DNA of 58,780 nt from contig JAHEDG010000002.1 in the NCBI GenBank assembly GCA_024641335.1, positions 1 to 58,780 on the forward strand, read 5' to 3'. The stretch is from Candidatus Zixiibacteriota bacterium. Its GTDB lineage: Bacteria > Zixibacteria > MSB-5A5 > UBA10806. The first letter of the stretch is position 1. Every line of letters begins with the position of its first letter. Below the pieces are notes generated by a model. That model was not told the DNA's origin, made no database searches, and was given only the letters and a program-made list of their open reading frames with translations. A program made the translations under genes and the position numbers. Shown here in pieces: positions 1-58,780 of the stretch.

Positions 1-42
1 GATTCTGTCCGGGCGCATATAGAGGAGATGATGACCGAATGA
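1..42 (+). CDS. C-terminal tail of an upstream gene (partial)
   Basis: The frame beginning at base 1 is open for 13 codons (DSVRAHIEEMMTE) and ends in TGA at 40-42. That stop overlaps the ATG of the next gene by four bases (ATGA), the same coupling seen repeatedly in this window. An SD-like aggag at about 22-26 lies inside it. This is too little to name a family. I infer that it is the end of a gene co-transcribed with the FAH-family gene. Confidence 0.5.
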   Translation, partial: DSVRAHIEEMMTE

Positions 43-803
43 AAATTGTCAGAATTGAGCATGGCGGGAAATCAGTATGGGGAAGGATCGAGAGCGATAT
101 GGTAGTCGTTATCGATAATGCCCCCTGGACAAACCCGTCGGAGACCGGCGAAAAGCTGCCGCTGGAGTCTGGCAGGCTCTTAGCTCCGGCCGAGCCGTCA
201 AAAGTGGTGCTTGTTGGATTGAACTACCTCGAGCATATTAAGGAATCGCAGTCGGCCAACGCCGTACCCGAAGAGCCGGTGATTTTTCTCAAGCCCCCCA
301 CCGCCGTAATCGGCCCCAATGATCCGATTCCATATCCCGCAGGCGTGGATCGGGTCGATTATGAGGGAGAGCTGGCAGCGGTCATCGGCCGGAAAATCCG
401 ACGCGCCGGTGAAAAGGAGGCCGAAGCGGCTGTCTTCGGTTATACCTGTCTTAACGATGTCACGGCCCGGAATCTTCAGAAGAAGGACGTTCAATGGACC
501 AGAGGAAAAGGGTTCGACGGTTTCGCGCCGGTTGGCCCCTGGATAGTTACCGATATCGATCCTTTGGATCTTCAGCTGGAAACCAGTCTTAATGGCGAAG
601 TCAGGCAATCGGGCCGGACCTCTCTGCAGATCTGGAATGTCTACAAACTGATCAGCTTTATTTCTTCCGTGATGACTCTCCTGCCGGGCGATATTGTTTC
701 CACGGGGACCCCCAAAGGGATAGGGCCGATGTCTGTGGGGGATACGGTCAGGATCACCATCGAGGGGATAGGATCGTTGGAAAACAAGGTGTCGTCGGGA
801 TGA
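39..803 (+). CDS. Fumarylacetoacetate hydrolase (FAH) family protein
   Basis: A 254-residue protein of the usual length for the bacterial FAH family, which includes acylpyruvases, 2-hydroxyhepta-2,4-diene-1,7-dioate isomerases and related enzymes that cleave or isomerise beta-diketo acids with a bound divalent metal. Visible family signatures are LVGLNYLEH, the FLKPPTAVIGP block, the metal-ligand stretch YEGELAAVIG with two acidic residues, NDVTARNLQ and the C-terminal STGTPKGIGP loop. No signal peptide, so cytoplasmic. The start overlaps the preceding stop (ATGA) and its own stop overlaps the M1 peptidase start, so it sits mid-operon. The neighbours do not form a recognisable aromatic pathway, so the substrate cannot be assigned. 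Confidence 0.85.
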   Translation: MKIVRIEHGGKSVWGRIESDMVVVIDNAPWTNPSETGEKLPLESGRLLAPAEPSKVVLVGLNYLEHIKESQSANAVPEEPVIFLKPPTAVIGPNDPIPYPAGVDRVDYEGELAAVIGRKIRRAGEKEAEAAVFGYTCLNDVTARNLQKKDVQWTRGKGFDGFAPVGPWIVTDIDPLDLQLETSLNGEVRQSGRTSLQIWNVYKLISFISSVMTLLPGDIVSTGTPKGIGPMSVGDTVRITIEGIGSLENKVSSG

Positions 804-2608
804 TTCCGGCTTTTATGGCGGCATGCTGGATCAATGCCGGATTAATTGCCCTTCCGGCGGTTCTGCCGGCTTCATACGAGATCCGGGTTCAGCTTAACGA
901 TTCGTCCAGAACTCTGGCCGGAAGCCAACAAATCAGGTTTATCAATCCGACATCACAACCTCTCGAATCCATCTGTTTTCACCTTTACCCTAACGCATTT
1001 AAGGACACAAGCACCGTTTTCTGCCGGGAGAATCCCAGGACAAAATCAAAAGTCGCGTCCGGTAATATCGCCAGACTCGATCTTTCTGAAATAAAACTGA
1101 ACGGTATTAAAGTCCAGCCGGATAATATCGAAATTAGCGGCACGCTGTTATATATGGGTCTGCCCGCCCCTTTGAAGCCCGGTCGGTCGATTGATATCTC
1201 CATGAACTTCGAGCTTTTGATTCCGGCCGCGATGGAACGTTTCGGTTATGACAGCAACGGCAACTATATCATATCTCACTGGTATCCGATAATCTGCGGC
1301 TACCAGAAGGGCGAGCTGATCGACCGGGAGTATCACTCTAATAGCGAGTTCTTCTCGAATTTCTCGAAATACGATGTCACTGTTGCCCTGCCTGCCGATT
1401 TCAAATTCGGTTCCACCGGAGAGTTCGAGCAGATTAGCTCGAACGATAGTGTCGCGGTATGGCACGCGGCCGCCGATACGGTTATAGATTTCGCTTTTGT
1501 CTGCGGCCCGCGATTTACGGTTTTCGAAACCGATACTCTCGGCATTCGTTTGTATTATATGCTGACCCCGAACGGTGTCCCGTTTTACCAAAAGACCGAC
1601 AGCATCACCAAATACTCTCTGGCCTATCTCTCGGACAGACTGTTTCAGTACCCTTACAAGAATTATATCGTGGCGGATATCAACTCCGGTTCCCAGGGCC
1701 TGGAATTGCCCGGTCTGGTAGCGGTTGTCTATTCCGGTTCGGGATTGGAAAGAACTGCCGGGATATTGGAAGTGACCATAGCCCACGAAACCGCGCACCA
1801 ATGGTTTTACGGGATGATCGCTACCAACGAGACAGACGACCCCTGGCTCGACGAGGGGTTCGCGTCGTATTATGAAGACAAAATTATAGAATCGTTCGGC
1901 GAAGATATTTATTCGATCAATTTGGCCGGATGGAAGATTCCCATAAGCAGCCTTGAGAGAAACGCCGTCCTTCAGGATAAGGCGTCGTTCCCTATCGACA
2001 TGCCGAGTTGGGAGTATCCGAGTTGGGGTTCGTACAGCGGAGCGGTTTATGGACGGGCCCGGCTGGTGCTGGAATCGTTGGAATATTTCCTGGGGCAGGA
2101 TAGTTTTGATAAGGCAATGAAGGATTACGCCGTCGCCTATCGGTTCGGGCATCCCGACAGCGACGATCTTCGGGATGTACTGGAAGCGAGTACCGAAAGA
2201 GAGCTTCTTGATTTCTTCAATATGTTCGTAAAGGGTACGGCCCGTATCGATTACTCGGTGGAATCGCTGGAGTTCAGGGAGATCACCGGCGATTCGATCC
2301 TGTCGTATCTTGTCACGGTGCATGTAAAACGGGAGTTGGACGGTAAGCTTCCCCAGGTCTTATCGGTGGGTTTGGCCGACGGAGCCAGGATTGACACACT
2401 CTGGGATGGCCGGGCCAAGTTCAGAGAATTCGAATTCAGGACAGGCTCGATACCGGAGTTCGCCGCGTTGGATATGGTCCAGGCCTGTCCGCTGGATGAA
2501 AACATGATCAATAATAGTTTGTACCGGGAAAACTGGACGGGACGAATCATGGCTTTTGAATGGGATTCGATTTTTATAATCGAACTGCTGGCATCGCTGT
2601 TGTTATGA
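800..2608 (+). CDS. Secreted M1-family zinc metallopeptidase
   Basis: A 602-residue gluzincin. The zinc-binding HETAH (His329 to His333) is followed 19 residues later by the third ligand, Glu352, in DPWLDEGFASYYED, the exact M1 spacing HExxH-x18-E. Upstream, SQGLELPG occupies the place of the exopeptidase GxMEN loop. The N-terminus up to about residue 25 is hydrophobic and resembles a signal peptide, so export is likely. The beta-rich region before the catalytic domain (about 30-230) matches the M1 N-terminal domain. The last 12 residues are hydrophobic. The start is coupled to the preceding stop (ATGA) and the stop overlaps the next start. It probably degrades peptides in the envelope; specificity is unknown. 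Confidence 0.85.
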   Translation: MIPAFMAACWINAGLIALPAVLPASYEIRVQLNDSSRTLAGSQQIRFINPTSQPLESICFHLYPNAFKDTSTVFCRENPRTKSKVASGNIARLDLSEIKLNGIKVQPDNIEISGTLLYMGLPAPLKPGRSIDISMNFELLIPAAMERFGYDSNGNYIISHWYPIICGYQKGELIDREYHSNSEFFSNFSKYDVTVALPADFKFGSTGEFEQISSNDSVAVWHAAADTVIDFAFVCGPRFTVFETDTLGIRLYYMLTPNGVPFYQKTDSITKYSLAYLSDRLFQYPYKNYIVADINSGSQGLELPGLVAVVYSGSGLERTAGILEVTIAHETAHQWFYGMIATNETDDPWLDEGFASYYEDKIIESFGEDIYSINLAGWKIPISSLERNAVLQDKASFPIDMPSWEYPSWGSYSGAVYGRARLVLESLEYFLGQDSFDKAMKDYAVAYRFGHPDSDDLRDVLEASTERELLDFFNMFVKGTARIDYSVESLEFREITGDSILSYLVTVHVKRELDGKLPQVLSVGLADGARIDTLWDGRAKFREFEFRTGSIPEFAALDMVQACPLDENMINNSLYRENWTGRIMAFEWDSIFIIELLASLLL

Positions 2609-3459
2609 GAAAAATATTAAAAAATAAAATACTCATCGCTTCGTTTCTATTTACCTTTCTGGATCTATTGCAGGGCTTCCTGGTGTTGGCGCCGTTTTTT
2701 ATTTTCTTAAGGACTTTCCTGGAAAAAAGCGGGGCGGCGCTGAAACTCTGGCCTTTCATGTCGGTCGATGTTCTCGGCGATATTGTTATCAACAACAGCG
2801 GCGCGATCGGCATGTTCCTCATCTCCGCGGTCGTGATCTATGTTGTTTATATTCCATTGAAAACGTTGGCGGCCGGGGCGATTTACGGATTGATTATATT
2901 CAGGAATGATGACGGACGTATATCCCCGGCGAATGCCGGTGATTTCTTAAGGCTTTCCACCGATGTTTGGATCGGATTCATAAAGGTCGCCGTATTCGGA
3001 GTAATTGTCTATTTGGTGGCTCTGTTTCTGGGGATCTCATTCGGAGAGATATTCGGACGGTTTTCTAAACTCCTCAGGTTGGCGGTCGTATTTATTTTCC
3101 TTCTGGCCGGATCGACACTGCTCCAGATTTTGAGGATCAATATAATCTCCAGCGGCGATATATCGTTGAGGACCGGATTCAAGTCGATTCTCCGGATCGT
3201 TCCGGGCTCACTCGTCAGGCTTCTGATCGGCAATATATCGGTAGCCGCGGCAGGGCTGGCAGTTGTTTTGATTCTTTTTATCGGGTTGAAAGGAATAAAA
3301 AACATGGATTGGAATCCTGCCCGAGTGTTAGTTTCGATTGTCCTGCAGCAGATGATAGTATTCGTCGTCTGCCTGGGACAATCGATCAGAATAAATTTCA
3401 ATTATTCGGTAATGAAACGAGGTGAGGATGATGCTTTGGGAAGAGCTGAACTGGGCTGA
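2605..3459 (+). CDS. Polytopic membrane protein of unknown function
   Basis: A 284-residue protein with about six hydrophobic segments separated by short basic loops. An open frame extends upstream to 2560, but the ATG at 2605 overlaps the M1 peptidase stop as ATGA and directly gives a basic start followed by the first membrane span, so I place the start there. I recognise no family motif. It is the third member of a tightly coupled run starting before base 1. Its 3' end overlaps the next gene by about 29 bases, and that gene's SD lies within it. Confidence 0.6.
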   Translation: MRKILKNKILIASFLFTFLDLLQGFLVLAPFFIFLRTFLEKSGAALKLWPFMSVDVLGDIVINNSGAIGMFLISAVVIYVVYIPLKTLAAGAIYGLIIFRNDDGRISPANAGDFLRLSTDVWIGFIKVAVFGVIVYLVALFLGISFGEIFGRFSKLLRLAVVFIFLLAGSTLLQILRINIISSGDISLRTGFKSILRIVPGSLVRLLIGNISVAAAGLAVVLILFIGLKGIKNMDWNPARVLVSIVLQQMIVFVVCLGQSIRINFNYSVMKRGEDDALGRAELG

Positions 3460-4153
3460 ATTCGAAAAACTGGTTCCCGGAACTTACGATACAGCTATAC
3501 TGCCGGTTGGAACTATAGAAGCTCACGGGGTGTCGCCGCTGGGAACCGACAATCTCATACCCATGGAGATGGCCCGTCGCCTGGCCGGCGATCTCAAGGC
3601 GATTATCGCCCCGCCTGTTAATCACGGTATCACCAGCTCCCTGCTGGGGTACCCCGGCTCTCTGACCGTTTCTTCGGCGACATTCGAAAAATATATGACC
3701 GAGATCCTGGTCTCTATCGCGGCCTGCCGGTTTGATAAGATAGTGGTTCTCAACGGTCACGGCGGGCAGATCGAGCAGCTCGGACGGGCCGCCAAAGAAG
3801 CCTGGAATCTCAAAAGGGTGAAGATTACTGTAGTGCACTGGTGGGTATGCTGTGACGATATTGTCGAAAAAATCTACGGTCGGGGCGGCGGACATGCTGC
3901 CACTGACGAGAACGCCGCGGTGCAGGCGATCCGGCCGGATCTGATCAAGGCTGACCTCTATTCCGATGATATGGTTTTCAATCAGCCCGGAGGATTTACC
4001 AGTTATCCCAACCCAGGTACGATTCTGGCATATAAAGAGGGCGCCGGGTTTATCGATTTCGATCAGAAAAAAGCCGAACAGTATTTCGAGGCGGCGGTAG
4101 AACGGGTCAAATCCCATCTTTTAGATATATTCAAGAGGTGGGAACGGCTGTAA
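3431..4153 (+). CDS. Creatininase-family metal-dependent amidohydrolase
   Basis: A 240-residue member of the creatininase family, whose members hydrolyse cyclic or linear amides with two metal ions (creatininase, mycofactocin peptidase MftE, FAPy deformylase ArfB). Visible signatures are PVGTIEAHGVSPLGTDNL with the Glu, His and Asp ligands, HGITSSLLGYPGS, the NGHGGQ motif, and GGGHAATDENAA near residue 155. No signal peptide. Starts at GTG 3422, ATG 3428 and ATG 3431 are all in frame; the SD gaggtgagg at 3418-3426 best fits ATG 3431. It overlaps the preceding membrane-protein gene. The substrate is not assignable. Confidence 0.82.
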   Translation: MLWEELNWAEFEKLVPGTYDTAILPVGTIEAHGVSPLGTDNLIPMEMARRLAGDLKAIIAPPVNHGITSSLLGYPGSLTVSSATFEKYMTEILVSIAACRFDKIVVLNGHGGQIEQLGRAAKEAWNLKRVKITVVHWWVCCDDIVEKIYGRGGGHAATDENAAVQAIRPDLIKADLYSDDMVFNQPGGFTSYPNPGTILAYKEGAGFIDFDQKKAEQYFEAAVERVKSHLLDIFKRWERL

Positions 4154-4154
4154 T

Positions 4155-4192
4155 ATTGTGCGGATTGTCTGCCGCAAGCACAATTATTGTGC
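4155..4192 (+). promoter_or_regulatory. Three-arm inverted repeat allowing alternative hairpins
   Basis: Directly after the creatininase stop lie ATTGTGC (4155-4161), GCACAAT (4178-4184) and ATTGTGC (4186-4192). The middle arm can pair with either flank, so two mutually exclusive hairpins are possible. No T-tract follows, so it is not a canonical intrinsic terminator. The rest of the 213-base gap up to 4366 is otherwise featureless apart from the promoter at 4329-4357. Confidence 0.35.
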
Positions 4193-4328
4193 GTGATTCG
4201 GATCCAATCAATATCGATGATATCTCCTAACCTGATTTGTTTTAGCGGATTAAATTGCCATGCCGATCAGGCATACGCTTTGCTTTATAATCGGTTTGGA
4301 TCTTTGATAACTAAATCGAGTAAAACAG

Positions 4329-4357
4329 TTGACAGTCGTTGAAGATAGTCCTACAAT
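4329..4357 (+). promoter_or_regulatory. Sigma-70-type promoter before the 4367 gene
   Basis: TTGACA at 4329-4334, a 17-base spacer and TACAAT at 4352-4357. The expected transcription start (about 4364) is only a few bases before the ATG at 4367, so the mRNA would be almost leaderless, and no SD is visible. The alternative is that the match is fortuitous. Confidence 0.5.
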
Positions 4358-4366
4358 CGAAACGAA

Positions 4367-5158
4367 ATGTGGAAAAAGACCTTAGGGATAATCTTAATAA
4401 GCGCGGCTCCGGTTTTGGGGCAGTATGATACCGCCGACGATTCTCTTTATGCCAACGTGATAGTACCCCGAGCGGAATTGCGGTGGATAATGGATACTCC
4501 GACAGCCGGTGTTCTTCCCCGGGGAGCCTTCGATTTCGATTTGAGAACTTTCCCGGTAGGGGGAGTCCAGACAGCTTTGAGCATAGGTCTGACCAGACGG
4601 TTCACGGTCGGCATCGGTTACGGAGCGTCACATGTTCTGACCGATACAGATCCTGATTGGAATCAGAAGATAGAGTTTCTCCTGAAATTCCGGCTGCATG
4701 ACGAGAGCGCCGGATTCCCGGCACTCGCCGTGGGGTACAGTTCCATGGGTTACGGCCGTTACGATTCCGAATTCAGCCGTTACACGATCAAATCGCCAGG
4801 ATTCTATCTGACATTCTCCAAAAATTTTCAGTTTTATGGCAATCCCGCAGGATGGCATGGCGGAATCGGTTACAGTCTGGAAAATGATGTAGATGACGAT
4901 CCCGATCTTTATCTGGGGTTCAACGCCGATGTCGGACCGGCCATGACCTTTCTAACCGAATACGATTTCGCATTCAATGATAACCAGCGTTACCATGTTT
5001 ACGGTCTGAAACGCGGATATCTGAATATGGGGCTGGCCTGGTATATCACCGATGAATTGTCGCTGGAACTCGATTTGAAAAACCTCTTCAGGAACCGGTC
5101 GGACGCGCAGGCTATCGATCGCGAAGCCCGTCTGGTTTATGTCGAGTATTTCTATTGA
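4367..5158 (+). CDS. Secreted, probably outer-membrane beta-barrel protein
   Basis: A 263-residue protein with a short signal peptide (MWKKTLGIILISAAPVLGQ) and a mature part rich in alternating aromatic/hydrophobic and polar residues, with many G-Y-G, Y-S-x-x and L-x-L-x-L stretches typical of transmembrane beta strands. It ends with aromatic residues (YVEYFY), as in many outer-membrane proteins. I recognise no specific family. It is followed 13 bases later by a lipoprotein gene and then another barrel protein, so the three may form one envelope operon driven from the promoter at 4329. Confidence 0.6.
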   Translation: MWKKTLGIILISAAPVLGQYDTADDSLYANVIVPRAELRWIMDTPTAGVLPRGAFDFDLRTFPVGGVQTALSIGLTRRFTVGIGYGASHVLTDTDPDWNQKIEFLLKFRLHDESAGFPALAVGYSSMGYGRYDSEFSRYTIKSPGFYLTFSKNFQFYGNPAGWHGGIGYSLENDVDDDPDLYLGFNADVGPAMTFLTEYDFAFNDNQRYHVYGLKRGYLNMGLAWYITDELSLELDLKNLFRNRSDAQAIDREARLVYVEYFY

Positions 5159-5171
5159 ACCGGGAGAAGTT

Positions 5172-5663
5172 ATGCGAAAACTCTTGCTGACCGCCCTGCC
5201 GGCGGTATTTTTTTTGATGTCTCTATCTGGATGCTACACCAAGCTGGGCACTCCCCGGCCGTCGACCGGCGAGACTACCAGGGAACATTATTATTACGAC
5301 GATTCCGCCGACTATCCGGACTTCCCGTATTACTCCGGGGGAGGATGGCAGGGACCGTATCTTTACGCCTACCCCTATATCAACTACGGTTATTTTTACA
5401 ACCCCTGGTGGTACGATTCCTGGTATGGCTCCGATGAGGGCAATAATGACAGAAGGTACAATAAGTCGGCCAGATCGCGCGGTCATCAGATTGATTCTCC
5501 GCCGGCCCCGTTCCCGGGCTATACTCCTCCCCCGTCTTTGCCTCCGGCAGATAATACTCTTGTTACAGATCCGCCGCCACAGTCTGATCCGCCGGTCGCT
5601 GGGGATGATAATAAGGATAATTTCGGCAGCGCTCCTAAAAAACAAACCCGCTCCAGACGATAG
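5172..5663 (+). CDS. Tyr/Pro/Gly-rich lipoprotein of unknown function
   Basis: A 163-residue protein with a clear lipoprotein signal: a basic start, a hydrophobic stretch and the lipobox LSGC (Cys21). The frame is open to 5139, but ATG 5172 has an SD (gggag at 5162-5166) and gives a correct signal peptide. The mature part is low-complexity: a Tyr/Trp/Gly-rich half (residues 40-90) and a Pro/Asp-rich half with repeated PPP motifs, ending in a basic tail (KKQTRSRR). No enzymatic motif. It probably sits on a membrane as a structural or spacer lipoprotein. Confidence 0.65.
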   Translation: MRKLLLTALPAVFFLMSLSGCYTKLGTPRPSTGETTREHYYYDDSADYPDFPYYSGGGWQGPYLYAYPYINYGYFYNPWWYDSWYGSDEGNNDRRYNKSARSRGHQIDSPPAPFPGYTPPPSLPPADNTLVTDPPPQSDPPVAGDDNKDNFGSAPKKQTRSRR

Positions 5664-5671
5664 AAGGCAAG

Positions 5672-6958
5672 ATGATAATCACAAAGACAAAATACGTGCT
5701 GTCAGGGACTTTATTGGTACTGGCGGCTCTTTATTCGGAGTCGTCCGCCCAGTTTTTCGGCGATCCGTTGGAGGTTTACGAATCGACCACTGAAAACGGT
5801 TTTGTACCGGGAGCCAGGGCTGCCGGAATGGGCGGAGCCCAGATCGCCGCGGGGAATGACGGTTCGGTGTTATGGTACAACCCGGCGCTTTTGACCCGTA
5901 TCAGGATGGCGGAATATTCGGCCACTCTCTCTCATCAAAGATTTGCCAACCGCACTCATCTGGCCAACGGTTATATGCCCGATGTCTCGGTAAATAATAC
6001 CCGTCTGGGAAGTGTCTGGGCAATCTTTCCATTAGCCGCTTATCAGGGGGGAGTGACGGTCGGTATTTCCATCAATAGAGTGAAAAGCTTCGACCGGGTT
6101 TTTCGTTATGCCTCCGATCCTGTTTGGCTCGATGATCCGATATCGAGAGAAGGATGGGGCGGAGGAGAGGACGAAAGCGGAGGGTTATGGGCCTGGTCTT
6201 TAGGAGGCGCGATAGAAATATCTCCAAAAGCTTCAGCGGGTCTGTCGCTCGATCTCTATGATGGGTCCGACGATTGGCTGTTCTTTTTCGATTCCACTTC
6301 TTTAGCCGACAGCTATCGTTACAGCTATTCCCATAATATAGTAGATAGTTTCACTGGGATTTCCGGCAAGATCGGCCTGACCTATAATATCACCAACGAA
6401 TTCAATTTTTCGAGTGTTATCGGACTGCCCGCGCTGATCACTGTGGATCAGACAAGCGGTATTTCCGAAGAAGATAACCTCGGCTTTTCCGCCCGGTATA
6501 GCAATACGGCATCTTATAAGTACAGGCTTCCCTTCTGGATCGGAATCGGCGCGATGTGGAGATACACCGACCTGACCCTGACCGGAGATATCAAATATAT
6601 GGATTATACTCAGATGGAATACCGGAGCGGGCTCTTGGAATTGAACAGGCTCAACCAGGGGGTCAAGCGGTTTTATAATAATATCGTTACCTTCCGGGTC
6701 GGCGCGGAATATTTTATCAGGAATATGAATCTGAAGCTGCGGGCCGGATATTACCAGGATCCGATACCTTTTCAAGGTTATCCGATCGAAACAGAACCGC
6801 GTTTCTTCACCTTTGGCGCCGGACTGCTGGTCGATAGATCGGTCAATATCGATCTGGCCTATCTTACCGGGCTCTGGGAGCGGGATGACCCGTCCATACG
6901 CAGTTCAGAAAGATATAACGCCGACAGGTTGATGATAACGGTATCGTTCAGAATGTAG
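5672..6958 (+). CDS. PorV/FadL-like outer-membrane beta-barrel protein
   Basis: A 428-residue protein with a signal peptide ending near SSAQF and the N-terminal signature GARAAGMGGAQIA followed by LWYNPALL. That combination marks the FadL/OmpP1/PorV-like superfamily, in which an N-terminal hatch enters a 14-strand barrel. The rest is strand-rich and the chain ends in Phe-Arg-Met after alternating hydrophobic residues. PorV-like proteins in the FCB group act as shuttles or anchors for secreted proteins, while FadL proteins carry hydrophobic substrates. The sequence does not decide between them. It is the last gene of the 4367-6958 run and converges on DUF456. Confidence 0.7.
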   Translation: MIITKTKYVLSGTLLVLAALYSESSAQFFGDPLEVYESTTENGFVPGARAAGMGGAQIAAGNDGSVLWYNPALLTRIRMAEYSATLSHQRFANRTHLANGYMPDVSVNNTRLGSVWAIFPLAAYQGGVTVGISINRVKSFDRVFRYASDPVWLDDPISREGWGGGEDESGGLWAWSLGGAIEISPKASAGLSLDLYDGSDDWLFFFDSTSLADSYRYSYSHNIVDSFTGISGKIGLTYNITNEFNFSSVIGLPALITVDQTSGISEEDNLGFSARYSNTASYKYRLPFWIGIGAMWRYTDLTLTGDIKYMDYTQMEYRSGLLELNRLNQGVKRFYNNIVTFRVGAEYFIRNMNLKLRAGYYQDPIPFQGYPIETEPRFFTFGAGLLVDRSVNIDLAYLTGLWERDDPSIRSSERYNADRLMITVSFRM

Positions 6959-6981
6959 CCGGTAGAGCCTGGAACGTGGCT

Positions 6982-7479
6982 CTAAAAAAGAACCTCGCGG
7001 AAAAATATCCCGATCATAACCGCGGCTATCAGAAATTTCATCAATCCTCCGGCCATGAATCCGATGAAACTGCCGAATCCCGCCCGGAACGCCTTTCTTG
7101 TGTTCCTGTTGATCAGAAGTTCCAGGGCGAAAGCGCCGATAAACGCTCCTATGATAAAACCGGCAAATCCGACTCCCGGCAGGAGCAGTCCCGCGATCAT
7201 GCCAATGAAGGCTCCGATTATGCCCGCGTAGGAACCTCCCATTTTCTTTACCCCGATCGCCGCGGCCATCCAGTCAAGCGCAAGCGCGGCTATGGTCATC
7301 GCTCCGAATATCAGCAGGATCCGGCCTCCTATATAAGCGAAATCGGTCAGCCAGGCGAAAAGCAGAGCGGTTACAAAAATCATCGGCACCCCTGGTATTA
7401 TGGGTAGAATTACTCCTGTCAGGCCGACCAGCATTATCAGGACAGCCAGAATGAACAGGGTTATTTCAAAAGGGGTCAT
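6982..7479 (-). CDS. DUF456 family membrane protein
   Basis: The only clear protein-coding gene on the - strand. It encodes 165 residues, almost entirely hydrophobic, with about four membrane segments and glycine-rich repeats. The signatures GVILPIIPGVPMIF near residue 25 and AGIIGAFIGMIAG followed by GPIIGAFIGA-like text (here GFIIGAFIGAFALEL) are typical of DUF456. The open + strand frame covering the same bases is a low-information shadow. Function is unknown in the family. It converges with the barrel-protein gene, and its start faces the DUF401 gene across 134 bases. Confidence 0.8.
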   Translation of the reverse strand: MTPFEITLFILAVLIMLVGLTGVILPIIPGVPMIFVTALLFAWLTDFAYIGGRILLIFGAMTIAALALDWMAAAIGVKKMGGSYAGIIGAFIGMIAGLLLPGVGFAGFIIGAFIGAFALELLINRNTRKAFRAGFGSFIGFMAGGLMKFLIAAVMIGIFFREVLF

Positions 7480-7566
7480 AAAGCCATTAATAATAGATCC
7501 TCTAACTCAAATGGCAATATAAATTTCATCCTGGGCCGGAAGGGAACTTTGTCGTGATCTTTTCCG

Positions 7567-7594
7567 TTGACTTCTGTTTGTTGGACGATATGTT
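7567..7594 (+). promoter_or_regulatory. Sigma-70-type promoter for the DUF401 gene
   Basis: TTGACT at 7567-7572, a 16-base spacer and TATGTT at 7589-7594, inside the divergent gap 7480-7613. The SD ggag at 7600-7603 and the ATG at 7614 follow. A GGAACTTT at 7543-7550 resembles an ECF -35 element but has no convincing partner. Confidence 0.45.
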
Positions 7595-7613
7595 AAGCCC
7601 CGGAGAATGATGA

Positions 7614-8801
7614 ATGCTGCCTTTGTTTTTGCTTTTTGTTCTTATCGTAGTTTTTATCAGGTTGAAAATTCCCATAGGCCTGACCCTGATAGCCGGCGTG
7701 CTTCTTCTGGGGATCTGGAGTTTCGGCCTTTCCCGGGAATTCTGGATGCTTCTTTACGATTCTCTTTTGAATCTCAGAAGCTGGAAGCTGGTGGCAACCG
7801 TTGTTTTGATCCTGACTTTCGCCCATTTGTACGAATCAGCCGGTTTGGTAACGCTGATGGTGAGCTCCTTAAAATCGTTTCTTCCGCCCAGATGGGTGGC
7901 GCGGGCAGCCCCGGCCATAATCGGGCTTCTTCCGATGCCGGGCGGGGCTATGGTTTCGGCCCCGATAGTCAAAGAGCTTGGGCAAAATTCCGATATTAAG
8001 CCGGAGGAGTTTACCGCCGCCAATTACTGGTGGCGTCATGTTTGGGAGGCTACCTGGCCTTTGTATCCCAGTATAATCCTGGCCGCCGCTGTCTTGCGGG
8101 TATCGGTTTGGGATATCGCCATCATCAATTTTCCAATCAGTATTGCCTGTATTTTGACCGGGCTTTTACTTGGAAAAATAGATCCGTCAAACGGCTCATT
8201 TGGAAAAGCCGATTTCGCCGTTCTGATTAAATCTCTCTGGCCGATCTTATTTATTGTTCTGTTGGGATTAATACTCAAAATAGATCTTATTGTTTCGGTT
8301 ATAGCCGTACTTATAATATTGGTTCCTTCCTATAAAATCCCGCGCCGGGATGTAAAATCGGCGTTGAAAAACGGTTTCTCCCCGGGGATTATCACTTTGA
8401 TTTTCGGGGTAATGACCCTGATGTATACGCTGGAAAAAACCGGTATCGCGCAACGTTTTTACGAAGAATTGATGGAAATAGGCGTTTCGGCAGCCCTGGC
8501 CGCGTTCGCCGTTCCTTTTGTAATCGGAGTCCTGACCGGCGTAACATCAGCATATATAGGAGTCGGATTTCCGATTATCCTGCCATTATTGGGGAGCGAC
8601 GATCTATCGTATCGCGCCGGTATGCTTTTGGCGTTCGCCGGCGGATTTATGGGCGTAATGGCTTCTCCAGTCCATCTTTGTCTGGTGTTGACCAGCCGTT
8701 ATTTCAAAGCGTCAATCGCCCGGACGCTGCTTCTGATCGCTTTGCCGATATTTCTGACATCGGTAATTTCGTGGATATTGGCTGAAACCATGTACCGCTG
8801 A
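7614..8801 (+). CDS. DUF401 family multi-spanning membrane protein
   Basis: A 395-residue, very hydrophobic protein with about ten membrane segments. Characteristic stretches are LLPMPGGAMVSAPIV near residue 105 and NYWWRHVWEATWPLYPSII near residue 140, both typical of DUF401 and reminiscent of ion-transporter-superfamily carriers such as gluconate permeases. A second half with GVTSAYIGVGFPIILPLL repeats the pattern, as in inverted-repeat transporters. The start at ATG 7614 is preceded by ggag at 7600. An uptake or export role for a small anion is reasonable for the fold, but the substrate is unknown. Confidence 0.75.
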   Translation: MLPLFLLFVLIVVFIRLKIPIGLTLIAGVLLLGIWSFGLSREFWMLLYDSLLNLRSWKLVATVVLILTFAHLYESAGLVTLMVSSLKSFLPPRWVARAAPAIIGLLPMPGGAMVSAPIVKELGQNSDIKPEEFTAANYWWRHVWEATWPLYPSIILAAAVLRVSVWDIAIINFPISIACILTGLLLGKIDPSNGSFGKADFAVLIKSLWPILFIVLLGLILKIDLIVSVIAVLIILVPSYKIPRRDVKSALKNGFSPGIITLIFGVMTLMYTLEKTGIAQRFYEELMEIGVSAALAAFAVPFVIGVLTGVTSAYIGVGFPIILPLLGSDDLSYRAGMLLAFAGGFMGVMASPVHLCLVLTSRYFKASIARTLLLIALPIFLTSVISWILAETMYR

Positions 8802-8855
8802 GATTCCCTTAAAGACCGGATTAGATATTCCGATAAATATAAAAAAGGGGTGTTT

Positions 8856-9053
8856 ATGGGCGATATCACTACAATTATTATGGGAGTATCAATAGTCCTG
8901 CTTTCCTGGACTATGGCTAAGATCAACGATAAAGTCGATAAGCATATCAAGAAGTTTAAAAAATTCGAGGAGGCTTTGAAAAAGAACGCTTCCGGACGGA
9001 TAAAAAACACGACAAATTACAAAGAACAGAGCCAAGACGTTTACCATCAATAG
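8856..9053 (+). CDS. Small single-pass membrane protein (65 aa), hypothetical
   Basis: An ATG at 8856 is preceded by aagggg (8845-8850) at a good distance. The product has one N-terminal membrane span (about residues 4-20) followed by a strongly basic amphipathic stretch with many Lys residues and a polar tail. The shape recalls small coiled-coil membrane proteins. It stands alone, about 110 bases before the sigma-factor gene. A GTG at 8850 is a weaker alternative start. No family recognised; chance coding cannot be excluded. Confidence 0.45.
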   Translation: MGDITTIIMGVSIVLLSWTMAKINDKVDKHIKKFKKFEEALKKNASGRIKNTTNYKEQSQDVYHQ

Positions 9054-9092
9054 GTTACAATTTTCAGCCATAAAAATATATTAATTATCAGG

Positions 9093-9121
9093 GGAACTTC
9101 TTGTTTTGTTTTTTGTATAAT
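9093..9121 (+). promoter_or_regulatory. Possible promoter with an ECF-like -35, upstream of the sigma gene
   Basis: GGAACTT (9093-9099) matches the -35 element used by RpoE-type ECF sigma factors. Sixteen bases later comes TATAAT (9116-9121), a housekeeping -10. The sigma-factor SD aaggag is at 9149-9154. The hybrid could allow basal plus self-activated transcription, as expected for an autoregulated ECF sigma gene. The -10 is not ECF-like, so this is tentative. Confidence 0.35.
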
Positions 9122-9163
9122 TGATAAAGGCAGATTTGGATAATAGGCAAGGAGTTCGAATTC

Positions 9164-9772
9164 ATGAATACGAACAGGGGTCGATCCACCGACAAGGAAC
9201 TGATGGAGCTGATTCAAGGCGGCGACGATAAGGCTTTTGCCGAACTGGTGTCCCGCTTTCAGGATCGGCTTTTGAATTTCGTCGGGCGGATTGTGGTCGA
9301 CCGTGAGACCGCCGAGGAACTGGTACAAGAGGCGTTTTTGCGGATATTCAATCAGAAGCACAGTTACACCCCGACTTTCGCCGTTTCCACCTGGGTTTAT
9401 ACTATCGCCTTAAACCTGGCGCGGTCGGAATTGAGGAAGAGAAAACTGAGGAAATATTTGAGTCTTGATTTTCTTAAGGAAGAAGCTGACGTGGAATTGC
9501 CGGAAAAAAGCAATAGCGATTACGAGAGCCTTATTCCGATATTACGGAAGGCTATCGATAAACTTCCCGAAGACTATAAAACGGCCTTCATTCTCTGCGA
9601 TATTCAGAGACTTCCTTACCAGCAGATTGCCGAAGTAATGGGGGTTCCGGTCGGTACCGTGAAATCGCGGATCAACCGGGCAAGGATGATGTTGAGAGAT
9701 AAGCTTAAACCATACAAGGAGATTCATCATGAACTGTCGAGGGGTATCCCGCAGACTATCAGCCTTTATTGA
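9164..9772 (+). CDS. RNA polymerase sigma factor, ECF (sigma-70 family)
   Basis: A 202-residue ECF sigma factor with two domains. Region 2 spans about residues 10-90 (ELMELIQGGDDKAFAELV, with EELVQEAFLRIF and STWVYTIALNLA). Region 4 spans about 120-180 (LPEDYKTAFILCDIQ, with IAEVMGVPVGTVKSRINRA as the helix-turn-helix). The SD aaggag is nine bases before the ATG. Its 3' end overlaps the anti-sigma gene by 44 bases, implying coupled synthesis, and an HtrA-like gene follows. This order parallels rpoE/algU loci and points to an envelope-stress regulon. Confidence 0.92.
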   Translation: MNTNRGRSTDKELMELIQGGDDKAFAELVSRFQDRLLNFVGRIVVDRETAEELVQEAFLRIFNQKHSYTPTFAVSTWVYTIALNLARSELRKRKLRKYLSLDFLKEEADVELPEKSNSDYESLIPILRKAIDKLPEDYKTAFILCDIQRLPYQQIAEVMGVPVGTVKSRINRARMMLRDKLKPYKEIHHELSRGIPQTISLY

Positions 9773-10304
9773 TGATGTATTGTCTCCGGGGATCAAAGAA
9801 TCTCTGGAGGATCATCTTAAGGGCTGTTTAAAATGTCAGCGAAAATTAGCCGAAATCAAGGCTATTATAGAGGCTGCCCATAACCTTCCTTCGCTAAAAG
9901 TATCCGAGGAATTTACCGAGCGGGTACTAGCGGTGGCCTCAAAACAAAATAACCCGGAGGTAGTAAGTTTAAATCGTTATAGGGTTTCATTTGCCGGCCT
10001 GGCCTTTGTTGCCACGGCGGTGGCGGTATTTTTCATTATGGGTCCGATTGGACAAGAGAGATCTGATACGCGCAGCCAAAACACGGTTACGGCACAATTC
10101 GAATCCGCGGGGCAGCCCGAGTTGACAGATTACTCAGAGGATCCTAGTGTAATAGTCTATTCCGTTCCTGTTCCGGAGGAGGTCAGGATTCGGGATATGA
10201 TGTTTGACGACAGCTTGCAGCTGGCCGATTCATCTTTGAAGCTCGATCAGTTTATTCTTCCCGAAGTGGAGCAGGCCAGGGAAAACGTCAACATCAAGTT
10301 TTAG
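9729..10304 (+). CDS. Membrane-bound zinc-finger anti-sigma factor
   Basis: A 191-residue protein. The N-terminal domain carries the anti-sigma zinc-finger pattern H-x3-C-x2-C (DHLKGCLKC, about residues 28-36), preceded by Cys3. A single membrane span lies at about residues 78-98 (FAGLAFVATAVAVFFIMG), and a roughly 90-residue acidic periplasmic tail follows. It presumably holds the upstream ECF sigma factor at the inner membrane and releases it on an envelope signal, probably by regulated proteolysis. The start lies inside the sigma gene with an SD (caaggag) about seven bases upstream. No family-specific sensor domain is recognised in the tail. Confidence 0.85.
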   Translation: MNCRGVSRRLSAFIDDVLSPGIKESLEDHLKGCLKCQRKLAEIKAIIEAAHNLPSLKVSEEFTERVLAVASKQNNPEVVSLNRYRVSFAGLAFVATAVAVFFIMGPIGQERSDTRSQNTVTAQFESAGQPELTDYSEDPSVIVYSVPVPEEVRIRDMMFDDSLQLADSSLKLDQFILPEVEQARENVNIKF

Positions 10305-10313
10305 GGACGGATT

Positions 10314-11513
10314 ATGAACTCGGCGGTCAGATATATCGTTTTGGCCCTGACAGCGTTTTCCGGTATCACGGTTTCCGCCCGGGGCGGAATACTGAAATCA
10401 CTCGACGGAGAATTATCATCTATAATAGGAAGGGTCGAGCCCTTTTTGGTGACGGTCAAAGGGGAAGGGGATTGGCGCAATCTCATCGCCACCGGAATTG
10501 TTTACAGCGAGGACGGCTATGTTATTACCTCGTCGCATGTTTACGGCGCCGATAAATTTCAGATAATTTTCACAGATGGAAGATCATACTCGGCCGTGAA
10601 AATAGGGGTGGACAATGATACCGGCTTGGCCGTCCTGAAAATAAGCGGCCAATTCGATTTTAGGGGACCCCGTTGGAGCAAATCGACCGATCTTAAGAAT
10701 GGCTCGTGGATTATGGTCGTCGGCAATTCCTATAACGACCCGGTCAGGGTCAATTTCGGCAATTTTATGGGAAACACCAACGACGGTTTTTTGCGTCTGG
10801 GCATCGATGTAAATCCCGGTTCATCCGGCGGCGCGGTACTGAATACTGACGGGGATGTGATCGGTATCCTGGTGGCCAGGGAATCCGCGTCTGGGCTGCC
10901 GATGGATAATAGTAGGCAGATAAAGGAAATAACCGATGGCTTTATGTCCAATGGCTTTTTCAAGTCAGGCGAAAAGGCGCTCGCTGTGCCTGTGGAAATA
11001 ATACCCGATATTGTCGATCAGCTGATAAAAACAGGTAAGGTGAATAGAGGGTTTCTGGGTATCAGCCAGAAAAATCTTACAAAGGACGAACTCGAGAAGT
11101 ATGGTATAGAATCCGGAATCAAGGTAATCAGCGTAGTCGATGATTCACCGGCCCAGGCTGCCGGATTGCGGGAGGAAGACATTATCATCTCTGTTCACGG
11201 CGAGATCATTCGCGATACCGCGGTATTGTACGCCAGGGTTAGATCTCACAAGCCGGGGGATAGGATCAAGATCCGGTATTTGCGCGACGGAGAATATCGG
11301 GAAGGGGAGGCGGTTTTGGCCAACTCGACCGATGAGTTTCTTATAGGAGGCCTGAAGATACCGAGGTCGCTGAGGCAATTAGAATTATCCCGTGTCCCCG
11401 ATTTATCGGAGATCGATAAGTTGAAAGCAGAGGTCGCCGTTCTGAAAAAGGAGTTAGCCCGGTTAGGGAAGGAAATGGAAAAATCCGGAAAAGAACCGGA
11501 GAATCCCCGGTAA
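10314..11513 (+). CDS. HtrA/DegP-like trypsin-fold protein with PDZ domain
   Basis: A 399-residue protein: signal peptide (to about residue 22), trypsin-like domain (about 35-225), one PDZ domain (about 240-340) and a C-terminal coiled-coil tail rich in Lys/Glu. The catalytic His is in ITSSHVYG (His75) and the nucleophile in NPGSSGGAV (Ser171). The usual triad Asp, normally in the motif DLAVLK, is Gly here (DNDTGLAVLKI, Gly105), although Asp100 and Asp102 lie nearby. It may therefore be a weak protease, a chaperone-like HtrA, or use a neighbouring Asp. Placement after sigma and anti-sigma suggests an envelope quality-control role. Confidence 0.85.
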   Translation: MNSAVRYIVLALTAFSGITVSARGGILKSLDGELSSIIGRVEPFLVTVKGEGDWRNLIATGIVYSEDGYVITSSHVYGADKFQIIFTDGRSYSAVKIGVDNDTGLAVLKISGQFDFRGPRWSKSTDLKNGSWIMVVGNSYNDPVRVNFGNFMGNTNDGFLRLGIDVNPGSSGGAVLNTDGDVIGILVARESASGLPMDNSRQIKEITDGFMSNGFFKSGEKALAVPVEIIPDIVDQLIKTGKVNRGFLGISQKNLTKDELEKYGIESGIKVISVVDDSPAQAAGLREEDIIISVHGEIIRDTAVLYARVRSHKPGDRIKIRYLRDGEYREGEAVLANSTDEFLIGGLKIPRSLRQLELSRVPDLSEIDKLKAEVAVLKKELARLGKEMEKSGKEPENPR

Positions 11514-11681
11514 TCATTTTGGATCAATCTGTTAAGCTGATTCCGGGGTGCCTGATGTGATAATTTCCAGCTTTTGCAAGCTAATATTAAATGAGCGTAT
11601 AGGCAGTTAGTGGAACCTTAAGTCCTTCGCTTCTGTTTTTATAAGGATATGAATACGAAGGTTGTTCGACCTTTTTTGAAG

Positions 11682-11710
11682 TTGACTAATGCCTTATCTG
11701 GCATTATATT
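11682..11710 (+). promoter_or_regulatory. Promoter of pilA, in a 314-base gap with a structured leader
   Basis: TTGACT (11682-11687), 17 bases, TATATT (11705-11710) form a good sigma-70 promoter. The leader is about 110 bases. It contains two CCGCGG boxes (11715 and 11762 regions) that can pair and enclose a CCAGT/ACTGG hairpin, and it ends in a perfect SD (aggagg, 11815-11820) seven bases before the pilA ATG. The upstream part, 11514-11681, holds an AGCTT/AAGCT hairpin near 11571-11584 and a CCTTCG...CGAAGG inverted repeat near 11622-11661. No sigma-54 site is convincing. Confidence 0.55.
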
Positions 11711-11827
11711 GTTGCCGCGGTATAAGGTGTTCTCCAAAAACCAGTTGAAATTGACTGGCAGCCGCGGTCGTTTTCCGTGGGATGGCGAATAGAAAAATAA
11801 TAATATTTTACATCAGGAGGATTTTTT

Positions 11828-12229
11828 ATGAGGATGTTCAAGCAGCGGGGATCGAAAGGTTTTACGATGGTCGAGTTGGCCATTGTGCTGGTTATTCTGG
11901 CCATTTTGGCGGCCATAGCAGTACCTCTTTATCTCCAGTATGTTGAAAGCGCCAGGGCCGGCGAGGCTCAGGAAGCGATTGCCGCGGTTATGGCTGCGGC
12001 CAAGATTCAGCATGCGGAAACCGGACAATGGCAAACAAGAATAGAGCAGCTGCGCAAGTTGGATTTGGATCCTCTTACCAGAGAAAGATGGAATTTCACA
12101 ATAACTCCCGGTCAGAACGCTATCAGCAGAATTACCGCCACTTCCACCGGTCGGATGCCCGGCGGAGCGGGAAAAGTTGTTCAGTTTGACGCTATAACCG
12201 GAAAATGGAGCGGTTACGGTTTCGATTGA
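11828..12229 (+). CDS. pilA: Type IV major pilin (PilA/PilE family)
   Basis: A 133-residue type IVa pilin. The class III signal is a short basic leader ending in KG followed by FTMVELAIVLVILAILAAIA: prepilin peptidase would cut after Gly12, leaving N-methyl-Phe1 and the conserved Glu5. A roughly 50-residue N-terminal helix follows, then a small globular domain without a Cys pair, so no disulfide-bonded D-region. It has its own strong promoter and the best SD in the window, as expected for an abundant fibre subunit, and it opens pilus cluster 1. No prepilin peptidase gene is visible in the window. Confidence 0.93.
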   Translation: MRMFKQRGSKGFTMVELAIVLVILAILAAIAVPLYLQYVESARAGEAQEAIAAVMAAAKIQHAETGQWQTRIEQLRKLDLDPLTRERWNFTITPGQNAISRITATSTGRMPGGAGKVVQFDAITGKWSGYGFD

Positions 12230-12307
12230 TCTTTCACCCTAACGTATTGGAAAAACGCTTTGGAAAGTTTTGACGCGACCGGCGGAGTTATCTCCGCTGA
12301 AAAAGTG

Positions 12308-13348
12308 ATGACCATAGATGATCTCCTGAAATTTACCAAGGATCAGGGAGCTTCGGATCTTCATCTGTCCGAAGGTTCGATTCCTATGATCCGAATCGAC
12401 GGCAGGCTGCTCAAGCTCGATCTGCCCGGATTGACCAGAGATGGAATCAGGGAACTTCTCTTGAGTACTATGGATGCCAACCTGCGCAAGAGATTCGAAG
12501 AAAATTATGAAGTGGATTTCGCCAAGGAGATCGACGATTCCACCAGGTTTCGCTGCAATATTTTCAGACAGATCCAGGGATTTTCCGGGGCGTTCAGAAC
12601 AATCCCCGCGGAGATCCGTTCCTTTGAGGAGCTGGGTCTCCCCGATATTCTGAAACAATTCTCCCTGCTGGATAGGGGATTGGTGCTTTTGACCGGGCCC
12701 ACGGGGTCAGGCAAGACGACCAGTCTGGCTACCATGGTGGATTGGATCAATCAGCACAAAGAGTGTCATATCATTACGATTGAGGACCCGGTGGAGTATT
12801 TTCATTCCAGCGGGCATTCTCTGATAAATCAGCGTGAGCTCGGGAGCAGCACACATTCCTTCACCAACGCTTTGCGGGCAGCATTGCGCGAAGACCCGGA
12901 TGTTATTCTGGTCGGCGAGATGAGGGATCTGGAAACTATTTCGCTGGCTCTTACCGCGGCTGAAACCGGTCACCTGGTATTATCGACCCTGCACACATCG
13001 TCGGCGACCAAGACTATCGATCGTATTATAGATATCTTCCCGGCCGAGCAGAAGTCCCAGATCAGGTCGATGCTGGCCGAATCGTTGCAGGCGGTAGTCG
13101 CCCAGTCATTATTGCCTCGTAAGGACCGGGGACGAATAGTGGCCGCCGAGGTTATGACCGCTACCGTGGCGGTAAGAAATCTGATTCGCGAAGATAAGAT
13201 TTACCAGATTCCGTCGGTCATCCAGGCCGGTGGCAAATCCGGCATGCAGGCTTTGGATCAACATCTTCTTACCCTGGTTTCCGAGGGCAAAATAGAACGT
13301 TCTGTAGCGGCCCAGAAGGCCGATAATCCCAAACTGTTTTTGGATTGA
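12308..13348 (+). CDS. pilT: Type IV pilus retraction ATPase PilT (cluster 1)
   Basis: A hexameric AAA-like secretion ATPase, about 346 residues. N-terminal PAS-like domain with GASDLHLSEG, then Walker A GPTGSGKTTS, the Asp box ITIEDPVEYFH, Walker B with LVGEMRDLETISLALTAAETGHLV, and the PilT-type C-terminal helix region AVRNLIREDKIYQ that marks retraction ATPases. The frame is open from TTG 12260, but the product from ATG 12308 (MTIDDLLKF) aligns with the start of the second PilT in this window, so I prefer it. A GCGGAG-TTAT-CTCCGC hairpin (12282-12297) lies just upstream. It drives pilus disassembly from the cytoplasmic face. Confidence 0.9.
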   Translation: MTIDDLLKFTKDQGASDLHLSEGSIPMIRIDGRLLKLDLPGLTRDGIRELLLSTMDANLRKRFEENYEVDFAKEIDDSTRFRCNIFRQIQGFSGAFRTIPAEIRSFEELGLPDILKQFSLLDRGLVLLTGPTGSGKTTSLATMVDWINQHKECHIITIEDPVEYFHSSGHSLINQRELGSSTHSFTNALRAALREDPDVILVGEMRDLETISLALTAAETGHLVLSTLHTSSATKTIDRIIDIFPAEQKSQIRSMLAESLQAVVAQSLLPRKDRGRIVAAEVMTATVAVRNLIREDKIYQIPSVIQAGGKSGMQALDQHLLTLVSEGKIERSVAAQKADNPKLFLD

Positions 13349-13354
13349 TGGTTT

Positions 13355-13804
13355 ATGATCGCGGATATGAATAACAATAGACGCAGGAAATTGGCAAGTC
13401 AGAGCGGCCTGACTTTGATAGAGATGATGGCCGCTCTTCTTATCGTATCCGTTTCAGTTTTGGCTATGTATATTATGTTCATTAACGGCAATTCCATGAT
13501 GATGGAACAGTACGAAAAGAGGGTTGCCCTGGAGAAGGCTCGAGGGTGGCTCGAACGGATGCATTATGTTGCCATGAAGGTCGATACGGTGCCCAAAGCA
13601 TATGCCGGGGCTTTTCAGGATACGCTGGTATTACCCAACGACGACTTCGAGCCCATTTTCGCGGAGCGCACGATATCTGTGGAGCATAGTACGACCCGCA
13701 ACCCGCAAACATCCATTCCCTTTTACAGTTATGTGATAGTAACCTATGTGTGGGAATCGCGGGCGGAGGAATCGTACGAAATAGAGTTGAGAGCCGTTTT
13801 TTAG
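13355..13804 (+). CDS. Type IV minor prepilin-like protein (PilV/GspI-like)
   Basis: A 149-residue protein with a prepilin N-terminus: a basic leader ending SG followed by LTLIEMMAALLIVSVSVLAM, with Glu at position 5 of the predicted mature chain and a single long hydrophobic helix. The remainder is a small, soluble, strand-rich domain. Minor pilins of this size initiate or cap the fibre. Two in-frame starts (13355 and 13367) are possible; the leader works with either. It is followed by two further prepilin-like genes, forming a minor-pilin block between pilT and pilM. The GspI or PilV assignment is by size and position only. Confidence 0.75.
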   Translation: MIADMNNNRRRKLASQSGLTLIEMMAALLIVSVSVLAMYIMFINGNSMMMEQYEKRVALEKARGWLERMHYVAMKVDTVPKAYAGAFQDTLVLPNDDFEPIFAERTISVEHSTTRNPQTSIPFYSYVIVTYVWESRAEESYEIELRAVF

Positions 13805-13815
13805 AAGGTTTACCG

Positions 13816-14406
13816 ATGATCAGAGCGATGGGTCAAAACAATACTATTTTTGCCGGTTTTACCCTGGTGGAGCTAATGGTTGTTATTGCCATCAGCGGCA
13901 TAGCTATGACCGGTCTTCTGGTGGCTTATACCGATGGTATCGATTACCTCAGCGATATGGCGCAAGTTTCAATTCTCTATGATGAGGGTTCGGCTGCCCT
14001 GGTTCGAATCGGCATGGCAATTCGCGAAGCCAATCGGATCACCATCAGATCCAACGCGGGCGTCAGGGATGCCCGAATCGACCTTAGATATCCGGAGGAC
14101 AGCGGCGGTGGAACGGTTTCGATCTATTTCAACGAGCTGGATAAGTCGGTTAAGTGGAACAATCACCGGTACGGCGGCAATAAATTCGGGATCAAAATGC
14201 TGCCTTTGTTCCAATATCGTTCGGAGAACGATGATGATCGTTACCTGAAAGTAAAAAGATTGCAGTTTACTCCTCTCGATTTTATCGGACCGATTAATCC
14301 TCAGACTGAAGGTTATTATCTGGTAATGACAGAATTGATTTTAGAGGATGCCAGAGGGGATACGCTGTATCTGTCGTCCGTAGTCTCGAAATGGAATAAA
14401 GAATAA
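13816..14406 (+). CDS. Type IV minor prepilin-like protein (PilW/GspJ-like)
   Basis: A 196-residue protein with a class III signal: a short leader, then AGFTLVELMVVIAISGIAMTG, with Gly before the cleavage site and Glu5. The soluble domain is larger than in the preceding gene and contains GGTVSIYFNE-like strands. The frame is open back to 13750, but the ATG at 13816 follows an SD-like agaagg and gives the short basic leader expected of a prepilin, so I place the start there. It probably forms part of a minor-pilin priming complex with its neighbours. Confidence 0.75.
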   Translation: MIRAMGQNNTIFAGFTLVELMVVIAISGIAMTGLLVAYTDGIDYLSDMAQVSILYDEGSAALVRIGMAIREANRITIRSNAGVRDARIDLRYPEDSGGGTVSIYFNELDKSVKWNNHRYGGNKFGIKMLPLFQYRSENDDDRYLKVKRLQFTPLDFIGPINPQTEGYYLVMTELILEDARGDTLYLSSVVSKWNKE

Positions 14407-14449
14407 TGAAAAATAAAGACTGGTCCCATATTAAACAGGGAGGGACGAA

Positions 14450-15862
14450 TTGAATTCAATGAGGATGGACAAAGAACGAGGAAGCATGCTGGTAATGGCT
14501 GTTGTCTTGTCATTTGCCCTTTTTATTACCGGTCTCAGCTATCTCAAGTGGGTGGATACTTTCCAGAAAAAAGTCAGTAACGAAGTCAGCACGATCCAGG
14601 CTGAATTTGCCAGATCGGCTGGATTTGCTTTTGCTCGAGAGGTTATTGAATCCGGGAGTTATGATGACGGGTTCTCCGGTCGCTGGAGAGACTGGTATCT
14701 CAAAACCGTCTATAAATACGACATTTTCCCCACCGGTTACGATGATTTCATGTATGGGGGACACAGGGGTTATGTCATTAAGAGTTATGGAAATGCCGGA
14801 TCTTATGGTTCCGATATAATAATACAGAGATCGGGTCGGCAATCTTATATAAAGGAGACATTTGCCGACTACCTTTATCTTACCGATCGGGAAGTCGATA
14901 CGGTAAGGCATGATATAATCAGATTCTGGACTCCCGATACTCTCGACGGCAAGGTTCATTCCAACGATACGCTGCATATACATCCCACCCGCGACAGGCC
15001 CAGATTCATGAAGAGGGTAACATCGAGCGCGCCTGTTATAGTACCCTATAATCATCACGCCAGGTTCGATGAGGGTTTGTTCCTGAACGCCGCACCGATC
15101 TATTTTCCGCAACAAGCCGATGAGATAAGACGTTATTCGGGTTTGCGCGATTTCGGCACTTTCGCCCCGGACAGCATTGATTCCGCGACGGAGCTTACAT
15201 TCAGCGGGGAAATGATTTATGTCAGATATTGCGGGCCGTTTATCGATCCTCCCGATACTGTATTTAGATGCCTTCCTGACTATATTCAAAACGCCCAGCA
15301 GATCCCCATACCCCGTAGCGGGGCTTTGTTTGTAAACGGCAAGACCTTTGTCAAGGCTTCCAGGGGCAGGCTCGATTTAATGGATGGTAATTTCATCTCC
15401 ATAGGTTATGAGGGCAGATTAACGGTTGCCTCATCGGATACCATGATAATCCCCGATGATTTGATTTATCGGTATGCGAATCTTGATAATTCCATACCCA
15501 ACGATATGTCGGTGATAGATGATGTTCTCGGTTTGATTTCAGAGAATTTCATTATGGTGGGAGATAATGTGCGGGACACGGTATATATCAACGCGGCTAT
15601 GGCCGCTATCAACGGTTCCATTTCAATCAGGGATATCTACCGTTATGGGACATACAACGAAAAGCAATCTCTTTTCATCTACGGATCGCTGGCCCAGAGA
15701 AACCGGGGCATCGTCCGAACCACTTATCAGGGCACCAGGGGATTCATCGAGAAGGACTATCATTACGACGAACGGCTGATGCGTTATCCCCCGCCTCATT
15801 TTCTGCCGACCAAAAAGGTCAATTTCACTTATACGGAGAGTTCTGAAAGCGATTGGCGGTAA
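14450..15862 (+). CDS. PilX/GspK-position membrane-anchored protein, possibly DUF4900-like
   Basis: A 470-residue protein with one N-terminal membrane segment (about residues 14-32) after a charged start containing ERGSML, which resembles a degenerate prepilin signal without the canonical Glu5. The large exported part is strand-rich and repeats phrases such as DGKVHSNDTLHI and AAINGSISI, reminiscent of DUF4900-type proteins. It begins with TTG at 14450: the SD agggagg (14437-14443) lies six bases away, whereas the ATG at 14459 would be 15 bases away. By order it takes the place of PilX or GspK, the large tip minor pilin. Function is inferred from context only. Confidence 0.65.
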   Translation: MNSMRMDKERGSMLVMAVVLSFALFITGLSYLKWVDTFQKKVSNEVSTIQAEFARSAGFAFAREVIESGSYDDGFSGRWRDWYLKTVYKYDIFPTGYDDFMYGGHRGYVIKSYGNAGSYGSDIIIQRSGRQSYIKETFADYLYLTDREVDTVRHDIIRFWTPDTLDGKVHSNDTLHIHPTRDRPRFMKRVTSSAPVIVPYNHHARFDEGLFLNAAPIYFPQQADEIRRYSGLRDFGTFAPDSIDSATELTFSGEMIYVRYCGPFIDPPDTVFRCLPDYIQNAQQIPIPRSGALFVNGKTFVKASRGRLDLMDGNFISIGYEGRLTVASSDTMIIPDDLIYRYANLDNSIPNDMSVIDDVLGLISENFIMVGDNVRDTVYINAAMAAINGSISIRDIYRYGTYNEKQSLFIYGSLAQRNRGIVRTTYQGTRGFIEKDYHYDERLMRYPPPHFLPTKKVNFTYTESSESDWR

Positions 15863-15880
15863 TATTGTATTATCGATGTT

Positions 15881-15902
15881 CCCCGCGAAGGGGCGTTTTG
15901 TT
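15881..15902 (+). terminator. Weak hairpin with interrupted T-tract before pilM
   Basis: CCCC (15881-15884) pairs with GGGG (15890-15893) around a GCGAA loop and is followed by cgttttgtt. The four-base stem is short, so this is at most a partial terminator or a processing site between the minor pilins and the pilMNOPQ genes. Confidence 0.3.
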
Positions 15903-15930
15903 CGAGAGGTTTGTTAGAGGAAGGTAATTT

Positions 15931-16980
15931 ATGGCGAAAACTGTTCTGGGACTCGATATCGGTTCCTACTGTGTTAAAATGGTCGAGGTTGACAATGAGG
16001 ACGGCCGCTACAGACTTAAGAATTACGCCATCGCCGAAATCTATGGCGAAGGCGAAGAGTATGATATCGAAGGTCCGAGTTACAGCCGTCAGGTCGGCGC
16101 TCTGCGGGAGTGTTTCAAGCAGCTCAAGCTGAATCCCAAGCGGGTCAAGAACCTCAATTGTTCCATCGGCGGTTCAAGCGTCGCGGTTAAACAGGTCAGA
16201 TCAATTTCGTTGAGCGTTGAGGAGTTGGAATCATCGTTGACTTTCGAAGCCAGAAAGCATCTTCCTCTGGACGACACCGAAGCTATTCTGGATTACCAGG
16301 TTTTAGACGGCGGCGGTGAAGCGTCGAATATGGATATCCTGATGGTGGCGACCACCAAGAAATCCTTCGATTATCATCTTAAGCTTCTCCAGGATATGGG
16401 AGTCAAGCCGAGGGTTATCGACGCCGAAAGCACTTCGCTGGTGAATTCGTATCTGAAAACCAAAGGAAAGCCGACGTTCGAAGGCGGTTTGGTTTTTTTG
16501 GATATCGGGGCTAAATTTTCCACCCTGACTATTTTTTCCGATAAGGGAATGCTTTTTTCCAGAGATATCGCCATCGGAGGTCATAAGCTGACCGAAGATA
16601 TCAAGAATCTGCACAACATCGAATATCTCCCAGCCGAGGAGATGAAAAGAGAAAGAGGCATGGGGGCCTTTTTAGCGGAAGGAGAAAGCAGCGGGGGGAT
16701 CAAAATAGCCCGCCGCAACGCTCTTGACGCTTTGGTCGACGAGATAAAACGATCTTTGCGTTATTATACAAAGGAAACTAATATAAGAGATTTTGAGAAA
16801 ATTCTTATATGCGGGGGAAGTTCCTTAATGGTTAATTTGAATTCGCATCTGGGGCAGGCCCTTTCCATGAACGTGGAAATTTATAACCCGTTCGAGCTTT
16901 TCACCGTGCCTCCGGGTTTCAACGAACATGTAGGTGCTCAACTGGCTACCGCCTGCGGCCTGGCTCTCAGGGAGGAATGA
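15931..16980 (+). CDS. pilM: Type IV pilus assembly protein PilM
   Basis: A 349-residue actin-like ATPase-fold protein of the FtsA family. It opens with the phosphate-1 motif GLDIGSYCVKMVE, has the PilM-typical TFEARKHLPL segment near residue 105, and a second phosphate motif FLDIGAKFSTLTIF. The C-terminal ICGGSSLM and HVGAQLATACGLALR blocks complete the nucleotide pocket. PilM is the cytoplasmic ring of the alignment complex and binds the N-terminus of PilN. The gene has a good SD (gaggaagg) and overlaps pilN by four bases. Confidence 0.93.
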   Translation: MAKTVLGLDIGSYCVKMVEVDNEDGRYRLKNYAIAEIYGEGEEYDIEGPSYSRQVGALRECFKQLKLNPKRVKNLNCSIGGSSVAVKQVRSISLSVEELESSLTFEARKHLPLDDTEAILDYQVLDGGGEASNMDILMVATTKKSFDYHLKLLQDMGVKPRVIDAESTSLVNSYLKTKGKPTFEGGLVFLDIGAKFSTLTIFSDKGMLFSRDIAIGGHKLTEDIKNLHNIEYLPAEEMKRERGMGAFLAEGESSGGIKIARRNALDALVDEIKRSLRYYTKETNIRDFEKILICGGSSLMVNLNSHLGQALSMNVEIYNPFELFTVPPGFNEHVGAQLATACGLALREE

Positions 16981-17558
16981 TGAAAGCGTCTTATTATTCG
17001 ATTAATCTCAATAAGGCCTCCAACCGCCTTGACCAGTTCGAAGAATCTCTAAAGAAGAAGAGACTGGTTTCTCTGGTTGTCTTTTATGTGGTCCTGCTGG
17101 GCGCGGCCGGGGCTTTGATTTACAGGACACATCTGACCCAGCAATCGATAAATAACTTGAATGCGGAACTTACTGAAATCGAGGATAAAATCGCCAGGCT
17201 GGAAGCGTCCAGCGATTATCTCTCGCCTGAGGATATTTTTACTCTGGCGGAGGTTACCAAAGGACGATTTGTCTGGTCAGAGAAGATATCGCTGCTTGGC
17301 AATATTCTTCCCAAAGACGTAGCCCTAACCGAGCTATCGTACGATTCTCGTCTTAACGCCTTTATGGTTAAGGGAATTTCCAAAGTAAAGGTGGGCACCA
17401 AGGATCTCGATCTGGTGGTCTCCATTATCAATGTGGTAAAAGCCAACGATGATTTCAATCGGGATTTTTCCGACGTTAAATTTCAATCGTCCCAGAGAAT
17501 AAAATACCGCGAACAGGAAATAGTCAGGTTCGAAATAGCCTGTTTGATAAAATCTTGA
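16977..17558 (+). CDS. pilN: Type IV pilus assembly protein PilN
   Basis: A 193-residue bitopic inner-membrane protein. The N-terminal cytoplasmic segment contains the PilM-binding element SINLNKA; a membrane span lies at about residues 33-50, then a coiled coil (about 55-80) and a small periplasmic ferredoxin-like domain. The ATG overlaps the pilM stop, so the two are translationally coupled, consistent with the stable PilM-PilN complex. Length and layout match family expectations. Confidence 0.9.
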   Translation: MMKASYYSINLNKASNRLDQFEESLKKKRLVSLVVFYVVLLGAAGALIYRTHLTQQSINNLNAELTEIEDKIARLEASSDYLSPEDIFTLAEVTKGRFVWSEKISLLGNILPKDVALTELSYDSRLNAFMVKGISKVKVGTKDLDLVVSIINVVKANDDFNRDFSDVKFQSSQRIKYREQEIVRFEIACLIKS

Positions 17559-17571
17559 GTATGGAGAATAG

Positions 17572-18180
17572 ATGAAGAAGAATCTGATAATTCTTGCCGC
17601 CTTTTCGGTCTTTCTGGGAGGATTATATCTATACTATCAGCAGGTTATAGTACCTCAGCCGGAAAACATAAGATCGCTTTACTTTCAGATCGCCGAGAAA
17701 AAGAAACAGCTTCTGGCTGCCCAAATTCTCTCTGAGAAACGTCAGGGTGTTAATCTATTGATTCAAAGCAATCTGATCGAAACCCCCTCTGATTCCCTGG
17801 TGGATAAGGCGTCCATTCCGTTCCTTAGATATTTGACGACCACAATGGACAAGCTCGGAATCAGGCTTGTTTCTATAACCCCGCTCGACGTTGTGGGGAC
17901 TGAAGAAAATCTCTTTGAAGAAAACCCTGATTTCATTGAAGTTCCTTATGAAATGCAGATAATCGCCAGCTATAAGGAGTTCGGCGAGTTTTTGGATATT
18001 CTCGAAAAGTCCGCCCATCTTATCCGTGTTTCGAATTTTACGGTTTCCAACGATCCCGAACAATCCACGTTCGCCAACGAAATTTCCGGAAAACCGAGAC
18101 AGCATCAGATAAGTATGGAAATTGGCACCCTTGCAATACTGAAAGCGAGTTACAGAAGTGAATCGGGAGAGTTTAATTAA
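17572..18180 (+). CDS. pilO: Type IV pilus assembly protein PilO
   Basis: A 202-residue bitopic protein: a short cytoplasmic start (MKKN), a membrane span to about residue 22, then a coiled coil and a periplasmic ferredoxin-like domain (about 85-200). The layout is that of PilO, which pairs with PilN and contacts PilP to link the inner-membrane platform to the secretin. Sequence motifs in this family are weak, so the call rests on topology, size and its place between pilN and a pilP-like gene. Its 3' end overlaps the next gene by 23 bases. Confidence 0.87.
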   Translation: MKKNLIILAAFSVFLGGLYLYYQQVIVPQPENIRSLYFQIAEKKKQLLAAQILSEKRQGVNLLIQSNLIETPSDSLVDKASIPFLRYLTTTMDKLGIRLVSITPLDVVGTEENLFEENPDFIEVPYEMQIIASYKEFGEFLDILEKSAHLIRVSNFTVSNDPEQSTFANEISGKPRQHQISMEIGTLAILKASYRSESGEFN

Positions 18181-18724
18181 AGGACTGGCCACCCTGGTGG
18201 CCGTAGCGTTGGTAGTTTTTCTCGGGTTTTCAATCTATAGAGCTTATGTGGAAATTCCCAAAATGGAAAAGGGAGCTGGCAGTGAAGAGGCGGGTACTCT
18301 TGACGCCAACATGGCGTTAACCGCGACGTTGGACACATTGGAAAATACCTGGATCAGCAGGCAGAGTTTCAAGTTTCTCGTAAACCAGGATCCCCTTCAC
18401 CTTGGCCGGGTCATTAAGGATTTTCAGTATGCTGATAACGGCAAGACTGAAACCGAAGAAGACAACAGCATCAGGCTGACCGCCACGGTAATCGACAGCA
18501 ATCCCAAAGCGATAATCAAATACAACGGCAAGAGCTATGTTGTTCAGACCGGGGATTATCTGGGGAAGAATTACAAGGTAATGACTATTGAAAAGATGCA
18601 GGTGGTTCTCGATAACAACGGCAAGCGGCTGGTACTGATAAACAAGCCTGTTACTACTCTCGAGGACATTCAAAAGGAATCGGAATATTCCAATAACACG
18701 AGTGTTTACGATTACAATTATTGA
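18158..18724 (+). CDS. pilP: PilP-like periplasmic linker, membrane-anchored
   Basis: A 188-residue protein starting with GTG inside pilO. The membrane segment at about residues 11-28 has no lipobox Cys; classical PilP is a lipoprotein, so this one is anchored by a transmembrane helix instead. The C-terminal domain (about 85-170) carries SYVVQTGDYLGKNYKVMTI, close to the PilP beta-sandwich that contacts the secretin N0 domain. Order pilM-N-O-P-Q is conserved. The SD for pilQ lies just beyond its stop. Confidence 0.82.
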   Translation: MNRESLIKGLATLVAVALVVFLGFSIYRAYVEIPKMEKGAGSEEAGTLDANMALTATLDTLENTWISRQSFKFLVNQDPLHLGRVIKDFQYADNGKTETEEDNSIRLTATVIDSNPKAIIKYNGKSYVVQTGDYLGKNYKVMTIEKMQVVLDNNGKRLVLINKPVTTLEDIQKESEYSNNTSVYDYNY

Positions 18725-18759
18725 TCGGGCCGACGTTGGCGCATTTTAAGGAGGAGATC

Positions 18760-20289
18760 TTGAGTAAGGCGTCCTTTGGGGGAATGAGTTTGTTTTTTGC
18801 TGCGGTTTTTACTTTGATTTCGGTTTCTGTATCTCATTCTCAGGAATCCGGCAGGGGAACCATGTTGCCCGATGAATTGCAGCGCAGTCTGGCCAAGACG
18901 GTGACTCTTGACGCAGATGATGCTTTTTTACCTTCGATTCTAACTATCCTGGCCGATAAATCAGGTTTCAATATCGTTACGGGTCCGGGAGTGAATATCA
19001 AGGAACGAATTTCGGTTCACTTGAAAGATACTCCGATCGAAGAAGCTATCAATCTGGTGGTCAGGGCCGCGGGGCTTTCGTATGAAATTGTCGGCAATTC
19101 GTTTCTTGTGGCTGATGCCGAGGCGTTGGAGACTGAAATAGGTCTGTCCGCCCACGTTATCGAACTTCAATATACAAACGCCACTGAGGTCAAAGATCTT
19201 TTGCAGGATTTGACCGAGAAGGTACAGGTCGATACCGCCGGCAACAGGATTTTGATTCTAGCCAGTCCGAAAGTCATCGCCGATATAAAGAATATAGTAA
19301 AAAATGTGGACAAGCCTGCCAGCCAAATTCTCCTCGAGGCCCGGCTTATTGAAATAGCCACCGATGATCTCGATGAGATCGGTATAGACTGGGAAAAACT
19401 CTCCCGCCTGACCACTATTCTGGCCGAATCCCCATTGGTAAAACAAGGATATCAGGCTACCGGGGCATCGAGACCGCCGCAGGAATCGGATTTCGGAGGC
19501 GATCTGCCTAATCTGGGAGAGCTGCCGGAGAAATACAGCTTTGAAAAAGTGGAAGGATTCGATAATCTATTTCAGTTTTCCAGGCAGTTGAACGCGTTCG
19601 ATATTACACTCGACTTTTTAATGAAACGTAATAAGGCAAAGGTGCTGGCCCACGCCCAGTTGACCACATTGAATAATCGTGAAGCCACCATATTGATCGG
19701 TGAAACTTTGCGTTTCGCGGTGTCCTCAAGGGAAAACGCCATTATTGTTACTGATTCGGTCGGTATCAAACTGCATATCACGCCGACAATTAATTCAGAT
19801 GGATATATCACGGTCAAGGTCAATCCCGAGGTTTCTTCGATTGTGGAATTGGTGCAGGGTCTGTATCCCCGGAAGAAAATCCGGACGGCATCCACCACGG
19901 TTCTTGTTAAGGACGGCCAGCAGATATTTATTGGAGGTCTCCTTTCCATAGACGACTCCAAGGTCAATTATCACATGCCTCTGTTCTCGAATATACCCAT
20001 AATAGGAAGGCTGTTTACACATACTTATTATTCCACCCGGAAAACAGATCTGTTGATTCAGATTACCCCGCGGATTGTCCATGAAGGAATCAGCTACTCC
20101 GATGCCGCCAATCTTAATAGCTTCGGAGACAAGATGCTTGATAACGGACAGATCTCGGATTTGAAAAGCCTCGATTCCGATTTTGAGAGCTTTGATGATA
20201 TCAAATCGGATGTAGAGGAAATGCATAAAGAGCAGGATGAGGCTGTTAAGCCTCTTGATCAAAAACTAAAAGAACAGGGATATAAATGA
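18760..20289 (+). CDS. pilQ: Type IV pilus secretin PilQ
   Basis: An approximately 509-residue secretin: signal peptide, an STN/N0-type domain (about 45-125), a secretin N-domain (about 130-200, with the NRILILASPKV strand), and the C-terminal secretin pore with the conserved end GLLSIDDSKV, PLFSNIPIIGRLF and LLIQITPRIV. The frame is open from TTG 18721, but a near-perfect SD (taaggaggag, 18747-18756) sits just before the TTG at 18760, which gives a proper signal peptide. No AMIN domains are present, so it is shorter than proteobacterial PilQ. It forms the outer-membrane channel for the fibre. Confidence 0.93.
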   Translation: MSKASFGGMSLFFAAVFTLISVSVSHSQESGRGTMLPDELQRSLAKTVTLDADDAFLPSILTILADKSGFNIVTGPGVNIKERISVHLKDTPIEEAINLVVRAAGLSYEIVGNSFLVADAEALETEIGLSAHVIELQYTNATEVKDLLQDLTEKVQVDTAGNRILILASPKVIADIKNIVKNVDKPASQILLEARLIEIATDDLDEIGIDWEKLSRLTTILAESPLVKQGYQATGASRPPQESDFGGDLPNLGELPEKYSFEKVEGFDNLFQFSRQLNAFDITLDFLMKRNKAKVLAHAQLTTLNNREATILIGETLRFAVSSRENAIIVTDSVGIKLHITPTINSDGYITVKVNPEVSSIVELVQGLYPRKKIRTASTTVLVKDGQQIFIGGLLSIDDSKVNYHMPLFSNIPIIGRLFTHTYYSTRKTDLLIQITPRIVHEGISYSDAANLNSFGDKMLDNGQISDLKSLDSDFESFDDIKSDVEEMHKEQDEAVKPLDQKLKEQGYK

Positions 20290-20320
20290 TTCTTAAGAAT
20301 CTATTATTAGGGAGGACCTT

Positions 20321-23119
20321 ATGTTGTTATTAACGAAATTTAGGAAGGTTCCTATAGCGTTAATGCTCACGGTCCTGGTTTTGACCGTAGCGTTGGTGTC
20401 ATGCGATAAGAGGAAAGCTCTGGATACTGATTCTCTCCAGAGTTCGGATGTTTCCGATATTCTTATTTCGCTGAATCCTACTCAGATACATTTATCGTCT
20501 CCTGATGCTGTCGATACGGTGCTGATTACTGTGGCCGTTTATGATGATGTGGGTGTCGGGATGGATTCGGTCAGAGTCAGTCTCACCAGGACTCCCTCTA
20601 TAGGATATCTTTCCAGCGCGGGATGGACCGATTCTCTCGGTATCGCCACAGCCAGGTTTATTACGAGCCCCGGACAATACGGCACGGTGTCTATCAAGGC
20701 CTCTGCCGGAGAGAAGGAAAGAACCTCGGTTCTCTATATTACAGGTCCTTCCGAATATTCGTTGAACCTTACTTATTGGCCTCCTGTTCCGAAGCTGATA
20801 GACCATGAAGGACTGCCATACACAATCACCGCGTCACTGGTTGATACCACACAAAGAGGCGTTTCTCAGCATCCTGTTTCTTTCGCTATTTTGAACAGGG
20901 TGGGAAGGCTTTCGTTTTCGGATACTACTATTACGATACCGAGAACGAATACGGACGGTGAGGCGAACGTTTTGTTTTCCAATACCCGGACAGATGAGTC
21001 TAACAACCCAGTCGAAGCGGTTATTCAGGCGGTAACCTCATCTCCAACAGATTCGACACAGCCGATTGTGGCCTCGATTAGTATCCCTCTTCGCTCGGTG
21101 GATAATTCTCTGACTCTCGAAGCGACACCGGGTACTATTTTTGCCGACGGCTCGGATTCGTCGGTCGTACGGGCGATCCTGCTGGATACGGATGGTCATG
21201 GGATTTCCGGAGATACAATCAGGTTCAGAAACCAGCCATTTGACGGTTCCATTCAAGCGGTCGGAGTTTCCAACGAGAATGGTATAGCCACCGTGGCTTT
21301 TAAGCCGTTCCCTAATCATATTGGCCAGACAAACATTATCGCCGAATATAAGCTTCAGACAATTCATGAAGCGGCCGATACAGTATCTCTGGCCATTATG
21401 CCGATCAGAACAATCGGGTTCATAACTGTTTCTCTGCAAAAACAGAACGTCATTGCCAACGGTGAGGATTCCTCGGCTATTTTTATAACGGTTCAGGATT
21501 CAACCGGAGGCTTGATCGCCGACGGCACTGTTATTTTCCTCGAACATACCGGTACCGGATTGCTTTCGCCGACTCAGGCTCAAACAACGGACGGCCAGGG
21601 ATATGCCCGAATAATAGCCCCGGCCAATATTGTCGGAGCGCCGAAAGTGGATTCTATCTTTGTCAGGGGTTATGCCGGCGATTCTACGGTTATAGCCGAT
21701 ACTGCCGTGGTTCATTATATCGCCGGAGGGGTAAATCAACTGCAGTTTATAAGACCGGAATCGACTGTTACAATGATTGCCGGCTCCGGAGCTACCGATA
21801 CCGTCCAAGTCTACGCGATAGATGAGAACGGCAACCCGGTAGCCAACGGCACTCAAATTCGGTTTATCAACGATCTTCCTACATCATCGTTGACCCCGCC
21901 GAGCGCGGGTACTGTAGATGGAATAGCTACTACAGTTTATCTCGTCGGTTCTGAAACTGGTGATGATAACGTACAGGCGTTTGTTCCCAATCCGACGACA
22001 CCGACCGATACGATTTTCGCCGCGCAACCGGTGGTTTTCCGATGTCTTTCGGCCGAAGCCACCACATTGGAATTAAGCGCCAGTCAATCCAATATCGAAG
22101 TCGGCGGAGCCTCCTGCCAGGTCATCGCGACTCTTCAGGACGCTTACGGAAATCCTCTTTCAGAGGGGTATGTGGTCGCTTTTCAAATCACGGTTGCCTC
22201 CGGGGCCCGCGGAACGCCTCAGTGGCCGTCTTTCGATACGGAATACGGTGTATATTATGATACCGTAGCGACGAATATCAACGGGCGAGCTGTATTGCAG
22301 CTTTACTCCGGAACCAAATCAGGTGCGGTATCAATTAAGGCTTGTACGATACCTCTGCCCCCTGATTCTCTCTATGTTTGCAATGAAAAGTCCCTGATTA
22401 CCATATCATCGGGTCCTCCGGCATTTGTCGCGGTTTCCGTCAATCCCGGAGGTGAAGCCTCCAATCCCAATACACCCGAGCGTTATGTTCAGGTCGGCGC
22501 GGGAGTTTGGGACGTCTATTCCAATCCTGTTCAATACGGTACGGCGGTTTATTTTTCATTGGATCCCAATAACATCGCCGAGGTGGAAGGAAATTCTTAT
22601 ACCGGCGGCGCCAGATCGTATCACCCGGATTCGGTTAACGGATGGGCATTTTCCAGAATTATATTCGGGTGCTTCGCTACATTTGATACCTTGCAGGTCA
22701 TTGCTTCCTCTGCGGGAGATTCAGGGGAAGTTGCTGATACCTCAGGTTCATTTGCCTTGCCCGCATACGCTCCCGTAATCTCCCTGTCAGCCGATCCGGG
22801 CAACTTATGGTGCGCAGGGCCTAATTGCAATCAAACAGACACATCGCTGATTACCGCCTTGCTTACCGACGGCGGCGGATGCGCGATTCAATATGGCAAG
22901 ATCATTTTTTCAGCCCTCGTCCGCGGTTTTATCATCGCGCCTTCTCAGGTCTATACTGATGAAAATGGAATAGCGGAAGCCCTTTATTATATCAGGGGAT
23001 GCGATATTCCCACGCCGCCCGACGGCGTTCCGCTCATCGAAACCGGCGTCAGAGCAATTCTGTTTGGTTATCCCGACGTGGAAGCCGAGGTCACTCTGGT
23101 CTGTACCAGGCCGCAGTAA
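20321..23119 (+). CDS. Large lipoprotein with tandem bacterial Ig-like (Big_1/invasin-type) domains
   Basis: A 932-residue protein with a lipoprotein signal (lipobox LVSC near residue 28) followed by about eight repeats of roughly 95-110 residues. Each repeat has the Big_1 hallmarks: a DxxG-type turn, a V-x-F/V-x-L strand and a closing G-x-A-x-A/V-x-F/Y-x-S strand (for example DSLGIATARFI, ENGIATVAF, DGQGYARII, ENGIAEALYY). Such arrays form rigid adhesin stalks in intimin and invasin. It lies between pilQ and pilB in the pilus operon, which is unusual and suggests a surface or secretin-associated adhesin role. No C-terminal lectin or enzymatic domain is recognised. Confidence 0.8.
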   Translation: MLLLTKFRKVPIALMLTVLVLTVALVSCDKRKALDTDSLQSSDVSDILISLNPTQIHLSSPDAVDTVLITVAVYDDVGVGMDSVRVSLTRTPSIGYLSSAGWTDSLGIATARFITSPGQYGTVSIKASAGEKERTSVLYITGPSEYSLNLTYWPPVPKLIDHEGLPYTITASLVDTTQRGVSQHPVSFAILNRVGRLSFSDTTITIPRTNTDGEANVLFSNTRTDESNNPVEAVIQAVTSSPTDSTQPIVASISIPLRSVDNSLTLEATPGTIFADGSDSSVVRAILLDTDGHGISGDTIRFRNQPFDGSIQAVGVSNENGIATVAFKPFPNHIGQTNIIAEYKLQTIHEAADTVSLAIMPIRTIGFITVSLQKQNVIANGEDSSAIFITVQDSTGGLIADGTVIFLEHTGTGLLSPTQAQTTDGQGYARIIAPANIVGAPKVDSIFVRGYAGDSTVIADTAVVHYIAGGVNQLQFIRPESTVTMIAGSGATDTVQVYAIDENGNPVANGTQIRFINDLPTSSLTPPSAGTVDGIATTVYLVGSETGDDNVQAFVPNPTTPTDTIFAAQPVVFRCLSAEATTLELSASQSNIEVGGASCQVIATLQDAYGNPLSEGYVVAFQITVASGARGTPQWPSFDTEYGVYYDTVATNINGRAVLQLYSGTKSGAVSIKACTIPLPPDSLYVCNEKSLITISSGPPAFVAVSVNPGGEASNPNTPERYVQVGAGVWDVYSNPVQYGTAVYFSLDPNNIAEVEGNSYTGGARSYHPDSVNGWAFSRIIFGCFATFDTLQVIASSAGDSGEVADTSGSFALPAYAPVISLSADPGNLWCAGPNCNQTDTSLITALLTDGGGCAIQYGKIIFSALVRGFIIAPSQVYTDENGIAEALYYIRGCDIPTPPDGVPLIETGVRAILFGYPDVEAEVTLVCTRPQ

Positions 23120-23138
23120 AGGGGAGTGGGGATTATTG

Positions 23139-24842
23139 ATGGAACGTCTGGGCGACCTCCTTTTGAAGGATCAACTGATTTCTGAAGATAAACTTCAGAT
23201 TGCTCTCGATAGACAGAAGAAAAACGGCAAGAGGCTTGGCGAAGTTTTGCTGGGGGAGGGTTTGATCGATGATGAAACTCTGGCCTCCGCACTTTCCAAG
23301 CAGCTTGGCGTACCTCTGGTGGGGGCCGAAGAGCTAATTCGGATAGATAAAGAAGCCCTGGAATTCGTACCGGAGTTTTTCTCCAGGGAGTATCATTGCC
23401 TGGCTTTCAAGCTCGATGGCGACCAACTGCATGTGGTGATGATCGATCCGGAGGATATCATTGTTATTGATAATCTTCAAAAGATCACTTCCAGGCATAT
23501 AGTCATTCATATCGGGGTGGCCAGTGTTATCGATGAGGCCATTGAAAGACACTATAAAGAACAAAGAGCCACCGGCGAAGTTTCCGAGGCTCTCTCAGGG
23601 ATGGATTTCATCATTTCGGCCGAGCAGGGCGATCTGGATGATATCGATGTCAACCAGCTCAAAAAGGAGTTGGATGAAGCTCCGATAGTCAAGCTGGTCA
23701 ACCTGATTATTTCCGAAGCTATTAAAAGCCGGGCCACTGATATTCATGTGGAACCGCTTTTCGACGCCTTATTGATCAGATACAGGATCGACGGGGCGCT
23801 TCAGGAGGTAATGACCGCCCCGCTTAAATCGTCCACGGGGATTGTCTCCAGGATAAAAGTGATGTCCAATCTGAATATCGCTGAAAGACGATTGCCTCAG
23901 GACGGCCGTATTTCGATCAAAACGCCGGAAAGAGAAGTCGACGTCCGCGTTTCGATTCTTCCCACGGTCAGGGGAGAAAAAGCGGTACTCCGGCTTCTGG
24001 ATAAAAAAGGGTTCGAGTATACTCTCGGCAATCTCGGTTTCGATAACGATATGCTTCAGATTTTCCGCAAGTGGATTATGATGCCCTATGGCATGGTAAT
24101 TGTTTCAGGTCCTACCGGAAGCGGAAAATCGACCACTCTGCATGCCGCGCTGCGGGAAATTCAGAATGAGGAGGACAATATCGTTACGGTCGAGGATCCG
24201 GTGGAATACCAGTCCGACAGGATCAACCAGGTGGCTACCAACGATTCGATCGGGTTGACATTCGGATCGAGTTTGAGAACTATTCTAAGGCAAGATCCGG
24301 ATAAGATCCTGATCGGTGAAATCCGGGATAAGGAAACAGCCGATATCGCCATTAAGTTCGCTCTTACGGGGCATCTGGTGTTCACTACGCTTCACGCCAA
24401 TGACGCGCCGTCCACCATTACCAGGCTTCTGGATATTGGGGTGGCTCCCTATCTGGCCGGTTCGGTAACCAACCTGGTCATGGCTCAAAGGCTGGTCAGG
24501 ACCATCTGCAATGGCTGCAAAGAGGAGTATAATCCGTCGGCCGAGCAGTTGATTGCCCTCAAAATGGATCCAGATAAATACAAGAAAGCCGTTTTCTACA
24601 GGGGTAAAGGGTGTGTACGTTGCCGTAATACCGGCAATTTCGGACGAACCGCCCTGTTCGAGCTGCTCGAGATGAGAAAGCCCATAAGGGCGGTGGTTTT
24701 CAGGGGCGGCAACGAGGACGAATTACGCAATGAAGCCCTGGATGTCGGCATGGTATCGTTGCGCGAAGCAGGTGTAAGAAAAATGCTCGCGGGCGCGGTC
24801 TCAGCTGAAGAGATAATGAAAAAGACTATTGATGAGGAGTAG
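23139..24842 (+). CDS. pilB: Type IV pilus extension ATPase PilB (cluster 1)
   Basis: An approximately 567-residue GspE/PilB motor. The N-terminal MshEN-type domain begins with RLGDLLLKDQLISEDKL and has a second copy of the pattern (KRLGEVLLGEGLI), a fold that binds c-di-GMP in MshE. The ATPase core has Walker A GPTGSGKST, an Asp box TVEDPVEY, LIGEIRDKETADIA, and the zinc tetracysteine (CNGC and CVRC) near residues 455-495. The frame is open back to 23064 inside the lipoprotein gene, but ATG 23139 follows gggg-rich SD sequence and starts at the conserved N-terminus. It powers pilin addition. Confidence 0.93.
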   Translation: MERLGDLLLKDQLISEDKLQIALDRQKKNGKRLGEVLLGEGLIDDETLASALSKQLGVPLVGAEELIRIDKEALEFVPEFFSREYHCLAFKLDGDQLHVVMIDPEDIIVIDNLQKITSRHIVIHIGVASVIDEAIERHYKEQRATGEVSEALSGMDFIISAEQGDLDDIDVNQLKKELDEAPIVKLVNLIISEAIKSRATDIHVEPLFDALLIRYRIDGALQEVMTAPLKSSTGIVSRIKVMSNLNIAERRLPQDGRISIKTPEREVDVRVSILPTVRGEKAVLRLLDKKGFEYTLGNLGFDNDMLQIFRKWIMMPYGMVIVSGPTGSGKSTTLHAALREIQNEEDNIVTVEDPVEYQSDRINQVATNDSIGLTFGSSLRTILRQDPDKILIGEIRDKETADIAIKFALTGHLVFTTLHANDAPSTITRLLDIGVAPYLAGSVTNLVMAQRLVRTICNGCKEEYNPSAEQLIALKMDPDKYKKAVFYRGKGCVRCRNTGNFGRTALFELLEMRKPIRAVVFRGGNEDELRNEALDVGMVSLREAGVRKMLAGAVSAEEIMKKTIDEE

Positions 24843-24922
24843 AATCGCCGGTAACCGCCCTGATGATAATAGCGGCCGGATTAGTTCTGAGCATGGATGT
24901 TAATTTTTTGTGAGGAAGGTGT

Positions 24923-26176
24923 ATGCCCAGTTTTTCCTACGTTATAAAGGACAGCAAAGGCAATAAACACGAAGGCACAATCTCGGCCGGCACTCTCGAT
25001 ACGGCCTTGAATAAGCTTCGCGAATCTGGACAAACCGTTATTTCGCTGGTAGATGCCGGCTCGAGCGCCGGCCGAAAAAGAAAAACTCTATTTGACGAAA
25101 TTTCTTTATATATTCATAAGCTCAGAACCGCGATTCCCTTAGGTACCCAGGTATTTTTCACCCGCCAGCTATCGACTATGATATCGGCCGGTTTGACTAT
25201 AGAAAAGTCTTTGAATAACCTGTTGTACGAAGAGTCGCAGAAAAAATTCAAGAAGGTCGTAGCCCAGCTTCTCAACGACGTTAAAAAGGGATTCGCCTTA
25301 TCAGACGCGTTAGAGAAGCACCCAGGCGTATTTTCTCCTCTGTATATAGCCCTCGTCCGTTCCGGTGAAGTTTCCGGATCGTTATACGGAGTGCTGGAGG
25401 AGATGGCTGATTACCTTGAGTTTATTCAGGATACCAGGCGCAAGATTATCTCGGCTGTCATATACCCGAGTTTGGTCGCTATTATTCTGACCATAGTTGT
25501 AATCATTCTCGTCGGTTATGTGGTTCCCGAGTTCGAGAGCGTGTATTCGAGGTTCGGCGCCGCGCTTCCTGTGCCCACACAGATACTGATAAAAATCTCG
25601 GATGTCGTCGGAGCCAATATGCTTACTACCACCCTGTCTGTGATACTCGGCCTGATCCTGATCAGAATCGGGAGTTTGACCGATTTGGGGCGTCGAATTG
25701 TAGATAGGATAAAGTTGAATGTTCCCTTATTCAAGCAGATAATCATGAATTCGCTCATGAGCAAATTCTGCCGTACCCTGGGGATGCTTATGTCCGCCGG
25801 TGTGCCCGTCGTCGATTCCATGAATCTTGTTTACAGGGTTATGGATAATGTCCATTATAAGGCTGCGGTCAGACAATCGACCGGCTTGATCAGGGATGGT
25901 TTCTCTATTGCCGCGTCGCTCAAGAAGACCGACGCGTTCCCCAATACCCTGCTTTCCCTGGCCGCTACCGGCGAGGAAACCGGCGATATGGATAAAATGC
26001 TTCATAAAGCGGCAGTTTTTTACGACAAGCAGTTGGAAGCTGTTATCATGAGAATGACATCTCTGATAGAGCCTTTGCTAATTATAGTTATAGCCATAAT
26101 AATCGGCGCGATTATCATCGCTATTTACCTGCCGTTCTTCCAGATGGGTCATGTCTTCAGAAAAGGCCTGACTTAA
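24923..26176 (+). CDS. pilC: Type IV pilus inner-membrane platform protein PilC (cluster 1)
   Basis: A 417-residue GspF/PilC protein with the usual duplicated cytoplasmic helical domain: FTRQLSTMISAGLTIEKSL (about residues 75-95) and FCRTLGMLMSAGVPVVDSM (about 275-295), each followed by membrane segments, and a C-terminal hairpin ending FFQMG. The extra N-terminal domain (residues 1-70) is the standard PilC extension. SD aggaaggtg precedes the ATG. The preceding 80-base gap shows nothing of note. PilC is the rotor that couples PilB and PilT to pilin. A terminator follows. Confidence 0.93.
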   Translation: MPSFSYVIKDSKGNKHEGTISAGTLDTALNKLRESGQTVISLVDAGSSAGRKRKTLFDEISLYIHKLRTAIPLGTQVFFTRQLSTMISAGLTIEKSLNNLLYEESQKKFKKVVAQLLNDVKKGFALSDALEKHPGVFSPLYIALVRSGEVSGSLYGVLEEMADYLEFIQDTRRKIISAVIYPSLVAIILTIVVIILVGYVVPEFESVYSRFGAALPVPTQILIKISDVVGANMLTTTLSVILGLILIRIGSLTDLGRRIVDRIKLNVPLFKQIIMNSLMSKFCRTLGMLMSAGVPVVDSMNLVYRVMDNVHYKAAVRQSTGLIRDGFSIAASLKKTDAFPNTLLSLAATGEETGDMDKMLHKAAVFYDKQLEAVIMRMTSLIEPLLIIVIAIIIGAIIIAIYLPFFQMGHVFRKGLT

Positions 26177-26197
26177 ATCAAAGGAAAATGTCTTTTG

Positions 26198-26235
26198 CCG
26201 CCGTTTCATATTATATATGGAACGGTGGTTTTTTT
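26198..26235 (+). terminator. Strong intrinsic terminator after pilC
   Basis: A 13-bp stem (26198-26210 with 26216-26228, G-T wobbles only) closes a five-base loop and is followed by seven T (26229-26235). It ends cluster 1. The SD of the next gene (aaggggag, 26236-26243) starts on the next base, leaving no room for a promoter. Confidence 0.85.
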
Positions 26236-26248
26236 AAGGGGAGAATAA

Positions 26249-26986
26249 TTGCGTCTTGATATAGAAAAAGCGGCCGGGTTATTCGCTGAAGATAAATTCC
26301 AATCTATTCAGCGGATGTTTCGTCGCGGGGGGCTCGATGAGCGGCGAAGAATCCTGGTTTGCCTGTCCGCTTTGGAGGCCGCCGGAAATTATCTTGATTT
26401 GACCGGTATGCTGAAATCTACAATAGAAATCCAAACTGATATGATCGAATCATACGAAGTACTTTTGCAGGGTTATCTTTTCTGTGGGTATCCGAAGGCT
26501 ATTGAGTCGTTTTTCTGTCTGGGGGAAAGTCTGAAGGGCAGGGATGATCTCGATCCGGGCGCGATATCACCGCGTTTTCTGGAAGATTCGGAGAGTCTGC
26601 TTCGACGGGGGTATCTGACCGGAATTAAAGTGCACGGAGATAAATTCGGATTGATCAATAACAAAATTAGTGCATTTTGTCCCGATTTGGGCTATTTAAT
26701 GGTGGCGGAGGGGTACGGGCATGTTATTTCGCGGGAAAACCTCGATCTAAGATCCCGCGAGCTGGCTGTGGTTTCATCCTTGACAGTCATGGGAACCTAT
26801 CGTCAGCTTCATTCGCACATCAGGGGTTCGAGGAATGTAGGGTGCCTGGATAATGAGATTTACGAAGCGATTTTCACCTGTCTTTTGTGGGTTTACCAAG
26901 ATAACGTCAGGAAAGCTTTGGATCTTCTGGCTCGAATCGTCGGCCGCGATCCGTATGACGAACCGTTCAGTGAATATCTGGTCTAA
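26249..26986 (+). CDS. PcaC/carboxymuconolactone-decarboxylase-like protein
   Basis: A 245-residue protein starting with TTG (SD aaggggag five bases upstream). The second half (about residues 120-235) has the CMD signature: LDLRSRELAVVSSLTVMG, then HSHIRGSRNVG and NEIYEAIFTCLL. The CxxC of AhpD-type peroxidases is missing (Thr and Gln in its place), as in true gamma-carboxymuconolactone decarboxylases, so a peroxidase role is unlikely. Residues 1-110 are helical without a recognised family and may be TPR-like. No neighbouring protocatechuate genes support an aromatic role. Function open. Confidence 0.6.
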   Translation: MRLDIEKAAGLFAEDKFQSIQRMFRRGGLDERRRILVCLSALEAAGNYLDLTGMLKSTIEIQTDMIESYEVLLQGYLFCGYPKAIESFFCLGESLKGRDDLDPGAISPRFLEDSESLLRRGYLTGIKVHGDKFGLINNKISAFCPDLGYLMVAEGYGHVISRENLDLRSRELAVVSSLTVMGTYRQLHSHIRGSRNVGCLDNEIYEAIFTCLLWVYQDNVRKALDLLARIVGRDPYDEPFSEYLV

Positions 26987-27001
26987 AGCGTATAAAACCA
27001 T

Positions 27002-30000
27002 ATGAGGAGAATTTTCAAAATACCGGTATACGCTATTGGGTTAGTCCTGCTGATTTTGGCGGTAACCGCCTACGTATATTATTTCACGACCCTGCCTGAA
27101 TCGCAGTTAAATATCTGGATAAACAGGCTGATTCCTCATAGCGGCGAATTGAATGTCAGAATAGAACGGGTCAACAGAGACATCTGGAATCACCTGGTTC
27201 TTGAAGATGTCTATATCGAACCGCAAGCCGGAAGCGTCGCGCCTATGGTCAGGATCTCGAAACTCGATCTGGACTATAAATTCTGGAGTCTGATCAAAGA
27301 GAGAACAAAATTCGAATATCTTTATATAGATTCTATTACGGTTATCATGTCCGCCTCGAAAAACAAAGAATCAACCGAACCCGGAGAGAAAAGGAAAGTA
27401 ATATTTCCATTCAGCGCTTCGGTTAAAAGGGTAATGGTTAATTCGATCGGATTGCAGATTTCTCCTGGGGACAATATCGAACTCGATTCGCTGGTATTTT
27501 CCGCGGCGGCCGGTGATGATCGAATGGAGCTGACCCTGGAAAACCTGTCCGGCCGCTGGCCGGCCAAGGATTTTGAATTGCTTTCCGTGAAGGCGGGTTT
27601 GTCATCAGATAATGGGGGAATTTTGATAGATAGTTTGAGTATTGTAACCGGAAGATCACGTATAGATATCACCGGGAAAACCGGGTTGTACCTGTTCCGC
27701 GATATGGATCTGGCCGTGGTCTGTGATCCTATCGACCTCAATGATATCAAGAATCTGACAGGGGTCAAGGTTAAAGGGCTTTTGGATACCAGAGGTTCCA
27801 TTCAGGGCTCTATAGATAGAATCGAAGGGCACGCAGTTATCGATGGGATTTTTATGGACAGGCCCTTTGACAACGTGGATGTTTCGTTCATGTTAGCCGA
27901 AAAGAAGCTCGACATCAGATCAATCAAGGGGAACGCGTTTCATGCATTATTCGACGGTTCCGGAGGGATCGATTTTGGTTCACGCCCGGAAACATATACA
28001 TATAGCGGTAAAGTCAGATCTCTAAATCTGAAGAACGTGGCCCCCGACCTGGCGACTGATTTCTCCGGCCATTTGAATTTGCGGGGCCAGGGTTTAGCCT
28101 CGAATAGCTTTGTCATGCAGGTAGATTGCGATATCGATTCTGCCCGTATCGAAGATTACTTCTTTGATAAGGTAAGAGGGCCGGCAAGATTCGATCTTGA
28201 AAAAATTGATTTTTTATCAGGATTCAGCGCGCGGTATAAACATACGAATATACAGGCTGCCGGCAGGTTGGTCTATAAAGGAGATATTGACGTCACGGGA
28301 AGAGTTTCCTTCTCCGATCTGACCGATTTTACAGATCAGATATTTCTCAAGCAATTGGGCGGCCGTGGATCCGCCGGTGTGGATGTCACCGGTCCTACCA
28401 ACGATTTCGCTGTCAGCGCCTATTTTGATTCAGACTCCTGCTGGACATACGGCCTGACGCCCTCGTCTATACATATCTACGCCGACCTGAAATCCTTTAT
28501 CAGTCATAGAGTCGGGGCGGTCAGCGGATATTGGCTTGGAGGAGATCTTTATTCAGTTCCCACCGATTCGGGACATTTCGAAACCAGCGTTTCTGGCGAT
28601 AGAGTATTTTTGGATTCGGTATTTATCAGAGGTTTGGAGGGGGGGATATGGTTCAACGGAGATTACGATGGCACCCAGATTCCGCCGGTTTTCAGAGCCG
28701 ATACGTTATGGGCCGATATCTACGGGAACAGGCTTTTCTCAAAATCGCCTATTGTCCTGTCGATTTATGAAGATAGAACCGGCTTTTCTCAATTCAACCT
28801 GGGGTATAAAGATGGAATATTGAATCTGGATGGCTCTGTTTCCAATGATCTCGATCTCAATTTGAATTTGGAGGCCGCCGGATTCCAGATAAGACCGATT
28901 CTCCAGCAGGTGTATCCTCAGAAAACTGTTGACGGTATCTGGTCGGGCCGTGCCGCGTTAACCGGGAATTTTCAAAATCCAATTATCGATATCGGAGTGG
29001 CCGTTGACAGCCTGACCGTAGATGATGTTTTCCTCGGGAAACTCGAAGCCGGAGCCATGTATTCCGACGGCTATCTGGATACGAAAAACGGCAAGTTGCA
29101 GTCACGGTACGGATCGTTCGAGTTTTCCGGCCGGTTGCCTTTGAATCTGGCTTTCGAAGAGGTCGAGAACAGATTGCCCGAAAAGCCTATTGATATAACC
29201 TTATCCACCAGCGGCAGCCGTCTGCTTTTAAGCGAAGCATTTATTCCTATAGTTGAGAGTTTTGTTACTGATTTCAAGTTCGATATCAACTTGGGCGGGA
29301 CCTATTCGAAACCGGTTATATCAGGAAAGGGAAATCTGGTTAAGGGAACCCTGGATGTCCTCGATCTGGAGAATCAGCTGGTGAATGTAAGAGCCTACCT
29401 TCGGATGGAAAATGAGACTATTTTTGTTGATAGCGCGAAGGCATCGGTATCCAAGCCGGAAAAGGAATGGACCAAGGCGATCACCGCGATATTGGCAACG
29501 AAAGATAAAAAACAAAATGAGCCTCGAATAGCCGCCAGCGGCACAATAAAGTTAGTGGGTTTAGGGGATTTTCTTTATGATCTCGATGTATCAGGAGAAA
29601 ATGTATATTTTGTTTCGGACCAATTCGATATCACCGGGATCGCCAATTTCAAGTTAAAGGTCGTAGGGCAAACTCCTCCCACGATCAAAGGAGAAATAAA
29701 TATACTCCGTCTGGATAACAGGGAGGAATTCACCAGCTTTATCGATCCTGAATTCGACCCGACCGACGCGGCTTTGGAGGATTCCTCTTACTGGAATCTC
29801 GATCTGGATTTGAACGCGGTCAATAACGTATGGATCAAAAACAGCGAAGTCGACGCTGAATTCAAAGCTGATATGCACGCGGAAAGAAACGCCGGTATTT
29901 GGGGGGTCCTGGGCACTCTCGATGTAATCAGAGGATCATATAATCTCATCGGCCAGAAATTCAAGGTAATTTCCGGGAATATGACCTATAAGGATGTTAC

Positions 30001-30541
30001 CAGCGTCGATCCTGAAATAGATTTTGTCGTAAATACCAGAATAAGAGATGCTGGAGGAGGTACCCCCTCGTTTACCGTAGTGGAATTGCGTATAACCGGC
30101 ACTCTTCTCGAACCGAAAATTAATACCGGACCAAATTCGGCCTTATCCAATGAAGATGTGCTGCGGCTTCTGTTACGGGGAAGCTGGGCCGGAGGTACCA
30201 TTTCCGGCGGCGGTCCGCAAAGTGTTATCGGAGGCGCCAGCGCCCTGATATCATCGATGGGTCTCGATCCTCTGACGACGCAGGGGATACTGCAGGAATT
30301 CGAAATAGGCAATGTCGGCAACGGCGAAGAGAAAGACGCTTTTAGCATTTCGCTGGCAAAATACCTTTCTCGCAACCTATATGTCCGGTATTCAAGGCAG
30401 ATCTCCGGCGAAAATCCGGAAAGCTCTTTTGGAGTTGAGTATTATTTTAATGATAACATATTTTTTCAGGCTACGCAGGGGACCAAAGGACCCAATAATG
30501 AAGGCATCTCGTTCGACGTTAATTTTAATTTCGAGTATTAG
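27002..30541 (+). CDS. tamB: TamB-like translocation and assembly module protein (DUF490)
   Basis: A 1179-residue protein: one N-terminal membrane anchor (about residues 8-28), then about 1100 residues of repetitive beta structure typical of AsmA/TamB bridges that span the periplasm, and the conserved C-terminal TamB domain with GSYNLIGQKFKVISGNMTYK, SNEDVLRLLLRG and SLAKYLSRNLYVRYSR. TamB proteins conduct lipids or assist outer-membrane protein insertion together with a TamA barrel. That partner is encoded immediately downstream with a 44-base overlap, which supports the pairing. Length is slightly below E. coli TamB. Confidence 0.9.
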   Translation: MRRIFKIPVYAIGLVLLILAVTAYVYYFTTLPESQLNIWINRLIPHSGELNVRIERVNRDIWNHLVLEDVYIEPQAGSVAPMVRISKLDLDYKFWSLIKERTKFEYLYIDSITVIMSASKNKESTEPGEKRKVIFPFSASVKRVMVNSIGLQISPGDNIELDSLVFSAAAGDDRMELTLENLSGRWPAKDFELLSVKAGLSSDNGGILIDSLSIVTGRSRIDITGKTGLYLFRDMDLAVVCDPIDLNDIKNLTGVKVKGLLDTRGSIQGSIDRIEGHAVIDGIFMDRPFDNVDVSFMLAEKKLDIRSIKGNAFHALFDGSGGIDFGSRPETYTYSGKVRSLNLKNVAPDLATDFSGHLNLRGQGLASNSFVMQVDCDIDSARIEDYFFDKVRGPARFDLEKIDFLSGFSARYKHTNIQAAGRLVYKGDIDVTGRVSFSDLTDFTDQIFLKQLGGRGSAGVDVTGPTNDFAVSAYFDSDSCWTYGLTPSSIHIYADLKSFISHRVGAVSGYWLGGDLYSVPTDSGHFETSVSGDRVFLDSVFIRGLEGGIWFNGDYDGTQIPPVFRADTLWADIYGNRLFSKSPIVLSIYEDRTGFSQFNLGYKDGILNLDGSVSNDLDLNLNLEAAGFQIRPILQQVYPQKTVDGIWSGRAALTGNFQNPIIDIGVAVDSLTVDDVFLGKLEAGAMYSDGYLDTKNGKLQSRYGSFEFSGRLPLNLAFEEVENRLPEKPIDITLSTSGSRLLLSEAFIPIVESFVTDFKFDINLGGTYSKPVISGKGNLVKGTLDVLDLENQLVNVRAYLRMENETIFVDSAKASVSKPEKEWTKAITAILATKDKKQNEPRIAASGTIKLVGLGDFLYDLDVSGENVYFVSDQFDITGIANFKLKVVGQTPPTIKGEINILRLDNREEFTSFIDPEFDPTDAALEDSSYWNLDLDLNAVNNVWIKNSEVDAEFKADMHAERNAGIWGVLGTLDVIRGSYNLIGQKFKVISGNMTYKDVTSVDPEIDFVVNTRIRDAGGGTPSFTVVELRITGTLLEPKINTGPNSALSNEDVLRLLLRGSWAGGTISGGGPQSVIGGASALISSMGLDPLTTQGILQEFEIGNVGNGEEKDAFSISLAKYLSRNLYVRYSRQISGENPESSFGVEYYFNDNIFFQATQGTKGPNNEGISFDVNFNFEY

Positions 30542-32474
30542 CGTATTCGCGCTGTTCCCGGTTGTCTCCGCCCTGGCACAGAAAAGCGGCAGGCCGGGGA
30601 AATCTGTGATCGATAAAAATACGATTGTGGGAAAAATCGAATTCGCTGGAGTCAGATCGTTTCCCCAGTCGGATATAAAGAAGCTTCTTTTGACCAAAGA
30701 GAATCACTGGTACAATATTTTCAATAAAAGAAGATTGTCCAAGTCAAGCGTCGCCGCCGATGTCGGGACGATAAAGAGATTCTACGGAAGACGAGGCTTT
30801 CTTTTTACCACCGTTAGAGATTCTATGGTCGTGGCATCAGGCAATAATAAGGCGGCTGTGATTTTTATTGTTGTGGAGGGACAAAGAACGACACTGTCCG
30901 GTGTAAGTATCATGGGCGGGCTTAAGGAGATTAATGGAAAATTCGATAAGACACTTTCCCAGTTCGTCGTGGGCGAGCCGATCAACGCTATCAGGGCGAT
31001 CTCCGGCAGATTCATTCTTCGCGATATCTACTCCGATTATGGATATCCTTACGCCCGAATAGATAACGATCTGGCTCTGAATCCCGATTCCGGCCAGGCT
31101 GATATTATGTACGCTGTTGAGGAATCACTGTATACTGTCAACGGCAAAACGTCCATAGTAAAAACAGGAAACACTCGATCCGGCGTGGTATTAAGAGAGT
31201 TGGTGGTTAAACCCGGAAAGGGATACAGCCGGAAGGATATTCTCGAATCGGAGCAAAGGCTGTATTCAACCGGTCTTTTCAAGCTGGTTAATCTTCGCCG
31301 CGACGATTCCTCGGCGGAAACAAACAACGATACCTGCAGAGTCGATTTTCTGCTGAGCTATGAGGAGAGAAAGGCTCTATTTGTCAACGGCGGTATCGGC
31401 GTGGGCAGAGAGGATTATTTCGGAGTGGTCTTCAGACTTCCGGTTCAGTTCGGTCACAGGAATTTATTCGGCACATCCAGAAAGCTGATCGTGGGGGCTC
31501 GCCCGGTTTATCAGATAACCGATCCCGAAGGACCGCTTAAGAGTTTCAACCCCAAAGATCTTATGAGAAAACTGAAGCTCAAGTTTATCAGGACCACGTT
31601 CGAGCTGAATTATATCGAACCCTGGCTCCTGAACTATCGTATCCCGGCGTCGCTTAGGCTTATATATGAACCTTATACCTTAAAGCCGATTTTCGAATGG
31701 CGCTATGACCGGGTAGCGGGAGAGATGACTTTTTCAAGAGAATTGGATCGCAATACCATCGCGCGGCTTAACAGCACCATTGAATATCTGAATATCAGGA
31801 ATGTTCCCGCCGACCAGCAGGAATTTTACCGGGAAGAGGGGGATAATCAGATCCGCCGAAAGATCTCTCTTTATGGGGAAAGAGATACCAGGGACAATAT
31901 ATTCGTTCCGCAGCATGGTTCTTATTCATTTATGGGACTCGATTATGTAGGTGGAATTCTGGGCGGCGATTTTACTTATGTCAAAGCTCAGTTTTCGTGG
32001 AGCCGGTATCAATCGATCATGGGAAATAATATCCTGGCAACCAGAATTTGGGCCGGTGGACTCGATGATTTAGGCAGAGAAGGTCGATCGAGTTCGGAAG
32101 ACAGGTTTTTCCTGGGAGGGGCAACCACAGTCCGGGGGTTCACTGAGAATCGGTTGGGGCCCGTTTTTGTCGAGGCGGACGACCCGGGAGATAGACTTGG
32201 CAAGCCGAAAGGTGGCAGATATTTGTTGCTGGGGAACCTGGAACTGCGCCGTTCTCTTTTCTGGAGATTCGGAGGCACAGTTTTCCTCGACGCCGGGAAT
32301 ACATATTCTTATTTTGAAGATATAACGCCCATCTCGATCGCTTTTTCATCGGGGCTGGGCATGCAGTTTTTCACCCCTATAGGGCCGTTGAGGTTCGACT
32401 ATGGGATTCGTCTGAAAAAAGAGTTCGACCTGGGAGCGGGCAGTTATCATCTGTCGATTCTATATGCGTTCTGA
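30498..32474 (+). CDS. tamA: Omp85-family TamA/BamA-like outer-membrane protein
   Basis: A 658-residue Omp85 protein: signal peptide (to about residue 28), POTRA domains (about 40-280, including IEFAGVRSFPQSDIKKLLL) and a 16-strand surface-antigen barrel with DNIFVPQHGSYSFMGLDY and FLGGATTVRGF; the RGF element is the conserved VRGF/Y of loop 6. It ends LGAGSYHLSILYAF, a typical C-terminal beta signal. The frame is open back to 30312, but the ATG at 30498 gives the signal peptide and lies within the tamB end. Pairing with tamB favours TamA over BamA. Confidence 0.88.
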   Translation: MKASRSTLILISSISVFALFPVVSALAQKSGRPGKSVIDKNTIVGKIEFAGVRSFPQSDIKKLLLTKENHWYNIFNKRRLSKSSVAADVGTIKRFYGRRGFLFTTVRDSMVVASGNNKAAVIFIVVEGQRTTLSGVSIMGGLKEINGKFDKTLSQFVVGEPINAIRAISGRFILRDIYSDYGYPYARIDNDLALNPDSGQADIMYAVEESLYTVNGKTSIVKTGNTRSGVVLRELVVKPGKGYSRKDILESEQRLYSTGLFKLVNLRRDDSSAETNNDTCRVDFLLSYEERKALFVNGGIGVGREDYFGVVFRLPVQFGHRNLFGTSRKLIVGARPVYQITDPEGPLKSFNPKDLMRKLKLKFIRTTFELNYIEPWLLNYRIPASLRLIYEPYTLKPIFEWRYDRVAGEMTFSRELDRNTIARLNSTIEYLNIRNVPADQQEFYREEGDNQIRRKISLYGERDTRDNIFVPQHGSYSFMGLDYVGGILGGDFTYVKAQFSWSRYQSIMGNNILATRIWAGGLDDLGREGRSSSEDRFFLGGATTVRGFTENRLGPVFVEADDPGDRLGKPKGGRYLLLGNLELRRSLFWRFGGTVFLDAGNTYSYFEDITPISIAFSSGLGMQFFTPIGPLRFDYGIRLKKEFDLGAGSYHLSILYAF

Positions 32475-33213
32475 TAAACCAAAAATAGGGATTACCTTGT
32501 CAGAAACTGTCGCCAGTGCTGTTAAACGTTGGCCGATGCGCAGGAGTTTCGATTACCTCAAACGTGAATATCATCAGGCCGTAATCGCTTCCGGCGGAAT
32601 ACCGATTCTCTTGCCCAATATCAAAGAATCGGATCTGATAAAATCTCTACTTGGTACTATCGACGGTCTGCTCTTGACCGGCGGTGGGGATTTGGATCCG
32701 AAATTTTACGGAGCGAAGCCGCACAAATCTCTGACCGTATTGACTGAGAACAGAGATGCTTTCGAGTTGGAAATCATCAAACGAGCGCTGGAGAAAAATA
32801 TGCCGATGCTCGGCATCTGCAGGGGCCATCAAGCCTTGAACGTGGTCTTGGGAGGTACCCTTCATCAGGATCTTTCGCTCCTTACCGGAAAAATATTAAA
32901 ACACTCCGATAAAGGGCAGACCGGAGCGGTTTTTCATAAGGTAGTCATAGAGTCGAAGTCTATCCTTCATCGAATAATCGGGCAAGAGACAATAGAAACA
33001 AACTCCAGTCATCATCAGGTTGTCGATAAACCGGGGCAGGGGCTCCGGATTTCCGCTTATGCCTCTGACGGTCTTATAGAAGGCCTGGAACACCACGAAT
33101 ATGATTTTGTGGTCAGTGTACAATGGCATCCTGAAGGCATTTACCGCAGAACCCATAGCAAAAGACTATTCGATGCCCTGATCGAAGCGGCCTCATCCAA
33201 AAATAGACTATAA
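32464..33213 (+). CDS. Peptidase C26 / gamma-glutamyl-gamma-aminobutyrate hydrolase-like
   Basis: A 249-residue class I glutamine-amidotransferase-fold hydrolase. The nucleophile elbow is LGICRGHQALN (Cys near residue 119), and the His-Glu pair is VQWHPEG near residue 222. DGLLLTGGGDLDPKFYG near residue 75 is typical of the PuuD-type C26 subgroup, which cleaves gamma-glutamyl amides in polyamine catabolism. The start overlaps the tamA stop by 11 bases. No putrescine genes are adjacent, so the physiological substrate is uncertain; gamma-glutamyl peptide turnover is a general possibility. Confidence 0.85.
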   Translation: MRSDKPKIGITLSETVASAVKRWPMRRSFDYLKREYHQAVIASGGIPILLPNIKESDLIKSLLGTIDGLLLTGGGDLDPKFYGAKPHKSLTVLTENRDAFELEIIKRALEKNMPMLGICRGHQALNVVLGGTLHQDLSLLTGKILKHSDKGQTGAVFHKVVIESKSILHRIIGQETIETNSSHHQVVDKPGQGLRISAYASDGLIEGLEHHEYDFVVSVQWHPEGIYRRTHSKRLFDALIEAASSKNRL

Positions 33214-33222
33214 AAGTCTTTG

Positions 33223-33251
33223 TTGACACCGGTTTTAGTGATCTTTATATT
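33223..33251 (+). promoter_or_regulatory. Sigma-70-type promoter for the cysteine desulfurase gene
   Basis: TTGACA (33223-33228), a 17-base spacer and TATATT (33246-33251), one of the best promoter matches in the window. The start point near 33258 gives a roughly 17-base leader with an aggaa SD before ATG 33275. Confidence 0.7.
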
Positions 33252-33274
33252 CTATTGGTCGATAGGAATAAAGA

Positions 33275-34441
33275 ATGAGAACAGTTTACCTTGATCACAA
33301 CGCCACCACGCCGGTCCTGCCTGAAGTCTTCGAGGCGATGAGACCGTATTTTACCGAGAATTTCGGTAATGCCAGCTCAATTCATCAGAGCGGACGGTTG
33401 GCCAAGGCCGGTCTGGAGCAGGCTCGTCAGGATATCGCCTCATTAATCGGATGCCAGGCTGCTGAGATCTACTTCACATCGGGTGGCACGGAATCGGATA
33501 ATTTCGCTATTAAGGGAATCGCCTTTGCCAACAGGGGCCAAGGAAAACATATCATCACATCATCGATTGAACATCATGCGGTGGAGGTTTCCTGCAAGTT
33601 TCTCGAAAAAGAGGGTTTTGAGGTTACTTATCTTCCGGTTGATTCTGATGGTTTGGTCGACCCGAATGATCTTAAGAAGGCCATCAGGCCGGATACTATT
33701 CTGGTAACTATCATGTACGCCAATAACGAGACCGGTATAATTCAGGATATCAAATCTCTTTCGGCAGTGACCAGAGAAGCCGGAGTCTATTTTCATTCCG
33801 ACGCGGTTCAGGCCACCGGAAAGATTCCATACAAGATAAAAGATATCGGCTGCGATCTTCTATCTATATCCGCCCACAAGATTTATGGTCCCAAGGGGGT
33901 AGGGCTTATCTACATTAAGGCCGGCACGAAGATTCAACCCTGGAATGAAGGGGGAGGTCACGAACAAGGAAGACGGGCGGGCACCGAGAATGTCGCCGGA
34001 GCGGTCGGATTGGCCGAGGCCTTGAGAATAGCGGATCTCGATTTACAAGCCGAAACAGAAAAGCTCTTATCCATGACTACCGGTTTTTATAATAAGCTGA
34101 AAGACATTATCCCGGATATTCATCTCAATGGCAGTTTTAAGACGCGGGTTCCCAATACGCTGAATATTTCGTTCAAGGCGATAGAGGGTGAATCTATTGT
34201 TCTGAGCCTCGACCTTAACGGCATAATGGTTTCCACCGGATCGGCCTGCACGTCCGGGGCCACCGATCCGTCGCATGTGCTGAGAGCCATGGGATTGACG
34301 CCTGATTTGGCCCATGGTTCAATCCGTTTTTCATTCGGGCGGAGCAACAGCGAGAATGATATCGATTATATAGTTAGTATTCTCGCCAGGGAAGTGAAAC
34401 GTCTTCGAAGTATTTCGCCTCTTTATGCCGAGAAGGGCTGA
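33275..34441 (+). CDS. iscS: Cysteine desulfurase, NifS/IscS family
   Basis: A 388-residue class V PLP aminotransferase-fold enzyme that removes sulfur from L-cysteine as an enzyme-bound persulfide. Signatures are YLDHNATTPVLPEV at the start, TSGGTESDN, the PLP lysine in SAHKIYGPKG (Lys202) and the persulfide Cys in STGSACTSGATDPSHV (Cys325), whose SxxSACTSG loop is NifS/IscS-like rather than SufS-like. Its gene is followed by mnmA, the tRNA 2-thiouridylase that receives this sulfur, so thiouridine synthesis is the obvious joint role. No iscU or other Fe-S scaffold is adjacent, so the nifS/iscS choice is not settled. Confidence 0.92.
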   Translation: MRTVYLDHNATTPVLPEVFEAMRPYFTENFGNASSIHQSGRLAKAGLEQARQDIASLIGCQAAEIYFTSGGTESDNFAIKGIAFANRGQGKHIITSSIEHHAVEVSCKFLEKEGFEVTYLPVDSDGLVDPNDLKKAIRPDTILVTIMYANNETGIIQDIKSLSAVTREAGVYFHSDAVQATGKIPYKIKDIGCDLLSISAHKIYGPKGVGLIYIKAGTKIQPWNEGGGHEQGRRAGTENVAGAVGLAEALRIADLDLQAETEKLLSMTTGFYNKLKDIIPDIHLNGSFKTRVPNTLNISFKAIEGESIVLSLDLNGIMVSTGSACTSGATDPSHVLRAMGLTPDLAHGSIRFSFGRSNSENDIDYIVSILAREVKRLRSISPLYAEKG

Positions 34442-34455
34442 TAAAGCAGGCTCTG

Positions 34456-34482
34456 CCGGGAACATCAAATCCCGGTTTTTTT
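34456..34482 (+). terminator. Intrinsic terminator between iscS and mnmA
   Basis: CCGGGA (34456-34461) pairs with TCCCGG (34470-34475) over an eight-base loop and is followed by seven T (34476-34482). The mnmA ATG starts only three bases later (34486) without an SD, so the element probably works as a partial terminator or attenuator. Confidence 0.8.
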
Positions 34483-34485
34483 AAA

Positions 34486-35604
34486 ATGAACAATTCAAAA
34501 GTACTATTGGGAATGTCCGGAGGAGTCGATAGCTCCGTAGCCGCCGCCCTGTTGAAGGAAGAAGGATATGATGTTGTCGGCGTAACCTTGAAACTCTACG
34601 ACTACTCCGAGCTTGGTTTCGATCCGCCGCATGGCGGTTGTTGTAGTATAGATCTGATCAACGACGCCCGGCTGGTATGCGCCGGCCTGAAAATACCGCA
34701 TTATGTGATCGATCTTCGGGAGTCGTTTCGGCATAATGTTATAGAGAACTTCATCGATTCCTACAGCCGCGGACGGACCCCCAATCCCTGCGTCAACTGC
34801 AATACCCATATAAAATGGGGGGAGATGATCAGGACCGCGGATAAGCTCGGCTGTGAATTTATCGCTACGGGGCATTATGCCCGGATCGATCATTTCAGCC
34901 ATCCCCCGAAACTGATGAAATCGGCGGATCCGGATAAAGACCAGTCGTATGCCTTATGGGGTATTCCGCCGGAGGTCCTTTCGCGCACGCTGCTTCCCCT
35001 GGGTAATCTGGCCAAAACCGAAACCAGGGAAATCGCCCTGAAATACAGTTTCCCTAACGCTCAACGTCCTGATAGCCAGGAGATCTGTTTCGTTCCGGCG
35101 GGAGATTACTCGCATATTATCCGCGAAAAACTCGGCGACAATGATGATTCTCTTCAGCCGGGCCCGATTTACGATACCGACGGCCGAAAGCTGGGCGAGC
35201 ACGCGGGGTATGCCAATTACACTATTGGACAGAGACGAGGTCTGGGGATAGCTTCCGATGCTCCTCTTTACGTAGTGAAGATAAATCCGCATGAAAAAAG
35301 CGTTATCGTCGGCCGACAAAGAGACCTGATGGCCAGACAATTCAAAGCGGTTGACCTGAATTGGCTGATCGACCTAAAGGATGTTCCCTCTCAGATAATT
35401 GTTAGAATCAGATATCGCCACAAGGGGAGCCCGGCAGAATTGGTTATCGAGAACGGTACTGCTCTGGTCACTTTTAAAGATCCGGAGCGGGCTATTACCC
35501 CGGGGCAGTCAGCCGTATTTTATGACGGCGATCAGGTTGTCGGCGGGGGCATTATCGACCATGTCGCCGATTCTGCGGACCCTACCGATATTGGGTTGAC
35601 ATAA
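34486..35604 (+). CDS. mnmA: tRNA-specific 2-thiouridylase MnmA
   Basis: A 372-residue enzyme that thiolates U34 of Lys, Glu and Gln tRNAs using ATP. The PP-loop is GMSGGVDSSVAA (about residues 9-20), the nucleophile Cys in PNPCVNCN (near residue 105) and the persulfide Cys in SQEICFVPAGDY (near 200). The C-terminal beta-barrel with YTIGQRRGLGI follows. Length and motif order are standard. It lies downstream of the cysteine desulfurase and shares its function, but a terminator separates them and no SD is visible before the ATG. Confidence 0.95.
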   Translation: MNNSKVLLGMSGGVDSSVAAALLKEEGYDVVGVTLKLYDYSELGFDPPHGGCCSIDLINDARLVCAGLKIPHYVIDLRESFRHNVIENFIDSYSRGRTPNPCVNCNTHIKWGEMIRTADKLGCEFIATGHYARIDHFSHPPKLMKSADPDKDQSYALWGIPPEVLSRTLLPLGNLAKTETREIALKYSFPNAQRPDSQEICFVPAGDYSHIIREKLGDNDDSLQPGPIYDTDGRKLGEHAGYANYTIGQRRGLGIASDAPLYVVKINPHEKSVIVGRQRDLMARQFKAVDLNWLIDLKDVPSQIIVRIRYRHKGSPAELVIENGTALVTFKDPERAITPGQSAVFYDGDQVVGGGIIDHVADSADPTDIGLT

Positions 35605-35649
35605 GAGCCCGGCCGGGATAAATTCCTTATAGGAAGATATGGAGGAAAT

Positions 35650-36336
35650 ATGGTCAAAGTAACTTTTATAGGACATTCCTGTTTCGCGCTTGATAACGGT
35701 TCGGAGAAGATTCTCATAGATCCGTTCATTACCGGAAACCCGGTGGTCAAGGCCGGCGGCGCGCCGGTGAAGGCCGATTTCATTCTGGTAACCCATGGTC
35801 ACGGAGATCATCTCGGAGATGCCATATCACTGGCGAAAGAGAATAAGGCCACGATCATCGCCAATTATGAACTATGCACTTATTGTCAGTCGCAGGGGGT
35901 CGAAAAAGTTCATCCGATGCATATAGGAGGCGGCAATAAGTTTTCCTTCGGCTCTGTAAAGCTGACCATCGCCCATCACGGCTCCACTCTCGGCGATAAG
36001 CTCCAGTATGGCGGCAATCCTGTCGGTTTTATTATTCGCACCGGCGGCAAGATTATCTATCATGCGGGAGATACAGGGCTCTTTCTGGATATGAAGCTGA
36101 TCGGCGAGTTGGATAAAATAGACCTGGCTCTTTTGCCGATAGGCGGGAATTTTACCATGGATATCCCGGACGCGGTCAAGGCCGTTGAGTTTTTAAGGCC
36201 GAAAAGGGCGATACCGATGCATTATAATACGTTCGATCTTATCGCCTGCGATCCGAAGGATTTCACCGGCGGTATCAAACCTTTCGGCGCCGAGGGAATT
36301 GTCCTTGGATTCGGCGAAACATACGAATTGAATTAA
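35650..36336 (+). CDS. UPF0173 metal-dependent hydrolase (metallo-beta-lactamase fold)
   Basis: A 228-residue protein of the UPF0173 group (YtkL-like) with the metallo-beta-lactamase fold. Zinc motifs are visible: HGHGDHLGD near residue 50, HAGDTGLFLD near 140 and the final His in AIPMHYNTFD near 190. TFIGHSCFALDNG is the usual family start. An SD (ggagg) lies just before the ATG. Cytoplasmic. No substrate is established for the family; the neighbours give no hint. Confidence 0.88.
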   Translation: MVKVTFIGHSCFALDNGSEKILIDPFITGNPVVKAGGAPVKADFILVTHGHGDHLGDAISLAKENKATIIANYELCTYCQSQGVEKVHPMHIGGGNKFSFGSVKLTIAHHGSTLGDKLQYGGNPVGFIIRTGGKIIYHAGDTGLFLDMKLIGELDKIDLALLPIGGNFTMDIPDAVKAVEFLRPKRAIPMHYNTFDLIACDPKDFTGGIKPFGAEGIVLGFGETYELN

Positions 36337-36340
36337 TCAG

Positions 36341-37306
36341 ATGGAAACTATCCCGCATAAAACCCGGAATATTATTCTGTGCTTTTTTGTGCTTATTGCC
36401 TTTCAGGTTGCCGGGCATGACCTGGCCCTTGCCGATAACGCGGGCAGATTCATAGTTTATCCGGCGAACAATCTCTACGCCGATTCAGCCCGGTATTATC
36501 TCGAATATTATTATGAAAATCTATCGGCCCTTCTGGATTTCACCCTCGATACGACCGTATCGGTTTATATTGCCGACAGCGACGAGGAATTTCGGCGGTT
36601 GGTGACTTCGGCCTTCCCGGATTGGGGCGCGGCGGCCGCTTCGCTCGAAGACGCGTCCATAGTTATAAAATCTCCAAAATATATCAGGGTAGGCAAGACA
36701 TTCAGCGAATTGATCGGCCATGAACTGACTCATATAATGCTTTACAGGGCATCCGGAGGACTCTGGCTTCCGCGATGGATTCATGAAGGATTGGCCATGA
36801 AAGTCTCGGGGGAGTGGAATATCGGCCAGGATATTGTCGTGGCCCGGGCGGTCTGGACCGGACGGCTCTTGAATCTTTTTCGGCTGGAGGGATTAACCGA
36901 ATTTAACGGTGCCGAAGCCATGCTGGCCTATACGCAGTCTTATCTGGCCGTCTCCGACCTGATGGACGGCAAGGATCAGTATTTTCTGGCCGATATGCTG
37001 GAGTTCTACGAGGAAAAGAACGATTTTTACCGCGCGTTCAGAGCGGTCATTGGCGACGATTACATTAATTGGACAGATAACTGGTACGAAAGGACATCGA
37101 TGAATTACCATTTTTTCCTGTTCATATTCGATTCAAGGTTGTTCTGGATCGCCTTCTCCCTGTTTATTATATTTCTATTCCTGATGAAAAGAAGACAGGG
37201 CGGAAGGATTAAAAAAAGATGGAAAATAGAGGACAGAATCGATCCTGGCGATGATTCCTACAAACAGTATTATGACGGTTACTACGACGAAGAAAATCAG
37301 GTATAA
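36341..37306 (+). CDS. Membrane-anchored gluzincin peptidase (peptidase MA-like)
   Basis: A 321-residue protein with a signal peptide (about residues 10-32), a catalytic region with the zinc motif HELTH (near residue 127) and the third ligand in WIHEGLAMKVSG about 20 residues on, the peptidase MA pattern, then a C-terminal membrane span (about 260-282) and a basic, Asp/Tyr-rich cytoplasmic tail. The catalytic domain should face the periplasm. It begins four bases after the UPF0173 gene and overlaps the lpxL-like gene. Substrate unknown; envelope protein turnover is plausible. Confidence 0.72.
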   Translation: METIPHKTRNIILCFFVLIAFQVAGHDLALADNAGRFIVYPANNLYADSARYYLEYYYENLSALLDFTLDTTVSVYIADSDEEFRRLVTSAFPDWGAAAASLEDASIVIKSPKYIRVGKTFSELIGHELTHIMLYRASGGLWLPRWIHEGLAMKVSGEWNIGQDIVVARAVWTGRLLNLFRLEGLTEFNGAEAMLAYTQSYLAVSDLMDGKDQYFLADMLEFYEEKNDFYRAFRAVIGDDYINWTDNWYERTSMNYHFFLFIFDSRLFWIAFSLFIIFLFLMKRRQGGRIKKRWKIEDRIDPGDDSYKQYYDGYYDEENQV

Positions 37307-38168
37307 GATAGAATATGCCTTCGTGCTGTTTCTGATATTTTTTCTGAATCTTCTGCCTTACAGATTAGCTCTGTTGTTCGGAGATCTGATCGGATTTCTG
37401 GCTTTTTCGGTTTTCAGGATCAGGCGGAAAGTAACGCTCGATAACTTGAAAAACTCCTTTGATGATGGGTATTCTGATTCGGAGTATATCAAAATCGGAG
37501 CCCGGTCTTACCGAAATATCGCCAGGGGATTTATCGAGTACGGTCTGCTGCCGTCGCTCAGCAGAAAAGACCTGAGCCGATTTCTAAGCATTGATGGCGA
37601 AGAGAATCTTCGAAAAATAAGAGAGCTGGGCAAGGGGGCAGTATTGGTAACCGGTCATTTCGGCAGTTGGGAATTGATGGGCGCGTTTCTGAGCCGTCAG
37701 GGTTGGCCGGTCGATTATCTCGTGGGAGAGCAGCATAATTTATCGGTTAACAGGATTATGAACGATCACAGGGCCATATTCGGGATTGGATTGATCGAAA
37801 TGGGAGTGGCTGCCCGCGGGGTCATAAGAGCGGTTCGGGCCGGCCGGATGGTTTGCATGCTCTCCGATCAGGATGCCGGTTCCGACGGTGTAATAGTGAA
37901 ATTTCTCGGTCGGCCGGCGTCAACACCCAAAGGCCCGGCGGCTTTCTCTCTGAAAACCGGCGCTCCTCTGGCCTGCGGATTTATCGTTCGAACCGGCAGA
38001 AAGCAGGTGGTTGTCCTGGAATCACCCATCGAGTTTACACCTTCGGGCAATAAAGACGATGATATCAAGACTCTCACTCAGGCCTATACCACCCATCTGG
38101 AAAGATATGTCCGGAATTACCCGGATCACTGGTTCTGGCCGCACAGACGGTGGAAATCGACCACGTGA
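37272..38168 (+). CDS. lpxL: LpxL/HtrB-family lysophospholipid acyltransferase
   Basis: An approximately 298-residue acyltransferase of the lipid A late-acylation family. The N-terminal membrane span lies at about residues 15-40, the catalytic HX4E motif is HFGSWE, and SDQDAGSDGVIVKFLGRPASTP is the second conserved block, followed by HWFWPHRRWK at the C-terminus, which is characteristic. It adds a secondary acyl chain to lipid A or a related lipid at the inner membrane. Starts at 37251 and 37272 are both in frame; I choose 37272. The stop overlaps the comEC start as GTGA. Its presence supports a lipid A-type outer membrane. Confidence 0.88.
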   Translation: MTVTTTKKIRYKIEYAFVLFLIFFLNLLPYRLALLFGDLIGFLAFSVFRIRRKVTLDNLKNSFDDGYSDSEYIKIGARSYRNIARGFIEYGLLPSLSRKDLSRFLSIDGEENLRKIRELGKGAVLVTGHFGSWELMGAFLSRQGWPVDYLVGEQHNLSVNRIMNDHRAIFGIGLIEMGVAARGVIRAVRAGRMVCMLSDQDAGSDGVIVKFLGRPASTPKGPAAFSLKTGAPLACGFIVRTGRKQVVVLESPIEFTPSGNKDDDIKTLTQAYTTHLERYVRNYPDHWFWPHRRWKSTT

Positions 38169-40480
38169 TCGCCGATTCGGAATCGCTTTTCGCCCGACGT
38201 CCCGCGCTGACCGCTTTGATATTGCTGGTCATCGGGATACTGATCTCGACCGCAGTTAACGCCTATCACGTATTCTCTCTGGGACTTACCTTAGTTTCTA
38301 TATTTACCGTTTTATGGATGTATCTAACGGGAAAAACAAGGGGAGCCGGGATCGCCGCGGCAATATTGCTATTGGCCATAGGATGGTACCGGGCCGATAT
38401 CGCTTCCGGACCGCGTCTCCCCAACCACATAGGCCGTCTGGCTGAAATCGGTGGAATATCCGAATTTTACGGTCGAGTAACCGAGGAGCCGGATATCAGA
38501 AATGACAGAACCTATCTTATTGTGGAGGCCGATTCGGTTTCCGTCGGCGACTTGATGATTCCGACTTTCGGCAGGGTTCGGGTAAAAATCATTAATGGTG
38601 GTTCTCGGTACGATCACGCTGATATTTTGAGGATGACCGGATTTTTGTACAGTCCGCGAGGGGCCAGAAATCCCGGCGGATTCGATTACGGTTGGTTTCT
38701 GCGATCAAAAGAGATTTTCGCCGCCATGTCGGTCAGCGGCCCGCATGCCGTCGCTATTATAAAGAAGGGCGATTCCTTTCTCTCGGTTTTTGTTTCTCCT
38801 TTGAGAGAATACCTGGTCTCGATATCGAAAAGACATTTACCGGCGACATCGGCGGCGATTCTCTCCGGTTTTATCCTCGGCGAGCGGCGCGATATACCCC
38901 AGGGAATTCAAACCTTATTCAGGGATACCGGCACTCTTCATCTTATGGCTGTATCGGGATCCAATGTCGCTATGGTCCTGGCGGTGCTGTCGCTGCCTCT
39001 GGCGCTTTTTCGGGTTCGAAGGAGAGTCAGGGTTATCATTTTGATTCCGGCGATATTGTTTTTTGCCGTATTGACCAGGCTGGAACCGTCGGTAGTCAGA
39101 GCGTCGATAATGGCGGTGATAGGACTACTGGCCTACGGATGGACCCGAAAGCCCGATTACATCAATCTCTTGGGATTCGCGGGTTTGGTCATGCTTCTCT
39201 GGCGGCCGACACAGCTTTTCGATATCGGGCTGCAATTGTCTTTTGCCGCCACATTCGGGATAATTTACGCCGCTCCCCGGATCGCGGGGTGGTTTTCATT
39301 TTTGGACAAATACCATCTGGTCTGGCTGCGATGGTTTATTTCCCTTTCTCTGGCGACCCTGGCCGCCCAGGCGGCCGTTTTGCCGTTAATTGCCCGCTAT
39401 TTCAACAATATACCGATATCGGGGCTGGCGGCCAATATACCGGTAGGACTGTTGGCCGGTTTTTCCACCAGTTTCGGAATTCTTTTTTACTTTCTATCTG
39501 TTTTCGGCGACTGGATGGCCAACCTGACAGCTATCCCTTTGCGTTTTATTCTGGATTGGGTAGTGTATCTTCTAAGGTTCTTTTCGACATTGCCTTATGC
39601 CAACATCAAGGCTCCGTCCCTAAGCTGGCCGGCGGTTGCCGCTTATTGGGCAATTTTATATATGACCTATGAATATACTGTCAATCGACGATTAAGCGGG
39701 AATAGTATTATCGCCGGGCTTCTATTCCTTAATGTTACAATCTGGCAGTATTATTTTACCGAAAATCCTGAATGGAAGATCGATTTTATCGATATCGGGC
39801 GGAACCGAGGCTGGATTTTTACCGGGAATGACGATAAGGCCATAGCCTGTTTTGACCTGTACGATACCGATGATGCCGCGGACAGGGTTTTGATACCGTA
39901 TCTTTACAGTTACTATGGCGGCCGGTTGGATTATCTTCTGACATCAACTCCTGGTTCTCCACAAATCGGCGAACTGGTTCGATATTTTTCTCCTATTGTC
40001 TTTTCCGTCAATGATTTGTCCCAAACGAACCGGGGTCCGGAAATTGGCAGAAGCGAAAATCAGTCAGCCCTGCCTGATTACGTTAAGGTTGTGTGGGGAG
40101 AATCCGATAATAAAGATGACGGGAGTTATGATTATCCCGGTATACAGATTAATACTAATGATGGTGTGTTAATTATGACCGCGTGGATGGGTACGGAAAT
40201 TTTAAAAGGCTATCATCCGGAAGAAAATATAAAACTTCTGGAAATGTCCTGGAGCGTTTACGCCCAGAGTCGGGGCAAAATGATAATCGATGATCTCGAT
40301 CCTGAAGTCGTTGTTTTTTCTCCCGATCGATATTCTGTGGCCATGCCACGTGACCGCGCCCAATTAACCCACAATCAAAACCGGGTCTATTCGACTTCGA
40401 TCTGCGGTGGATTCGAGTTTTCTTACGATGGCCGTATAACTCGAATAAGAATGATGAAACCGATTTTAACCGAGGAGTAG
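38165..40480 (+). CDS. comEC: ComEC/Rec2-family DNA-internalisation channel with degenerate C-terminal domain
   Basis: An approximately 771-residue protein: N-terminal membrane spans, an OB-fold/DUF4131-like soluble region (about 80-200) and the Competence domain with LHLMAVSGSNVAM near residue 260 and about eight more spans. The C-terminal part (from about residue 535) aligns with the metallo-beta-lactamase-like nuclease domain (DFIDIGRNRGW for the usual FxDVGQGD), but the metal motif HxDxDH is replaced by LTSTPGSPQIGEL. A GTG start at 38165 overlaps the lpxL stop; GTG 38150 is an alternative. ComEC passes single-stranded DNA through the inner membrane during transformation, consistent with the surrounding pilus genes. 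Confidence 0.85.
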   Translation: MIADSESLFARRPALTALILLVIGILISTAVNAYHVFSLGLTLVSIFTVLWMYLTGKTRGAGIAAAILLLAIGWYRADIASGPRLPNHIGRLAEIGGISEFYGRVTEEPDIRNDRTYLIVEADSVSVGDLMIPTFGRVRVKIINGGSRYDHADILRMTGFLYSPRGARNPGGFDYGWFLRSKEIFAAMSVSGPHAVAIIKKGDSFLSVFVSPLREYLVSISKRHLPATSAAILSGFILGERRDIPQGIQTLFRDTGTLHLMAVSGSNVAMVLAVLSLPLALFRVRRRVRVIILIPAILFFAVLTRLEPSVVRASIMAVIGLLAYGWTRKPDYINLLGFAGLVMLLWRPTQLFDIGLQLSFAATFGIIYAAPRIAGWFSFLDKYHLVWLRWFISLSLATLAAQAAVLPLIARYFNNIPISGLAANIPVGLLAGFSTSFGILFYFLSVFGDWMANLTAIPLRFILDWVVYLLRFFSTLPYANIKAPSLSWPAVAAYWAILYMTYEYTVNRRLSGNSIIAGLLFLNVTIWQYYFTENPEWKIDFIDIGRNRGWIFTGNDDKAIACFDLYDTDDAADRVLIPYLYSYYGGRLDYLLTSTPGSPQIGELVRYFSPIVFSVNDLSQTNRGPEIGRSENQSALPDYVKVVWGESDNKDDGSYDYPGIQINTNDGVLIMTAWMGTEILKGYHPEENIKLLEMSWSVYAQSRGKMIIDDLDPEVVVFSPDRYSVAMPRDRAQLTHNQNRVYSTSICGGFEFSYDGRITRIRMMKPILTEE

Positions 40481-40485
40481 AAGAT

Positions 40486-41658
40486 TTGAGTTTCGCCGGG
40501 AATCTAAAGACAGTCTCATTGCCCGATATGTTTCAGTTGATTTTCTCGTCGAAGATGACGGGGAATCTGACAGTCAGCAAGGAAAAAGCCAAGAGGCAGA
40601 TATTCTTCCGAAACGGCATGCTAATCTATGCCATGTCCACCGACGAGCAGGATCTATTCGGCAACATTCTTTTAAAAAAGGGCCGGATATCGCGCGAGGA
40701 ACTAAACAAGGTTCTGGTCGGACAAAAAGGCGGGAAGAAAATCGGGGCTATTCTGGTCGAGAAAAATCTGTTTACGCGCGAGGAAGTAATAGATTGTCTG
40801 AAGATTCAGATCGAAGAGATTGTATACGGGTTGTTTGGGTGGAAAGACGGTGAGTTCGAATTCCATCAGGGGCAAACTCCTCCCGAAGACGCTATCCAGA
40901 CCGAAATCAATCCGATGAATATTATAATGGAGGGAACTCGCAGAATTGACGAGTGGGAGGAATTGAAAAAAGTCCTGCCGAGCGATTCCACTCCGGTAGA
41001 GCTGGTGCGAGATCCGATTATCAAATCGGGCGAATTGAAGCTCTCCAAGAACGAGATTGTGGTCATGGCCATAATTGGATCCGGAAAAAAGATATCGACG
41101 ATTCTCGAAGAGAGTTTCCTGGATCGGTTCCTTACCAGCAAGGCATTGGCCAACCTGCTGAGAGACGGCCTGATCACGACATTAAAGGAAGTGGTGGAGG
41201 AAAAATCGGCCGAACACGAACAGAAGGCGCTGGCTGAACTTCTGGCGCAAATCTATCTCGGCAATCTGAATTATATATTTGAAAATCTAAAGGAAAAGCT
41301 GGGCGGCAAGGGAGATAAAATTATCCAGGAGACTTTTCAAACTAATAAATCATATTATCCGAATCTGAACAGCAATTTTATCACCGATACCGGCGAGATT
41401 AATTTCGATCTTTTTCTGGAGATGTACAAAAAGCTGCCGCAGGAAGCCCGCATATGGAAAATAGTCTCCAGTTTTAATTCTTTGCTTAACGATTACTTGA
41501 ACACGGTTCAAAAAAGTCTGGGTTCTAAAGTTTATAAAAGATTGCTTTCCGAAGTCAGGATCAATATTCAAAACATCATAAACCGCAATAGGCAGTTATC
41601 AGTCAAATACGGGCTCGAGGAAGAATTTTCGAGGATACTGAGGGACAGGGAAAAATGA
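40486..41658 (+). CDS. DUF4388/PATAN-domain protein with an MshEN-like segment
   Basis: A 390-residue cytoplasmic protein, TTG start after gaggag. Residues 1-60 match DUF4388 (SLPDMFQLIFSSKMTGNLTV, QIFFRNGMLIYAMS), the PATAN-type domain found in regulators of pilus motility. Residues about 60-115 (LFGNILLKKGRISREEL, then KKIGAILVEKNLFTREEV) resemble the MshEN c-di-GMP-binding repeat also seen in the two PilB proteins here. The C-terminal half is helical and unassigned. It opens a run of roadblock and MglA genes leading into pilB-pilT-pilC, so I infer a regulator of pilus motors. Its stop overlaps the next start (ATGA). Confidence 0.7.
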   Translation: MSFAGNLKTVSLPDMFQLIFSSKMTGNLTVSKEKAKRQIFFRNGMLIYAMSTDEQDLFGNILLKKGRISREELNKVLVGQKGGKKIGAILVEKNLFTREEVIDCLKIQIEEIVYGLFGWKDGEFEFHQGQTPPEDAIQTEINPMNIIMEGTRRIDEWEELKKVLPSDSTPVELVRDPIIKSGELKLSKNEIVVMAIIGSGKKISTILEESFLDRFLTSKALANLLRDGLITTLKEVVEEKSAEHEQKALAELLAQIYLGNLNYIFENLKEKLGGKGDKIIQETFQTNKSYYPNLNSNFITDTGEINFDLFLEMYKKLPQEARIWKIVSSFNSLLNDYLNTVQKSLGSKVYKRLLSEVRINIQNIINRNRQLSVKYGLEEEFSRILRDREK

Positions 41659-42020
41659 ACAGGCTGACAGCCATAGCGACCGCGTTTTTCGTTCTGATAA
41701 ACTACAACTTGAGCTGGGCAATTTCCACATACGCGTACAACCTGGTTCAGGAGTCGCTGTTCTTATTATTTACCTCAGGATGTCTGGTCATCGCCTTGTT
41801 GATTTATCTCTCTTTGAAGGGGGGAAGTCTCGGAAATCCCTGGATCTTTATCGTGGCCGGATTCGCTTTCGCGGCAGTCGGAGGGATAATTAATCTTCTG
41901 GATGTAATTGGAATTTTCGTCCATGAATACGATCTTCGGCCGGCTAATCTGATAACAGCTTGTGGTTCAATGCTTTTACTGCTTTTAGGGCTTCTGCTCT
42001 ATAAAAGGAACCTGGATTAA
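41655..42020 (+). CDS. Small four-span membrane protein, hypothetical
   Basis: A 121-residue protein with four hydrophobic segments (about residues 4-22, 31-53, 60-86 and 95-115), short loops and a basic end. No family recognised. The ATG overlaps the stop of the DUF4388 gene as ATGA, so the two are translationally coupled, which suggests that this protein is its membrane partner. It is followed by a 78-base gap with no clear terminator or promoter. Confidence 0.6.
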   Translation: MNRLTAIATAFFVLINYNLSWAISTYAYNLVQESLFLLFTSGCLVIALLIYLSLKGGSLGNPWIFIVAGFAFAAVGGIINLLDVIGIFVHEYDLRPANLITACGSMLLLLLGLLLYKRNLD

Positions 42021-42098
42021 TTCTCTTGGATAATCTCTAAATTTCCCCGGCAATTTGTCGATAATTTATATGATTGAAAGCTACTTATAAGGATTGGT

Positions 42099-42938
42099 AT
42101 GATCGACTCGTTAGAACTTGAAGACCGAATTTCCAAATGCGAAAAAATACTGGCTTCGGATAAGAACAGCCAGATTTTCGCCGCATTGGCCGACGCCTAT
42201 CGCAAGAAAGGTGATGTCAATAAGGCTATGGAGGTATGCGTTCAAGGATTGAAAATTCATCCTAAATACGCTTCGGCGAGGGTGGTCATGGCCAAGATAT
42301 ATATGGCTAGAAAAGATTACGATTCCGCCAAGAAGGAATTGAATCTGGCCATAGAATCGTCGGGGCGCTCCAGAGCCATAGATATTCTGGATGCTGAAAT
42401 ACTGATACACAGCGGAAGGCACATTAACGCCAAAGCTATTCTGGATAGGTTGTACGCCTCGGAACCGGAAGATGAAACGGTTAAAAATCTGCTTGCGATG
42501 CTGGCGGAATTAAAGGGCGAACAAGTTCACAGCCCGGCTCCGTCTTCACCAGCGAATGATCATCCCCCGGAAAGAGAATTAAGTTTGGCGGATATGGTGG
42601 GGATAATAAAAGTAATGCCGAGAGTTCTGGGGGTAGTGGCCATCAACGATTGCGGACTGGTTCTGGAAGGTCGGTTTGACGGTTCTGTATCGCATGAAAT
42701 TGCGGCGGCCTTATCGCGGGGAATTTTCGAGGTAATCTCAATCGGCTGCAACAGGATCAATCTTGGCGTGACCAGAGAGATTCTGATCGAGTCGCCGTCG
42801 TCAAAACTCTGGATATTCAACAAGGGGAATATCCTTTTGGCGATATTTGCCAGGGATGATGTCAGCATCGGTTCTTTGAAATTAAAGATAGATGAACTAT
42901 CGCAGAAACTGGAAAGTCACGCTGGAACAGCCGGATAG
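42099..42938 (+). CDS. TPR-roadblock/LC7 fusion protein
   Basis: A 279-residue cytoplasmic protein. Residues about 20-135 form three to four tetratricopeptide repeats (for example QIFAALADAYRKKGDVNKAM and ARVVMAKIYMARKDYDSAK). A Pro-rich linker (about 145-160) leads to a roadblock/LC7 domain (about 165-275; VLGVVAINDCGLVLEGRF). Roadblock proteins such as MglB bind and regulate Ras-like MglA; in Myxococcus the TPR protein SgmX is the MglA effector that promotes pilus formation. A fusion of both modules beside an MglA gene suggests a direct role in this G-protein switch. The function is an inference. Confidence 0.75.
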   Translation: MIDSLELEDRISKCEKILASDKNSQIFAALADAYRKKGDVNKAMEVCVQGLKIHPKYASARVVMAKIYMARKDYDSAKKELNLAIESSGRSRAIDILDAEILIHSGRHINAKAILDRLYASEPEDETVKNLLAMLAELKGEQVHSPAPSSPANDHPPERELSLADMVGIIKVMPRVLGVVAINDCGLVLEGRFDGSVSHEIAAALSRGIFEVISIGCNRINLGVTREILIESPSSKLWIFNKGNILLAIFARDDVSIGSLKLKIDELSQKLESHAGTAG

Positions 42939-42949
42939 GAGAGTCTGGA

Positions 42950-43396
42950 TTGAAAGGACCAAAAGAAAACGATAAATTCCAGATGGCCGTTAACTACGTA
43001 GCGGAATATTCTGGTGTCAAGGGATCGGTGATCACCGATCATGACGGTTTGGTGGTCGCCTATGGCCCGGCTGTAGGAATGGATAGTGAACTGTACGCCG
43101 CTCAGGGTCTGGAGATAGTCAATTCGATTAACAAGAGTGTCGCCAAACTTGTCAAGCCGGGCTGCAGCCATATTTCCATAAAAACAGACCAGGACTGGAT
43201 CACTATCGCACATACCTGCGTTTTCTACCTGATCGTGGCCGCCGACAAACAAGCCGATGATCTGCTTAATGTCCGGATTCAAAGGGCCCTCGAGATGATA
43301 TCAAGTCATGTGAAAGAAAAATACCCGACTGTTTCGACGCTGACGAAGCCGGTGTCGACAGGTTCGAAAAATAATTTGGAGGCATCTCATGTATAA
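42950..43396 (+). CDS. Roadblock/LC7 domain protein
   Basis: A 148-residue protein with a TTG start; most of the chain is a roadblock/LC7 domain (VKGSVITDHDGLVVAYGPA, then YAAQGLEIVNSINKSVAKL and TCVFYLIVAADKQAD). A C-terminal Ser/Thr/Lys-rich tail of about 30 residues follows. It overlaps the next roadblock gene by eight bases, so the two are probably made together and could heterodimerise. It is one of four roadblock domains around a single MglA-like GTPase. Confidence 0.75.
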   Translation: MKGPKENDKFQMAVNYVAEYSGVKGSVITDHDGLVVAYGPAVGMDSELYAAQGLEIVNSINKSVAKLVKPGCSHISIKTDQDWITIAHTCVFYLIVAADKQADDLLNVRIQRALEMISSHVKEKYPTVSTLTKPVSTGSKNNLEASHV

Positions 43397-43727
43397 TATT
43401 TTGGGCGATTTGAACAAAACTACCGGTATCAAAGGTTCGATGCTGGTGGGTAATGACGGTATAATTATTGCCGCCGATCTGGACAGTCAACTCGAGGATG
43501 AAACGGTCGGCGCCCTGGCGGCTTCGATTGTTTCCAACGTCTCCAAGGCTATGGAGCGGCTCAACCAGCATAATCCAGACAGGATTACGATCGAGGCGGA
43601 CGAGGGGAAGATATTCCTTAATGACGCCGGAATGGGTATCCTGGCCGTGGTTACCGATCCGGCTGTTAATGTTGGTATGGTCAGGTTGGAAATTAAAAAC
43701 GCTATTTCCAAGATCAAAGGACAGTAG
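43389..43727 (+). CDS. MglB-like roadblock/LC7 domain protein
   Basis: A 112-residue protein that is a minimal roadblock domain: TTGIKGSMLVGNDGIIIAAD, AASIVSNVSKAMERL, ITIEADEGKIFLNDAG, and ILAVVTDPAVNVGMVRLEI. Size and sequence are closest to MglB, the GTPase-activating partner of MglA in Myxococcus and Thermus. It lies 15 bases upstream of the MglA-like gene, the same mglB-mglA order seen in those organisms. I therefore regard it as the best candidate for the GAP among the four roadblock proteins. Confidence 0.8.
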   Translation: MYNILGDLNKTTGIKGSMLVGNDGIIIAADLDSQLEDETVGALAASIVSNVSKAMERLNQHNPDRITIEADEGKIFLNDAGMGILAVVTDPAVNVGMVRLEIKNAISKIKGQ

Positions 43728-43742
43728 AAGGGACCTTAACCG

Positions 43743-44882
43743 ATGGCATCGATAAATTACGCGCATAAAGAGATCATCTCAAAAATTGTGTATTACGGTC
43801 CGGGGCTTTCCGGGAAGACGACCAATTTGCAGTTTGTCTTCAAAAAAATACCGGCCGAAACCAGAGGAGAATTGATCAGTCTGGCAACCGACGCGGACAG
43901 AACGCTGTATTTCGATTTCTTGCCGGTAAATGTCGGTTCGATCCAGGGATTTGCCACCAAATTTCAGCTGTACACTGTCCCCGGCCAGGTCTATTATAAC
44001 GCCACCCGAAAGCTTGTACTGCGAGGTGTTGACGGTGTCGTGTTCGTAGCGGATAGTCAAAGAGAAAAAGCCGACGAAAATGTCGAATCGCTTCAAAATC
44101 TCAAGGATAATCTCGAAGAATATGGCTATGATATCACTACTATTCCACTGATAATTCAATATAACAAAAGGGATCTTCCCGGAGCGATGGAATTGGCTGA
44201 CCTGGAGAAACTTCTAAACCCGCAGGGATGGCCGTATTTCGAGGCGGTGGCCTCGACCGGCGATGGGGTTTTCAAAACCCTGAAGGCTATCAGCAAGCTT
44301 GTTCTGGAGCAGATCCGTACTAATAAGATGGGCGCCCCGAAGACTGTCAAGGCGGAGCCTGTGGCGGTTGGCGCGGCTGTTGGAGGAAGTTCGGCAGCCG
44401 CGGCTCCTATGGAACCGGAGCCGGTATCGCCTCCTCCTCCGGTGGCTGCTCCCGAACCAGAAACTCCGGAACAGGAAAGCGAAGTGGCGGGGATTGTCAA
44501 AGATTCCGACACCATGGCCAACGTGGTCGTTTCGGATTCACAGGCATTACCCGAAGCAGTTGAAGATAACGCCGATAATACGGAAGAAACTACCGAAAGA
44601 TCGGTTCTAAAAGAGGTCAGTCTGGACAACGGCGAATCAGGGGATTCGGAAGAAAGGTCCGGAAACGCGGCCGATGATGATTCCGGGGAAATATCCCGAG
44701 GGCCGATATACGGCACTATCGACGACGGCAATTCATTTGATGAAGAGGCCACCCAGCTTTCAAATTTGAGCTTGAAAAATCCTCTGTCGCTGGCTAAGCC
44801 CCAGATGGCTGAGAGTCGCAAGGTCAAAGGGAAGAAGGGAAAGTCAGGTCTTTTCGGTCTGTTCGGAAAATCGAAAAAATAA
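43743..44882 (+). CDS. mglA: MglA-like small GTPase with long disordered C-terminal tail
   Basis: A 379-residue protein. Residues 1-195 are a complete MglA-type GTPase: P-loop GPGLSGKTTNLQ (about 19-30), TVPGQVYYNATRKLVLRG (switch II region), VFVADSQREK and the base-recognition NKRD near residue 142. MglA proteins normally stop at about 195 residues. Here a roughly 185-residue tail follows: Ala/Pro/Glu-rich, strongly acidic, without predicted folds, ending in a basic, glycine-rich patch (KGKKGKSGLFGLFGKSKK). The acidic body and basic end look like a tether to a membrane, a polymer or a partner. The GTPase assignment is firm; the tail's role is open. Confidence 0.88.
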   Translation: MASINYAHKEIISKIVYYGPGLSGKTTNLQFVFKKIPAETRGELISLATDADRTLYFDFLPVNVGSIQGFATKFQLYTVPGQVYYNATRKLVLRGVDGVVFVADSQREKADENVESLQNLKDNLEEYGYDITTIPLIIQYNKRDLPGAMELADLEKLLNPQGWPYFEAVASTGDGVFKTLKAISKLVLEQIRTNKMGAPKTVKAEPVAVGAAVGGSSAAAAPMEPEPVSPPPPVAAPEPETPEQESEVAGIVKDSDTMANVVVSDSQALPEAVEDNADNTEETTERSVLKEVSLDNGESGDSEERSGNAADDDSGEISRGPIYGTIDDGNSFDEEATQLSNLSLKNPLSLAKPQMAESRKVKGKKGKSGLFGLFGKSKK

Positions 44883-44907
44883 TCTGAGGGATACAAGGAG
44901 GTCACCA

Positions 44908-45393
44908 TTGTCTCAGAAACAGCAGGTCCTTTACGAGGATCAAATAAAAGAACTCGATAAGGCTCTTATTCAGATTATAAAAGAGTCCGAGGCGAAATGC
45001 GCCCTTTTGGTGGACAAGGACGGGCACCTGATTACCAGACAGGGATTCACCCATACTCTTGACACCACGGCTCTGGCCGCTCTTTTGGCGGGCAGTTTTG
45101 CTTCCACCAAAGAAATCGCCAGGCTGGTCGGAGAACCCGAGTTCTCGGTATTGTTCCACCAAGGCAAAAAAGATCATATCCATATCTCCCTGATCGGAGA
45201 ACGTACTATTCTGGTAGTCATCTTCGATGATCGTACGACCATCGGCATGATCAGACTTTATGCCAAAGAGGTCGGCGAAACATTATCGGCCATAATGGAA
45301 AAAAGTCCAACCGGACAGGAATCCGAAGTTCAGCTGGGACAGGAATTTTCCGATTCGGCCGACGCGAAACTCGATGATATCTTCCACGAATAA
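44908..45393 (+). CDS. Roadblock/LC7 domain protein, second MglB-type candidate
   Basis: A 161-residue protein, TTG start with a strong SD (aaggaggt, 44897-44904). Residues about 15-130 form a roadblock domain (KCALLVDKDGHLITRQGF, TALAALLAGSFASTKEIARL, IHISLIGERTILVVIF, TIGMIRLYA), with an N-terminal coiled stretch and a short acidic tail. It follows the tailed MglA gene and directly precedes pilB. DNA-level spacing suggests one transcript from the DUF4388 gene onward. A second GAP-like or scaffold role for MglA is inferred. Confidence 0.78.
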   Translation: MSQKQQVLYEDQIKELDKALIQIIKESEAKCALLVDKDGHLITRQGFTHTLDTTALAALLAGSFASTKEIARLVGEPEFSVLFHQGKKDHIHISLIGERTILVVIFDDRTTIGMIRLYAKEVGETLSAIMEKSPTGQESEVQLGQEFSDSADAKLDDIFHE

Positions 45394-45442
45394 CCAGGAT
45401 TAGACAAACCAAAGGCACTTCAAACGGCAGGCGGAGAATTAA

Positions 45443-47137
45443 ATGGCGGCACTCGAACTCGGTAAAATGCTGGTCAAATCCGGTAAGATTACCGAAGATC
45501 AACTTCAACAAGCTCTGACAGTTCAAAAGGAAAGCGGCGGAAAACTGGGTGAAATTCTGGTTAAGGTCGGCGCTGTTCCCGATGAAAATGTCATATCCGA
45601 GTTCATAGGCAAACAACTTAATATCGGCGCTATCCGTCTGACCGATATCGAACTGAATCCGGATATCGTCAAGCTGATACCCGACGATATCGCCAGAAAA
45701 TTCAATGTCATAGCGGTTTCCAAGTTAGGCAAAACCCTGATAGTGGCCATTTCCGATCCTAATAATATTTATGTTCTTGATGCCATCAAATTTATAACCG
45801 GGTGCAATATTCAGCCCGTCATATCGCCGGAGAATACTATTCTGAAGGCGATAGAAGAGCACTACGATGATTCCGGCGGGCTTGGCGAGATCATTAAGGG
45901 GATGTCGGACGAACTGGAGGTCATCGAGGATACAGAGGACGATCCTTCGGATCAGGACCTGCAGTCGCAAGTGCAGGATAAGCCTCTGGTCAAACTGGTC
46001 GACGGTATAATCGCGGAGGCGATCCGGAAGGGAGCCTCGGATATTCATTTCGAATGTTATGAAAAACGGGTTAGAGTCCGTTATAGGTTCGACGGCGCCC
46101 TGACGGAATCGGCTCCGATTCCCTTTAAGTACAGGGCGGCTATTATATCTCGTATGAAAATTATGGCCGATCTCGATATTTCCGAGCGACGTCTGCCGCA
46201 GGACGGTCGCATCAAGGTCAAGCTCGGCGGGCGGGCGGTCGATTTGAGGGTTTCGGTTCTGCCGACGATTTTCGGTGAAAAAGTGGTTATGCGAATTCTA
46301 GATCCCAAGTCGCTCATGGTCGATATGACCAAGCTTGGCTTCCCGGAACTGGCTTTGAAAAATTTCGATAGAGCCATACATCTTCCTTTTGGCATGATCC
46401 TGGTAACCGGACCGACGGGATCCGGTAAAACCACTACATTGTATTCAGCGTTGAAAGCGTTGAATACCCCCGATGTAAATATTATGACCGCCGAGGATCC
46501 GGTGGAGTTTAATTTTGACGGTATCAATCAGGTGGCAGTCAGATCGGAGATCGGATTGAGTTTTGCGGCGGCGCTCAGATCCTTCCTGCGTCAGGATCCC
46601 GATATTGTCATGGTGGGTGAGATTCGTGATGGCGAAACCGCCGATATTGCCATTAAAGCCGCTCTTACCGGCCATTTGGTTTTCTCCACTCTTCATACCA
46701 ATGACGCGGCGTCGACTATCAACAGGCTGATTGATATGGGAATTCCCGGCTATTTGGTGGCCGCTTCCACCAAACTTATTATGGCTCAGAGGATGATCAG
46801 GAAAATCTGCAGCTTCTGCAAGCAGGAGGTACCGGTAACTGCCAATATCCTTGACGCGCTGCAATTGACCAAGGAACAGGCCAAAGATCTTAAAATATTC
46901 GAAGGCAAGGGTTGTGGTCAGTGCAATAACTTAGGGTATTCCGGCAGAACCGGATTGTTCGAAGTTATGCCGATTTCCACGGAGATCGAAAGGATGGTTG
47001 TAAACGGCGCGGCGACATCCGATATAAAAGATCAGGGTGTTAAGGATGGAATGTTATCATTGAGAATGGCCGGCCTGGAGAAACTGAAACTGGGTATTAC
47101 GTCTTTGGAAGAAGTAGTCGCCGAAACCGCCGTATAA
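45443..47137 (+). CDS. pilB: Type IV pilus extension ATPase PilB (cluster 2)
   Basis: A 564-residue PilB/GspE ATPase. N-terminal MshEN-type domain (ELGKMLVKSGKITEDQLQQ, GGKLGEILVKVGAVPDENV), a central linker, and a catalytic core with GPTGSGKTTT, AEDPVEFN, MVGEIRDGETADIAIKAALTG and the zinc tetracysteine (CSFC and CGQC). It is a close paralogue in layout of the PilB encoded at 23139-24842 but clearly distinct in sequence. It follows the roadblock/MglA block and starts a pilB-pilT-pilC trio, so it may be the motor that this switch controls. Confidence 0.93.
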   Translation: MAALELGKMLVKSGKITEDQLQQALTVQKESGGKLGEILVKVGAVPDENVISEFIGKQLNIGAIRLTDIELNPDIVKLIPDDIARKFNVIAVSKLGKTLIVAISDPNNIYVLDAIKFITGCNIQPVISPENTILKAIEEHYDDSGGLGEIIKGMSDELEVIEDTEDDPSDQDLQSQVQDKPLVKLVDGIIAEAIRKGASDIHFECYEKRVRVRYRFDGALTESAPIPFKYRAAIISRMKIMADLDISERRLPQDGRIKVKLGGRAVDLRVSVLPTIFGEKVVMRILDPKSLMVDMTKLGFPELALKNFDRAIHLPFGMILVTGPTGSGKTTTLYSALKALNTPDVNIMTAEDPVEFNFDGINQVAVRSEIGLSFAAALRSFLRQDPDIVMVGEIRDGETADIAIKAALTGHLVFSTLHTNDAASTINRLIDMGIPGYLVAASTKLIMAQRMIRKICSFCKQEVPVTANILDALQLTKEQAKDLKIFEGKGCGQCNNLGYSGRTGLFEVMPISTEIERMVVNGAATSDIKDQGVKDGMLSLRMAGLEKLKLGITSLEEVVAETAV

Positions 47138-47191
47138 GGCTTCAGGCAATGGGAATATGGTCGATAATAGAAAATGAGAGGATAAAAGGTT

Positions 47192-48298
47192 ATGGTAACA
47201 CTGCGGGAATTGCTCGAATTGATGGTCAAACGCAACGGCTCCGATCTTCATATAACGGTCGGCGCACCGCCATTATTCAGAATTGACGGAAAACTGGTCA
47301 AAAGCGAATATGATGTTCTGGGACCGGAGCAGACGAAAAAACTGGCCTATTCCATAATGAGCGAAAGACAAAGACAGAAATTCGAGGAAAACTCCGAACT
47401 GGATCTATCGTTCGGCCTGGAAAACTTATCCCGTTTCCGTTGTAATATTTTCATGCAGCGGGGAAACGTGGCCATGGCCCTTCGCCAAATCCCCTTCAAA
47501 ATACAGACCTTCGATGAATTGGGTCTGCCCGAAGTAGTTCAGAAGCTCGGAGAACTGCCCCGAGGCTTGGTTTTAGTCTGCGGCCCTACAGGATCAGGGA
47601 AATCCACGACACTGGCGGCGATCATAGATAAAATCAACACCGAAAGGAATCTGCATATTCTGACGGTGGAAGATCCCATCGAGTATTTGCATAGACACAA
47701 AAACTCCCTGGTCAATCAAAGAGAGGTCCACGCCGATACCAAGAGTTTTGCCACATCGCTTAAATACGCTCTCCGCCAGGACCCCGACGTGGTACTGATA
47801 GGCGAGATGCGTGATCTCGAAACCATGGAAGCGGCCTTGACCATTTCGGAAACGGGGCATCTGGCGTTTGCCACTCTGCACACTAACTCCGCGGCCGAGG
47901 CCATCAACCGTATTATCGACGTCTTTCCGACCACTCAACAGGAGCAGGTCAGGGTGCAGCTCTCCTTCGTTCTTCAGGCCGTGTTGTGCCAGCAGCTGAT
48001 CCCCAAGATCGGCGGTGGACGAGTTATGGCCCAGGAAATTCTAATCACTACTCCCGCAATCCGGGCAGTGGTGCGCGACGATAAAATCCATCAGATCTAC
48101 TCGCTGATACAGGCCGGCCAGAAATACGGGATGAGGACCATGAATCAGTCTCTTTATGAGCTTTATAGCAAAAAACAACTTTCGCTGAATGATGCCTTCG
48201 CCAGATCGTCGAACATTCAGGAATTAGAGGAAATGATCAGCAGGCAGGGTTCGCCGGCGGACGCGAAAGTCAGCTTCGCGAATCGGAATGAGAGGTAA
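47192..48298 (+). CDS. pilT: Type IV pilus retraction ATPase PilT (cluster 2)
   Basis: A 368-residue PilT-family ATPase: N-terminal NGSDLHITVGAPP, Walker A GPTGSGKSTTL, Asp box TVEDPIEYLHRH, LIGEMRDLETMEAALTISETGHLAFATLHT and C-terminal AIRAVVRDDKIHQIYSLIQ. The AIRNLIRE stretch typical of PilT reads AIRAVVRD here, so it is diverged from the cluster 1 copy, which keeps NLIRE. It could be the main retraction motor or an accessory PilU-type. It is flanked by pilB and pilC with short gaps. Confidence 0.92.
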   Translation: MVTLRELLELMVKRNGSDLHITVGAPPLFRIDGKLVKSEYDVLGPEQTKKLAYSIMSERQRQKFEENSELDLSFGLENLSRFRCNIFMQRGNVAMALRQIPFKIQTFDELGLPEVVQKLGELPRGLVLVCGPTGSGKSTTLAAIIDKINTERNLHILTVEDPIEYLHRHKNSLVNQREVHADTKSFATSLKYALRQDPDVVLIGEMRDLETMEAALTISETGHLAFATLHTNSAAEAINRIIDVFPTTQQEQVRVQLSFVLQAVLCQQLIPKIGGGRVMAQEILITTPAIRAVVRDDKIHQIYSLIQAGQKYGMRTMNQSLYELYSKKQLSLNDAFARSSNIQELEEMISRQGSPADAKVSFANRNER

Positions 48299-48301
48299 CA
48301 G

Positions 48302-49501
48302 ATGCCCATATATGAATATAAAGGGAAAACTCTCAGCGGAAAACAGGTTCAGGGGGAGATAAAAGCCAAAAATAGAGCCGAACTGGAAAGGCTCCTCCGC
48401 GGAAATAGAATTCTGGCTACATCGGTTTCCAAGAAACCGCAGCAGATCCAGCTAAAATTCGGGACGGGAGTCAAGAAGATCGATATCTCCCGTTTTACCC
48501 GTCAGTTCGCCACTATGATTTCCGCCGGTTTGCCCATGGTGCAGTGCCTGGAAATTCTCGGTACCCAGATGGAATCGGCCGAATTGCGAAAAATAATCAT
48601 GCAGGTCAAGGAAGCGGTGCAATCCGGTTCTACTCTATCCGAGGCTCTGAGCAAACATAAGAAAGTATATGACGATTTGTATGTCAATATGGTTGAGGCC
48701 GGCGAAGTGGGCGGCGCTTTGGATACTATTCTTGTCCGTCTGGCACACTACAGGGAAAAGGCCGACAAGCTCGCCAGGAAAGTCAAGGGAGCTTTGGTTT
48801 ATCCTATAGTGGTCATGGTAGTGGCCATTGGCGTTACCTTCGCTATGTTGAGATTCATCGTTCCTATTTTCGCCAAGATGTTCGGAGGATTAGGCGCTGA
48901 GCTTCCCGCTCCGACACAGTTTGTGCTCGGTATATCTCATTTTCTAAGCGATAACACGTTGATCATTCTCTTCGGAATAGTAGTGTTAATTGTGATTTTC
49001 CAACTAGTGATAAGAGATCCGAAGGGTAGACTGGCATTCGACGGTTTCAAATTGAAAATGCCTCTTTTGGGAAGTCTCATCCGCAAGGGAGCTATCTCCC
49101 GGTTCACCAGAACGCTGTCGACTTTGCTCTCGTCGGGCGTATCTATTCTCGACGCTCTGAATATTACCGCCAAAACGTCGGGCAATATGGTTCTGCAGAA
49201 CGCCATCAAGAGATCCATGCTCTCCATTGCCGAAGGCGAGACTATCACCCAGCCGTTGAAAGATTCCGGTGTTTTTCCGCCGATGGTTACTCAGATGATA
49301 TCAGTCGGTGAGAAAACCGGCGGCTTGGACGATATGCTTTCCAAAATCGCGGATTTTTACGACGAGGAAGTCGACGCCGCGGTTGCCGCTCTGACATCGA
49401 TTATCGAGCCCGTGATAATCGTCTTCATGGGAGCCATGATCGGCGGCATATTGATCGCCATGTATCTGCCGATGTTCGATATTATCGGAAAAATCGGCTA
49501 A
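48302..49501 (+). CDS. pilC: Type IV pilus inner-membrane platform protein PilC (cluster 2)
   Basis: A 399-residue PilC/GspF protein with an N-terminal domain (about 1-60), duplicated cytoplasmic domains FTRQFATMISAGLPMVQCL and FTRTLSTLLSSGVSILDAL, and membrane segments near residues 165-190, 215-235 and 370-395. The end GGILIAMYLPMFDI is a family hallmark. It is a second platform protein besides that encoded at 24923-26176, so each PilB in the window has its own PilC. Separated by only three bases from pilT. Confidence 0.93.
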   Translation: MPIYEYKGKTLSGKQVQGEIKAKNRAELERLLRGNRILATSVSKKPQQIQLKFGTGVKKIDISRFTRQFATMISAGLPMVQCLEILGTQMESAELRKIIMQVKEAVQSGSTLSEALSKHKKVYDDLYVNMVEAGEVGGALDTILVRLAHYREKADKLARKVKGALVYPIVVMVVAIGVTFAMLRFIVPIFAKMFGGLGAELPAPTQFVLGISHFLSDNTLIILFGIVVLIVIFQLVIRDPKGRLAFDGFKLKMPLLGSLIRKGAISRFTRTLSTLLSSGVSILDALNITAKTSGNMVLQNAIKRSMLSIAEGETITQPLKDSGVFPPMVTQMISVGEKTGGLDDMLSKIADFYDEEVDAAVAALTSIIEPVIIVFMGAMIGGILIAMYLPMFDIIGKIG

Positions 49502-49517
49502 ACAAAATTCCCGGAGG

Positions 49518-49564
49518 CCGCCCTTTTTTCGAATATTCCATATTCCGAAAAGGGCGGTTTTCTT
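49518..49564 (+). terminator. Intrinsic terminator between pilC and pilS, abutting the next ATG
   Basis: CCGCCCTTTT (49518-49527) pairs with AAAAGGGCGG (49548-49557); the inner sequence can extend the stem with a bulge. TTTTCTT (49558-49564) follows and runs straight into ATG 49565. An SD-like ggagg (49513-49517) lies just before the hairpin and not after it. Confidence 0.8.
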
Positions 49565-51265
49565 ATGAACGTATCAATTAAGCAAACTCCCATAACGATT
49601 ATCAGCCGGAAACCGTGGTTTCTGTCTCTTCGCCTGATTACCACTCTGCTTCTCACGGGGTCGGCCATCGGTTTTTTAAAGCCGAACAATTTCAATTATA
49701 CTCTGCTAACTCTTTACGCCGCTTTCGGATTTCTTTATCTTCTTTACAATATCACCTCGCGCCATTTCTCCGAAGACTACGTAGGGAGCATCGTTATCAT
49801 TCATCTGGCCTGTGAATTGTTGATCGAGGGATTGCTGGTAAATCAGGTGGGAGGGAACTTCTCTCCATTCATACTCTTTTTCATCATCACCATAGTATCA
49901 TCGGCGCCCTACTTTCATCTGATGGGAGCGCTTACTGTCGCCACTTTAGCAGGGCTGCTGTACTCTCTTCCGGTTTTTTTCGATCTGTCGTTTATCTACG
50001 AGGGTCTTATAGAGCCTCCCAAGCTGGCCGGCATGGGGATATCGTCGGATGAGGCCTTTTACACCGTGTTTTTGCATTTGTGTTTGTTCTATTTCTTCGC
50101 GTTTATCTCCGGATATCTGGCCGAAAATCTCTTCTTCACATCCAGAGAACTTTCCAACATCCGTTTCGAAACCAGCGAGATACTCGAGCAGATGCGTTCC
50201 GGCTTATTGACCATCAATTCATCAGGGAAGATAGTCTATTTCAATAAGGCAGCCGGGAAAATTCTCGGGGTCGTACCAGATAAGGCCCGTCAGACCGATT
50301 TGAACGATGTGCTCGGGGATGGGCTGGAAGAGTTGCGATGGCAGATAAACTACGCTTTGAAAGCGGGGAGATCCGAAGCCCGCTCGGAAATAAATATTCG
50401 CACTCCGGAAAAAGGAAAAATTCCTCTTGGGTTATCTTTGTCCATGATCAGAGACGATCAGCGGAATCTCCGGGGTTTGATAGCGCTGTTTCAGGATCTG
50501 ACCGAGGCTAAAAAGCTCGAAGAGAAAATGAGAACATCCGATCGACTGGCGGCGGTTGGGCAGCTGGCTGCGGGAATCGCTCATGAGATCAGAAATCCGC
50601 TGGCTTCTATATCAGGGTCGGTGGAGGTTCTGAAAGACGAGCTCAATCTCGACGGCGACAATCTCAGGCTTTTGCAGTTGATCCTGAAGGAATCATCGAG
50701 ACTCAATACTATTCTCTCCGATTTTTTGAATTTCGCCAGGATAAATAAATTGTCGGCGGGCCGATGCGATATCGCGGCCTGTATCAGGGAGATCATGGAT
50801 CTGATCCCAGGGCACGATCAGATGACTGAATCGATAGAGATCTCCCATCACATACACCGTCCGCTTATCATGGTGGCCGCCAGCGACGATCAGATCAAGC
50901 AGGTTCTCTGGAACCTCATCCTGAATTCCGCCCAGGCTTTAAGAGATCAGGGTGGTCTTATCAAAGTTTCTACCGATGATCATATCGAGACCGACTCGAA
51001 GGAGATGATTAAGATTATTGTGGCCGATGACGGGCCGGGTATTCCCGACGATGTCCGGGGCAGAATATTCGATCCGTTTTTCTCCACCAAAAAGGATGGT
51101 ACCGGTCTCGGACTTCCGATTGTGGCCCGTATTGTGGATTATCTCGGCGGCAAAATCGATCTGGATACATCCCCTGAAAAAGGCACAATATTTACCGTTT
51201 TCCTGCCCAAAGAAATCGCCAGGGAGACGCAAGATAAGATTTTACAAGAAGTTACGCTTGCCTGA
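49565..51265 (+). CDS. pilS: PilS-like membrane sensor histidine kinase
   Basis: A 566-residue kinase: about six N-terminal membrane segments (residues 20-205), a PAS-like domain (about 205-320), HisKA with [17 protein letters not shown] (phospho-acceptor His340), and HATPase with [10 protein letters not shown] (N box), DDGPGIP (G1), FDPFFSTK (F box) and GTGLGLPIV (G2). Six spans plus PAS is the PilS layout, the sensor that controls pilA transcription through PilR. No response-regulator gene lies beside it, so PilR or another partner must be elsewhere. No SD between the preceding hairpin and the ATG. Confidence 0.85.
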
Positions 51266-51303
51266 CGATTCCCTTTAAAATTCCGCTAAATTATATTTTT
51301 TTC

Positions 51304-51332
51304 TTGACGATTGAACATATGAACAGTATATT
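51304..51332 (+). promoter_or_regulatory. Promoter of lexA with GAAC repeats in the spacer (candidate operator)
   Basis: TTGACG (51304-51309), 17 bases, TATATT (51327-51332). The spacer contains GAAC at 51313-51316 and 51321-51324 (GAAC-N4-GAAC), and a third GAAC follows at 51343-51346. LexA proteins of different phyla bind GAAC/GTTC-based sites, so a self-regulated operator is plausible. No second copy was found elsewhere in the window. The remainder of the 276-base gap is a roughly 200-base leader with a small reading frame. Confidence 0.5.
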
Positions 51333-51410
51333 TCTATTCAGGGAACAAATATTTAGGTCGGGATGGGGGATGTGATACCTCCGGAGAGACCGCGTTGGAG
51401 GGTATGAGAG

Positions 51411-51494
51411 ATGATGATAAATTTTCGCGGAGCCAGGGCCGGTCAGGATAAAACGGCAGTCCGGCTGATCGTTTCGGCTTGCCGCCGCCGGTGA
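51411..51494 (+). CDS. Possible 27-codon leader ORF upstream of lexA
   Basis: ATG 51411 to TGA 51494 encodes 27 residues (MMINFRGARAGQDKTAVRL and a basic end ACRRR). A clear SD ggaggg (51397-51402) lies eight bases upstream. It is in the transcribed leader of lexA, 47 bases before its start. It could be a real small basic protein, a leader peptide, or chance. A second small frame from ATG 51404 overlaps it. No homologue is recognised by eye. Confidence 0.3.
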   Translation: MMINFRGARAGQDKTAVRLIVSACRRR

Positions 51495-51541
51495 GCTATA
51501 GATTTGAAAACGAATAGTGTAAATAGGAGGAGGATAATCTC

Positions 51542-52168
51542 ATGGCAAAGGATCTGACTCCCCGGCAAAGGGAGATTTTCGAGTTTATCAAGAAAATGAT
51601 GCGCGATAAGGGCCGTCCGCCGTCCATACGGGAGATCGGGGAACGGTTCGAAATCAGCTCCACTAACGGCGTCAGGGCGGTTCTGGAGGCTCTGGAGCGC
51701 AAAGAGTATATTCGTCGCGACCGCTACACGTCGCGCGGCATCGAGCTTTTAAAGGAGGCTGACGAAACGGTTTCATCGGATCGGTTTCGGGAGGTTCACT
51801 GGGTCGGCCGGGTGGCCGCCGGCACCCCTATATGGGCGGAGCAGAATATCGAGGGAAGTTTCCTGCTGGATCGGAATTTCGTACCGGGGGAGGAGGTTTT
51901 TTCTCTGAAGGTACATGGCGATTCCATGATCGACGCCGGCATATTCGACGGCGATTTTGTGCTGGTTAAAAGACAGCCTTCCGCCGATCCCGGCGAGGTG
52001 GTGGTGGCCCAGATCGGCGACGAGGCCACGGTCAAAAAGTTTTTCCCCGAAAAGAAGAGGATACGTCTGGAGGCCGCCAACCCAGATTTCGGCCCGATCA
52101 TCGTTGAGCAGAACACCCCCGGCTTCTCCATTGCCGGCAAGGTTATCGGACTGTTAAGGAGGATGTAG
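51542..52168 (+). CDS. lexA: LexA SOS repressor
   Basis: A 208-residue repressor. The N-terminal winged helix-turn-helix (RPPSIREIGERFEISSTNGV, about residues 25-45) binds DNA; the C-terminal S24 self-cleaving domain has the scissile Ala93-Gly94 (VAAGTPIW), Ser128 in GDSM and Lys165 in ATVKKF. All residues needed for RecA-stimulated autoproteolysis are present. The SD is aggagg (51526-51536 region). The following dinB and DUF6504-like genes make this an SOS locus. Confidence 0.96.
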   Translation: MAKDLTPRQREIFEFIKKMMRDKGRPPSIREIGERFEISSTNGVRAVLEALERKEYIRRDRYTSRGIELLKEADETVSSDRFREVHWVGRVAAGTPIWAEQNIEGSFLLDRNFVPGEEVFSLKVHGDSMIDAGIFDGDFVLVKRQPSADPGEVVVAQIGDEATVKKFFPEKKRIRLEAANPDFGPIIVEQNTPGFSIAGKVIGLLRRM

Positions 52169-52177
52169 GAGGGATTA

Positions 52178-52210
52178 ATGGTGTTGAGATTTGATGAATA
52201 CAATCCGTAG
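52178..52210 (+). pseudogene. Possible truncated gene start before the REP element
   Basis: ATG 52178 with an SD (ggaggg, 52168-52173) starts a ten-residue frame (MVLRFDEYNP) that ends exactly where the GGGCAGATC palindrome begins. It looks like the start of an interrupted gene, perhaps the original second gene of the lexA operon, but may be fortuitous. Confidence 0.25.
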
Positions 52211-52231
52211 GGGCAGATCTAAGATCTGCCC
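52211..52231 (+). repeat. REP-like palindrome
   Basis: GGGCAGATC (52211-52219), a TAA loop and GATCTGCCC (52223-52231) form a perfect nine-bp hairpin. Short palindromes of this type are spread by RAYT transposases, and a RAYT remnant starts six bases downstream. Only one copy is seen in the window. Confidence 0.6.
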
Positions 52232-52236
52232 GTTCT

Positions 52237-52485
52237 TTGGGCGAAATTGTGCGAGCCTTTAAATCATTCTCCACCGGAGAGATAAATAAACATATCGGAG
52301 TATCCGGGCAATCATTCTGGCAGCGCAATTATTATGAGTATATAATCCGAAACGACAACGATCTTTTCAGGTCGCGAAAATACATCCGGGAGAACCCCTT
52401 GAAATGGAAAATCGACAGGGAAAATCGGGTAAACTTATTAATCAAGGCGCACAAAAACGGGGATGTGTGTGTATCAGGATATTGA
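52237..52485 (+). pseudogene. RAYT (REP-associated tyrosine transposase) C-terminal remnant
   Basis: An 82-residue frame beginning GEIVRAFKSFSTGEIN and containing FWQRNYYEYIIRN and RKYIRENPLKW, the conserved C-terminal part of IS200/IS605-like RAYT transposases. The N-terminal catalytic HUH domain is absent, so the element is dead. It is preceded directly by the palindrome at 52211-52231, which marks the truncation end. The frame runs past the family's usual end into the following gene. Inserted between lexA and the DUF6504-like gene. Confidence 0.7.
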
Positions 52486-52717
52486 GGAGCCGGTGGATGT
52501 CATCGCTCTGTTCGAATCGGGGCGGCTTCAGCCGGTTAAGTTCCGCTGGAAGGGGCGGGCAATTAAGGTTAAACAGGTGACCGGCTCATGGAAATCGGAC
52601 GTGGGGGCGCATAAGATCCGTTATTACGCCGTGCTTGACAGCGCTTCCAATTTCTTCCAGCTGGCCTACGACGAGAAAAACACGTCATGGGTGCTCAACA
52701 AAATATGGGTGGAATAG
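52463..52717 (+). CDS. DUF6504-like small protein next to dinB
   Basis: An 84-residue protein with EPVDVIALFESGRLQPVKFRW near its start, then KVKQVTGSWKS and a closing WVLNKIWVE. The pattern resembles DUF6504, small proteins often encoded beside Y-family or error-prone polymerase genes. It overlaps the RAYT remnant at its 5' end and dinB at its 3' end (31 bases). The start at ATG 52463 may have been reshaped by the transposon insertion. An accessory role in SOS translesion synthesis is suggested only by location. Confidence 0.6.
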   Translation: MCVYQDIEEPVDVIALFESGRLQPVKFRWKGRAIKVKQVTGSWKSDVGAHKIRYYAVLDSASNFFQLAYDEKNTSWVLNKIWVE

Positions 52718-53916
52718 ATCACCAAAAGGTCTGGGCGGGCAGTCGTGTCATATTGCATATCGATATGGACGCCTTTTTCGCCGCGGTGGAGCAGAGTATT
52801 AATCCGGGCTTGAAAGGCCGTCCGGTGATTGTCGGAGGGACACCCGAATCGAGGGGGGTGGTCTCCACCTGTTCCTACGAGGCCCGCAATTACGGGGTAC
52901 ATTCGGCCATGCCGATGAAACAGGCTCAACGGCTTTGCCCCGAGGCTGTATTTATAGACACCTCAGGGGGTAAATACTCATATCTCTCTACCAGGATCCT
53001 GAATATTCTCCGTCAATACTCTCCATATGTGGAGCCGGTATCTATCGATGAAGCTTTCGCCGATATCACCGGAATCTGGAAAAGGTACCGCAGTCCTCAG
53101 CTGACTGCCGAGTCAATTAAGCGAGATATTTTTGAGCGGCATGGGCTTACCTCATCGATCGGAATAGCTCCCAACAGGCTGGTGGCCAAAATGGCATCAT
53201 CATCAAACAAACCTGACGGGTTGGTCATTATCCCTCCTGAGGAAGTACGCCAGTATTTATGGGTTCAGCCGGTGGGTCATTTATGGGGAGTCGGTCCGAA
53301 GTCGGTAAAAGAATTGAACAAAATAGGGATAATAACCATAGGAGATCTGGCCACGGCTTCCGAGAAAAGGCTCAAAGATATGTTCGGGATCATGGGGCCG
53401 GGACTGATAAAGATGGCCAACGGCCAGGGAGCGGATCAGGTCAGGGCCAGCCATATCGAATATGAAGCCAGGTCGATAGGGCATGAGCACACCTTCGATA
53501 AAAATACGAATGACCCGGACAGAGTATTAGGGTTGCTCCTATACCTCTCCGACAGGGTATCCCGGAGGCTTCGTCAATCCGGATGCGAGGCCAGAACTGT
53601 TACGTTAAAGGTCAGAAAGCCGGATTTCAAACTGGTTACCCGCGCGGTCACCGCTTTGGGCTATTTCGATACCGAAAAGGTGATCTACACATCCGCGAAA
53701 AACCTGCTTAATAAAAACAGAGTTTTGGAACAGCCTGTCAGGCTTCTGGGGGTCAGCGTATCCCATCTTCGTAAAAGAGCGATTCCCCACTATGACGATC
53801 TTCTGAGCGAATACGGCGATCAAAACCGGAGCAGACGGATCGATGAGCTTCTCGATAGCCTGAGAAACCGTCATGGCGAGGAATCGATATTTATTGCCGG
53901 ATCACGGATATTTTGA
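52687..53916 (+). CDS. dinB: DNA polymerase IV (DinB, Y-family)
   Basis: A 409-residue Y-family polymerase for translesion synthesis. Catalytic motifs: LHIDMDAFFAAVE (Asp, near residue 25), YVEPVSIDEAFADIT (Asp-Glu, near residue 120), the thumb helix-hairpin-helix VGHLWGVGPKSVKELNKIG and a little-finger domain (about 240-350). The C-terminal extension contains no clear clamp-binding peptide that I can identify. ATG 52687 and ATG 52705 are both possible; the conserved part begins after both. Genetic linkage to lexA agrees with SOS control. Confidence 0.93.
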   Translation: MGAQQNMGGIDHQKVWAGSRVILHIDMDAFFAAVEQSINPGLKGRPVIVGGTPESRGVVSTCSYEARNYGVHSAMPMKQAQRLCPEAVFIDTSGGKYSYLSTRILNILRQYSPYVEPVSIDEAFADITGIWKRYRSPQLTAESIKRDIFERHGLTSSIGIAPNRLVAKMASSSNKPDGLVIIPPEEVRQYLWVQPVGHLWGVGPKSVKELNKIGIITIGDLATASEKRLKDMFGIMGPGLIKMANGQGADQVRASHIEYEARSIGHEHTFDKNTNDPDRVLGLLLYLSDRVSRRLRQSGCEARTVTLKVRKPDFKLVTRAVTALGYFDTEKVIYTSAKNLLNKNRVLEQPVRLLGVSVSHLRKRAIPHYDDLLSEYGDQNRSRRIDELLDSLRNRHGEESIFIAGSRIF

Positions 53917-53927
53917 CCCGATTATTC

Positions 53928-53956
53928 TTGACTTGAATCTCTCATTTATCTTTATT
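53928..53956 (+). promoter_or_regulatory. Sigma-70-type promoter for the aminotransferase-dapF-argS run
   Basis: TTGACT (53928-53933), 17 bases, TTTATT (53951-53956), in the 80-base gap after dinB. A weak SD (gaagg, about 53981) precedes ATG 53997. Confidence 0.45.
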
Positions 53957-53996
53957 TCCCATAGACGATAGTCGATTTAATGAAGGCGGGTTTGAT

Positions 53997-55214
53997 ATGG
54001 GAAATCATGATGTGATGGATAAGACCGATAAGTTGATCGAACGCTGGCAATTTTCCTCCAGCGCCAAAAATTTAAAACCGTCGTTTATCAGAACCATGCT
54101 CAAAGGTTCTTCTCAGCCGGGAGTAATCAATTTCGCCGGCGGTCTTCCCGCGCCCGAGCTTTTCCCGGTCGAGGATATAAAAAAATCCTGTGTCTCGGTT
54201 TTGGATAAGTATGGGCGGGAGTCATTGCAATACTCTTTATCCATCGGAGTTCCCCTGTTAAGAGAATTGATCTCCGAGCGAGTCTCATCGGACAGGCATA
54301 GTTTCTCGCCTGAGGAAATCCAGATAACGGGCGGTTCCCAGCAGGCTTTGGATATTATCGGTCGCATCCTCATAGAACGCGGAGCGGTGGTCCTGACAGA
54401 GGAACCGACCTATCTCGGCGCTATTCAGGCCTTTTCGTTTTATCACGCCCGTTTCGCGTCGGTTAAAACCGATCATAACGGCATGCTGCCCGATGATCTG
54501 GAAGCCAAGATCAAAAAATACAACCCTTCATTCATTTATGTTGTCCCCGATTTCCAGAACCCAGCCGGATATACCTGGTCGGAGGAGCGTCGCGAGGCAC
54601 TGGTCAATCTGGCCGTGAAATACGATATCCCGGTAGTCGATGACAATCCTTATAGAGAACTGCGTTTCAGCGGGCAGGAGCCGACCTCGTTACTCGCCAT
54701 GGGGGGACAGCATGTCATTCAGCTGGGGACATTTTCCAAGCTGATATCTCCGGGTTTGCGCATCGGCTGGATAGTCGGAGATCCCGAGATTATCGCTCTT
54801 TGCGAGCGGATGAAGCAGGCGGCCGATCTTCATACCAATACATTTACCCAATATGTAATTCATGAGTTCGCCAAAGACGGCGGTCTTGACCGTCACATCG
54901 CGAAAATTAGAAAAGCGTACAGTATCCGCCGCGATACCATGATTAAGGCATTAAGGGATAATTTCGGCGCTGACGCCACCTGGACGGAACCAGAGGGAGG
55001 TTTATTCCTTTGGATAAAGCTGCCCGACGGCACATCGGCCAACGACATGATTCAGGCGGCCCTGGAAGCCAGGGTAGCTTATGTTCCAGGCATGTACTTC
55101 TTCAGCGAAAGACCTGACGATTCCACATTGAGACTGAATTTCTGCAACGCTACCGAGGAGAATATTGTCGAGGGGGTCAAGAGACTGGCCGGTGTTTTCA
55201 AAAACGCCAAATAA
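53997..55214 (+). CDS. PLP-dependent aminotransferase, class I/II (LysN/2-aminoadipate type)
   Basis: A 405-residue fold-type I aminotransferase without the MocR DNA-binding domain. Signatures: INFAGGLPAPELFP, QYSLSIGVPLLRE, ITGGSQQALDIIG, YVVPDFQNPAGYTWS, and the PLP lysine in GTFSKLISPGLRIGW. This subgroup includes 2-aminoadipate transaminases and broad aromatic/branched-chain aminotransferases. Adjacency to dapF and argS suggests amino-acid biosynthesis, perhaps a diaminopimelate or lysine-related step, but the substrate cannot be read from sequence. Starts at 53997 and 54012 are both in frame. Confidence 0.85.
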   Translation: MGNHDVMDKTDKLIERWQFSSSAKNLKPSFIRTMLKGSSQPGVINFAGGLPAPELFPVEDIKKSCVSVLDKYGRESLQYSLSIGVPLLRELISERVSSDRHSFSPEEIQITGGSQQALDIIGRILIERGAVVLTEEPTYLGAIQAFSFYHARFASVKTDHNGMLPDDLEAKIKKYNPSFIYVVPDFQNPAGYTWSEERREALVNLAVKYDIPVVDDNPYRELRFSGQEPTSLLAMGGQHVIQLGTFSKLISPGLRIGWIVGDPEIIALCERMKQAADLHTNTFTQYVIHEFAKDGGLDRHIAKIRKAYSIRRDTMIKALRDNFGADATWTEPEGGLFLWIKLPDGTSANDMIQAALEARVAYVPGMYFFSERPDDSTLRLNFCNATEENIVEGVKRLAGVFKNAK

Positions 55215-55230
55215 AATTCTCGCCTGATCT

Positions 55231-56073
55231 ATGAAAATACCGTTTATAAAAATCCAGACCATCGGGAACGACTACGTCTATGTCGATGGAAAATCGATAT
55301 CCCGCCTCGGCAGGAGCCTGCCGGCCCTGGCCAGGGATATTTCCAACCGGCATAGCGGCGTGGGCTCCGACGGTTTGATTGTTGTCGACGATACCGGAAA
55401 AAATTCGGTCAGGATCAGGATCTACAACAGCGATGGTTCCGCCGCCGAGCTTTGCGGTAACGGGCTTCGGGGAACCGTTCTTTTTACAAGAGAGTTCTAT
55501 GGAAAACGCGGCTCGAAATTCGTCATCGCTACCCAATGGAACGAATATGACACAGAGATACTCAATATCAGGGGCAATAGGGCGATGGTAAAAAGCTCAT
55601 TAGGCTCCCCCGATTTCGAGGCGTCTTCGATAGGATGCCGCGGGGCTATTAGGAACTGCCTGGGGATGAAAATAAAAATGGGGGGAAAGACGAGGGAAAT
55701 TTACGCGCTGGCCATGCCCAATCCGCATGCCGTGATTTTTGTTGACAATTTCGATTTCCCGTGGCAAAAAGAGGGAGCGGATCTGGAACACAACCGCTTA
55801 TTCAAAAACAGAGTCAATGTTATGTTTGCCAGGGTGGAGTCATCGAAAAAGATAAAAATAATGCCCTGGGAACGGGGTTCCGGGGCGACACTATCATGCG
55901 GTTCCGGGGCGGCCGCGGTCACCGTAATTTCAGGATTATTAGGTTGCACCAGGGGGATGGTCAAGGCGGAAATGCCAGGCGGGAGTTTGAAAACGTTCTG
56001 GGATATAGAAAAAAATAACGTCATTCAGGAAGGTCCGGCCCAAATCGCTTTTACAGGATCGTATATAATTTGA
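55231..56073 (+). CDS. dapF: Diaminopimelate epimerase DapF
   Basis: A 280-residue PLP-independent epimerase that converts LL- to meso-diaminopimelate. The two active-site cysteines are in AELCGNGLRG (near residue 74) and SCGSGAAAV (near residue 220). The catalytic His is in NPHAV and the catalytic Glu in WERGSGATLSCG. The usual GxGET reads GSGAT here, a mild change. Meso-diaminopimelate feeds peptidoglycan and lysine. The stop overlaps the argS start (TTGA). Confidence 0.94.
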   Translation: MKIPFIKIQTIGNDYVYVDGKSISRLGRSLPALARDISNRHSGVGSDGLIVVDDTGKNSVRIRIYNSDGSAAELCGNGLRGTVLFTREFYGKRGSKFVIATQWNEYDTEILNIRGNRAMVKSSLGSPDFEASSIGCRGAIRNCLGMKIKMGGKTREIYALAMPNPHAVIFVDNFDFPWQKEGADLEHNRLFKNRVNVMFARVESSKKIKIMPWERGSGATLSCGSGAAAVTVISGLLGCTRGMVKAEMPGGSLKTFWDIEKNNVIQEGPAQIAFTGSYII

Positions 56074-57782
56074 GAAAATACAAAAGCCACATAGCTCGGA
56101 AACTATCCTCTCTTACCGGTATGGATGAATCCGACATCGGATCGCTTATCGAAACGCCTCCGTCAGATGATCTGGGGGATCTGGCCTTTCCCTGCTTCTC
56201 ACTGGCGAAATCATTGAAAAAAGCCCCCGCCGCGATTGCCGGCGAGCTTAAAGGCAGGATCGAGCCAGATGAGTTCCTTGAGCGTATCGAAACCAAGGGT
56301 CCTTACATCAATTTCTTTATTGATAAAAAACGCCTTATCGCATCCGTAATAGCCGAAATCGCCGGGGCCGAAGAGAATTACGGGGGCTCCAACGAAGGTT
56401 CCGGGAAAACCATTGTCATAGAGTATTCTTCCCCCAATATCGCCAAACCGTTCGGCATAGGGCATCTCCGATCCACTGTAATCGGGGCGGCGTTAAAGAG
56501 AATATACTCTCATTTGGGGTATTCAGTTCAAGGAATCAACCATTTGGGCGATTGGGGAACTCAGTTTGGCAAGCTGATATACGCGTTCAAGCAATGGGGC
56601 GACGAGGCCAGACTCAAGGAGAATCCGATTGAGCATCTTTACGAAATCTATGTGAAAATTCATCAGTGGGAAGAGGAAGATCCCGGAATTGCCGACGCTA
56701 CCAGAGAAGAATTTAAAAAGTTGGAAAACGGCGATGAGGAAAACACGGCCTTGTGGGAACGGTTTTCCGATTTAAGCCGGGTTGAGTTCGAAAAAATCTA
56801 TAAAATGCTTGGTGTGGAGTTTGACAGCTCTCCCGGAGAATCGTTTTATGTAGACAAGATGCCCGCGGTCGAGAAGTCGCTTATGGATCTTTCGCTTTTG
56901 GTCAAAAGCAAGGACGCGACCGTAGTTGATCTGGAGAAATACGGTATGCCGCCCGCGCTGATCAGGAAAAGCGATGACACCAGCCTCTACGCCACCAGAG
57001 ACCTGGCCGCGGCTATCTACAGAAAAAACGAATTCGATTTTCATAAAATGATCTACGTAGTGGGAGTGGCTCAGACTCTTTACTTCAACCAGCTTTTCAA
57101 GGTTCTCGAGCTTATGGGCAACAAATGGGTGGCCGATTGTCATCATGCCAGCTTCGGCTGGATTAAGCTGGGGGATGAGATGATGTCCACTCGCAAAGGG
57201 AATATCGTATTTCTCGACGACGTCATTGCCAAAACAATCGAAAAGACCAAAGCCATTATCGAGGAGAACTCGCCCGGTCTGCCCGAACCGGAAAAGGTGG
57301 CCTTCGAGGTCGGAGTGGGGGCGGTGATATTCGCCGATCTCGCTTATCGCAGAGATACGGACATCTCGTTTGATTGGGCGAAGATGCTCGATTTCAGAGG
57401 CTACTCCGGGCCTTACGTGCAGTATACCCATGCCCGTATATCCAGCGTCTTGAGAAAATACGGCAAGGGTGTTCCGGCTAATTGCGATTCAGATCTTTTG
57501 AAACTGCCGGAGGAATTCGCCATGGCTAAAATTCTCTCCCGTTATTCCGATATAATTGATAAAGCCGCGAGAGAATTCGAACCGTTTCATATCTCGTCGT
57601 ACTTGCTTGAACTTTGCGGAGTTTTTAATACCTACTATCAAAAATACAAATCCGCGGAGGATCGCATTCTATCAACTGATCCCGGCGCCACCGACGCTCG
57701 AATTTCGCTGATTAACGCGGCCGGAATAGTTCTTCGTTCCGGATTGAGATTACTGGGGATTTCAGCGCCGGAGATGATGTGA
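56070..57782 (+). CDS. argS: Arginyl-tRNA synthetase
   Basis: A 570-residue class I synthetase. N-terminal additional domain (about 1-110), then the HIGH region NIAKPFGIGHLRST, where the first His is Gly, and NHLGDWGTQFGKLI. The KMSKS-equivalent is MSTRKGNIVFLDD, typical of ArgRS variants without a canonical KMSK. The anticodon-binding DALR domain at the end contains YVQYTHARISSVLRK and the final LGISAPEMM. Start codon is TTG 56070 overlapping the dapF stop. Length fits the family. Confidence 0.95.
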   Translation: MRKYKSHIARKLSSLTGMDESDIGSLIETPPSDDLGDLAFPCFSLAKSLKKAPAAIAGELKGRIEPDEFLERIETKGPYINFFIDKKRLIASVIAEIAGAEENYGGSNEGSGKTIVIEYSSPNIAKPFGIGHLRSTVIGAALKRIYSHLGYSVQGINHLGDWGTQFGKLIYAFKQWGDEARLKENPIEHLYEIYVKIHQWEEEDPGIADATREEFKKLENGDEENTALWERFSDLSRVEFEKIYKMLGVEFDSSPGESFYVDKMPAVEKSLMDLSLLVKSKDATVVDLEKYGMPPALIRKSDDTSLYATRDLAAAIYRKNEFDFHKMIYVVGVAQTLYFNQLFKVLELMGNKWVADCHHASFGWIKLGDEMMSTRKGNIVFLDDVIAKTIEKTKAIIEENSPGLPEPEKVAFEVGVGAVIFADLAYRRDTDISFDWAKMLDFRGYSGPYVQYTHARISSVLRKYGKGVPANCDSDLLKLPEEFAMAKILSRYSDIIDKAAREFEPFHISSYLLELCGVFNTYYQKYKSAEDRILSTDPGATDARISLINAAGIVLRSGLRLLGISAPEMM

Positions 57783-57788
57783 TATTCA

Positions 57789-57817
57789 TTGAAAACAAAT
57801 GAGTTTTAACCTACAAT
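57789..57817 (+). promoter_or_regulatory. Sigma-70-type promoter for the aroA-like gene
   Basis: TTGAAA (57789-57794), a 17-base spacer and TACAAT (57812-57817). The expected start point near 57824 gives a leader of about 22 bases before ATG 57846, with only a weak SD (aaggg near 57820). Confidence 0.55.
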
Positions 57818-57845
57818 ATTAAGGGATTCGGACGGTTATTCTGTT

Positions 57846-58780
57846 ATGGACAAAGTAATTAATCCTGTAAAAGGTCTAAAGGCCAAAATAAAGCTTCCCG
57901 GCGATGCGGCGATTTCGCATCGGGCAGCCCTGTTGGCGGCACTATGCCAGGGGCCGGTGGAAATTAAAAATTACTCCCCGGGCGATGAATGTAAGACCAC
58001 CCTGAACTGCCTGCGGCAATTGGGTGTTGAAATCGAGGAAAATGAAGATCTTCTGGTTATTCATGGAAAAGGAGCCGCCGGTTTAAGCAAACCGGAGGAA
58101 CCGCTGCATGTAGGAGGTTCCGTAGCCACGGCCAGAATGATCTCTGGGATCTTGTCGGCCCTCGATTTCGAGACGGTGTTGGATTGCGAGAATTCTATTT
58201 GCAATCTGCCCATGCGACGGGTTATCGAGCCGTTGGAGCTGATGGGCGCCGAGATAACATCCAACAGTAACAGAATGCCGATGACTGTAAAAGGCGGACA
58301 TCTCACAGGTATCCGTTACGCTATGCCGGTTTCCACGGCGCAGGTCAAGGCTATGCTGCTTATGGCCGGCTTCCTGGCCGAAGGAGATACCGAGATAATC
58401 GAACGCATTCCCAGCCGCGATCATTTTGAGAGGCTTCTGACCTATTTCGGAATCAAGATGAAGAAAAGCCGGGTGGAGCCCAAACCGTTAACGGAAGATC
58501 CCCTGATCAGGCGGTTTAAAAAAGAGACCGGAATAGTATCGCCCGACCTGAAAGGGGATATGATTGCCATTAAGGGCGGCCAGAAGCTGGTTCAAAAGCC
58601 CGTAACAATCCCCGGGGATTTATCATCAGCCGCCTATTTTCTTATTGCCGGTCTTCTGACCAAAAACTCGGTTGTCAGAGTCGAGGATGTCAGCCTTAAT
58701 CCATCGAGAATGGGATTTATCGAAGTTCTAAAAAAGATGAAGGCCCCCATTACTGTCGAGCAAAAAGGCGAATACGGATT
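57846..58780 (+). CDS. aroA: AroA-like EPSP synthase with altered active-site motifs (3' end beyond window)
   Basis: The first 311 residues of an enolpyruvyl transferase-fold protein, open to the window end. Homology to 3-phosphoshikimate 1-carboxyvinyltransferase is clear throughout (VKGLKAKIKLPGD, RRVIEPLELMGA, STAQVKAMLLMAGFLAEG, SRDHFERLL, TIPGDLSSAAYFL, LNPSRMGF). Key motifs are changed: PGDKSISHR reads PGDAAISHR (catalytic Lys is Ala21), GNSGTTxR reads GGSVATAR (90-97), and the (A/L)KRPM basic residues read CNLPM (119-123). A roughly 20-residue insert lies near 212-235. It is either a diverged paralogue with another role or a diverged functional enzyme. Confidence 0.85.
   Translation, partial: MDKVINPVKGLKAKIKLPGDAAISHRAALLAALCQGPVEIKNYSPGDECKTTLNCLRQLGVEIEENEDLLVIHGKGAAGLSKPEEPLHVGGSVATARMISGILSALDFETVLDCENSICNLPMRRVIEPLELMGAEITSNSNRMPMTVKGGHLTGIRYAMPVSTAQVKAMLLMAGFLAEGDTEIIERIPSRDHFERLLTYFGIKMKKSRVEPKPLTEDPLIRRFKKETGIVSPDLKGDMIAIKGGQKLVQKPVTIPGDLSSAAYFLIAGLLTKNSVVRVEDVSLNPSRMGFIEVLKKMKAPITVEQKGEYG

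Follow-up and report, generated by a model that had tools for sequence, protein, structure and literature searches.

What would a Ras-like GTPase be doing in a bacterium when its gene lies, together with several roadblock genes, directly ahead of the motor genes of a type IV pilus? The question is raised by a Zixibacteria MAG, the source of a stretch of 58,780 nucleotides (here, the window). The sequence-only reading of the window had listed a run of genes from a DUF4388 protein through to a PilS-like kinase. Matches in Pfam and NCBIfam, at the coordinates given below, show that these genes are real, that all are present, and that they stand in the order described. All lie on the forward strand.

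The motor genes are the most familiar. PilB (45443..47137), the extension ATPase of type IVa pili, scores 719 bits with TIGR02538, passing its equivalog cut-off of 675.65. PilT (47192..48298), the retraction ATPase, scores 498 bits with TIGR01420, above the cut-off. The platform protein PilC (48302..49501) matches T2SSF with 217 bits; its best NCBIfam match, NF052606, falls under the cut-off. A PilS-like histidine kinase (49565..51265; HisKA, HATPase and PAS) follows. A search for PilR beside it yielded no GAFTGA-type reading frame after the kinase in 50 relatives' loci, or anywhere in the window. The motors had been called a second set, and this is correct: the window also encodes a PilT-like ATPase at 12260, a PilB-like ATPase at 23064 (569 bits, under the PilB cut-off), and a PilC/GspF-like protein at 24923.

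The conserved row opens well upstream of these, with a ComEC-type competence membrane protein (38150..40480; Pfam Competence, 3.1e-53). Just 5 bp separate its end from the start of the DUF4388 (PATAN-type) protein (40486..41658), which matches its Pfam family with an E value of 2.9e-34 and with 118 bits, over the cut-off of 25. Next comes a small four-span membrane protein (41655..42020), recognized from its translation and matching no Pfam family over cut-off. The TPR-roadblock fusion, roadblocks A and B, MglA and roadblock C fill the space before PilB.

Is this row an accident of one genome? Gene order was surveyed in 99 distinct loci of relatives (those with names are nearly all MAGs), where a pair was scored only if the contig had room for it. 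Throughout the phylum, the row reads ComEC, DUF4388, four-span protein, TPR-roadblock fusion, roadblock A, roadblock B, MglA, roadblock C, PilB, PilT, PilC, PilS. ComEC precedes DUF4388 in 77 of the 78 loci that have space for it. DUF4388 is paired with the fusion in 96/96, and the gap between them holds a reading frame with at least two predicted spans in all 96. The fusion is followed by roadblock A in 93/93, roadblock A by roadblock B in 90/90, roadblock B by MglA in 85/85, MglA by MglB (roadblock C) in 82/82, and MglB by PilB in 78/78. Among the motors, the counts are 67/72 for PilB-PilT, 60/60 for PilT-PilC, and 55/55 for PilC-PilS. The outer flanks are rarely kept (LpxL in 9/64, LexA in 4/24). 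Because the order is kept in 99 distinct loci, chance clustering is excluded. The sequence-only reading had made its case depend on the order being conserved in relatives, and on this point it stands.

The genome, rated 100% complete, holds one MglA, one DUF4388 and four roadblock domains (E ≤ 0.001), every one of them in the row. Across 49 loci and the window, mean pairwise identity is 75% for the MglA G domain and 71% for MglB, similar to the values of the motors (70% for PilB, 74% for PilT, and 72% for PilC). The fixed row suggests a self-contained Ras-like switch governing the timing and place of pilus extension and retraction. We consider it probable, on balance, that this is a dedicated MglA/MglB-type module, forming one inherited block with the type IVa motor genes of the Zixibacteria and licensing extension and retraction, perhaps for DNA uptake via ComEC.

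It might be argued, of course, that MglA and MglB act in cell polarity at large, or in some other process at the cell surface, and have nothing but transcription in common with the pilus genes. In Myxococcus xanthus, MglA-GTP stimulates the gliding machinery as well (PMC9481161, in excerpt), and MglA groups 1, 4 and 5 are found in varied neighborhoods (PMC4316618, in excerpt). Here, however, the order is fixed, the module is found at this locus only, and the flanking genes are not kept, which makes such a role quite improbable.

Relatives that have lost genes are also informative. One of them, G010 (one family), lacks exactly the block from DUF4388 to roadblock C, so that ComEC and PilB are separated by about 290 bp. 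It is nested in the tree, which favors loss of the block, and it retains PilB, PilT, PilC and PilS. Therefore, the motors can exist without the module. A second, G100, lacks MglA, the cassette-type PilB, and any match to ComEC, all together.

This joint absence would fit a competence-pilus operon, where the module serves DNA uptake (pulling by PilB and PilT, import by ComEC) instead of polarity or movement on surfaces. So would the close apposition of ComEC and DUF4388 in the window and in nearly all relatives. The absence in G100 may, however, reflect one missing contig; G010 has ComEC and the motors without the module; and ComEC shows a mean identity of 27%, against 70-75% for the motors and the G domain of MglA. 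A module given over to competence is thus unlikely.

How would such a module be switched off? Roadblock C (44908..45393; 49.1 bits in Pfam) matches M. xanthus MglB at full length, over 157 residues (E 4.6e-33, 117 bits), while reaching 97 bits with NF052242, under the equivalog cut-off of 200. A terminal LDDIF-type motif is found in 83/83 roadblock C proteins. Two residues of MglB, Asn-37 and Arg-98, serve its GAP activity (PMC11016934); by a hand count in the alignment to M. xanthus MglB, the window's protein keeps the arginine and replaces the asparagine by Asp. Judged by sequence, then, roadblock C is MglB (the GAP), and the TPR-roadblock fusion is not.

The fusion (42099..42938) had been proposed to unite effector and GAP-like modules, and the second half of that proposal is not supported. 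Its fold, as predicted by AlphaFold2 (mean pLDDT 92.8, pTM 0.58), is TPR plus roadblock, with about four TPRs according to both Pfam and the model. Its roadblock reaches E 7e-4 and 19.6 bits in Pfam, below the cut-off of 23, and its mean pairwise identity of 24% is the lowest of the regions measured except the MglA tail. Foldseek ranks an Asgard roadblock and LAMTOR2 (both E 3e-7) ahead of MglB (1.6e-5) as its structural neighbors; all three fall within 2 Z of each other in VIA. The compact G-protein module linked to neighboring motors, which formed the rest of the earlier interpretation, is upheld by the fixed order and by the absence of other MglA, DUF4388 or roadblock matches in the genome.

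Two roadblocks remain. Roadblock B (43389..43727) is a stand-alone roadblock (47.4 bits in Pfam) whose best PDB matches are Asgard roadblocks. Roadblock A (42950..43396) scores 24.2 bits against the cut-off of 23 and is soluble in the window; in 84 of 92 complete relatives it is long, with an N-terminal membrane domain. When four of the long proteins were scanned, the roadblock match was below the Pfam cut-off in three and missing in one.

The GTPase itself (43743..44882) matches M. xanthus MglA with 264 bits over residues 1-192, its G domain. The P-loop, the arginine-bearing DRT..FDFLP motif and the VPGQ motif with the catalytic glutamine, at what we take to be the positions of MglA's intrinsic Arg and Gln, are present in the window and in 86/86 relatives' proteins of at least 200 residues; the strict G4 pattern QYNKRD is found in 66 of the 86. 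Roles for the intrinsic Arg and Gln in MglA are described in PMC4316618 (in excerpt). The cognate MglB, roadblock C, accompanies MglA in 82/82 loci.

An MglA usually ends soon after its G domain, at about 195-206 residues: solved PDB chains have 195-203 residues and no such tail, and the plasmid-encoded MglA of Deinococcus ficus has 206. The Zixibacteria protein does not. A low-complexity tail rich in acidic residues, Pro and Ser (193-379) leads to a basic hydrophobic tip, and tails of 119-457 residues occur in 85/85 complete proteins, the window's included. The tip shows 45% identity against 15% in the linker (49 loci and the window), and 84 of 85 tips have a net charge of at least +4 and at least two F/W. 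The C-terminal end of MinD binds the membrane. In E. coli, MinD ends EEKKGFLKRLFGG, and many MglA tips resemble KKRGFFKRLFGIK, a likeness of short segments only; a MinD-like pattern, drawn up after the tips were seen, fits 49 of the 85, the window's tip not among them. Amphipathicity of the tips was not higher than in shuffles of their own residues (p<0.05 in 3/85), in a test that is weak (MinD's own best window is not C-terminal).

The DUF4388 protein, in turn, carries a four-helix insert (about residues 55-111), a winged-helix-like region (about 161-237), and a helical C-terminal part. In VIA, the insert's three best matches comprise two entries of c-di-GMP-bound PilF GSPII-B and one of MshE: 8pdk (PilF GSPII-B) gives Z 8.9 (1.8 Å, 56 aligned, 39% identity), and 5htl gives Z 8.7 (2.2 Å, 59 aligned, 22% identity), values to be read knowing that helical bundles below Z 13 may share a common arrangement, and that unrelated lyases reach Z 6.5. 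The predicted fold is the four-helix fold of two 24-residue MshEN motifs. It is backed by the motif pair score, since the window's 16/22 exceeds that of shuffles (7-12); 91 proteins score 11-20. NF053729 was passed by four of six DUF4388 proteins scanned (window 37.2, cut-off 38; locus L131 32.8). As for ligand contacts, motif I has His in place of its last Gln in 71/91 proteins (the window keeps Gln); in 81/91, the turn Gly is followed by Lys or Arg. In Thermus thermophilus, GSPII-A also has His at this Gln position, its motif II is degenerate, and it shows no binding (PMC11731258, in excerpt). The insert looks MshEN-like, and c-di-GMP is its putative ligand. Missing from the sequence-only reading were ComEC, the membrane domain that roadblock A carries in relatives, the MglA tip, and this insert.

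Could the DUF4388 protein be the real controller, a winged-helix transcription or c-di-GMP regulator whose DNA-binding output is mainly gated by the roadblocks and MglA? Its insert and winged-helix-like region (VIA Z up to 7.4) would suit that role. The winged-helix matches, however, are at common-fold level, and the region shows 41% identity, below the 60% of the PATAN core and the 57% of the insert (49 loci and the window). We regard this possibility as very remote.

The module that licenses motors might then work as follows. The long flexible tail of MglA, with its basic hydrophobic tip, would keep the GTP-bound form on the inner membrane. MglB would switch MglA off, and the C-terminal helix of MglB may aid reloading. 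A heteromeric scaffold made of roadblock B, the fusion, and roadblock A, which has a membrane anchor in most of the phylum, would place MglA, or its effector, where the pilus is rooted. In the manner of SgmX in Myxococcus, the TPR face would offer an effector surface for recruiting PilB. The DUF4388 protein, through PATAN core and insert, may tie PilB, and possibly c-di-GMP, to the module. Since the row is inherited as a unit, co-conservation does not decide who binds whom.

A bolder version, possible but doubtful, sees a bacterial counterpart of Ras and Ragulator: a GTPase with hypervariable tail and MinD-like tip, and a complex of four different roadblocks (one TPR-fused, one membrane-embedded), would directly gate type IVa motors at the inner membrane, the MshEN-like insert supplying c-di-GMP input. 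As in Ragulator/LAMTOR, several different roadblocks and a membrane anchor would surround a Ras-type GTPase; the Zixibacteria complex is a putative one of co-encoded proteins, and the likeness of the fusion's roadblock to its best matches, LAMTOR2 and Asgard roadblocks among them, stops short of orthology. This version is rated lower because the MshEN motif pairs of PilB itself (8-16/22) overlap shuffles (7-11), and because Pfam matches in the four long roadblock A proteins scanned are weak or missing. The same overlap makes a c-di-GMP input common to DUF4388 and PilB doubtful in many members.

Among the nearest known systems is that of M. xanthus, where MglA acts via the TPR protein SgmX on the localization of PilB (PMC11580455, in excerpt). 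Shared with it are the G domain, a full-length MglB orthologue, a TPR protein, and a link to a type IVa extension ATPase. SgmX, however, has 14 TPRs in three functional regions (same excerpt), so that a fusion of about four TPRs and a roadblock falls outside its definition. The M. xanthus mgl operon adjoins masABK (PMC3546991, in excerpt), unlike the row here, and the accessible parts of the literature on its MglA pathway mention no comparable row of four roadblocks. Geobacter sulfurreducens has MglB, MglA and PilB, but at separate loci (GSU0098-GSU0099 and GSU1491; PMC2825233, in excerpt). PATAN proteins of Synechocystis are tied to the pilus apparatus, and a title cited in the same excerpt states that PixE interacts with PilB1 (PMC7690835). 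PATAN genes are known occasionally near MglA (groups 1 and 5) and near MglB homologues (PMC4316618, in excerpt); in the Zixibacteria loci examined, the association is constant and takes in PilB, PilT, PilC and PilS. MshEN domains of MshE and Thermus PilF GSPII-B belong to ATPases, whereas the MshEN-like domain here is inserted in a PATAN protein.

Even in Myxococcus, where an MglA-type switch reaches PilB, direct contact of SgmX with PilB or PilM went undetected (PMC11580455, in excerpt). Here, the presumed chain lies in one row, and no other MglA or roadblock was found in the genome, offering a minimal, co-expressible and testable set of about seven proteins. The tailed MglA would exemplify membrane tethering of a bacterial Ras-like protein, several different roadblocks around one GTPase may bear on the origin of roadblock scaffolds, and the insert gives a DUF4388/PATAN protein a testable ligand.

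The actinobacterial conservon, four adjacent genes for the CvnA kinase, CvnB roadblock, CvnC, and CvnD GTPase (PMC4316618 and PMC13343842, both in excerpt), was considered and rejected: MglA and roadblock C are flanked here by roadblock B and PilB, and three pilus genes precede the kinase.

Twelve genes, all on one strand, run from 38150 to 51265 in the window: ComEC, DUF4388, a small four-span membrane protein, a TPR-roadblock fusion, roadblock A, roadblock B, MglA, roadblock C, PilB, PilT, PilC, and a PilS-like kinase. From DUF4388 on, this is the order that the sequence-only reading reported. ComEC and DUF4388 are separated by 5 bp, and two gene pairs overlap (DUF4388 with the four-span gene, roadblock A with roadblock B). 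The source genome, in which the window is contig C19, has 2.86 Mb in 98 contigs and a completeness rating of 100%. At E<=0.001, it holds one DUF4388, one MglA, and four roadblock domains, all four in the row. Of the window's PilB-like ATPases, the one in the row scores over the type IVa equivalog cut-off, and the other (23064) stays below it. Scans for promoters (26 vs 18.3 expected) and terminators (20 vs 15.0) are uninformative. No NtrC-type (GAFTGA) ORF is found anywhere in the window, nor after the PilS-like kinase gene (49565-51265 in the window) in the 50 loci with at least 700 nt there, room that is often less than a whole gene.

A second cluster of pilus or secretion type lies about 12 kb upstream of ComEC, at 11828-26176. 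It contains pilin-like proteins, PilT, PilM, a T2SSC-like protein, a secretin, a divergent PilB-like ATPase, and a PilC/GspF-like protein. Between its secretin and its PilB-like gene, the second one of the window, lies a 932-residue protein (20321-23119). Its domains are of the bacterial Ig-like (Big_1) and invasin D3 types, and it is possibly a pilus-linked adhesin.

Is the row kept in relatives? Stretches from 40 of 57 relatives and 80 named loci give 120 loci, window excluded, 99 of them distinct when judged by how their TPR-roadblock protein ends. All were selected for holding that protein, and a gene pair is counted only where the contig has room for it. So counted, every module pair is kept: DUF4388 with the TPR-roadblock fusion (96/96), the fusion with roadblock A (93/93), roadblock A with roadblock B (90/90), roadblock B with MglA (85/85), MglA with MglB, which is roadblock C (82/82), and MglB with PilB (78/78). 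The gap between DUF4388 and the fusion holds a membrane ORF with at least two predicted spans in 96/96. The motor pairs follow, with PilB-PilT in 67/72, PilT-PilC in 60/60, and PilC-PilS in 55/55; the five loci where PilT does not follow PilB are L023, L052, L106, L139, and L140. L023, which is the same place as L063, also has a short PilB (493 aa). ComEC stands upstream of DUF4388 in 77/78 (exception L032), and DUF4388 follows ComEC in 80/83 (exceptions L044, L051, and L118).

The outer flanks, in contrast to these inner pairs, are poorly kept (LpxL 9/64, LexA 4/24), and because of this the conserved unit is taken to run from ComEC to PilS. The number of distinct loci and the flank controls together rule out chance clustering. 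Thus, the conservation of order that the sequence-only reading had made its check is indeed observed. Across 49 loci and the window, the MglA G domain (75%) and MglB (71%) equal the motors (70-74%) in mean identity; roadblock B has 62%, the PATAN core of DUF4388 60%, the DUF4388 insert 57%, and the TPR part 51%.

A search of the phylum, with 132 genomes that are all from the window's own class, shows where the row is broken. A profile of the TPR-roadblock protein matches in 125/132 at E<=1e-15. Partial matches occur in G075 and G080 (by the roadblock part only), in G061 (weakly), and in G014 (a fragment at a contig end); in G061, G075, and G080 the remainder of the row is present up to the contig ends. 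Seven genomes give no match. Two of these, G043 and G112, have roadblock C and PilB at contig edges. The completeness of the others is 52% (G019), 77% (G082), 87% (G106), and 96% (both G100 and G010). In G100, MglA, ComEC, and a PilB of the cassette type are all missing, the best PilB match being 43%; this joint absence is either loss or a missing contig.

G010 is a different case. Here, ComEC is followed, after about 290 bp, by PilB, PilT, PilC, and PilS, with no module gene between them, and no MglA match is found anywhere in the genome. This might mean that the ancestors of G010 never had the block. A PilB+PilC tree, built from 34 sequences of which three are outgroup paralogues, places the family of G010 (f4) as sister to f5 (support 85), nested in a clade with f1 and f2 (100); support is low at several deeper nodes (22, 31, 37, and 37). 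The other sampled members of that clade carry the module. Ancestral absence is, by this placement, unlikely. Because G010 is nested among module carriers, the block from DUF4388 to roadblock C was probably lost as one unit, while the motors were retained.

The MglA of the row has a G domain that matches Myxococcus xanthus MglA at 264 bits, and its P-loop, Arg-bearing, and Gln-bearing motifs are present in 86/86. What is unusual is what follows. After residue 192, all 85 distinct complete MglA proteins, window included and six loci cut by contig ends left out, carry a tail of 119-457 residues, whereas the MglA chains among PDB matches have 195-203 residues in all. The one MglA found in a plasmid search (Deinococcus ficus, 206 aa) is also tail-less, with no annotated pilus genes within 8.6 kb.

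Mean identity falls from 75% in the G domain to 15% in the linker, and is 45% in the last 25 residues. This tip has a net charge of +2 to +12 (median +8), combines a charge of at least +4 with at least two F/W in 84/85, and is more basic than every 25-residue stretch of the linker in 80/85. Many tips resemble KKRGFFKRLFGIK, and are thereby similar to the end of E. coli MinD, KKGFLKRLFGG. A MinD-like pattern, defined after the tips were inspected, matches 49/85 tips and 0/85 linkers; the window's own tip is unmatched. A hydrophobic-moment test for an amphipathic helix is negative, with 3/85 tips beating shuffles at p<0.05. That the tip binds membrane is therefore an inference, drawn from its charge, its aromatic residues, and its conservation.

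Which of the four roadblock proteins acts on this GTPase? The sequence-only reading gave a GAP-like role to the TPR-roadblock fusion. This is not borne out. Roadblock C matches M. xanthus MglB with E 4.6e-33 over 157 residues, and is, judged by sequence, the MglB orthologue of the row. It ends in an LDDIF-like motif in 83/83; in one account of MglB, exchange activity comes from the helix at its C-terminal end (PMC11016934). The fusion is modelled as TPR plus roadblock (mean pLDDT 92.8). In Foldseek, the roadblock part gives E 3e-7 with both an Asgard roadblock and LAMTOR2, and 1.6e-5 with MglB; comparison by VIA gives close Z values for the three (17.0, 15.9, and 15.4). Four loci (L042, L053, L056, and L060) have a conserved TPR half of this protein but a roadblock half that has diverged strongly.

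By sequence, roadblock B matches Asgard roadblocks (E 1e-7) better than it matches MglB (E 0.1). In 84/92 complete cases, roadblock A takes a long form (284-405 aa), and 83 of the 84 have at least two predicted spans; the eight short ones (L022-L029) are all in the families nearest the window, whose own roadblock A is likewise short. Relatives' roadblock A proteins were assigned by a profile made from the same family. Pfam gives no family over cut-off for any of eight proteins scanned (four long roadblock A, four four-span), with roadblock matches of 21.5, 19.6, and 15.1 bits in three of the former and none in the fourth. The long form is thus called a roadblock by its family profile.

DUF4388 may contribute a c-di-GMP input. 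Its AlphaFold2 model has a mean pLDDT of 81 and a pTM of 0.51, and Foldseek with this model gives no match at E<=0.001. By VIA, residues 55-111 align with c-di-GMP-bound PilF GSPII-B (Z 8.9, 1.8 A, 56 aligned, 39% identity) and with MshE (Z 8.7, 2.2 A, 59 aligned). Out of 979 aligned chains, these take the first three ranks, two of them by entries of PilF GSPII-B; lyases are next at Z 6.5, and such Z values may be coincidence for helical bundles. The MshE-related family NF053729 is over cut-off in 4/6 DUF4388 proteins, the window's falling short by 0.8 bits. In 91 proteins, the motif pair of the insert scores 11-20 of 22, vs 7-12 in shuffles; the last Gln of putative motif I is His in 71/91, and Lys/Arg stands at a hydrophobic position in 81/91. 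The window genome has three GGDEF domains.

NF053729 also matches the window's PilB (residues 6-50, 60 bits, cut-off 38). Motif-pair scores in 82 PilB proteins (8-16) overlap those of shuffles (7-11), and PilB as a sure c-di-GMP reader is not upheld. Elsewhere in the DUF4388 model, residues 158-235 are winged-helix-like and match GATOR1-complex chains at Z about 7 by VIA, the same level as unrelated winged helices; in this model, such matches are at common-fold level. In one locus (L103:4835-6033), DUF4388 is two ORFs.

How might such a row work? One account of Myxococcus describes a pathway with MglA-GTP, SgmX, and PilB (PMC11580455), and one of Synechocystis links PATAN to PilB1 (PMC7690835). 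By analogy with these, MglA would be held at the membrane and switched by MglB, the remaining roadblocks would serve as scaffold, and contact with PilB would be made by the TPR protein or by DUF4388. The compact G-protein switch that the sequence-only reading proposed for the adjacent motors survives in part: the row is kept phylum-wide and roadblock C is its MglB, but the fusion as GAP must be given up.

Control of type IVa pili by MglA/MglB is, of course, known. Here, it takes the form of a single row, in which an unusual, tailed GTPase is joined by four roadblocks and ComEC. Open-licence literature, in the titles and abstract starts among the matches listed, gives no description of the module, the tailed MglA, or the MshEN-like PATAN insert. 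PATAN and MshEN occur together in three papers, PMC7690835 among them. A scan with a single pattern for the TPR protein finds 81 relatives; among the 80 listed, most are titled Zixibacteria (Candidatus Zixiibacteriota or candidate division), GN15, or "bacterium," and a few are Ignavibacterium, Calditrichota, or FCB.

Follow-up and report, generated by a model that had tools for sequence, protein, structure and literature searches.

The analysed window comprises 58,780 nucleotides and corresponds to positions 1-58780 of contig C19 in a Candidatus Zixiibacteriota assembly of 2.86 Mb and 98 contigs. Its 3' end carries a row of forward-strand genes: a PLP aminotransferase (class I/II, with MocR-like proteins as the nearest NCBIfam models; 53997-55214), dapF (55231-56073), argS (56070-57782) and, after a spacing of 63 bp, the 5' part of a gene encoding a homologue of AroA (EPSP synthase), located at 57846-58780 and matched by PF00275 over both of its halves. 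The eroded AroA homologues encoded at the argS locus are designated here AroA* (gene aroA*). The last base of the window adjoins a 10-N scaffold gap inside aroA* (C19:58781-58790), beyond which the gene runs on to C19:59192. The reading frame is open across the gap to the stop codon (448 codons, the gap counted as it stands). Alignment with relatives indicated that ∼9 residues are missing at this point, and the true gap is therefore longer than 10 bases. Further upstream, between lexA and dinB, inspection by eye revealed a short ORF (52237-52485) resembling a fragment of a REP-associated (Y1-type) transposase.

An earlier note on this DNA had assigned aroA* its own promoter. The promoter-like match in the argS-aroA* gap (57789-57817, forward strand) is a 10-of-12 match that does not exceed chance level (shuffles give 1.0) and is not conserved in relatives. 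No terminator was found in the 63-bp gap.

Translation of 57846-58778 gave D20-A21-A22, G90-G91-S92-V93-A94-T95 and N120-L121-P122-M123, exactly as the earlier note had read them. Using E. coli AroA as the numbering ruler, with the S3P and PEP contact positions other than Asp313, Glu341 and Lys22 presumed from its structures, the A21-A22 codons (57906-57911) stand in place of the catalytic K22-S23, GGSVAT (58113-58130) replaces GNSGTT (N94G, G96V), and L121 of the N120-L121 pair (58203-58208) replaces the PEP-binding R124. The last change had been described as the loss of a basic pair preceding Pro-Met; only the second residue of this pair is universally conserved, and it is this residue that is lost. 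Alignment with canonical AroA proteins additionally revealed E48 (57987-57989) in place of D49. The Ser-Thr-Ala-Gln loop (58332-58343), previously listed among the retained signatures, proved to be altered, as the canonical loop is A-S-A-Q (S169 changed to T, Q171 kept). Past position 58780, where the earlier note had suggested looking for the KET(D/N)R motif, the KExDR site of the protein reads N-Q-K-V-D-R versus V-K-E-(S/T)-D-R in EPSP synthases, and both K340 and E341 are lost. The C-terminal half keeps D313, R344 and GDHR.

The significance of these changes was assessed against a canonical set of 89 proteins (73 AroA of other phyla plus 16 encoded in shikimate operons of Zixibacteria), in which K22, S23, N94, G96, R124, K340 and E341 are 99-100% conserved. 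The window protein differs from this set at K22, S23, D49, N94, G96, G117, D118, R124, S169, G284, K340 and E341. Among the conserved columns, 8 of the 15 belonging to the active site are altered, compared with 4 of 49 elsewhere (Fisher p = 4e-4); the losses thus cluster at the active site.

The same pattern was found throughout family f1, to which the window belongs. K22, R124, K340 and E341 are gone; position 22 is occupied by A, N, N, S and G in the five genomes, and the KExDR site reads QKVDR or QKTDR in all five. Since the losses are common to five genomes, they do not represent sequencing errors, and an artefact at 57906-57911, which had been raised as a concern, is ruled out by the missing Lys in each of them. 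The cleft residues R27, Q171, R344 and mostly D313 are retained in f1; the general base Asp313 is kept in the window protein and is Asn in two relatives. Two changes extend beyond the family: the D49 position is E in 13/13 AroA* proteins from four families and D in all canonical proteins, while Gly96 is absent from 38/38 AroA* and present in 88/88 canonical proteins.

No second AroA is encoded in the genome of the window; the sole other PF00275 protein, on contig C48, was taken as MurA from its sequence. A search covering AroB, AroE, AroK, AroC and the chorismate-using PF00425 enzymes found none of them in this genome; neither the canonical aroA nor, within this set, the remaining shikimate genes that the earlier note had proposed to look for were recovered. 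AroB, AroE, AroC and PF00425 were absent from 9/9 genomes of the order (families f1 and f2), two of these being single contigs, and the order yielded one weak match to shikimate kinase, in genome G002 (MEWP01000042.1; 25 bits, E 3e-5). The same searches gave matches in 11-14 of 14 control genomes. With the searched pathway genes missing, auxotrophy for aromatic amino acids is predicted for this organism.

These data bear on whether AroA* could still function as an EPSP synthase that tolerates its substitutions and is supplied by shikimate uptake or by an unrecognized upstream route. In favour of this, the genome encodes no other AroA, and the orthologue in G001 (Candidatus Zixiibacteriota bin CP070742.1) exceeds the NCBIfam threshold for the aroA equivalog. 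However, K22 and E341, which both have catalytic roles in EPSP synthase, as does Asp313 (PMC12256929), are missing in all five f1 genomes, and neither the shikimate kinase acting upstream nor the chorismate synthase or any chorismate user acting downstream was found. We regard this explanation as highly improbable. Taken together, sequence and genome content argue strongly that AroA* has no EPSP synthase activity, in line with the earlier view of the protein as something other than a normal EPSP synthase, probably a pseudoenzyme or a protein with a new role.

To determine the origin of the gene, its surroundings were compared across Zixibacteria, where nearly all available genomes are metagenome bins. 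In each of two sets of loci with available upstream DNA, aroA* lies directly 3' of argS in 19/19 cases. This adjacency spans nine families (f1, f2, f4, f5, f6, f7, f12, f15 and f18); one of the 38 loci (L194) contains only the first part of aroA*. Two further loci (L092, L093), in which aroA* is at the contig edge, lack argS. The usual row consists of the PLP aminotransferase gene, dapF, in some cases an MFS gene, argS and aroA*, followed by genes for YraN, Gate-domain proteins or a MATE transporter; the MATE transporter gene is almost always next after aroA* in f6, f7, f12 and f18 (L183-L201, L087-L093). In other phyla, argS occurs anywhere near a canonical aroA in 1 of 73 stretches, and there at a distance of kilobases.

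Family f16 carries an intact shikimate operon in the same place, with the order aminotransferase-dapF-MFS-argS-aroA-aroE-aroK-aroB-aroQ (identified by Pfam matches). In f9, a DAHP synthase gene is located between argS and aroA at one locus (L205), and a prephenate dehydrogenase gene plus another gene at a second (L206); the layout in f17 resembles that of L206. The Pfam identification of these intervening genes covers L205:3904-4929 and L206:3212-4054. Given this intact operon at the same place in other Zixibacteria, aroA* is what is left, at its original position, of an ancestral argS-aroA-aroE-aroK-aroB-aroQ operon. The earlier interpretation of the gene as a paralogue is excluded, because the genome contains a single AroA and because AroA* and the canonical Zixibacteria protein are positional orthologues.

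Phylogenetic analysis placed the 13 AroA* proteins of f1, f2, f4 and f5 in one clade (support 99/96); its sister group is the canonical Zixibacteria AroA of the argS locus, and the two together form a clade supported at 94/92. The final tree excludes families f6, f7, f12, f15 and f18 because of their long branches, and orthology in these families relies on synteny and on an insert described below. A third group, comprising short AroA proteins of Zixibacteria, formed its own clade (98/92). Chorismate-making genomes that have AroA* (G026, G037, G106 and others) encode such a separate short AroA, which, where its surroundings could be read, sits in an unlinked operon, typically aroA-aroE-aroC-aroK-aroB-aroQ. 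Second, unlinked shikimate operons of this kind were observed in several families (L212, L213, L214, L202) and may reflect horizontal re-acquisition. AroC is missing in 20 of the 38 sampled genomes, 16 of which nevertheless have AroA*. In two genomes with AroA* and without AroC (G028 and G034), AroB is present; both assemblies are fragmented, so the AroC gap may be due to incompleteness.

The insert, previously noted as unusual near residues 212-235, is real; it is not peculiar to the window protein. This Zixibacteria-specific segment of ∼25 residues (residues ∼208-237; 58467-58556, forward strand), with a conserved Asp218 and basic residues, was present in 53/53 argS-locus AroA proteins, canonical and eroded, and in 0/80 others (0/7 short Zixibacteria AroA and 0/73 other AroA). 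In a few insert-less proteins the loop at this position exceeds the usual length by as many as 15 residues, yet it stays below the length of all insert-bearing loops. Asp218 was found in 50 of the 53 insert-bearing proteins. In an AlphaFold model (pLDDT 92) of the orthologue from G001, which adopts the EPSP-synthase fold, the insert forms a short helix carried by a loop; no other long segment has low confidence, and the insert is probably mobile.

The persistence of the insert was examined in f18, the most decayed family, in which nearly all active-site residues of AroA* are lost. Compared with the canonical proteins of f9, f16 and f17, the f18 proteins showed an identity of 0.07 at the active site (0.96 among the canonical proteins), 0.26 over the remaining protein (canonical proteins: 0.50) and 0.43 in the core of the insert, close to the 0.46 observed among the canonical proteins themselves. 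In the same test, a C-terminal stretch (∼372-405, G094 numbering) was conserved to an equal degree. Other AroA proteins lack the insert, so EPSP synthase activity in general does not require it, and it outlasts that activity; its most likely role is therefore in a second function that predates the catalytic loss. The insert marks the lineage and offers the best lead to what the protein has been retained for.

Selection on the gene was estimated from one measurable f1 pair, as saturation at synonymous sites precluded the estimate for the other pairs. For G001 and G003 (CP070813.1), dN/dS was 0.077 (NG86) and 0.090 (YN00), i.e., ∼0.08. Mean identity within f1 was 73% for AroA* versus 66% for ArgS. 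The AroA*/ArgS distance ratio was 0.80-0.91 in f1, f2 and f5, similar to 0.81-1.01 for the canonical proteins of f9, f16 and f17, and the reading frame is intact in full-length copies. AroA* is thus under strong purifying selection in the lineage of the window, where the loss of catalytic residues was not accompanied by a general relaxation. Elsewhere, in f6, f12 and f18, the ratio reached 1.6-2.4, and there the losses came with faster change.

We therefore consider it very unlikely that AroA* is a decaying relic, kept for lack of time or because its deletion would harm argS expression. The gene is indeed the leftover of a deleted operon, and it evolves fast in some families and is seemingly missing from others, but the low dN/dS, the in-frame full-length copies, a divergence below that of ArgS in f1, f2 and f5, the retention across nine families and the selectively preserved insert all argue against passive decay. 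The families seemingly without the gene are f10, f13, f14 and f19: in class-wide searches (132 genomes, the same as those covered at phylum level), the AroA* profile gave MurA-level matches or none, and AroC was absent among the matches listed. These lineages have apparently lost AroA* completely, which would make the protein dispensable in some lineages.

The remaining families form a graded series. In f2 (L078-L081) the AroA* proteins retain K22, K340, E341, R386 and, in 3/4 cases, R124, while no pathway genes are present; their changes are few (G96 to A or S, D49E, S169T/N, A170S). The G96A exchange is known from an active, glyphosate-insensitive mutant of E. coli AroA (PDB 1mi4); on that basis the f2 proteins could be active, a point that also favours a working EPSP synthase, and to judge from their sequences they may represent a natural intermediate. 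In f4 and f5 K22 is replaced by R. Across all AroA* proteins, the active-site columns share no common residue, while the structural residues R350, D382 and G383 (window numbering) persist.

Such a distribution has consequences for the idea that AroA* is still an enzyme, performing carboxyvinyl transfer or another reaction on a different substrate in the same cleft, so that the changed residues would reflect new chemistry. The retained fold and f1 cleft residues are compatible with this, as is the nearly complete catalytic set of f2 in the absence of a pathway. However, no residues conserved specifically in AroA* as a new active site were found beyond single columns, the variable occupants of position 22 in f1 form no new constellation, and in the same family the general acid/base E341, K22 and the PEP-binding R124 are all gone. 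This explanation seems unlikely to us.

We consider it reasonably probable that AroA* is a pseudo-EPSP synthase, a shikimate-operon remnant kept for a non-catalytic role that is exerted partly via the insert and predates the catalytic loss. According to this model, the ancestor of Zixibacteria would have had a shikimate operon directly behind argS; in the lineage of the window, the other pathway genes would have been deleted and the active site of AroA would have decayed. The AroA of the argS locus would already have held a second, non-catalytic role, carried at least partly by the insert, and would for this reason have been retained in place. That the protein was kept and conserved like a working enzyme suggests that another job was gained before the first was lost. 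The insert and the synteny give moderate support to a non-catalytic role. The second role would probably involve the proteins encoded alongside AroA in this row, ArgS foremost, as hinted by the constant adjacency; this adjacency may, though, be merely inherited operon order, and an involvement of ArgS or translation is proposed only tentatively. A broader version, which we put forward as a rather doubtful one, holds that the Zixibacteria EPSP synthase was dual-function, its insert-borne role being tied to arginyl-tRNA synthetase or translation and outliving the shikimate pathway in several families; the phylum would then present a series that starts with a bifunctional enzyme, passes through partly eroded forms and ends in a pure pseudoenzyme.

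The glyphosate target EPSP synthase is a textbook example of a metabolic enzyme with one purpose. AroA* shares with it (EC 2.5.1.19, PF00275, TIGR01356) the fold, many structural glycines and, apart from the insert, the length; the closest structure to the G001 model is Coxiella AroA (37% identical, TM 0.90). It differs by the lost K22, N94, G96, R124, K340 and E341, by the insert, and by its location in an argS operon with no pathway around it. The canonical argS-locus AroA of f3, f8, f9, f11, f16 and f17, its sister clade, has the insert in common with AroA* and occupies the same locus in f3, f9, f16 and f17, but keeps all active-site residues and resides in a shikimate operon in f9, f16 and f17. 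MurA (UDP-GlcNAc carboxyvinyltransferase) belongs to the same fold superfamily; the G001 orthologue reached 66.6 bits against the MurA equivalog, far below its cut-off of 392.7. This orthologue (L102:5001-6371) clears the NCBIfam aroA equivalog cut-off (306 versus 287.25 bits), and since it does so without the catalytic residues, annotation pipelines would assign an EPSP synthase to a pathway-less organism.

Like other pseudoenzymes derived from metabolic enzymes, AroA* combines lost catalytic motifs with a conserved fold and purifying selection. No pseudoenzyme derived from EPSP synthase was found in the literature searched, subscription papers lying outside its scope, and nothing related by title joined Zixibacteria and the shikimate pathway. 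Within one phylum and at one locus, the intact enzyme, forms changed at little more than G96, K22R forms and fully eroded forms occur as natural intermediates, and this series makes it testable whether a hidden second function rescues a protein after the loss of its pathway.
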